A stretch of 25,547 nucleotides of DNA from a virus, in the IMG/VR virus record IMGVR_UViG_3300042385_001292, positions 1 to 25,547 of that record. One strand, given 5' to 3'. A model generated the notes under the pieces. It had not been told where the DNA came from. It searched no databases and was given only the letters and a program-made list of their open reading frames with translations. Below are positions 1 through 25,547 of this stretch, in pieces (positions within the stretch are counted from its first letter, which is position 1; each line of letters opens with the position of its first letter). A program made the translations under genes and the position numbers.

Positions 1-159
1 GAAGCCGTCGAGAACGGCATCAAATACGGATGGCACCGAGCCCACAAGCACGACGAAGATCCAGATCAAATCCAGATCCAAGGCGCTGTTCACAATGCGA
101 TCATGCAGGAGATCAGCGAATACTTCGACTTCGAGGACGACATCCCGACGCTGCACTAA
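1..159 (+). CDS. Conserved phage protein of unknown function (partial, 5' end missing)
   Basis: The window opens inside this frame. The last 52 residues are visible and end at a TAA stop. They run from EAVENGIKYGWHRAHKHDED to a C-terminal helix and the acidic tail FDFEDDIPTLH. From memory, the ENGIxxGWxRAHKH pattern followed by an acidic end recurs in small uncharacterised proteins of phage replication regions. I know no assigned role. It lies upstream of the SSB-like and replication genes, so an early or replication-linked function is a reasonable inference only. The start lies outside the window. Confidence 0.75.
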   Translation, partial: EAVENGIKYGWHRAHKHDEDPDQIQIQGAVHNAIMQEISEYFDFEDDIPTLH

Positions 160-166
160 AAACCTT

Positions 167-333
167 TGGTGAATGGCGGCGGCGTCGCGACACGGATGAC
201 TGGTTTGGGTAGGATTTTCCAGCCGCCAGCACATCGAGGTCGGGAGGGGATGGTGGAGAAGCACGAAGTCACCCCGCAACCTTGGAAACCTGGACGCCGA
301 AAAGATGTGGCCACATCGTCCCGCCATTCACCA
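167..333. repeat. Intergenic element bounded by a 13-bp perfect inverted repeat
   Basis: The 203 bases between the first two genes hold no convincing gene. TGGTGAATGGCGG (167-179) is matched perfectly by CCGCCATTCACCA (321-333). Just inside the right arm is a 14-bp perfect palindrome, GATGTGGCCACATC (304-317). Just outside it, the segment CATTCAC is repeated with small changes up to about 347. The arrangement resembles a miniature inverted-repeat element or a structured RNA. I see no clear target-site duplication. Confidence 0.45.
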
Positions 334-362
334 TTCAACATTCACCCCAACCCCATAACAAC

Positions 363-701
363 ATGAAAAAAGACATCAGCATCAGCATTAAATTAAGCAA
401 GATCGACAAGACCGCTTTTTACCACGGGAAGAACGGAGAAAAGTATCTGCCGCTCATGCTTAAACTCAGAATCGACGAGGATGAGTTGAGAGCCGGTAAG
501 ATCGTGGGAGAAACCGACCAATACGGATACCACGGATTCATCGCCCAAGAGCTACCCCGCGACCGCAAAGCAGCAGGGGAGAAAGGCCCGATCCTCGGCA
601 ACGCCAAGATCATGGACTGGGACTACCCCAAGCCGCAGCCGACGCCCCAAGCACCGGTCACCAACTCATTCGACGACGAAGAAGACGATATCCCATTCTG
701 A
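363..701 (+). CDS. Putative single-stranded DNA-binding protein (SSB-like acidic tail)
   Basis: This 112-residue protein begins MKKDISISIKLSKIDKTAFY, then a short beta-rich region (LPLMLKLRIDEDELRAG, YGYHGFIAQELP), a proline-rich linker at about 88-100, and the tail SFDDEEDDIPF. The acidic tail ending in DDIPF is the hallmark of bacterial and phage SSBs, where it docks replication proteins. The body does not show an obvious standard SSB OB-fold, so the assignment rests on the tail and on its place before a replication gene. I chose the ATG at 363. The frame stays open to an ATG at 282, but that would put the inverted-repeat element inside the gene. The leader is A/C-rich with no Shine-Dalgarno site. 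Alternative: another replication accessory protein with a convergent tail. Confidence 0.6.
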   Translation: MKKDISISIKLSKIDKTAFYHGKNGEKYLPLMLKLRIDEDELRAGKIVGETDQYGYHGFIAQELPRDRKAAGEKGPILGNAKIMDWDYPKPQPTPQAPVTNSFDDEEDDIPF

Positions 702-708
702 TCCCCCA

Positions 709-1599
709 ATGAACTGGCTGAACCTACAAACATCAGTGATTCGTTCGCCGGAGTATGTCGGCTGCGATCCTGTCCAGCGTGCCACATGGCTCAACCTCAT
801 GATCTACTGCGCCGAGCAGGAGAACGGAGGAGTGATACCGGACTGCGCAAGCTGGAAGGATCGCCGCTGGCAACAAACCTGCGGCGTCACCAAGCCCGAG
901 GTGGACGACCAATGTGATCTCTGGTCATTCGACGGAGAGAATCTAACCATCTGGGCCTACCCGGCAGAGAAGCAGGAGGAGATTCAAAAGATGCGCGAGA
1001 GCGGTGCGAGGGGAGGAAAGAAGCGCGCGGAAAACGCTGCAAAATCCAAGGAAAAACAGGACAGTTCAAGCCCCCCTTCAACCCTCCCTTCAAGCCCCCC
1101 TTCAACGGAAAGGAAAGGAAAGGAAGAGAAAGGAATACTCCCCCCTACCCCCCAAAGCGAAGCGAGCGAGAGCGCGGAGGATTTTTATGCCGAGAACATG
1201 CCCACCGCAAATGCCCAATCGATGCTCGATCTTGAAAAGCGCGTCAGATCGCTCAGGAGCGGCTGGGAGTTGCCTTTGGCATACACAGAGCAAAAACTTC
1301 TTTCGGAGGCGTCACGGTGCCTTTCTGAGCTAACAGCGGCCCAATGGCAAACGATGAAGGATTACCTTTACGCCAAGATCCCGAATGGTGTCCCAGCATG
1401 GCAACCTCGAAGCCGGACAAAGTTTCTCGAAAACCCATCCGATGTTTGGACTCACGCCTCCGCTTGGAGGAAGAAACAAGAGGCATCACGCCCACCGCCG
1501 AACACGATCCCGATGCCGGTCTCATCGAGACCAACCATCAGCCGGGAGGAACTCGCCGAGTTCTTCGATCCTATCAAAAAGAAGAAAATGCAATCCTAG
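709..1599 (+). CDS. Putative phage replication (replisome organiser-like) protein
   Basis: A 296-residue protein in two parts joined by a low-complexity linker. Residues 1-95 (MNWLNLQTSVIRSPEY..., ATWLNLMIYCAEQENGGVI, WAYPAEKQEEIQKMRESGARGGKKRAE) resemble the N-terminal domain of phage replisome organisers and DnaT-like proteins, in which a winged-helix fold is followed by a basic G-R-G-G-K segment. Residues about 110-160 are Ser/Pro then Lys/Glu rich. The C-terminal part (from AEDFYAENMP) has no recognised motif. It starts seven bases after the SSB-like gene, so the two are probably co-transcribed. The likely role is origin recognition or helicase loading, by analogy with lambda O. I see no ATPase motif. 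The family match is from memory of pattern, not a search. Confidence 0.5.
   Translation: MNWLNLQTSVIRSPEYVGCDPVQRATWLNLMIYCAEQENGGVIPDCASWKDRRWQQTCGVTKPEVDDQCDLWSFDGENLTIWAYPAEKQEEIQKMRESGARGGKKRAENAAKSKEKQDSSSPPSTLPSSPPSTERKGKEEKGILPPTPQSEASESAEDFYAENMPTANAQSMLDLEKRVRSLRSGWELPLAYTEQKLLSEASRCLSELTAAQWQTMKDYLYAKIPNGVPAWQPRSRTKFLENPSDVWTHASAWRKKQEASRPPPNTIPMPVSSRPTISREELAEFFDPIKKKKMQS
1065..1131 (+). repeat. Direct repeat and GGAAA tract inside the replication gene
   Basis: TTCAAGCCCCCCTTCAAC occurs at 1065-1082 and again, 24 bases on, at 1089-1106. A run of GGAAA units follows to about 1131. It encodes the Ser/Pro and Lys/Glu linker. One strand is nearly all pyrimidine and then all purine. 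It may be only a linker, or iteron-like as in lambda O, where ori lies inside the gene. Confidence 0.5.
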
Positions 1600-1647
1600 G
1601 ATGAAACCTTTTGCGGATTACAAACAAACCCCACAAATGGGATGTGA

Positions 1648-2127
1648 ATGCTGCACGACAACCAAGCGAGCTACACGCCCGACATGGCCGCCCTCATCGA
1701 CACGGAGGAGGAGATCATCGCGGATGACCTCGGCGTCAGCCTATTCACCGCCCGCAAGATCATCAAGATGCGGGAGGATGCTGTCATCCGAAACCAGTCG
1801 CTCATCCTCGCTCGAGTCATCGGTTTGCTACTTCAGTCCAACAACCTCCCAGCCACCATTCACGCCCTCGCCCTGGCATCCGGCCTTGATCAGCTCAACG
1901 GCAAGAAATCCCAGGCAGAGATCGCCCGAGAGCTTGGCGTCACACGCGCGCTGATCTCACACTATGTCGTCGGCATCCGTGACATCCTGAGCGGCAATGA
2001 TTCCAACTTCGACTGCACCAAGTACCGCAAAGCGAACTCAACCCGCGAGACCTACAAAGCGAAAGCAACCGACCCATTTACCAAAGCCAAGGCCGCAGCC
2101 CGCGCCCGGCTCACATCCACAAAGTAG
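1648..2127 (+). CDS. Helix-turn-helix DNA-binding protein, possible early regulator
   Basis: A 159-residue protein with two candidate helix-turn-helix segments. The first is at about 21-42 (EEIIADDLGVSLFTARKIIK). The second and clearer one is at about 87-112 (KSQAEIARELGVTRALISHY), close to the sigma region 4 and ParB/KorB-type pattern. A basic tail rich in Lys, Ala and Thr closes the protein. A TGA lies directly before the ATG at 1648, so the protein cannot begin further upstream in this frame; ATG 1684 is the other possibility. It sits between the replication gene and an unknown gene just before terminase, a place where late regulators often lie. Its target is unknown. It could equally be a plasmid-type partition or replication accessory. 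Confidence 0.6.
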   Translation: MLHDNQASYTPDMAALIDTEEEIIADDLGVSLFTARKIIKMREDAVIRNQSLILARVIGLLLQSNNLPATIHALALASGLDQLNGKKSQAEIARELGVTRALISHYVVGIRDILSGNDSNFDCTKYRKANSTRETYKAKATDPFTKAKAAARARLTSTK

Positions 2128-2133
2128 AAACCA

Positions 2134-2562
2134 ATGAACATCATCGACACCAACATGCTCGGCCTCAAGGAGCTGAGCATCCCAACCGACACCACCCAGT
2201 CACAATGGGAGGAGATCCACCGCAGCCTACTGGTCTGCAAGAAGTCCGCAGCCAAGTGGCTCAGCCAGTCCCGCTCGTTCGCCTCCGATCGATGGGGCGT
2301 CGACTATGTGGCAGAGACCGAGGTGCAGCTCGAGCTTGGCCTCGGCCTACCCGAACCGGTGAAGCCCGAGCCGCTAAACCCTGCCGACAAGTCGAGGGCG
2401 ATCGTCACCATCGAAGGCGTCCATCAGTCCTTCGTGCTCTGGCAGCGCAAGATGAGCGGCGAGGTCGAGACATGGGATGACGACCGACTCAAACGAGCGT
2501 TGGATCTTCTCGAGCCGATGGAGCAACAAGCGAAACGCATCCGCGAACTTCTCGGGAAATGA
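2134..2562 (+). CDS. Hypothetical phage protein
   Basis: A 142-residue protein that I do not recognise. It starts six bases after the helix-turn-helix gene, so it belongs to the same transcription unit. The N-terminal third (TQSQWEEIHRSLLVCKKSAA, KWLSQSRSFASDRWGVDYVAETEVQLELGL) is mixed. A proline-rich stretch follows (LPEPVKPEPLNPADK), then a helical C-terminal half with many charged residues (VLWQRKMSGEVETWDDDRLK, LDLLEPMEQQAKRIRELLGK) that could form a coiled coil. No membrane segment or enzymatic motif is visible. It is the last gene before the terminase, with 114 untranslated bases after it. Confidence 0.6.
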   Translation: MNIIDTNMLGLKELSIPTDTTQSQWEEIHRSLLVCKKSAAKWLSQSRSFASDRWGVDYVAETEVQLELGLGLPEPVKPEPLNPADKSRAIVTIEGVHQSFVLWQRKMSGEVETWDDDRLKRALDLLEPMEQQAKRIRELLGK

Positions 2563-2676
2563 AAACGATCGTTCGAAAAAATTTAGGGAGTCTCCTACGC
2601 GCGAGCGCTCATTTGGTGTTGGGCCACTCTCGTCAGTTGTCTGAGTGTTGACTTTTGAGCCTTTGTTGACTTCGCC
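2563..2676. other. Intergenic region before terminase; candidate cos region
   Basis: This 114-base gap contains two short palindromes, AACGATCGTT (2564-2573) and GAGCGCTC (2603-2610). It also carries the repeated segment GTTGACTT at 2647-2654 and 2665-2672, the second only four bases before the small terminase ATG. In lambda, cos lies directly before Nu1. The gpNu1/gpA-type terminase here makes a cos site in this gap plausible, but no cohesive-end sequence can be proved by eye. Confidence 0.25.
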
Positions 2677-3285
2677 ATGGGGATCACTGAACTGAGCAAA
2701 GCCCTCGAGATCGACAAAGGTCTCGTTTCGCGGCTCGTGAAGAAGGGGATGCCGACCACTTCGGTGGATGCGGCGCAGGCGTGGCGTGAGGTGAACGCGA
2801 AGCCAAAGCCCCGGAAGAACAAAAAGGTGATGGACGCCCCGCCGCCGGTCGCCAAGCCCCAGCCGGTCACAGCCCAAGCGCATGACGCACCCGAGCCTGA
2901 CGACGATGACAACACCCCGCGCCAGTCGCTTCGCCGGGCGAGGTTGGCGGAGAAGGTCGGCTACAACGAGCTTGTGCTCTGCAAACGGAACGGCGGATCG
3001 ATCGAGGACATTCGCAAGGCGAACTCGATTTACATCGCCGCCAGGAACAACCGCCACAAAGCCGAACGCGACTTCAAGGAATGGCAACGCGCGGAGGGGA
3101 TTCTGCTCTACTTCGACGAGGCCAAGGAGATCGCCGGTCGACCGCATGTGGCCGCCAAACAAATGTTGGAAGTGATGCCGAAAAGCCTCGCGCCTCGCTT
3201 GTTCGGCCAACCGCAAAAGGCCATCGAGGCCGCGCTTTCCGAGTGGTGTGATTCTCTGACTGAAGTCATTCGCAAAACCCTATGA
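2677..3285 (+). CDS. Terminase small subunit, Nu1-like
   Basis: A 202-residue protein. Residues 1-38 (GITELSKALEIDKGLVSRLV, KKGMPTTSVDAAQAWRE) form a winged helix-turn-helix like that of lambda gpNu1, which binds cos to start packaging. A basic and proline-rich linker with an acidic DDDD cluster follows (about 45-80), then a helical C-terminal half (SIEDIRKANSIYIAARNNRH, GRPHVAAKQMLEVMPKSLAP, LFGQPQKAIEAALSEW) that should mediate oligomerisation and binding to the large subunit. The stop overlaps the large-subunit start in an ATGA at 3282-3285, which suggests translational coupling. The pairing with a gpA-type large subunit strongly supports the call. No ATPase motif is present, as expected. 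Confidence 0.85.
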   Translation: MGITELSKALEIDKGLVSRLVKKGMPTTSVDAAQAWREVNAKPKPRKNKKVMDAPPPVAKPQPVTAQAHDAPEPDDDDNTPRQSLRRARLAEKVGYNELVLCKRNGGSIEDIRKANSIYIAARNNRHKAERDFKEWQRAEGILLYFDEAKEIAGRPHVAAKQMLEVMPKSLAPRLFGQPQKAIEAALSEWCDSLTEVIRKTL

Positions 3286-4991
3286 CTCCCGCCGCCGAAG
3301 CCCTGCGCGAGCACATCCGCTCGATCTATGCGCCGATCGATCGCCGGTCGGTGGTGGATTGGTGCAGTGACGAAGTGATTCTCTCCGAGCGTCAGACGCA
3401 AATGCCTGGCGCTTTTTCCGTCTCGATGACGCCTTACCTGCGCGAGCCGCTCGAGTGCTTCGGTGACATCGATGTGACGGATGTCGTGCTCGTCTTTGGA
3501 ACGCAAACCGGCAAGACCACCATGATCCAAGCAGGGACCGCGTGGCGGATTTGCAACAAGCCGCAGCCGATGGTGTGGGTCATGCCGACAGAAGGCCTTG
3601 CCCGATCATTTTCCGAAACGCGATGGATGCCGCTGTTCGATGACAGCGCCACCCTCTCAGCTCAAAAGCCTGCCGATCGCCACCGGTTCAAAACCCTCGA
3701 GCAACACTTCAGCCGATCCTCGCTTGTCTTCGTCGGGTCCAACTCACCGGCCAACCTTGCCAGCCGCCCCGCCGGTCTGCTCTTGCTCGATGAGGTCGAC
3801 AAGTTCGCCACCGAGACCGACAAGGAAACCAGCGCGCTGCACCTTGCCGAAAACCGAACGAAGAGTTTCGTCGGCGCCCTCCGCGTCAAGACCTCGACAC
3901 CGACCACGCCCGAGGGACCGATCTGGAAGGAATACCTCAAAGGCACGCAGGAAAAATTCATGCTGCCATGCCCGCATTGCGCGGAACGCATCGAGCTACT
4001 CTGGGAGCAAGTGAAGTGGGACCGCGAGGCTAAGGCCGACGGCAAGTGGAACATGTCGCAGGTCGAAGAATCCGCGCGCTACGAATGCCAGCACTGCAAA
4101 GGCTCGATCAACGACGGGCAGAAAATGGAAATGCTCCAGCAGGGGAAATGGCAATGCACCAATGAATCCGCGCAAAAGGGCTTTCGCTCATTTCACCTCA
4201 ATTCACTTTACGCCCCATGGCGGTCCTGCACCTTCGGCGCGCTGGCGGTCAAGTTCCTCCGCGACTCGGAAACCCTCAACGGCCTGCAAGATTTTACGAA
4301 CTCCACCATGGCCCTGCCGTGGGAGCAGGTCGAGACCAGCATCGGCGATGCCAAGATCCTCGGCCTTGCCGGCAGCTACGAAGTCGGCACCTGCCCGATC
4401 GACGAACCCGCACATGTCGTCACCTGCGCTGATGTCGGGCAAGAGAAACAGCACTGGGTCACCACCGCCTTCGCTGCCGATGGATCATCCTATGTCCTCG
4501 ACTACGGCACCACTCTATCAGTCGAAGACCTTCTCCGCGATCCACCACTGCGGTCCTATGCTACACCGAGCGGCGGTATCGTGAAACCCGAGTGCGGTCT
4601 GATCGACTCCGGCTTTGCGACCTTCCGCGTCTATGCCACCTGCCAAGAGTCGGGCGGATTCTTCCACCCGGCAAAAGGCGCGAATGTCACCTTCGGCACG
4701 CGGATCAGCCGCACTACGATCGACAACTTTCCCGGCGTCGTGCTCTACACCTATGTTGACCACGCGATCAAGACCGAGCTTTTCATCGACCGGATCAAGG
4801 ACCAAAAGCCCGAGCTCAAGATCCCGAAGAAAGTCACCACCGAGTTTATCGCCGGACTGAGCGGGCAAAAGCTCGTCCCGCGCAAGACTCCGAGCGGCCA
4901 AGTCTATGTTTGGAAAGATGTCCGAGACGATCACTTCATGGACGCACTCAAACTCTGCCACATCGCATGGCACATTTTGAAAAACGCTTGA
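3282..4991 (+). CDS. Terminase large subunit, lambda gpA family
   Basis: A 569-residue DNA-packaging motor. The N-terminal ATPase shows a Walker A-like GTQTGKTT at residues 73-80 and Walker B LLLLDEVD at 166-173. Two Cys pairs, CPHC (230-233) and CQHC (269-272), form the zinc-ribbon-like insert typical of the gpA family. The C-terminal nuclease region offers acidic residues in TCADVGQ (Asp384), IDSGF (Asp442) and RDDHFMDALK near the end. The family translocates DNA into the prohead and cuts at cos, which implies cos rather than headful packaging. Length is close to the usual 600-640 residues, slightly short. The start is fixed by the ATGA overlap with the small subunit. It faces a convergent two-gene insert, unlike lambda where gpW follows directly. 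Confidence 0.93.
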   Translation: MTPAAEALREHIRSIYAPIDRRSVVDWCSDEVILSERQTQMPGAFSVSMTPYLREPLECFGDIDVTDVVLVFGTQTGKTTMIQAGTAWRICNKPQPMVWVMPTEGLARSFSETRWMPLFDDSATLSAQKPADRHRFKTLEQHFSRSSLVFVGSNSPANLASRPAGLLLLDEVDKFATETDKETSALHLAENRTKSFVGALRVKTSTPTTPEGPIWKEYLKGTQEKFMLPCPHCAERIELLWEQVKWDREAKADGKWNMSQVEESARYECQHCKGSINDGQKMEMLQQGKWQCTNESAQKGFRSFHLNSLYAPWRSCTFGALAVKFLRDSETLNGLQDFTNSTMALPWEQVETSIGDAKILGLAGSYEVGTCPIDEPAHVVTCADVGQEKQHWVTTAFAADGSSYVLDYGTTLSVEDLLRDPPLRSYATPSGGIVKPECGLIDSGFATFRVYATCQESGGFFHPAKGANVTFGTRISRTTIDNFPGVVLYTYVDHAIKTELFIDRIKDQKPELKIPKKVTTEFIAGLSGQKLVPRKTPSGQVYVWKDVRDDHFMDALKLCHIAWHILKNA

Positions 4992-4995
4992 ACTG

Positions 4996-5010
4996 GTAAG
5001 CAGCGCTTAC
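4996..5010. terminator. Small hairpin between convergent genes
   Basis: GTAAGC-AGC-GCTTAC forms a perfect 6-bp stem with a 3-base loop between the large terminase and the minus-strand ribbon-helix-helix gene, overlapping the latter's stop. There is no U-tract on either strand, so termination is only a guess from position. Confidence 0.3.
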
Positions 5011-5195
5011 AAGTCCCGAAACAACTCATCCGCCACGCTGGAAATGCTGGCGGATTTTTTTTTGGCCACGCTGCGAAGCTTTGCGTTCGCCTCATGCGAG
5101 ATCGACAGCGCGATCGTCACGCGCGTTTTTCCTGCCGGTCGTCCTGCACCTTCGCGAGCGCCGCCTCTGGTTTCTTTCTTTTTCATAGATTTCAT
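5007..5195 (-). CDS. Small ribbon-helix-helix-like DNA-binding protein
   Basis: A 62-residue protein that begins MKSMKKKETRGGAREGAGRP and continues with a beta strand and two helices (TRVTIALSISHEANAKLRSV, SASISSVADELFRDL). The GGAREGAGRP segment is a common basic lead-in of small phage proteins. The strand-helix-helix layout matches Arc/CopG-type ribbon-helix-helix regulators. I chose the ATG at 5195 because it overlaps the ligase stop in an ATGA, as other coupled pairs here do. The frame stays open further upstream, but that would run far into the ligase gene. It is the second gene of the inverted ligase unit and could autoregulate it. The target is unknown. Confidence 0.6.
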   Translation of the reverse strand: MKSMKKKETRGGAREGAGRPAGKTRVTIALSISHEANAKLRSVAKKKSASISSVADELFRDL

Positions 5196-6175
5196 GCGCT
5201 CATATCCCAGGTCTCGCGGAATCCGATGAACACCGGAAAACGTGGAGCTTGTTTTGCCCCGCTCGGTTGATGGCTGAACTTCACGATCTTGCCGACAAGG
5301 CTGTCGCGGTTTTCCCACAGGTTCACGCGGTCAATGCCGCCTGCGTTGTGATTGTACGCCAACCGGAACTTCACGCCGGTCGAGAGGTTACGAACCACGA
5401 AGCCACCGAGCTCGCCGCGTCCGACCATGCCAGCCTTGGAAAGTCCGCGCTTGGTATTTCCAAAGGCGTCTTGGACTGCCGCGTTTTGGTTGGTCATGCC
5501 TTCGTAAGTGGAGACCACCACCGCCTCGGCATCCTCAAAGCGCTTGATCTTGAGAAGGTATCCTTGCTTCACGGTCGAGCGCCCGCACTTGTAAGGTGAA
5601 TCAGGCGTGCGAACCATCACGCCCTCATAGCCTTCGGCCAAGCAGGTCTGTACATAGGCAGCGAGATCGTCGGTGCCTTGGACTTCCACAGGCAGCACCT
5701 TCACGACCCGATCGGAATCTGGAAGCGCCGCCAGCGCCTTGATGCGCTCGCTGTACGGCGTGCCGGTCGAGGTCTGCACATAGTCGAAGACATGGAAAAC
5801 GAAATCGGGCTCGCCATCGCTGGAACCGATCGCGCTGGTCGTCTCGCTGAATGTGCCGCCGCGCAGCATCAACTCGCCGTCCACGCCATCAGGCAGATTG
5901 GCCTCGATCCATTCGCGCACAAAGCGATTGGGAATAGGGAGGAATGAACGGGTCAGAGCGCGACCGCCAACCTTCAAGCAGCGGATGCCGTCGAGCTTCG
6001 GCGTGGCGAGCACGGGAAACGCCAACTCCTCATGTTCATCGCAGCGACTGGCAAGCATCGGCTTGGTGATCTCGGCAGGATACACGACCGGCGCTTTCGC
6101 GGGACGGGCGCTGAGCTCTGCCTTCATGCTCTCGACGATTGAGAACAGATCCTCGGCGCTGATGGTGACTTGCAT
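5192..6175 (-). CDS. ATP-dependent DNA ligase
   Basis: A 327-residue phage-type DNA ligase that seals 3'-OH/5'-phosphate nicks using ATP. Motif I KLDGIR is at 60-65 with Lys60 as the adenylated residue, motif III DGEL at 99-102, motif IV EGVMVR at 184-189 and motif V LLKIKR at 207-212. An OB-fold-like C-terminal region follows (GELGGFVVRNLSTGVKFRLA, GKIVKFSHQP). Length fits compact T7-like ligases of about 300-360 residues. It is transcribed against the late genes from the gap at 6176-6393 and followed by a coupled ribbon-helix-helix gene. A replication and repair enzyme placed between the terminase and portal genes is unexpected and looks like a cargo insertion with its own promoter. Confidence 0.92.
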   Translation of the reverse strand: MQVTISAEDLFSIVESMKAELSARPAKAPVVYPAEITKPMLASRCDEHEELAFPVLATPKLDGIRCLKVGGRALTRSFLPIPNRFVREWIEANLPDGVDGELMLRGGTFSETTSAIGSSDGEPDFVFHVFDYVQTSTGTPYSERIKALAALPDSDRVVKVLPVEVQGTDDLAAYVQTCLAEGYEGVMVRTPDSPYKCGRSTVKQGYLLKIKRFEDAEAVVVSTYEGMTNQNAAVQDAFGNTKRGLSKAGMVGRGELGGFVVRNLSTGVKFRLAYNHNAGGIDRVNLWENRDSLVGKIVKFSHQPSGAKQAPRFPVFIGFRETWDMSA

Positions 6176-6181
6176 GGGAAG

Positions 6182-6210
6182 ACACTAAATCCGCACTTTG
6201 ATTCCGTCAA
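6182..6210 (-). promoter_or_regulatory. Possible promoter for the ligase unit
   Basis: On the minus strand, TTGACG (6210-6205) is followed after 17 bases by TAGTGT (6187-6182), six bases before the ligase ATG. The -35 box is good and the -10 box weak. It would give an almost leaderless mRNA. Confidence 0.25.
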
Positions 6211-6242
6211 CAGGGAAATCAAAGAAAGATGAAGTTTTTTTG

Positions 6243-6334
6243 AGGGGTCAAAACCCTAGAAAACAAGGGTGGAAATAAGGAGGTCCAAACCCATTTTCCA
6301 AAAGTTCCGCCAAAAATGGAAAATGTGGCGGAAG
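6243..6334 (+). promoter_or_regulatory. Structured leader with interleaved inverted repeats
   Basis: Two stems compete or form a pseudoknot. CATTTTCCA (6292-6300) pairs with TGGAAAATG (6318-6326), while TTCCGCCA (6306-6313) pairs with TGGCGGAA (6327-6334). An AAGGAGGT at 6277-6284 matches a perfect Shine-Dalgarno site but has no close start codon; the nearest is ATG 6317, a 13-codon frame ending at 6358. The gap lies between divergent genes, so operator or attenuator roles are both possible. Confidence 0.35.
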
Positions 6335-6372
6335 AAATCATCTCTTTTTCCAACTAACCTCCAAGCCCGCCA

Positions 6373-6380
6373 TTTTGACA
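6373..6380 (+). promoter_or_regulatory. TTTTGACA start-proximal motif, copy 1
   Basis: TTTTGACA(C) ends 13 bases before the GTG start of the gpW-like gene at 6394. The following bases are close to those after copy 3 before the protease gene. Confidence 0.6.
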
Positions 6381-6393
6381 CCCGCCCGTCGGC

Positions 6394-6669
6394 GTGAGCG
6401 AATCCATGAAAATCAGCGGCGTGAAGTCCTACCTCCGCCGGACCAAGACCAACGAAGAGCTCGAGGCCTTGGCCGACACTGTTTTTTCCAGCGCCACCGA
6501 GGAAGTCGTCATCACCAGCATCGGCACCGAGGGCTCAAGCTCGTCCGGGCAGGTGAGTTTCCCCAAGTGGCTACTACTCCAAGCGATCGAAGAACTACTC
6601 ACCGACGGAGGCCGCGAGCGTCAGCTTGCCGCGATCATCGACCGCTCGCGCTACTCGTCACCGCTTTGA
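6394..6669 (+). CDS. Putative head-completion protein at the gpW position
   Basis: A 91-residue protein that begins with GTG, 13 bases after a TTTTGACA motif. In lambda the small head-completion protein gpW lies between the large terminase and the portal, and this gene has the same place next to the portal. The predicted order is helix (TNEELEALADTVFSSA), two strands (EVVITSIGTEG, SGQVSF) and helix (PKWLLLQAIEELLTDGGR), the alpha-beta-beta-alpha order of gpW. Sequence identity with lambda gpW is not obvious to me, so the call rests on synteny and secondary-structure pattern. gpW-like proteins plug the packaged head below the portal before tail joining. Confidence 0.5.
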   Translation: MSESMKISGVKSYLRRTKTNEELEALADTVFSSATEEVVITSIGTEGSSSSGQVSFPKWLLLQAIEELLTDGGRERQLAAIIDRSRYSSPL

Positions 6670-6677
6670 TTTTGACA
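6670..6677 (+). promoter_or_regulatory. TTTTGACA start-proximal motif, copy 2
   Basis: TTTTGACA(C) starts directly after the stop of the gpW-like gene and ends 14 bases before GTG 6692. It is the main reason for choosing that portal start. Confidence 0.6.
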
Positions 6678-6691
6678 CCCCGAAATCAATC

Positions 6692-8116
6692 GTGAGCGAA
6701 ATCAAAAAATCAAATCGTGGCGGCAAGCGCGCCGGAGCCGGACGCCCGAAGAAAAACGCCACGCCCAAGGCAGCTGCCTTTGAAGCAGCCGAGCATTCAA
6801 TTAACCGCGGTCTCGTCATCCTCAACACCGTCGAACCCCGCCGCGAGCTCCCCGCGCAGACTCGCCTCGAGCTACTCAAGAAAGCCCGCTGGCTTTACAA
6901 TAATGTCGGCGTCGCCGCCTACCTCATCGAACACCTTGCCCAGCGTGCCGTCGGCACCGGCATCGTCCCGAAGGCCCGCACCGCGAATGCCGAATGGAAC
7001 CGCCTTGCCGAGCGCGCTTTCGAGGATCGCGCCTGCGCTGAGGCATGGGCATTCGACGCATCGTCACAGGTCAACTTCTACGGCGCGCAATCGCTGATCC
7101 TCCGCCAAGTCGCCTGCGATGGTGACTTCTTTGCGCAGTTCCTCACCACCCAGACCGGCGGCGCACGCGTCCGCTTCATCGGCGGCGAGGCAGTCGGATC
7201 AACCGCCGACTCATCCGACCGCTCATTCGACGGCGTGCTGCTTGATCAGTTTGGCGCACCCATATCCTACCGCGTTATTACCGACCGCGCGAATGGCAAG
7301 TACACCGATGTTCCAGCGCAGGACATGCTCCACTTTCGCCACATCCGCCGGGCAGGCTACCCACGCGGCGCGTCATGGCTGCACAACGCAGCGATCAACC
7401 TGCAAGACCTTTCGGAGATTCTCTCCTACACCAAGGGCGCATTCAAAGCAGGCGCGCAGATCGGCTTTTCGATCACCAGCAACGAAGCAGCCAAGATCGG
7501 CCTCGGCGCAAAAATCACCACCAGCGAAGGAGAAGAACTCAGCACCGAGCGCCTGTATAACGGCACCTTGATCCCCAAGCTCAAGCCGGGCGAGTCGATC
7601 CAGAGTTTCAAAAACGAACATCCCGGCCAGAGCTTCGAACCATTCGTGCGTTATGTGATTTCAGAAGTCGCGCGCGGCATCGGCCTGCCACCCGAAGCGC
7701 TCATGATTTTTGTCGGCGCATCCGGCACCGAGTTCCGCGGTCTGCTCGAAGTCGCGCAAAACTTCCTCGAGCGTCTGCAACAAATGCTGGTCGACCAATT
7801 CTGCCGTCCGTTTTGGAAATTCTGGATCTATCAGGAAATCCAAGCCGGTCGCCTACCATACCCCGGCGACGATTGGTGGAGGTGTGAGTTCATCCCGCCG
7901 AAGAAAATCACGGTCGACAACGGACGCGATGGCCGCCTGTACAGCGACTTGATGGATAAGGGCTACATGTCGTGGGAGCGCTACTGCAACCTCCACGGCC
8001 TCGATGCCGAAGCCGAGGAGGACGACATCCTGCAAACCTACCTGCGCCGAAAAGCGAAGTGCGATCAACTCGGCCTCGAGGTTGGCGAGGTTTTCCCAAG
8101 CCAAGGCACCGTCTGA
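6692..8116 (+). CDS. Portal protein, lambda gpB family
   Basis: A 474-residue protein if it starts at GTG 6692. That start follows a TTTTGACA motif and gives a plausible basic N-terminus (SEIKKSNRGGKRAGAGRPKK). An ATG at 6626 in the same frame would overlap the previous gene by 44 bases. Typical gpB-family segments are present: RVRFIGGEAVG, GVLLDQFGAPISYRVI, DMLHFRHIRRAGYPRGASWL, and LSYTKGAFKAGAQIGFSITS, followed by GLPPEALM and a tail region with WEFIPPK-like WRCEFIPPKKITVD. The portal is the dodecameric ring through which DNA enters and leaves the head. Lambda gpB is about 530 residues, so this is compact. The gpA/gpB pairing supports a lambda-like packaging module. Confidence 0.92.
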   Translation: MSEIKKSNRGGKRAGAGRPKKNATPKAAAFEAAEHSINRGLVILNTVEPRRELPAQTRLELLKKARWLYNNVGVAAYLIEHLAQRAVGTGIVPKARTANAEWNRLAERAFEDRACAEAWAFDASSQVNFYGAQSLILRQVACDGDFFAQFLTTQTGGARVRFIGGEAVGSTADSSDRSFDGVLLDQFGAPISYRVITDRANGKYTDVPAQDMLHFRHIRRAGYPRGASWLHNAAINLQDLSEILSYTKGAFKAGAQIGFSITSNEAAKIGLGAKITTSEGEELSTERLYNGTLIPKLKPGESIQSFKNEHPGQSFEPFVRYVISEVARGIGLPPEALMIFVGASGTEFRGLLEVAQNFLERLQQMLVDQFCRPFWKFWIYQEIQAGRLPYPGDDWWRCEFIPPKKITVDNGRDGRLYSDLMDKGYMSWERYCNLHGLDAEAEEDDILQTYLRRKAKCDQLGLEVGEVFPSQGTV

Positions 8117-8118
8117 AA

Positions 8119-8126
8119 TTTTGACA
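8119..8126 (+). promoter_or_regulatory. TTTTGACA start-proximal motif, copy 3
   Basis: TTTTGACA(C) ends 13 bases before the GTG start of the protease gene at 8140 and lies just after the portal stop. Confidence 0.6.
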
Positions 8127-8139
8127 CGCCCGCTGCGGC

Positions 8140-9261
8140 GTGAAGACCTGGTATGCCCTATCTGCCCGCGCTGAAGTTCGCCAAACCGAAATCTCCATCT
8201 TTGATGAGATCGGTTATTACGGCGTCAGCGCCAAGCAGTTCATCGGCGACCTCAAGCGCGTCCCTGCCGATCACGAGATCGTCCTCAAGATCCACAGCCC
8301 CGGCGGCGAAGTGTTCGATGGCAACGCGATCTTCAATGCGCTCAAGCGTCACCCCGGCGGCGTCACCGTCCAGATCGAAGGCCTAGCAGCCTCGATGGCC
8401 ACCGTCATCAGCCTTGCCGGTGCTCCGGTGAAGATGGCGGCGAATGGATTCTACATGATCCACAACCCGTGGGGAGTCGCGATGGGCGATGCCGACGAGA
8501 TGCGCGATCAAGCCGCACTCCTCGAGAAGATCCGCGAAGGCATGATCGCCGCCTACGCATCGAAGAGCGGTCAAGAGCCAGAGCAGATCGCCGCGTGGAT
8601 GGATGCCGAGACATGGTTCTCTGCCGAAGAAGCGCAGGCCGCTGGCTTCGTCGATGAAGTCACCGATTCACTCGCGCTCGCTGCCAGCGCCAACAAGTTT
8701 TCGCGCCTCGGAAAGTTCCGCAACGCGCCATCCGATTTGACAGCCCGGTCCGTGGATATGGACCAAGAAGTCAAACCCTCCGAAGAGGAAGTCGTCATCG
8801 CCCCCGCCGATGAGGCCATCGTCGAGCCTGCCGCTGCCGAAGAAGCACCCGTCGCCATCACCGAAGACGCAGTCATCGAAAGCGAAGGCAGCGAAGAAGA
8901 AGTTCAAGAAGAAGAAGCACCTGCACCTGCCGTGCCGGTCGCATCCGTGCCACACGCCGACGCGATCTTCGCCAAGTACAACGCCGTGCTCGCCCGCGCT
9001 GAAAAAGCCGAGAGCGATCTGACCGCAGTCAAAGCCGAGCTCGATGCAGAGCGCAGCGCACTCGCGAGCCTCGAGCGTTCGCTTGGCCTCGCCGCCGCAC
9101 GCGTCGTGCCGGTGATCGAAAATTCCGCGCCAGAAGTGAGCGACCCAGTCGCCGAGTACCTCGCCGCCGTTGAGGCAGGCGACCGCAAAGCCGCATCCGC
9201 GCTCTTCGAGTCGCACAAGGCCGCGATCTGGAAACACCGCGCATCCCTTTCGAAGGCGTGA
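8140..9261 (+). CDS. ClpP/S49-like prohead protease fused to scaffold (gpC-like)
   Basis: A 373-residue protein. Residues 18-180 form a ClpP-like serine protease: HSPGGEVFDGNAI (52-64), nucleophile Ser85 in GLAASMATVISLAG, and His108 in YMIHNPWG; the third triad residue is probably an Asp in the following helix. From about 207 the sequence becomes acidic (EEVVIAPADEAIVEPAAAEE, EEEVQEEEAPAPA) and then forms a coiled coil (AEKAESDLTAVKAELDAERS), as in a scaffold. In lambda, gpC carries the protease and its 3' part is also made alone as the scaffold Nu3. The GTG start is chosen because a TTTTGACA motif lies 13 bases upstream. It sits between portal and capsid genes, as expected. Confidence 0.88.
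   Translation: MKTWYALSARAEVRQTEISIFDEIGYYGVSAKQFIGDLKRVPADHEIVLKIHSPGGEVFDGNAIFNALKRHPGGVTVQIEGLAASMATVISLAGAPVKMAANGFYMIHNPWGVAMGDADEMRDQAALLEKIREGMIAAYASKSGQEPEQIAAWMDAETWFSAEEAQAAGFVDEVTDSLALAASANKFSRLGKFRNAPSDLTARSVDMDQEVKPSEEEVVIAPADEAIVEPAAAEEAPVAITEDAVIESEGSEEEVQEEEAPAPAVPVASVPHADAIFAKYNAVLARAEKAESDLTAVKAELDAERSALASLERSLGLAAARVVPVIENSAPEVSDPVAEYLAAVEAGDRKAASALFESHKAAIWKHRASLSKA
8736..8742 (+). promoter_or_regulatory. TTTGACA motif inside the protease gene, copy 4
   Basis: ATTTGACA lies within the protease coding region and ends 15 bases before an in-frame ATG at 8758. This matches the spacing seen before other genes and points to an internal start. Confidence 0.55.
8758..9261 (+). 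CDS. Predicted nested scaffold protein (Nu3-like), internal start in protease gene
   Basis: The ATG at 8758 is in frame with the protease gene (its residue 207) and would give a 167-residue protein that begins MDQEVKPSEEE. It contains only the acidic and coiled-coil part and ends at the same stop. An ATTTGACA motif stands 15 bases before it, as it does before separate genes; an in-frame GTG at 8752 is an alternative. The start falls exactly where the protease domain ends. In lambda, Nu3 is made this way from an internal start in gene C and serves as the internal scaffold for capsid assembly. Sequence position, motif and composition all agree, but no direct proof of expression is possible here. 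Confidence 0.6.
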   Translation: MDQEVKPSEEEVVIAPADEAIVEPAAAEEAPVAITEDAVIESEGSEEEVQEEEAPAPAVPVASVPHADAIFAKYNAVLARAEKAESDLTAVKAELDAERSALASLERSLGLAAARVVPVIENSAPEVSDPVAEYLAAVEAGDRKAASALFESHKAAIWKHRASLSKA

Positions 9262-9303
9262 GCCGGAGAGAACCACGAAACCAACCCCAAACACACCCCC
9301 GCA

Positions 9304-10161
9304 ATGCCTAACACATTCGACTCCTCCCTCGTTGCCGATTCCATCGCGCAACAAGCACAGACGGTTCTCAGCAACCGTCTCGCCGCCCTTAACCTTTTCG
9401 CCACCGACTTCTCGTCGGATGCCAAGAAGGCCAAGGACACCATCCAAGTCCCGATCGTTTCCGCGACCGGCGCGACTGTTGTCAACCCGACCAACTTTGA
9501 GCCCGGCGGCAGCGCCACCGTGGGCAAAGGCACCGTCACTCTCGACCACATCTTCCAACCTTTCGCGATCACCGCGGCTGAGTTGGCAAACGGCCACCGC
9601 CTTGAGCGCTTGATCCAAATCTCGCTCGACGCACTCGCCGATAAGATCTGGGCGCTCGCCACCACTCCGGTGACTGTTGCCAACTTCGGTGCCGCTGCTG
9701 TGACCAAGGCTGCCACCGGCATCACCGCCACCTCCGGCGATCTGCCAAAGGTCTGGGCCGCGATCAGCAAGAGCGCCCGCAAAGGCCTCGTCGTTTCCCC
9801 GACGATCTACTCGCAGCTGATCCCGACCAGCACGACCGCCATCAACCTCGGCGCCGGTGCTTACGGCTTCGACAACGGTGTCCACTACGCCAGCTCGTTC
9901 GGTGGTGAAACCAACATGATCGGTTTCGGCTGCTCGCCAGAAGCCCTTGTGATGGCCGCTGCCGCTCCCGCGATCGACGACGCAGTGCGCGCTCAGTTCG
10001 CAGTCAGCGATGTTGTCACCCTCGACCAACTCGGTCTCTCGGTGCAGTACAATGTCTGGGGCTCGACCGCCAACCGTCAGGTCAACGCTTCGCTCGAGCT
10101 TATGTTCGGCGCAGCCAAAGGCCTCACCGACGGCACCATGGCGATCATCAAGTCCGCCTAA
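9304..10161 (+). CDS. Major capsid protein
   Basis: A 285-residue protein that directly follows the protease/scaffold gene and precedes an intrinsic terminator. Features fit HK97-fold coat proteins of the shorter type: an N-terminal helix (LVADSIAQQAQTVLSNRLAA), an E-loop-like beta region (DTIQVPIVSATGATVVNPTN), a central spine helix (LERLIQISLDALADKIW), an alanine-rich A-domain (FGCSPEALVMAAAAPAID) and the C-terminal strand region (LSVQYNVWGSTANRQVNASL) typical of coat proteins. The scaffold is separate, so no long N-terminal delta domain is expected. The leader (42 bases) is A/C-rich with no Shine-Dalgarno site and no TTTTGACA motif. No separate gpD-like decoration gene is seen before it. 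Confidence 0.85.
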   Translation: MPNTFDSSLVADSIAQQAQTVLSNRLAALNLFATDFSSDAKKAKDTIQVPIVSATGATVVNPTNFEPGGSATVGKGTVTLDHIFQPFAITAAELANGHRLERLIQISLDALADKIWALATTPVTVANFGAAAVTKAATGITATSGDLPKVWAAISKSARKGLVVSPTIYSQLIPTSTTAINLGAGAYGFDNGVHYASSFGGETNMIGFGCSPEALVMAAAAPAIDDAVRAQFAVSDVVTLDQLGLSVQYNVWGSTANRQVNASLELMFGAAKGLTDGTMAIIKSA

Positions 10162-10187
10162 GGTTCGGATTCTCATCGGTAGCGTTC

Positions 10188-10228
10188 AACTCCCCATCGG
10201 CCAAGCGTCGGTGGGGAGTTCTTCTTTT
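10188..10228 (+). terminator. Intrinsic terminator after the major capsid gene
   Basis: AACTCCCCA (10188-10196) pairs perfectly with TGGGGAGTT (10212-10220) across a 15-base loop, followed by CTTCTTTT (10221-10228). Its T-run is shared with the TTTTGACA motif of the next gene. It probably lowers downstream transcription relative to capsid. Confidence 0.75.
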
Positions 10229-10232
10229 GACA
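10225..10232 (+). promoter_or_regulatory. TTTTGACA start-proximal motif, copy 5
   Basis: TTTTGACA(T) ends 16 bases before ATG 10249 and overlaps the T-run of the capsid terminator. Confidence 0.55.
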
Positions 10233-10248
10233 TGCACGCGCATTCAGA

Positions 10249-10578
10249 ATGACCCCTGCCGCGATCAACGCCTTCCGCCTCAAATCGGCGGCAGTACAAA
10301 ACGAGGCACACGGCGTCACGGTTCGTTTCCGAAATACCGACATCAAGGTGGTGATTTCCACCGTGCGCCTATCGCTCTCGCTCGAGCTTGGCGGCAATGC
10401 CCAGGGCGGTGAGTACACCGTGCGTTTTCTCGGTTCCACCCTCACCACCGCACCCACACGCGGCGAGCAACTCACCTTTGGTGGTCGCAAGTACACCATC
10501 ACCGAGGTCCGCGATGCCATCAGCACGCCGGGCGAGCATGTCGTGACGATTCACCCTGGCTCAATTTCCAACCTATGA
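10249..10578 (+). CDS. Putative head-tail joining (head completion) protein
   Basis: A 109-residue protein, almost all beta after an N-terminal helix (TPAAINAFRLKSAAVQNEAH). Strands such as GVTVRFRNTDIKVVISTVRL, EYTVRFLGSTLTTAP and KYTITEVRDAISTPGEHVVT fit the size and fold class of head-closure proteins such as lambda gpFII. The position between the capsid and the tail-terminator-like gene fits a connector role. No sequence motif proves it. The ATG is supported by the upstream TTTTGACA motif, and the stop overlaps the next start in an ATGA at 10575-10578, so the two are probably translated together. Confidence 0.55.
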   Translation: MTPAAINAFRLKSAAVQNEAHGVTVRFRNTDIKVVISTVRLSLSLELGGNAQGGEYTVRFLGSTLTTAPTRGEQLTFGGRKYTITEVRDAISTPGEHVVTIHPGSISNL

Positions 10579-10976
10579 ACCTTTTGATTGAGCAATCCGT
10601 GCGCGACTGGCTCGCCGACCTCGAGGCCTTCGAAGGCATCGCCATTCATTGCGGCCAGAGTGACGAAGAAATCCCCAACGATGCGCCGCTCATCATGGTC
10701 GCCTGCGAGGACATCAACGCACCGGCACCCACGCTCTACATCGCCACCGTGCGGCTGATCGTCAGCACGCCCTCCGTCATGGCCGATGCGCTCGCCGATC
10801 ACCGCAACCTTGTCGCGAGCCTGCGAGGCACCCTCAACGACGCCGAGGCCATGGCAGGCTTTTTTCCCGAAGGCATCAACTGCGCCGGCGCATCCATCAA
10901 CACATGGAATGAGTCGCAGAGCAATGACCGCTGGATGTCGCAAGTGAACCTCACACTTGGCATGGTGGAGAGCTAA
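10575..10976 (+). CDS. Putative tail completion/terminator protein (gpU position)
   Basis: A 133-residue alpha/beta protein. It begins with a helix (LIEQSVRDWLADLEAFEG), then strands (APLIMVACEDI, LYIATVRLIVSTPS), another helix (DALADHRNLVASLRGTLNDA) and a C-terminal strand (RWMSQVNLTLGMVES). This order is that of the gpU/gpZ-like tail terminator group, which caps the finished tail tube and docks it to the head. It lies between the head-joining gene and the tail tube gene, the expected position. It is coupled to the upstream gene by ATGA overlap. I rely on layout and fold pattern, not on a recognised motif. Confidence 0.55.
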   Translation: MNLLIEQSVRDWLADLEAFEGIAIHCGQSDEEIPNDAPLIMVACEDINAPAPTLYIATVRLIVSTPSVMADALADHRNLVASLRGTLNDAEAMAGFFPEGINCAGASINTWNESQSNDRWMSQVNLTLGMVES

Positions 10977-10989
10977 GCGCGCAACGCGA

Positions 10990-10996
10990 TTTGACA
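10990..10996 (+). promoter_or_regulatory. TTTGACA start-proximal motif, copy 6
   Basis: ATTTGACA(C) follows a small CGCG-CAA-CGCG hairpin (10978-10988). It lies 29 bases before ATG 11026, but only 8 before an in-frame GTG at 11005, so it is off the usual 13-16 base spacing either way. Confidence 0.45.
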
Positions 10997-11025
10997 CGCA
11001 GGCAGTGGGAGACCCCCACAATCCT

Positions 11026-11397
11026 ATGCCCGCCACCATCTACAAAGCATCGTCCGTCTCTTCCGTGGAGTTCGGCATCACCAACGAGACTGGCATCTTG
11101 CTCAGCTCGTTTTCGCGCAATGTCACCGCCAACAAGTCGGAGCTTCGCGACGCGGAAGGTGAAGTTGTCGCCGTCGCCATCACCGGTAAGCAAGCCGAGA
11201 TCACCCTCGAAGGAACCTTGAACGGCAGCGCCTCGATGCAAGTCGGCAACCTCCTCACGCTGTCCAACGATATCGACAAGTACGGCCTCGCAGACGGCAC
11301 CGTGATCGTCAACTCGGTCCAAGAGAAGTCCACCGCCGGGGAGTTCAAGACCATCTCGGTTAGCGCCACTCAGTACAGCGCATCGATGGACGACTAA
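11026..11397 (+). CDS. Major tail tube protein
   Basis: A 123-residue beta-rich protein. Segments such as SSVEFGITNETGILLSSFSR, GEVVAVAITGKQAEITLEGT and AGEFKTISVSATQYSASMDD fit the tail-tube fold shared with lambda gpV N-domain and Hcp. Family tube proteins range from about 120 residues upward, so this is a minimal tube protein with no extra Ig domain. A strong intrinsic terminator directly after the gene fits a highly expressed structural protein. I use ATG 11026; an in-frame GTG at 11005 would add seven residues and sit nearer the TTTGACA motif. The order terminator protein, tube, chaperones, tape measure is standard for long-tailed phages. Confidence 0.7.
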   Translation: MPATIYKASSVSSVEFGITNETGILLSSFSRNVTANKSELRDAEGEVVAVAITGKQAEITLEGTLNGSASMQVGNLLTLSNDIDKYGLADGTVIVNSVQEKSTAGEFKTISVSATQYSASMDD

Positions 11398-11422
11398 GCG
11401 CCCCGCGCCTCTACCCGCCGAC

Positions 11423-11454
11423 GGCTCCCCGGCTAATGGGAGCCAATTTTTTTT
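11423..11454 (+). terminator. Intrinsic terminator after the tail tube gene
   Basis: GGCTCCC (11423-11429) pairs with GGGAGCC (11438-11444) over an 8-base loop and is followed by AA and eight T residues (11447-11454). It is a textbook intrinsic terminator, seven bases before the next ATG. Confidence 0.85.
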
Positions 11455-11461
11455 ACAGATT

Positions 11462-11857
11462 ATGGACCACACAGAACTATTCCACACTAGCAACCTCAAG
11501 CTCGCTGCGACGCTCGCCACCCTTGGCTTTGATCCGCATGAAGCACCCGTCACGCGACAAGTCCGCAGCGACGGCAACGAGACCACCATCTTCTGGTTCA
11601 AGGCTTCACACCCGCACAACGGAGAGAGCGCCTTCGATGTTTTCCAGAAGTTCACCAAGCGTGCCGAGTTTTTCGCCGAGAGCGATCCCGAGCACCCGAT
11701 CAACTACATGCGCGCGGTCCTTCAGAACCGCGACGAGTTCATCGATCTGATCCGCAACACGCCGCGCGATGTCGTCATCGAGCGCAATGGCCGCCGCATC
11801 GCGATCCGCGAAACCGCCTCGGAAGAGACGAAGAAGAAGTTCGCAGCCCTTCTCTGA
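11462..11857 (+). CDS. Hypothetical tail-region protein
   Basis: A 131-residue protein between the tube gene and the tail chaperones. I do not recognise it. It begins MDHTELFHTSNLKLAATLAT and has an aromatic-rich middle (TIFWFKASHPHNG, VFQKFTKRAEFFAES) and a charged helical C-terminal part (DVVIERNGRRIAIRETASEE, TKKKFAALL). No membrane segment or signal peptide is visible. The start lies seven bases beyond the T-run of the tube terminator, so its mRNA must come from read-through or a promoter not seen here. A role in tube assembly is inferred from position only. Confidence 0.6.
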   Translation: MDHTELFHTSNLKLAATLATLGFDPHEAPVTRQVRSDGNETTIFWFKASHPHNGESAFDVFQKFTKRAEFFAESDPEHPINYMRAVLQNRDEFIDLIRNTPRDVVIERNGRRIAIRETASEETKKKFAALL

Positions 11858-11874
11858 ACCACACCCCAAAAAAT

Positions 11875-12291
11875 ATGCCAAAAAATACAAAAAACGAACT
11901 AGTAAAAGACGACGAAGTCCTGCGCGAAATCGGCTTCACCGAAGGCCCAAAGCAGGTATCAAAATTCACCATGCGACCAGTCACAGCGCTTTCGCTGTCG
12001 TGGCTGCAACGAAACAAGGTTTTCGATGGTGAGTTCTCCGACATGATGCAGAAGACTGCTGCCTACGCCTACCTGCACTGCGAGGACAAGGCGACGATCC
12101 GCAGCGTGGTCAATGACCCCCGCGAGTTCCTCGATGCCGTCGACGAGTGGATCGATGAGAACATCTCACACCACTCGCAACTCGAGCCGATCGCCCTGGA
12201 GATGAACGCGGCGCTCGAGACCTACATGGCAGCCACGACCACCGCAGCGCACCCGAGCACCGGCACAGGATCGAGCGGCTCAAAAAACTAG
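11875..12291 (+). CDS. Tail assembly chaperone, short product (gpG-like)
   Basis: A 138-residue protein. It starts with a basic segment (PKNTKNELVKDDEVLREIGF) and is mainly helical (TALSLSWLQRNKVF, FSDMMQKTAAYAYLHCEDKA, REFLDAVDEWIDENISHHSQ), with a flexible Thr/Ser/Gly tail. Size, position before the tape measure and the frameshift site at its very end match lambda gpG, a chaperone that coats the tape measure during tail assembly and is absent from the virion. The last codons before TAG are TCA AAA AAC, which make the slippery heptamer used for the longer product. The leader is A/C-rich without a Shine-Dalgarno site. Confidence 0.8.
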   Translation: MPKNTKNELVKDDEVLREIGFTEGPKQVSKFTMRPVTALSLSWLQRNKVFDGEFSDMMQKTAAYAYLHCEDKATIRSVVNDPREFLDAVDEWIDENISHHSQLEPIALEMNAALETYMAATTTAAHPSTGTGSSGSKN

Positions 12292-12515
12292 CCTCGCCCA
12301 GTTGGATTGCCAGCTATGTCCAGCACATCGCTGGCATGACCGGCTGGGCCTTCCGAGAAATCATGGAAGAACTGCCATTTTCCGCAGGCCTTCAGCTCAT
12401 CGACGCCGACCTCAACTCAAAAGGCATCGAACGAGTCTATGTGAACACTCGGCCAGATTTTGACGCGCTGTCCTTAATAGACGAAGCATTCGACAAATTG
12501 AAGCCATGCCAATGA
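11875..12515 (+). CDS. Tail assembly chaperone, -1 frameshift fusion product (gpGT-like)
   Basis: Ribosomes slipping back one base at A AAA AAC (12282-12288) bypass the TAG at 12289-12291 and read on in the -1 frame to TGA 12513-12515. The fusion has about 213 residues; the added 75 residues (LASPSWIASYVQHIAGMTGW, AFREIMEELPFSAGLQLIDA...) have no good start codon at their beginning and form an unbroken frame that otherwise would fill an unexplained 200-base gap. In lambda the same -1 shift joins G and T; gpGT recruits tube subunits to the tape measure. The coordinates should be read as join(11875..12288, 12288..12515). The shift direction, heptamer and position all match the known mechanism. 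Confidence 0.85.
12282..12288 (+). promoter_or_regulatory. Programmed -1 frameshift slippery site A AAA AAC
   Basis: The heptamer is in phase with the gpG-like frame (X XXY YYZ) and directly precedes its TAG stop. A possible stimulatory stem, TGCCAGC (12308-12314) with GCTGGCA (12330-12336), begins 20 bases downstream, rather far but perfect over 7 bp. Confidence 0.8.
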
Positions 12516-13354
12516 CCATCGAGGCCACCAATCTTGAGGATATACTCAAGGCGTACAGCGCTTTGACTGGCAAAGGTCTTGCTCAAATCACAAGGGCTCA
12601 CGCTCGGCTTTGTGCTGTCGAACTAGCTAACCGAACCCAACCTTGGACCAGCAAAAACAGCAAAGGCCCAGATGTGCTTGCTAAGGTCTCAAAGACCGTC
12701 ACCAAAGATGTGAAAAAGGTGGTCAAGGCTAAGGATGATTTTGAAAGCTACATTCACGGAGCTATTCAAGATGACAAGATCAAACAGCGCCTATTGAAAG
12801 TCGCTAAGGATAACAGATACGACATTCTCTCCAAGATCATGTTCAACTGCGGCCTGATCACCAGCGAGGACAAACTCCAGCAAATCACTGGAAACAGTCA
12901 ACACAAGGAGACGCACATCAAGCATCGCGACAACAAGGGTCGAACATACATGCCGCGCGGGGCAAAGTACATCAGCCAAAACGGTCTTTCTACATACATT
13001 CAGCAAGTCATCAAGCGCATTGGCTACACCAAAAGCGGCTGGGCCGAATGCGCGCGCAGGATAGGTGGCCTCAGTGGTGACGGCGCACGCGGCATTCCGT
13101 CTTTCGCTAAACGCCAGCGTGGCAACAACTGGAATGTCGATGACAACGGGGCAAACATCGACAACCCCAATTTCGTCATGACTAACACCACCCCGTGGAT
13201 TCGCCGACTGCTGAGTGCCAATGATGAAAAAGACGCCATGCGCATCGCACGGGACAAGATGATCAAATCCATGCAACGAGCAATCAAAGAAGCAAAGCGC
13301 GGTGAATCTGCCGCCAAAAAATCAATCGCCAAGGAGGTGGCAGACGCGCAATGA
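12512..13354 (+). CDS. Hypothetical tail-region protein between chaperones and tape measure
   Basis: A protein of 280 residues that I do not recognise. ATG 12512 overlaps the frameshift-product stop in an ATGA; an ATG two codons earlier (12506) is also possible. The protein is basic and mostly helical (TNLEDILKAYSALTGKGLAQ, ITRAHARLCAVELANRTQPW, SKVSKT-like Lys-rich middle) with a C-terminal helix rich in Lys, Arg and Glu (DAMRIARDKMIKSMQRAIKE). The segment NTTPWIRRLLSANDEKDAMR precedes it. In lambda nothing lies between T and the tape measure, so this is an extra gene. Its base composition is lower in GC than its neighbours. A role in tail assembly is inferred from position; a nucleic-acid binding role cannot be excluded. 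Confidence 0.65.
   Translation: MTIEATNLEDILKAYSALTGKGLAQITRAHARLCAVELANRTQPWTSKNSKGPDVLAKVSKTVTKDVKKVVKAKDDFESYIHGAIQDDKIKQRLLKVAKDNRYDILSKIMFNCGLITSEDKLQQITGNSQHKETHIKHRDNKGRTYMPRGAKYISQNGLSTYIQQVIKRIGYTKSGWAECARRIGGLSGDGARGIPSFAKRQRGNNWNVDDNGANIDNPNFVMTNTTPWIRRLLSANDEKDAMRIARDKMIKSMQRAIKEAKRGESAAKKSIAKEVADAQ
13331..13339 (+). promoter_or_regulatory. Shine-Dalgarno site of the tape measure gene
   Basis: AAGGAGGTG lies 11 bases before ATG 13351, inside the preceding gene. It is the only near-perfect Shine-Dalgarno site I see properly placed before a gene here, so it stands out. Confidence 0.55.
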
Positions 13355-15492
13355 GTGATGTGACCGTAACATTCGGGGCAAAGGACAATGGCGTCGAATC
13401 GACGATCGTCAAAATCAAAGGCAGTCTCAACAATCTCGAAAAAAGCACCCAGCAAGCCAGCGGCAGCTTCGATGGCGGATTCAAGAAAATGGCTATCGCC
13501 GGAGGTGCAGCGGGTCTTGCAATCGGCGCAGGCATGAAAGTCATTGGTGCTGCCACGGATGCAGCGAGGGCGGTGGTCAATCGCTTCGGCGATGCTCTCG
13601 AGCTCGGTGGCAGGCTCAATGATTTAAGCAGCCGCACCGGCGAGACCGCAGGCAAGTTGCTGGTGCTCGAGCGCGCATTCGACAACACAGGCGTCGGAGC
13701 CGACAAGGTCGGATCGACCATCAACCGCTTGCAGAAGTTCATCACCACTGCGGGCGATGAATCGAGCAAGCAGGCAGAGGTCATGGCTCGCCTTGGAATC
13801 TCGATGCAAGATTTGCAAGGCAAGACGCCGACTGAGCAAATGCAGGTCTTTGCCACCAAGATTGCTGGCATTCAAGATCCCACGGTTCGGGCCGCGACAG
13901 CGATGGAGATTTTCGGCAAGTCCGGCGGCCAGTTGCTGCCGATGCTGTCCAACTTTTCGTCTGAGATCAACGGCGCCAAAGGTCAGCTCGGCAGCTTGCC
14001 AGGCATCATGGACCGCAGCGCCGCCGCCTTCGACGCGATAGGCGACAATTTCGCGGCCATCAAAAACAAGTCACTTGAGTTCGCCGTAGGACTTGCGGAA
14101 AAACTAACCCCTGCGCTCGAAAAGTTCACCAACATGCTCGTCGGCGTGGACGCTGCAAGCTGGGGTGCTCAACTCGGGCAGCAGATCATCAAGATTTCAG
14201 ACTTACTGATCGGCGCATTCAAAGCACCGATGACGGCGGTCGATGCGCTTGGCTCAGCGCTGTATGCTCACATCGCCACGATGGGGAATCTTTACATCAA
14301 CTCACTCATCAACGGCGCAAACTTTCTCAAGGAATTTTGGTCATCCGACCTCCCGAAATTACTCATCGGCCAACTCGGCAGCGCGCTGATCAAAGGCTTT
14401 GCCGATGGCCTCAAGTTCTTTGTCGATAACATCGGCCAGGTCATCATCAACTTCAAAGAGTTTTTCGGGCGCGCCATCGAGTCGATCGCCACATTCTTCA
14501 GCAACACCTTCAACAAGATCGTCAACTTCTTCGCGAACGACTTCAAGAACGCGATGGAGAACCCGGTCGACTTCATCCGTGGCAAGCTCGGGTCCGCCCT
14601 ATCGGCTGCAACCAAGGACGGCAGCTTTACCTTCAAGGATGCCTACGACAGCGCCAGCGGCAGCGTGATTGACCGCATGTCCAAAGGCCTCGGCGCAGTC
14701 TCCGACGAGTACGGACAAAAGCTCAAGGATGGCACTGGCAGGATCGACGAAGAATGGAAGAAGATCACCGGCAATATTGAATTTTCAGCCCGCGACTTTT
14801 TCGGTGCCGAGGGAGCATCACAACGGGTCAAAGACAAGCTCGGCGAGCTCGAGAAGACCGGGCAAAACTTCCGTGAGCAACTCACCGGAGCAACCGGTGG
14901 AGCTAAGAGCGACACGACCGGCATCAAGGGCGATCTCGAAGACGGCGCCGGTGCAATGACTCAAGCCGCAGCCAAAGTCAAAGAAGCCCTCACCATGTCC
15001 CAGCAGATCACCGAGGACATCAACAAGGCCGAGAAGGAGAACGACATCGACAAGGGCGGGAAGAAGAAGGAGAAAATCGACGACCTAGTCGATCAAGGAA
15101 AGTTTGATGCAGCCCGTCGAGAAAACGAGAAAATCGCCAACAAGGAGCGCGATCAAGAAATGCGCGGCGTCGGCAAAGACAAAGACAACCGCTCGGTCAA
15201 AGACATTGCCAAGGACGAAGGCATCGACACCTTCCGCAAAAACAACAAAGAACTCCGCGATGAGATCATGAAGAAGCGCGAGGACGAGAAAAAGAAGGCA
15301 GCCGAAAAGAAAGCCGCCGATGAAGGAAAAAAACGCAACGACGAAATGAAGCCGGGAAATGAAGGCAAAAAGGACACGCCGAAGGATCAAGGCAAGGATT
15401 CGATTGCGTCACTTGCAAGCGCGGTGCAATCGATTGCGAACACCGTTCAAGCCATCAGCAACAAACTCCCGCAGTCAGCCCTCGGATACTAA
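13351..15492 (+). CDS. Tail tape measure protein
   Basis: A 713-residue protein. The start overlaps the previous stop in an ATGA. Residues 1-45 lead into a Gly/Ala hydrophobic stretch (47-68, MAIAGGAAGLAIGAGMKVIG). The region 85-220 has the typical tape measure pattern (LNDLSSRTGETAGKLLVLER, STINRLQKFITTAG, AATAMEIFGKSGGQLLPMLS). Several hydrophobic helices follow at 290-390 (LYINSLINGANFLKEFW, GQVIINFKEFFGRAIESIAT). The C-terminal 200 residues are strongly charged, Lys/Asp/Glu rich, and end in a helix (IASLASAVQSIANTVQAISN). The protein sets tail length; by the usual rule of about 0.15 nm per residue a tail of roughly 100 nm is expected. Long tape measure plus gpG/GT chaperones indicate a long non-contractile tail, since no sheath gene is present. 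Confidence 0.93.
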   Translation: MSDVTVTFGAKDNGVESTIVKIKGSLNNLEKSTQQASGSFDGGFKKMAIAGGAAGLAIGAGMKVIGAATDAARAVVNRFGDALELGGRLNDLSSRTGETAGKLLVLERAFDNTGVGADKVGSTINRLQKFITTAGDESSKQAEVMARLGISMQDLQGKTPTEQMQVFATKIAGIQDPTVRAATAMEIFGKSGGQLLPMLSNFSSEINGAKGQLGSLPGIMDRSAAAFDAIGDNFAAIKNKSLEFAVGLAEKLTPALEKFTNMLVGVDAASWGAQLGQQIIKISDLLIGAFKAPMTAVDALGSALYAHIATMGNLYINSLINGANFLKEFWSSDLPKLLIGQLGSALIKGFADGLKFFVDNIGQVIINFKEFFGRAIESIATFFSNTFNKIVNFFANDFKNAMENPVDFIRGKLGSALSAATKDGSFTFKDAYDSASGSVIDRMSKGLGAVSDEYGQKLKDGTGRIDEEWKKITGNIEFSARDFFGAEGASQRVKDKLGELEKTGQNFREQLTGATGGAKSDTTGIKGDLEDGAGAMTQAAAKVKEALTMSQQITEDINKAEKENDIDKGGKKKEKIDDLVDQGKFDAARRENEKIANKERDQEMRGVGKDKDNRSVKDIAKDEGIDTFRKNNKELRDEIMKKREDEKKKAAEKKAADEGKKRNDEMKPGNEGKKDTPKDQGKDSIASLASAVQSIANTVQAISNKLPQSALGY

Positions 15493-15510
15493 CAATCACC
15501 ACATCACCAA

Positions 15511-16236
15511 ATGCCACAAATCATTTATGAAAAAAACGCAGGCGAATTGATCCCGCAAGGTGGTCGGTCAGTTTCAACATTTCCAAGCGGCCTCATTCGC
15601 GTTGATCAAACATTTATATGCTCTACACCTAACATTGCAACACATCGGGCTAATTTAAAAATTAAAGAAGATTTTCCCGGTGGGTTTGAACCGGCAATTG
15701 ATGGGTTATATATTTACCCGGAAGTTCAAGAAAACAGAAGGGGTGATGGATTTAGTGAATTGATTGCATCGGGTTATGGTAGAACTGCGGATACTTTGCA
15801 AAACATACGAAAGCAGGTATTTACTGGGACGGTACAAATGGCGTCCGGGGGGACTATTGGTGATATTCTGTTCAATGTAACGAACTTATTTTATAGTCGA
15901 AACATAATAAATGGATTTATTGCAATAAAAGATGGGGACTCATTAAGTGTCGAAGATCTTGGTTTAGATGATCAATTATTTGTTCCGTTTAATCTTATTA
16001 ACACAGATAATAATTATGAAATAGTTATCACATACATTGAATTTAATTACAAAAGCCTAAATTACATTGATTGGAATGGTGATTTAAGGACTAGATATTA
16101 CAGCAAAATTAATTTTTACAACACGCGATGGGGATCAGGAATTTCATACAGTTTTCCTTGGGCAAGTCCTGTCATAAAAGTAATCAATAGCCAAAATTTC
16201 GGAGTATTTAAAGAATTAGAAATTTCAGTTAGTTAA
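15511..16236 (+). CDS. AT-rich tail-region protein of unknown function
   Basis: A 241-residue protein directly after the tape measure, where distal tail proteins usually lie. I do not recognise the sequence. It is beta-rich with many aromatic and Asn residues (PGGFEPAIDGLYIYPEVQEN, GFIAIKDGDSLSVEDLGLDD, YEIVITYIEFNYKSLNYIDW, SFPWASPVIKVINSQNFGVF), as expected for an exposed virion protein. Its DNA is strikingly AT-rich: bases 15901-15960 contain only 18 G or C of 60, against 41 of 60 at 7321-7380 in the portal gene. This suggests recent acquisition from a different source. The gene has an A/C-rich leader and ATG start. A distal tail or adsorption role is inferred from position. Confidence 0.7.
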   Translation: MPQIIYEKNAGELIPQGGRSVSTFPSGLIRVDQTFICSTPNIATHRANLKIKEDFPGGFEPAIDGLYIYPEVQENRRGDGFSELIASGYGRTADTLQNIRKQVFTGTVQMASGGTIGDILFNVTNLFYSRNIINGFIAIKDGDSLSVEDLGLDDQLFVPFNLINTDNNYEIVITYIEFNYKSLNYIDWNGDLRTRYYSKINFYNTRWGSGISYSFPWASPVIKVINSQNFGVFKELEISVS

Positions 16237-16237
16237 A

Positions 16238-16504
16238 ATGAAACTTCCAATTGATTTCAAAGAAAAGGTAACAAATCCGCCAAGCCCAAATGGCAAAGGT
16301 TACCCATACCGAATTTCTGCATTTGATTTGATGAGGAATTTCTCATATGCAGCATTGGATGCGAATGAGGGTTGGATCGAGGACAAAACCGAAGGAATGT
16401 ATGAAGGAAGGAAATTGAAGCTTCCAGAAATCCCAACATCCGGCACGCATGTGCTCGGCTGCATCGACGGTGAAATCCAATGGATCGGAACGGAATCCTG
16501 TTAA
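16238..16504 (+). CDS. Hypothetical small protein in AT-rich tail segment
   Basis: An 88-residue protein that begins MKLPIDFKEKVTNPPSPNGK and contains GYPYRISAFDLMRNFSYAAL, GWIEDKTEGMYEGRKLKLPE and the C-terminal stretch THVLGCIDGEIQWIGTESC. The ending resembles the short beta hairpins with a terminal Trp seen in small tail accessory proteins (DGEIQW-like), but I cannot name a family. It starts two bases after the previous stop and is followed four bases on by the next gene, so the three are surely one unit. Base composition rises from AT-rich to normal within the gene, near 16440, which may mark the end of the imported segment. Confidence 0.6.
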   Translation: MKLPIDFKEKVTNPPSPNGKGYPYRISAFDLMRNFSYAALDANEGWIEDKTEGMYEGRKLKLPEIPTSGTHVLGCIDGEIQWIGTESC

Positions 16505-16507
16505 TCT

Positions 16508-17143
16508 ATGGCTACGATCAAATACAACGAGGACGAGCAGGGGAACAAGAAGGTGATCATTTCGGTTGTCGGCAGCGAAACCAAGGTTAGTTGCGAATGC
16601 TGCTCCTCATGTCTTGCTTATCCTGCTTACCCAGTTGAGGTTGGAAACGATGAGAATGGCAATCCGACATTTGACCAATGGACTGCCGATTCAGCGAACC
16701 TTCCTGACTCAATCAATTTCTTTGGCACTACGCTGTCTAAGAGCGGCACGAGTTACGGCAACACAACCAATGGCGTTTTTCTTGAGGGTGAAAAGTGGGC
16801 GGTTTACCGCAACGGAGTAAGAACCGAAAAAGACCATTTGATTTCGGGCGGAATCAAAGATTTGTTTTTGGATGAATATACAGCGACTTGGCCGAAATCC
16901 GAAACCGAAAACTATACCGTCACCATGGTTCGCTTTGATAACTGCACTTGGGATGCTCCATTCATTGCGGATGGGTGCGGTGCTGGTGGTGCTAAATTAG
17001 AAATCAGCGATCTTGGATGGAGTTTTTCTGCTATCTCGCTAACCTCAGGTGGCGGCCCATGTTATGGATATGGAGATGGAAAATACCCAGACTACCCGCA
17101 AAATGACCCAACTGGAACATGGAATGAGGTTACCATTTCATGA
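16508..17143 (+). CDS. Hypothetical virion-region protein with Cys cluster
   Basis: A 211-residue protein. It starts with strands (ATIKYNEDEQGNKKVIISVV) and then a Cys cluster, CECCSSC, at about residues 29-35. The rest is beta-rich and aromatic (AVYRNGVRTEKDHLISGGIK, DLFLDEYTATWPKSETENYT, VTMVRFDNCTWDAPF) with a Gly-rich end (TSGGGPCYGYGDGKYPDYPQ). Further Cys residues at FDNC, DGC and GPC could pair with the cluster to bind metal or form disulfides in the virion. I do not recognise the family. The stop overlaps the next start in an ATGA (17140-17143). Position suggests a tail or baseplate accessory protein. Confidence 0.6.
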   Translation: MATIKYNEDEQGNKKVIISVVGSETKVSCECCSSCLAYPAYPVEVGNDENGNPTFDQWTADSANLPDSINFFGTTLSKSGTSYGNTTNGVFLEGEKWAVYRNGVRTEKDHLISGGIKDLFLDEYTATWPKSETENYTVTMVRFDNCTWDAPFIADGCGAGGAKLEISDLGWSFSAISLTSGGGPCYGYGDGKYPDYPQNDPTGTWNEVTIS

Positions 17144-17487
17144 TCTGCCCCCATCAGTCCCGAGCCGCAGACCGAGGGCAATACACCTGCGCGATCGGCA
17201 AGCATGGCGGCAAGCCGTGGCCGGGGCAATGTGCTGCCTGTCTCAACCCGGAACTGAGCACCGGGCAAATGATGGCAAACCTCGGCTCATCGATTGCTAA
17301 ATTTGCCCGATCTGGCTTCACCACCACCGATACCGACACGCTCGCCAGCCGCATGGATACCTGCAAAGCCTGCGACCTGTGGGACGCTGCCGGCATGGCA
17401 GGCACCGGACGCTGCCGCAAGTGCGGATGTTCGACGCAGGCAAAGCTGCGAATGGCCTCGGAAAAATGCCCGATCGGCAAGTGGTGA
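17140..17487 (+). CDS. Cys-rich zinc-ribbon-like phage protein
   Basis: A 115-residue protein with ten Cys residues, at 3, 17, 31, 34, 75, 78, 92, 95, 97 and 110. The C-terminal part, MDTCKACDLWD...GRCRKCGCSTQAKLRM...EKCPIGKW, matches from memory a widespread small phage family that ends in KCPxGKW and lies near tail fibre genes (possibly DUF6171). The spacing CxxC...CxxCxC...C is that of a structural zinc site. The N-terminal part (CPHQSR...YTCAIGKHGGKPWPGQC, AAC) may hold a second one. Function is unknown in all cases I know. It is coupled to the preceding gene by ATGA overlap and followed by a TTTTGACA motif. Confidence 0.65.
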   Translation: MICPHQSRAADRGQYTCAIGKHGGKPWPGQCAACLNPELSTGQMMANLGSSIAKFARSGFTTTDTDTLASRMDTCKACDLWDAAGMAGTGRCRKCGCSTQAKLRMASEKCPIGKW

Positions 17488-17489
17488 GA

Positions 17490-17497
17490 TTTTGACA
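17490..17497 (+). promoter_or_regulatory. TTTTGACA start-proximal motif, copy 7
   Basis: TTTTGACA(C) begins just after the stop of the Cys-rich gene and ends 16 bases before ATG 17514. Confidence 0.6.
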
Positions 17498-17513
17498 CAA
17501 ACCCAGCATTGCA

Positions 17514-18377
17514 ATGAATATCACCAACGCACGCGCCACAGTAGGCTTGTCTTCCAAGGCCTCGCCAACTTCGACCAACACGAGTGGGTCAGTTCAAATC
17601 GGTCAGAATAACGAAACCCTGTCCTTTCCAACCGCTGATGTAGCATTCACGCTCCAAGCGTTTTTCGCAGGAGCAAATGGTGTGCTTGCATTGAATCCCT
17701 TCACAGGCTCGACCGCTGGCTCTACGACTTGGGTCGCTGGTGCTCCGCAGGTTGAAACCGCAACCGCAGCCGGGGCCGCAACCGCATCATCCAACGCTAA
17801 TCTTGTTGTGACTGCGGCGGGGATGACCGGTTCACCCAAAACGATTTCGGTTCCGCTCCTTAGTGGCGACACCGCTTCCGTCTGCGCTGAAAAATTCCGC
17901 GCGGCCTTGGCCAATGATGCTGCTGTTTCCGGTTTGTTTACTGTCAGCGGCACGGGGACATCGGTAGTTCTTACCCGGAATCCAGTCAAAATACTGCAAA
18001 GTGATGGCGTTTCGGTTCCGCTTTATACAACATCGGATGCCACATTGAACATCGCGATCAACGCTGGAACAACTGGCATTACTGCGGCTGCCTCTTCCGC
18101 AAACACGATTGCCGGTACTCTTTCGAGTGGGGTGCTCATCTATGATGGCGATGGCCGCGACTTTGAAGGCACCACCCTCCCAACACTCACGACAATCAGC
18201 GCCCAGTTGTTCAAAACAATCGAATCCAACTTTGTTGTCGATGGTAGCGGCGATGACTTGTTTAGCATCTTTGGAAATGGCTCCTATCTCTTTGCACCAG
18301 GGCTTAACGAGGCGAGCTACACATTCACATCAAGCGCTGCTGGGGCTTTGCAAATTACAATCGTCGGCGTCGACTAA
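17514..18377 (+). CDS. Putative virion structural protein, beta-rich
   Basis: A 287-residue protein, very rich in Ala, Thr, Ser and Gly with few charged residues, like fibre or decoration proteins. Segments such as ADVAFTLQAFFAGANGVLAL, TAAGMTGSPKTISVPLLSGD, SVVLTRNPVKILQSDGV and ASYTFTSSAAGALQITIVGV suggest beta-sandwich domains. A middle section (AGAATASSNANLVVTAAGMT) recalls repeated Ig-like modules. No enzymatic motif is visible. The ATG at 17514 follows a TTTTGACA motif by 16 bases. It stands alone between two such motifs, so it may be regulated as a separate unit. A minor tail or capsid-surface role is inferred from composition and place only. Confidence 0.6.
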   Translation: MNITNARATVGLSSKASPTSTNTSGSVQIGQNNETLSFPTADVAFTLQAFFAGANGVLALNPFTGSTAGSTTWVAGAPQVETATAAGAATASSNANLVVTAAGMTGSPKTISVPLLSGDTASVCAEKFRAALANDAAVSGLFTVSGTGTSVVLTRNPVKILQSDGVSVPLYTTSDATLNIAINAGTTGITAAASSANTIAGTLSSGVLIYDGDGRDFEGTTLPTLTTISAQLFKTIESNFVVDGSGDDLFSIFGNGSYLFAPGLNEASYTFTSSAAGALQITIVGVD

Positions 18378-18415
18378 GTGCCGATTGATGGATAGTCGCC
18401 AGTTCGTCTGGCAAA

Positions 18416-18422
18416 TTTGACA
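18416..18422 (+). promoter_or_regulatory. TTTGACA start-proximal motif, copy 8
   Basis: ATTTGACA(T) follows a GCCAG-TTCGT-CTGGC hairpin (18398-18412) and ends 14 bases before ATG 18437. An upstream ATG at 18422 overlaps the motif itself and is therefore less likely to be used. Confidence 0.5.
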
Positions 18423-18450
18423 TGGTGCCGGGCTTGATGCCCGGCACCAT
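18422..18450 (+). promoter_or_regulatory. Perfect 12-bp hairpin over the start codon
   Basis: ATGGTGCCGGGC (18422-18433) and GCCCGGCACCAT (18439-18450) pair perfectly with a 5-base loop, TTGAT. The likely start codon at 18437 spans loop and stem. No T-run follows, so control of translation is more plausible than termination. Confidence 0.6.
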
Positions 18451-18754
18451 CACATTATCGCAAGGCGAGCGGCTTTCCTTGCTCGCGACTGCCAAGCAAA
18501 ACGGCACAGCGATCACGCTCGATTCGTCGTGGTTGGTCGGTGCCGCTATCATGCCCAATGGTCAGTCATCGCCGGTCGACATGGCCGCGTCGATTGTCCT
18601 GGGAAAAGTCTCGATCGACTTCGACACCGCCGATCTCAAGCCCGGCACGCATGTCATGGACATCCGCTTCACGAATCCCGAGAGCCGCGACCAATGGAGT
18701 CAAACGATCAAGGTCGTAATCGATCGCACCGTCACCCCTTACAGCCCCCGCTGA
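18437..18754 (+). CDS. Hypothetical beta-rich tail-region protein
   Basis: A 105-residue protein if it starts at ATG 18437 (MPGTITLSQGERLSLLATAK). The frame also allows ATG 18422, five residues longer, but that codon overlaps the TTTGACA motif. The sequence (LSQGERLSLLATAKQNGTAI, KVSIDFDTADLKPGTHVMDI, RFTNPESRDQWSQTIKVVID) has the pattern of small all-beta phage proteins that precede fibre genes, in which a D-F-D-T...G...MDIRF segment leads to a final strand ending in RxVTPYSPR. I know no proven function; adaptor or fibre-base roles are possible. The start codon lies in a strong hairpin, so expression may be controlled at translation. Confidence 0.6.
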   Translation: MPGTITLSQGERLSLLATAKQNGTAITLDSSWLVGAAIMPNGQSSPVDMAASIVLGKVSIDFDTADLKPGTHVMDIRFTNPESRDQWSQTIKVVIDRTVTPYSPR

Positions 18755-18760
18755 CAAGCC

Positions 18761-19069
18761 ATGCCCATCAACGAAATCGACATCGTCCAAACTCCAAGCG
18801 GCCAGCTCGTCACCGAGATCGAGCTTCAGCAAGGCCTGCCGGGTCCACCGAACACGCTCGCGATCGGCAGCGTCACTTCTGGCAACGCACCATCGGCGAC
18901 CATCACCGGCTCGGCGCCACAGCAGACGCTCAACCTCGTCCTTCAACGCGGCCCCGGCAGATACACTTTCAGCCTCTCCGATGCAGACCTGCTCGTCCAC
19001 TACGACGACGACATCCCGCCCAGCCTCTCGATCAACACCTCCGGGGATTTGATACTCGACCTTAATTAA
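18761..19069 (+). CDS. Short fibre protein with one collagen-like/fibre repeat
   Basis: A 102-residue protein. After a short N-terminus (PINEIDIVQTPSGQLVTEIE) it has one copy of a repeat that recurs in the next gene: GLPGPPNTLAIGSVTSGN, then PSATITGSAPQQTLNLVLQR and G. A beta-rich end follows (FSLSDADLLVHYDDDIPPSL, SINTSGDLILDLN). The GxPGPP triplets and the NTLxIGxVTxG...QTLNLxLxRG unit are common in tail fibres of many phages. It may be a fibre base or adaptor that co-assembles with the 265-residue fibre through like repeats. It starts six bases after the previous gene. Confidence 0.65.
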   Translation: MPINEIDIVQTPSGQLVTEIELQQGLPGPPNTLAIGSVTSGNAPSATITGSAPQQTLNLVLQRGPGRYTFSLSDADLLVHYDDDIPPSLSINTSGDLILDLN

Positions 19070-19087
19070 CACACGCACACCCACACC

Positions 19088-19885
19088 ATGGCCACCATTA
19101 ACTTAGGCAGAGTCAAAGGCGACAAAGGCGATGCCGCGACGCTATCGCTCGGCACCGTGTCGACCGGCGCAGCAGGCTCGAATGCAGCCATCACCAATAC
19201 CGGCACCGCAGGTGCCGCAACCTTCAACTTCACCATCCCACGCGGCGACAAAGGTGAAGTCGGAAACACTGGCCCAGCCAACACCCTCTCCATCGCTAGC
19301 GTCACCACCGGCGAAGCGGGATCGACCGCAAGCGTAAGTGTCGGTGGTGACGCGCCGTCACAGACTCTCACCTTCACAATCCCGCGCGGTGACAAGGGGG
19401 AGACAGGACTCAAAGGCGACACAGGAAACGCCGCCACCATCTCGCTCGGCGCAGTCAGCACTGGAGCGGCGGGATCAAACGCATCGATTACGAACACAGG
19501 CACAAGCGGTGCCGCTGTATTCAACTTCGCGATCCCACGCGGTGACAAAGGTGACAAAGGAGACATCGGAAACACCGGCCCAGAGCCCTCGCTGACGATC
19601 GCCGACAACGCAGCGACATCGATCACGCTCGCCGATACCGACAACAACCGCGTGGTGCGCTGCACAGCATCATCCGCCGTGACGATCACCGTGCCATCGA
19701 CGCTCGCGGCTGGGTTTAGCTGCATGATCATCCAAGCAGGCACTGGCCGCGTGACCTTCGTCGCTGGCTCCGGCGCAACGATCAATAGCTTCGGAAATCT
19801 ACTCGCCACCGCAGGCCAGCACGCACCGGCCTCGCTCATGCGCGTCGCAAGCGGAGTCTACAACCTGAGCGGCAACCTGATATGA
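19088..19885 (+). CDS. Tail fibre protein with collagen-like repeats
   Basis: A 265-residue protein with three full repeat units and part of a fourth: residues 11-52, 53-100, 101-151 and from 152. Each opens with GDKGD/E triplets (for example GDKGDKGDIGNTGPE) and continues with a beta unit ending in FTIPR or FAIPR. Gly-X-Y triplets form collagen-like triple helices that trimerise fibres. The C-terminal 95 residues are a separate beta domain (ITLADTDNNRVVRCTASSAV, TITVPSTLAAGFSCMIIQAG) typical of fibre tips. The leader is A/C-rich (cacacgcacacccacacc), with no Shine-Dalgarno site. The stop overlaps the next gene's start. It probably forms the shaft below the receptor-binding protein. Confidence 0.85.
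   Translation: MATINLGRVKGDKGDAATLSLGTVSTGAAGSNAAITNTGTAGAATFNFTIPRGDKGEVGNTGPANTLSIASVTTGEAGSTASVSVGGDAPSQTLTFTIPRGDKGETGLKGDTGNAATISLGAVSTGAAGSNASITNTGTSGAAVFNFAIPRGDKGDKGDIGNTGPEPSLTIADNAATSITLADTDNNRVVRCTASSAVTITVPSTLAAGFSCMIIQAGTGRVTFVAGSGATINSFGNLLATAGQHAPASLMRVASGVYNLSGNLI
19118..19585 (+). repeat. In-gene repeat units of the collagen-like fibre
   Basis: The units start at 19118, 19244, 19388 and 19541. Units 1 and 3 are closest to each other at both protein and DNA level, so an A-B-A' arrangement is likely. Such repeats allow length changes by recombination. Confidence 0.7.
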
Positions 19886-21369
19886 TGATCCTCAAGACAT
19901 CGCGGTCGAACCTATCGAGCAACGACCAGTTGTCGCTCGACCTGCCGTTTGCGGCGACCAAATCGCTGACCGCTCGCGTCGGCCCGACACCGACCTTTAC
20001 GCGAGGAAGTGGCGCAACCTACATCGGGAGCGATGGTCTGATCCACGGGGTCGATACCTCAACCACCTCGAACACGATCGGCACAGGCAGCCGGACATTC
20101 ACTCTGGCAGCGACCGCCGGGCAAGATCAACTCTGGCGCGTTGGCGATGCCGTCGAGGCATCGAATGGGTCGAACTTCATGGTCGGAACTGTCACCAGTT
20201 ACGATGCAGCCACGCAGTCGCTGGTTTGCAACATGACCAGCATCGGTGGCAGCGGAACATTCACATCATGGCGTATCGGCTATCGCGGCCCCCGCTTCGA
20301 CCACACCTCTGCTGGCGTGTGCCGTGGGTTACTGATCGAGGAGAGCAGGACTAATTCAATTACTGGTTCTAACGCGTTTAATACTTGGACGCTAGGAAAC
20401 ACTACTGTTGCGTCATCATCAGTAGTGACTCCAGAAGGGACAGCAGATGCATGGAAGCTCGTAGAAGATAGTCTATTAGCTAACCATAACGCAACTCGTC
20501 CTTTCACTCCTGTGTCTGGAACGACTTACACGGCATCTGTCTGGCTCAAGTCAGCAGAGAATAGTTTCGCTTTTGTAGGGTTAACTGGAGGAGGATTTTT
20601 TCCCACATTTATTTCTGTCAATCTTTCAACTGGAGCGGTCAGCACGGCAACTGGAACACCTGTTGGAGCCTCATCAGTGAGTCACTCCAACGGATGGTGG
20701 AGAGTTTCATTTTCACTAGCAGCTACCGCATCTTTATCTTCAAATATTGATATTAGATTGTCGCGTGACGGTAACTGGGCGAACCGCTCATATTTAGGAA
20801 ACGGAGTCAACGGAATGTATTGTTATGGTGGTCAAGTAGAAGCAGGCTCCTTCGCCACCTCCTACATCCCGACGACGACCAGCAGCCTTGCGCGTAGCGC
20901 GGATGTGTGTAGTATTACGGGGGCTAACTTTACGAGCTTCTATAATCAGAGTGAGGGAACGCTGTTAAGTGAGGCGAGTATTGCAAATTTGGTTGGTAAT
21001 AACAGGGGTATTGTTCAAATTGACGACGATCTGACCAATAACTTTATTCGTCATGTATATGGGGTTGCTGACGGCGGGTTTAGAAGCCTTATCAGGGCTA
21101 ATATAGACACCCCAACAGCACTTTCAGTTGTTACTGGTGCAGCATCCACTATCCAGAAAAGGGTAATAGCTTACGCTGGGACAAGTTTTGCTTCTAGCGC
21201 AAATGGTGCTGCTGTCGAAACAGCGACAAGAACGATGCCGACAGGATTAAACAACATAAAAATCGGCTACCTTTTTACCGGATTATTTTATCTGAGCGGA
21301 CACATCGCATCCATCCGCTACTACAAGAAACGCCTGCCCAACGCAAAGCTCGTCACATTAACCACATGA
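19882..21369 (+). CDS. Receptor-binding tail fibre / adhesin
   Basis: A 495-residue protein. The N-terminal part has PTFTRGSGATYIGSDGLIHG and the phrase GVCRGLLIEESRTNSITGSN, a motif recurrent in phage adhesins just before a carbohydrate-binding-like beta-sandwich (FNTWTLGNTTVASSSVVTPE, RPFTPVSGTTYTASVWLKSA, NGWWRVSFSLAATASLSSNI, YCYGGQVEAGSFATSYIPTT). A second sandwich-like domain follows (about 350-480), ending GLFYLSGHIASIRYYKKRLP. The role is probably host-surface glycan binding. The DNA is GC-rich at both ends but AT-richer in the middle (bases 20701-20760 have 19 G or C of 60), consistent with exchange of the receptor-binding domains. The start overlaps the previous stop (ATGATGA). Confidence 0.8.
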   Translation: MMILKTSRSNLSSNDQLSLDLPFAATKSLTARVGPTPTFTRGSGATYIGSDGLIHGVDTSTTSNTIGTGSRTFTLAATAGQDQLWRVGDAVEASNGSNFMVGTVTSYDAATQSLVCNMTSIGGSGTFTSWRIGYRGPRFDHTSAGVCRGLLIEESRTNSITGSNAFNTWTLGNTTVASSSVVTPEGTADAWKLVEDSLLANHNATRPFTPVSGTTYTASVWLKSAENSFAFVGLTGGGFFPTFISVNLSTGAVSTATGTPVGASSVSHSNGWWRVSFSLAATASLSSNIDIRLSRDGNWANRSYLGNGVNGMYCYGGQVEAGSFATSYIPTTTSSLARSADVCSITGANFTSFYNQSEGTLLSEASIANLVGNNRGIVQIDDDLTNNFIRHVYGVADGGFRSLIRANIDTPTALSVVTGAASTIQKRVIAYAGTSFASSANGAAVETATRTMPTGLNNIKIGYLFTGLFYLSGHIASIRYYKKRLPNAKLVTLTT

Positions 21370-21659
21370 CCACCGACTATTTGCTGAAATTTCCCGACCG
21401 CGCCACCGCAGTCCAGTTCGGACTAGCCAACGGATTTGCTGTAATCGACGAGGACGGTAACGAGCAAATCACACTCGCGTCGCATGAGTACGCGCTGCAT
21501 GTCATCGGTGAGCATAATGGCTCGGACTGGTGGGTGCTGTTCAGAGATCTCGTCGGCATCCCGATTCCTGAAGGCGGCGAGCAGTTTATCTACTGGGCTT
21601 CCACCTCCGGCGAGCAACGCCCCACAGACGAATCCACACCTAACATTTTCTGGGCATGA
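21366..21659 (+). CDS. Small protein following the fibre gene, possible fibre accessory
   Basis: A 97-residue protein: TTDYLLKFPDRATAVQFGLA, NGFAVIDEDGNEQITLASHE, YALHVIGEHNGSDWWVLFRD and a C-terminus ending in TPNIFWA. From memory, small proteins that open with a YLLKFPDxxTA pattern commonly follow tail fibre genes in phages, and some act as fibre chaperones or tip adaptors. I know no proven function. It is coupled both upstream (ATGA at 21366-21369) and downstream (ATGA at 21656-21659), so its amount probably tracks that of the fibre. Confidence 0.65.
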   Translation: MTTDYLLKFPDRATAVQFGLANGFAVIDEDGNEQITLASHEYALHVIGEHNGSDWWVLFRDLVGIPIPEGGEQFIYWASTSGEQRPTDESTPNIFWA

Positions 21660-21985
21660 CCATCACCTCCAACACCCTCTCCGCAGCGACCGTCATGCTC
21701 TCGGGCGTGGCGGGCGGAAAGCTGGCATCGATCACCGCTGAGTCGCTCGAAATGCCCGAATGGATGCAGATCCTCACCGGCCCACTCGGTGCGCTCGGTG
21801 CCGCCTTGTTCGCTTTGCGCTGGCTGGTCGCTCGACTCGACAAATCTGAATCCAAGTTCGAGCAACGCGATCTCGAACGCGATGCGAACTTCAAAAAACT
21901 CGTCGAGATCACGGCGCAAAACCACCAAGTGATTGCCCAAAATTCTGACATCCTCCGTGAAGTGAAAGAACACCTGACCCGATAA
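21656..21985 (+). CDS. Membrane protein with C-terminal coiled coil, lysis region
   Basis: A 109-residue protein. A hydrophobic segment at about 38-58 (MQILTGPLGALGAALFALRW) forms one clear membrane helix, and a weaker one may lie at 8-24 (LSAATVMLSGVAGGKLA). The rest is a charged coiled coil (LDKSESKFEQRDLERDANFK to REVKEHLTR) that would lie in the cytoplasm or periplasm. It opens the lysis cassette, before a two-helix holin-like protein. Candidate roles are holin, antiholin or inner-membrane spanin, the last fitting the membrane anchor plus coiled coil. The sequence alone does not decide. Confidence 0.6.
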   Translation: MTITSNTLSAATVMLSGVAGGKLASITAESLEMPEWMQILTGPLGALGAALFALRWLVARLDKSESKFEQRDLERDANFKKLVEITAQNHQVIAQNSDILREVKEHLTR

Positions 21986-21989
21986 AAAC

Positions 21990-22196
21990 ATGACACCCGA
22001 ACAAAGCACCCTCCGCCTCGTCCTCTATGTCCTCATCGCCGTGGTAAGCGCCGGATCTGCCGGTCTCGCGACGATCGACTTCACCGACGCCAAGCAGGTG
22101 ATCGGCTTCGCGCTTGGCCTGCTCGGCACCGCGCTGACGACCGCCCGCAGCTACATCGACACCTCGGAAAAACAAGTCTACCGCGATGAACTCTGA
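21990..22196 (+). CDS. Putative holin (two membrane helices)
   Basis: A 68-residue protein with two predicted membrane helices at about 9-28 (RLVLYVLIAVVSAGSAGLAT) and 37-53 (VIGFALGLLGTALTTAR), a short connection and a charged C-terminus (SYIDTSEKQVYRDEL). Size, two helices and its place between a membrane protein and the spanin-like and enzyme genes fit a class II holin, which opens the inner membrane at lysis. No family motif is recognised. The gene overlaps the next by 11 bases, with the next start inside its last codons. Confidence 0.6.
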   Translation: MTPEQSTLRLVLYVLIAVVSAGSAGLATIDFTDAKQVIGFALGLLGTALTTARSYIDTSEKQVYRDEL

Positions 22197-22371
22197 AACC
22201 AATTCCGACCGAGTCGGCCTCATCTGGGCGCTCATCGCCTCGCTTCTCATCTGGGCAGCCGTCGCCGTGATGACCTCCTGCACCCTACGGGTCAACGCCG
22301 ATGGGAGCAAAGATGCGACCATCGACGCTCCAGCCGCTCTTCGCGTGCTGGAGATCATCGCCGAAAAATAA
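22186..22371 (+). CDS. Small lipoprotein, possible outer-membrane spanin
   Basis: A 61-residue protein with a lipoprotein-type signal: hydrophobic helix at 11-29 (GLIWALIASLLIWAAVAVM) followed by a lipobox-like MTSC with Cys32. The mature part would be only 30 residues (TLRVNADGSKDATIDAPAAL, RVLEIIAEK). Short lipoproteins in lysis cassettes are often o-spanins (Rz1-like), which with a coiled-coil i-spanin disrupt the outer membrane. This suggests a Gram-negative host. The lack of a proline-rich stretch and the absence of nesting in another gene are atypical for Rz1, so other roles are possible. It overlaps the holin-like gene. Confidence 0.5.
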   Translation: MNSETNSDRVGLIWALIASLLIWAAVAVMTSCTLRVNADGSKDATIDAPAALRVLEIIAEK

Positions 22372-22378
22372 CTGACCC

Positions 22379-22942
22379 ATGAACAAGCCGCGAGCCAAAC
22401 AGTTTGCGGTCATGGCAGCCGCCGTGAAGGTGTGGGTTCGCGCCTACCCCGACGAGCTGCTGCCGCCAATGTTCGTGGTCGGCATCCGTGGTTACTACCG
22501 CGACACGATGGGCGCGAAGGGAACAAACGATCGCGGCATCTATGACGATGCGATCTTTGTGGTCGGCCCCGAAACCTTTGCCGCCTTCAATGCCAACACC
22601 GACCCGAGCCGCCACCGCCCAGGCATCGCCTCGCTCATCTCCGGTGTCCATCCGTATCGACCCGGCAACCACGGCATCAGTCGCCCCGGCGGTGGCTATC
22701 CTGCGTTCAGACCCAACACCAAAGGCGAAGCCCTGCCGGTCATGCGCGACGGCATGGACGGCATCAAGCAGGGGATAGCCATCAACATTCATCGCGGCGG
22801 CTACACCACGACCAGCTCGCTCGGCTGCCAGACCATCCCGCCGGATCAATGGAATGCATTCTATCTGCTCACCCGCAGCGAGATGAAGAAGGCGAACCAA
22901 AAGGGTTTCGAGTACATCCTCTGCGACGGCCCGATTGTTTGA
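22379..22942 (+). CDS. Putative cell-wall enzyme with L,D-transpeptidase-like signature (candidate endolysin)
   Basis: A 187-residue protein. The C-terminal half contains INIHRGGYTTTSSLGCQTIP, with His138 and Cys150 in the H...SxGC arrangement of YkuD-type L,D-transpeptidases, where the Cys is the nucleophile. The N-terminal half (VVGIRGYYRDTMGAKGTNDR, GIYDDAIFVVGPETFAAFNA) supplies strands of the same domain. From memory, homologues with GYYRDxMG...NDRGIYDDAIF...NIHRGG...GCQT are frequent in prophages and mostly unannotated. Its place directly after holin and spanin-like genes makes it the best endolysin candidate, since no muramidase or amidase is present in the window. No signal peptide is visible, which fits holin-dependent export. 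Confidence 0.6.
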   Translation: MNKPRAKQFAVMAAAVKVWVRAYPDELLPPMFVVGIRGYYRDTMGAKGTNDRGIYDDAIFVVGPETFAAFNANTDPSRHRPGIASLISGVHPYRPGNHGISRPGGGYPAFRPNTKGEALPVMRDGMDGIKQGIAINIHRGGYTTTSSLGCQTIPPDQWNAFYLLTRSEMKKANQKGFEYILCDGPIV

Positions 22943-22945
22943 ATC

Positions 22946-23740
22946 ATGAAAGCCAAGTCCAAAGTCATTCTCCTCCTTTCCGATCTCCACATCGGCAGCA
23001 CCGTCGGCCTTTGGCCCGAGGGCTTTGTTTGCAACGAAGGATTCCCGATCGGGCAGAACAAATTCCAAGAATGGCTCTGGGCATGCTGGCAAGACATGCT
23101 CGGCTGGGCAAAGACGACCATCGGCAAGGACGATTTCGAGCTCGTGCTGAATGGCGACCTCGTTGAAGGCATCCACCATCGCACCCTCCAAGTGATGAGC
23201 GCCGATGTCGGCGACCAGACCACCGCCGTGCTCGATGTGCTTGCACCGCTGGCAGACAAAGCCGCCCGCCTGCATGTCGTGAAAGGCACTGAATGCCACA
23301 CCCGCAATGACGAGATCCGCATCGGCTCGGCACTAGGCGGCACCCGCGATCCGCAGACCGGCCAATACGCTTGGGATCGCCTCGACCTCGATGTGAACGG
23401 ATGCCTTTGCAGTTTCGCCCACCACATCGGCACCACCTCGCGGCCCTACCTTGAGGCGGCACAGCATTCTATCAATCTTGGCGTGGAAATCCACGAAGCG
23501 GCACGCATGGGCAGACCGATCCCCAAAGTGATCTGCCGGGCGCACAGGCATCGGCATGGCGTGTGGAGCGATGGCAACTCGATGTCGATCGTGACCGGCG
23601 CATGGCAGGGGATCACCCGCTTCGGGCGCAAAGTTGTCCCGGCTGCAATCCCTCAGCCTAGTGCTGTGATTCTCGACTGGCGATCGGTCGAGAAGGGCGA
23701 ACTGCCGATCGTCCACCCCAGAGTCTACACGGCGAAATAA
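22946..23740 (+). CDS. Calcineurin-like metallophosphoesterase
   Basis: A 264-residue protein of the two-metal phosphoesterase fold. Visible motifs are DLHIG (13-17), NGDLVEG (69-75), GTECH (114-118) in the place of the usual GNHE, HHIG in the middle and CRAHRHRHG near residue 193, whose His residues complete the metal site. Phage members are usually of unknown substrate; nucleic-acid or nucleotide phosphodiester cleavage is likely. The GTECH variant keeps the catalytic His but lacks the metal-binding Asn of GNHE. It starts three bases after the lysis enzyme and is followed one base later by the winged-helix-like gene. Why it ends a lysis operon is unclear; it may be late DNA processing or defence-related. 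Confidence 0.85.
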   Translation: MKAKSKVILLLSDLHIGSTVGLWPEGFVCNEGFPIGQNKFQEWLWACWQDMLGWAKTTIGKDDFELVLNGDLVEGIHHRTLQVMSADVGDQTTAVLDVLAPLADKAARLHVVKGTECHTRNDEIRIGSALGGTRDPQTGQYAWDRLDLDVNGCLCSFAHHIGTTSRPYLEAAQHSINLGVEIHEAARMGRPIPKVICRAHRHRHGVWSDGNSMSIVTGAWQGITRFGRKVVPAAIPQPSAVILDWRSVEKGELPIVHPRVYTAK

Positions 23741-23741
23741 C

Positions 23742-23984
23742 ATGGCCAAGAAAATCGGAAACATCTCAGCGCTCGATTTCGCGCTCTCCCAAATCCTCCA
23801 AGAGCCGCAAAGGGAAGACGAATTTTCGGCGGAGGACGCCTACTTGGAGGCGCGGAAGAAAAACCCCAAGCTCACGCTTTCAGGCGTGAGGCAAAAACTC
23901 ATGAGAATGGAGCAGAACGGCGCGCTCAAAAAGCGAACCATGCGTCACAACGGCACCACCATCAACCTTTACTCAAAGGCTTGA
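23742..23984 (+). CDS. Small winged-helix-like DNA-binding protein
   Basis: An 80-residue protein. The order helix (ALDFALSQILQEPQ), helix (EFSAEDAYLEARKKNP), recognition helix (TLSGVRQKLMRMEQNG), then a hairpin (ALKKRTMRHNGTTINLYSKA) is that of a minimal winged helix. The SAEDAYxEA...GVRQKLMRMEQNGALKKR pattern is common in small phage regulators. It is the last gene of the rightward unit and starts one base after the phosphoesterase stop. It could regulate the integrase or late genes, but no target is evident. Confidence 0.6.
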   Translation: MAKKIGNISALDFALSQILQEPQREDEFSAEDAYLEARKKNPKLTLSGVRQKLMRMEQNGALKKRTMRHNGTTINLYSKA

Positions 23985-23996
23985 AATCCGCACCAC

Positions 23997-24017
23997 AGGT
24001 CAAGCTGTTCTTGACCT
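23997..24017. terminator. Hairpin between convergent late genes and integrase
   Basis: AGGTCAAG (23997-24004) pairs perfectly with CTTGACCT (24010-24017) over the loop CTGTT. It lies in the 65-base gap between convergent genes, the right place for a two-way terminator. T-runs are absent, so efficiency is doubtful. Confidence 0.45.
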
Positions 24018-24049
24018 ATTACTCAGATTCTGCGCGATCGAATGCAGCT

Positions 24050-25135
24050 TCACCCGCTTTTCATCCGTTTCTTTTTATCATCGCACAGCCCGAAATAAAC
24101 CAACCCATCGGCCAGCGTCACCGCCCGCCGGTAGTGCCGGAAGAGCGTCGAACTTCCAGCGGTGTGTCCGAGGCTTGATTTCGTGCGTTCTTCATTGGTC
24201 GCCGCGAGCATGTGACTCGCAAACGAATGCCGAAGAATGTCCTGCTCGCCAGCGATGCCCGCCGCCTTCCGTATCCGCTGCCATGACCGCCGCCACCCCG
24301 CAGGTAGCACCGGCCCCTCGGCAGGATGACCATCGATCTCCGCCCGCAACCTCGGCGTCAGCGGAATGTGCCGATCGCTACCGGTCTTCGAGGTCGCTGG
24401 CGCGATGTAGATTTCCTGCGCGCCCACAGCCTCCCAGTCGAGGCGCGCGATCTCTCCGCTCTCCGCATCCGGGCGGATGCCAGCAAAAGCCAAGAGTGCC
24501 ATCACACGGCGCTCCTCGACCGACTGGCAATGACCGAGCACCGCCTCGACCTCCGCCAAGGTGAGGATCTTGATCTCGGTGCTTTTCCGGTGACGCTCGC
24601 GGTAGTGAAGAACCGCTAGCACCCGCGTCGCCCTGGCATCGATCGTCGAGCGAGCCAATGGCTGATCCTGCACAAGCGCCGCCTCGACAACCGCGCGGTC
24701 GATCGTCCCGCAGGGGAGGGATAGGAACTTCTTCGGCAGCCACCGCAGGAGCCGATCCATGTCCTGCCGGTAGCGTTTCGACCAGCGAGTACTACCATTG
24801 GCCACTGCGCGGTGGTACCTCTCCTCAAATGTCTCCGAACCGCCAGTCTGCGAGAGTTGTTTGACCACCACCCTTACGGCCTCAAGCAGCGAAAGACCGG
24901 TCGGGGCGAGCAATTCGACCGCAATCGCTGCGTCTGCCGCGAGGTTGGCGCTGATTGCTCTATTGCGAAAACCGGAGTCATATTGGTTGCGCAGAGATGC
25001 GGCGAATTTTTTGGCCTCCGATATCGTTCGGAAAAATTTCCGATGGCGCTTTCCATCATTTGAGAGAGTGGCTGGAATTGAAACGCGCACCCCTTCCGGC
25101 GTCTCTTTTGGGATGATGGATGGTCGTCTTGGCAT
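24050..25135 (-). CDS. int: Tyrosine-type site-specific integrase
   Basis: A 361-residue tyrosine recombinase that integrates and excises the phage at a tRNA gene. The N-terminal 60 residues form an arm-binding-like domain (MPRRPSIIPKETPEGVRVSI, KFFRTISEAKKFAASLRNQY). A core-binding domain follows at about 80-180. The catalytic domain has Arg221 (AGIRPDAE), Lys250 (TSKTGSDR), Arg302 in DILRHSF, His324 (SLGHTAGSS) and the nucleophile Tyr335 (FRHYRR). The first position of the usual HxLRH box is Asp299, not His, a tolerated but less common change. It is transcribed away from the attachment region, next to a tRNA-Thr fragment. The upstream promoter overlaps an arm-like repeat, which would allow self-repression. 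Confidence 0.93.
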   Translation of the reverse strand: MPRRPSIIPKETPEGVRVSIPATLSNDGKRHRKFFRTISEAKKFAASLRNQYDSGFRNRAISANLAADAAIAVELLAPTGLSLLEAVRVVVKQLSQTGGSETFEERYHRAVANGSTRWSKRYRQDMDRLLRWLPKKFLSLPCGTIDRAVVEAALVQDQPLARSTIDARATRVLAVLHYRERHRKSTEIKILTLAEVEAVLGHCQSVEERRVMALLAFAGIRPDAESGEIARLDWEAVGAQEIYIAPATSKTGSDRHIPLTPRLRAEIDGHPAEGPVLPAGWRRSWQRIRKAAGIAGEQDILRHSFASHMLAATNEERTKSSLGHTAGSSTLFRHYRRAVTLADGLVYFGLCDDKKKRMKSG

Positions 25136-25146
25136 TTATTGATTCC

Positions 25147-25175
25147 AATTTACTGCCCAATATCTGCCTAATCAA
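25147..25175 (-). promoter_or_regulatory. Predicted integrase promoter overlapping an arm-like repeat
   Basis: On the minus strand TTGATT (25175-25170) and TAAATT (25152-25147) are 17 bases apart, ending 11 bases before the integrase ATG. The spacer is almost exactly the repeat 25152-25168, so an integrase or excisionase bound there would block RNA polymerase. Confidence 0.45.
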
Positions 25176-25362
25176 ATGTTAAAACTGGCAACAATCGTAG
25201 GCTTTTAGCAACTAGGCGTTCTTGGAAAACCTAGGAAACATCTAGAAAACTGGAGCCGCTGGTCGGATTTGAACCGACGACCTGCTCATTACGAATGATT
25301 TACCTAGAGAAAAAAACCTAGGTTTTATCAGGAAAACCTTGGAAAAACTGCCCAATCCTGCC
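25152..25362. other. Phage attachment region (attP) with flanking arm-like repeats
   Basis: ACTGCCCAAT with a trailing CTGCC occurs at 25152-25168 and 25347-25362, on either side of the tRNA-like core. A second repeat type, GGAAAACCTAGG, is at 25224-25235, with related CCTAGGTTTT at 25317-25326 and GGAAAACCTTGG at 25331-25342; the last two form an AGGTTTT/AAAACCT hairpin. This is the layout of core and arm sites in tyrosine integrase attP regions. Confidence 0.65.
25251..25298 (-). tRNA. 3' part of a tRNA-Thr (anticodon CGT), attachment core; not a complete gene
   Basis: Reading the minus strand: anticodon loop TTCGTAA, stem TGAGC, variable loop AGGTC, T stem GTCGG with loop TTCAAAT and CCGAC, acceptor strand CAGCGGC, discriminator T and encoded CCA. 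The 5' acceptor strand, D arm and most of the 5' anticodon stem are missing: the bases upstream of the loop (AATCA) match only in the last three. This is the part a phage carries so that integration rebuilds a working tRNA. Confidence 0.75.
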
Positions 25363-25418
25363 GCATCGACCAAAAAGTTGCCCAAAATCGAAAAAGCATT
25401 TTTGCCAAAAACACTATT

Positions 25419-25547
25419 TCACTTCTTCGATTTCATCTCGGCCTCGATCTGCTCGATCACCAGTCCAAGGTGATGCGCAGACCAGTTCGCCATGGTGCGA
25501 TTTTCACGAGCCGCCGCCTTTCGGATGCGTTCCTTAAGGGCTTTGGG
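25419..25547 (-). CDS. Ribbon-helix-helix-like (Arc/CopG type) protein, partial
   Basis: The window ends inside this gene; the last 42 residues are visible and end at TGA (25421-25419). They read PKALKERIRKAAARENRTMA, NWSAHHLGLVIEQIEAEMKS, KK. The pattern of a basic helix, ENRTMANW turn and a second amphipathic helix is typical of Arc-like ribbon-helix-helix proteins, which act as small phage repressors. It is transcribed leftward toward the attachment region. Its start and the N-terminal strand lie outside the window. It may be part of the lysogeny control region, which is otherwise not visible here. Confidence 0.55.
   Translation of the reverse strand, partial: PKALKERIRKAAARENRTMANWSAHHLGLVIEQIEAEMKSKK

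Follow-up and report, generated by a model that had tools for sequence, protein, structure and literature searches.

The 3' half of a tRNA-Thr(CGT) gene as probable attachment site of a non-integrated temperate phage of Verrucomicrobiales

Half of a tRNA gene standing a short distance ahead of a phage integrase gene raises the question of whether the phage DNA was sequenced inside or outside its host chromosome, and which host that would be. The locus belongs to IMG/VR virus record IMGVR_UViG_3300042385_001292, which is classed as linear and was analyzed in its entirety (25,547 nt; hereafter the window). We are highly confident that it is an attP, sequenced in non-integrated form, and that it belongs to a temperate tailed phage of Verrucomicrobiales, which probably integrates at the anticodon loop of tRNA-Thr(CGT) and would restore that tRNA. 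The features of the locus, in window positions, are:

24050-25135, minus strand: tyrosine integrase of 361 aa whose ATG start is separated from the core by 115 nt (PF00589, 3.9e-7; PHROG integrase, 4e-19; catalytic region conserved in the family alignment).
25152-25173, minus strand: P' arm immediately ahead of the integrase start, with TTGGGCA and TTAGGCA as tandem arm-type repeats; relative G011:C38 has the same pair.
25226-25235, no strand assigned: AAAACCTAGG, left half of an inverted repeat bracketing the core, from a repeat search.
25251-25298, minus strand: attP core, a tRNA-Thr(CGT) 3' half that opens with the last bases of the 5' anticodon stem (TCA), continues through the anticodon loop and finishes at CCA; it is recognized by host identity and the absence of a 5' half.
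25287-25295, minus strand: TTCGTAATG, the anticodon loop and two stem bases, probable crossover (overlap) region, common to 3'-half attP sites and the 5'-half element in G029:C36.
25317-25326, no strand assigned: CCTAGGTTTT, right half of the inverted repeat, from the same search.
25347-25387, minus strand: P arm, arm-type repeats ATTGGGCAGT, GGCAG, and TTGGGCAA; the same motif occurs in G011:C38.
25416-25547, minus strand: phage gene truncated by the record end, of which the 3' part (42 residues, ...IEQIEAEMKSKK) remains; it lies within window positions 24092-25547, which align to G011:C38.

The first-pass annotation had placed only the 3' half of tRNA-Thr at 25251-25298, and these coordinates are exact. 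Read on the minus strand from 25298 to 25251, the core (TCATTCGTAATGAGCAGGTCGTCGGTTCAAATCCGACCAGCGGCTCCA) is identical to the host tRNA-Thr(CGT) at 48 of 48 positions, with identity running for 48-50 nt in all 22 complete host loci compared. The host gene consists of GCCGCTGTAGCTCAGGGGTAGAGCAGC followed by the 48 nt of the core, so that the match takes in the final three bases of the 5' anticodon stem before entering the loop. The core is present as a single copy and the tRNA 5' half is absent from the window, where a 5' half beside a second core had been looked for; ARAGORN found no tRNA in the window, and the Rfam tRNA model scored the core at 18.7 bits, under the cut-off of 29, with a weak tRNA-like match extending into the flank. 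An exact search of viral contigs with a 45-nt core gave eight matches, and a 49-nt query consisting of this core and four further 5' bases gave none.

A weak Rfam score reaching into the flank would suit a stray tRNA fragment, such as a tRNA-derived RNA gene, that serves as no attachment site at all. We give this reading almost no credence: in the relatives measured, the half-tRNA lies 80-116 nt ahead of the integrase start, it begins at the anticodon loop every time, and arm repeats flank it; in addition, a coordinated T-stem variant (GAGAG/CTCTC) is found in two phages. That variant occurs in the cores at L002:5871-5915 and G011:C38:31320-31364, one of which also has TGTGC in the anticodon stem. 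No host tRNA with the variant was found among 387 genomes of the order, and these cores point to hosts with a different tRNA-Thr(CGT) sequence.

To name the host, bacterial tRNA-Thr(CGT) genes with an identical ending were sought, as the first-pass annotation had advised, and they were found in Verrucomicrobiales. Scanning genome contigs with the 45-nt core returned 23 identical stretches, 22 of them complete tRNA-Thr(CGT) genes and all 23 named Verrucomicrobia or their genera (Luteolibacter, Haloferula, Akkermansiaceae, Verrucomicrobiaceae, and Prosthecobacter bins). The host is therefore likely to belong to Verrucomicrobiales, and is named to order or family level only because many genera share the very same tRNA 3' half. 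Two candidates for a prophage of this phage were rejected: in RDZR01000066 (L022) the bases after the tRNA resemble the phage arm but no integrase is found there, and JAGWXY010000017 (G011:C45:4111-10010) holds a 5.9-kb element with another integrase (31% identity). The latter element has a complete tRNA-Thr(CGT) at one end and a displaced core at the other, its integrase adjoining the displaced copy. In a further genome, two tRNA-Thr core copies lie 100 kb apart (G279:C1:5336163 and 5436474) and may delimit a large genomic island at the same tRNA gene.

Ten relatives with this integrase form with the window a group of 11 records; nine are IMG/VR contigs, and the tenth, G011:C38, is a contig from a Verrucomicrobia bin. 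In all ten, a single half-tRNA precedes the integrase and the 5' half is missing; the half-tRNA begins at the anticodon loop each time and lies 80-116 nt from the integrase start in the records measured. No tRNA gene was found in the window or in the relatives' loci L002-L010. Exact terminal repeats in G005 (127 bp), G008 (123 bp), G010 (99 bp), and G011:C38 (94 bp) indicate circular assemblies in which the attachment site is flanked by phage genes on either side. A related integrase outside this set (L120, G417:C354) is preceded by the 3' half of tRNA-Asn(GTT) with no 5' half, an attP-like site at another tRNA.

The circular relatives also bear on what lies to the right of the core. Positions 30163-31618 of G011:C38 align in one piece with window 24092-25547 (77%), across both core and right flank, and this collinearity with a circular relative identifies the right flank of the window as phage DNA. 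The remaining relatives have different right flanks, likewise without a tRNA and with phage genes, and the earlier view that this DNA is not of host origin is borne out by G011:C38 and by the phage genes of circular G005, G008, and G010. An integrated prophage in which decay or replacement had made the host tRNA 5' half unrecognizable could draw on the shortness of the window's right flank, just 249 bases whose gene has no family match, but it is contradicted by the collinearity over the whole attP and by the differing, equally tRNA-less flanks of the other phages, and we regard it as extremely improbable. The statement that a phage-like gene follows the core holds in part: the gene is conserved in place in the circular relative, but what the window retains is a 42-residue C-terminal fragment with no Pfam or PHROG match. 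Half-tRNA without a 5' half and phage flanks in circular relatives together uphold the proposal that the genome was sequenced in the non-integrated form.

In the window itself, neither a terminal repeat nor an overlap of the two ends was found, whereas four relatives have repeats of 94-127 bp. Comparison with G005 and G011:C38 indicates that about 6 kb of early genes is missing between its right and left ends, and the circularity of the window is for these reasons deduced from its relatives. G005, which is 99.3% identical to window 707-18876, runs past the attachment site into RusA, YqaJ, and other early genes leading to the window's left end; in G011:C38 the missing stretch holds RecT and an HTH_17 protein. 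An ATP-dependent DNA ligase gene (PF01068, 4.7e-9) lies on the minus strand at 5192-6175 of the window, on the opposite strand between the terminase and portal genes. The terminase is of the GpA kind (PF05876, 4e-63), which in lambda-like phages cuts at cos. By this analogy, the closed assemblies of the relatives would be intracellular circles or concatemers rather than virions. Of the suggestion of a circular or virion genome, the non-integrated configuration and the circularity of relatives stand, but the window's own ends carry no repeat and a virion is not distinguished.

Virion DNA, an excised or replicating circle, and the junction between tandem prophages would all read alike. Under Campbell-type integration, an attL or attR that takes up a second phage leaves an attP between the copies, so that the inner junction of a head-to-tail double prophage would show an attP-type site and yield self-closing assemblies compatible with those observed. 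Tandem lysogens should sometimes yield host junctions or complete tRNAs, however, and none of the 11 group records has either; we consider this origin unlikely.

Non-integrated phage DNA is also what comparison with integrated elements favors. The first-pass annotation had reasoned that the integrase-side junction of a prophage should show a complete tRNA, and this is the arrangement in diverged integrated relatives: L081 and L119 have a complete tRNA-Thr(CGT) followed directly by the integrase (46-48% identity), L079/L080 have tRNA-Thr(TGT) before it, and L085 has tRNA-Asn(GTT). The integrases of these integrated examples are at most 48% identical to that of the window, and no integrated copy of the same subfamily (>70% integrase identity) was found in overlapping sets of 387 and 260 genomes. 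When junctions were constructed in silico, ARAGORN called tRNA-Thr(CGT) in attL (host 5' flank plus window core) and no tRNA in attP or attR.

Two kinds of site delimit the crossover. At 3'-half sites, the stretch shared with the host opens at TTCGTAATG or as many as three bases earlier, the TTCG start being common to the attP of the relatives, and in the 5'-half-type element of G029:C36 the integrase-side identity ends after TTCGTAATG. These limits agree, and argue, as suggested earlier, for a crossover near the anticodon loop, probably within TTCGTAA, the exact cuts being deduced from sequence comparison. The G029:C36 element (47733-56118; L082, L083) is 8.3 kb long, has an integrase 40% identical to that of the window, and seems to carry the 5' half of tRNA-Thr(CGT), with the host 5' half and TTCGTAATG at the integrase side and a complete tRNA at the far side; it represents the rarer 5'-fragment class within the same integrase family.

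Arm-like repeats had been reported on both sides of the core, and they are present: ACTGCCCAAT occurs at 25152 and 25347 and TTGCCCAA at 25378. Tandem repeats spaced 9-12 nt apart lie on one side roughly 60-90 nt ahead of the core and on the other directly in front of the integrase start. Their motif varies by phage, being TTGGGCA in the window and G011:C38, TGGTGGC in L002, AGGTCC(A) in L004 (degenerate in the L006 group), and GTGGCAC in G010. Dinucleotide shuffles reached the paired-repeat pattern in 0 of 300 cases for G011:C38, L004, and G010, 2 for L002, 16 for the window, and 19 for L006; the repeats of the window taken alone are thus marginal and near chance, and the same motif in the same place in G011:C38 was never matched. 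This paired-site test was stronger than the longest single repeat common to both arms, which was not significant for most phages singly. The inverted repeat AAAACCTAGG/CCTAGGTTTT is a possible accessory-protein site, and CTAGG adjoining the core recurs in several relatives.

The integrase appears to be of the lambda type, with a predicted arm-binding N-terminal domain followed by core-binding and catalytic domains. Its PF00589 match covers part of the domain only; R, K, R, H, and Y are visible in the family alignment, and the first H of HxxR is replaced by D (QDILRH) throughout the family. In the proposed mechanism, the integrase would bind the tandem repeats flanking the core, and strand exchange with the host tRNA-Thr(CGT) gene would occur in the anticodon loop. 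At attL, the junction on the integrase side, the host 5' half would be completed by joining to the phage 3' half, and the 3' half that had belonged to the host would move to the far end (attR). Because attL would be completed in this way, the tRNA would survive integration.

Such a system is of a known kind and largely ordinary, a landing sequence that leaves the tRNA gene unbroken on insertion. Islander lists 2083 anticodon-centered islands, and 3760 islands with a 3' tDNA fragment against 159 with a 5' fragment (PMC4383910), counts that make the window's type of site the usual one. Its class A shares with the window a tyrosine integrase, a tRNA 3' half in attP, gene restoration upon integration and, probably, an anticodon-loop crossover (PMC4383910); there is no difference in principle, the window's site being the tRNA-Thr(CGT) of Verrucomicrobiales. 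A literature search returned no paper whose title or abstract describes such an attachment site in Verrucomicrobiales hosts. As in KplE1/HK620-type phages, where attL overlaps the integrase promoter (PMC2951348), the window integrase gene points away from the core, with no more than about 20 nt separating its start codon from the P' arm repeats, a proximity through which the integrase could repress its own gene. Unlike that system, the window has no identified promoter (neither a sigma-70-like promoter nor a terminator was found near the core), and an excisionase is not assigned with certainty. Mycobacteriophages with tRNA-dependent lysogeny, e.g., Fionnbharth, also target a tRNA gene, but combine a core of about 10 bp with a whole phage-supplied tRNA (PMC10865867), whereas the 48-bp core of the window restores the tRNA itself in silico and no replacement tRNA occurs in the window or L002-L010.

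The least ordinary feature, and one worth specialist attention, is an apparent exchange of the arm-recognition module. The window integrase is 96-98% identical to those of L002 and L004 over residues 116-200 and 47-50% identical over residues 1-115, and all DNA alignments of the window with seven relatives stop at 24784-24788. With G011:C38, which has the same arm motif, integrase identity is 88% over residues 1-60 and 74-77% from residue 61 on. The N-terminal alignment rejects a window, L002, and L004 clade (p-AU 6e-54), and the C-terminal alignment groups the window with L002 (support 92/88); the expectation that the C-terminal tree would also reject the window with G011:C38 failed (p-AU 0.27). 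Across window 24784-25135 and the corresponding parts of L002, L004, L006, and G011:C38, the arm repeats vary in step with residues 1-115, whereas residues 116-361 are conserved, as is the tRNA target. On balance we favor the view that residues ~1-115 and the arm sites have been swapped as one module among phages that keep a single tRNA target, giving different and perhaps incompatible arm sequences. The arm-binding role assigned here to the N-terminal domain is by analogy with the lambda and KplE1 integrases, for which it is known (PMC2951348).

Through its attachment site, an uncultivated phage group gains a likely host order, and its records are shown to be in non-integrated form. If the module exchange is real, differing arms might avoid excision by a co-resident or superinfecting relative. 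The attP sites, which combine a single target with at least four arm motifs, constitute a natural experiment on the separate recognition of arm and core by integrases.
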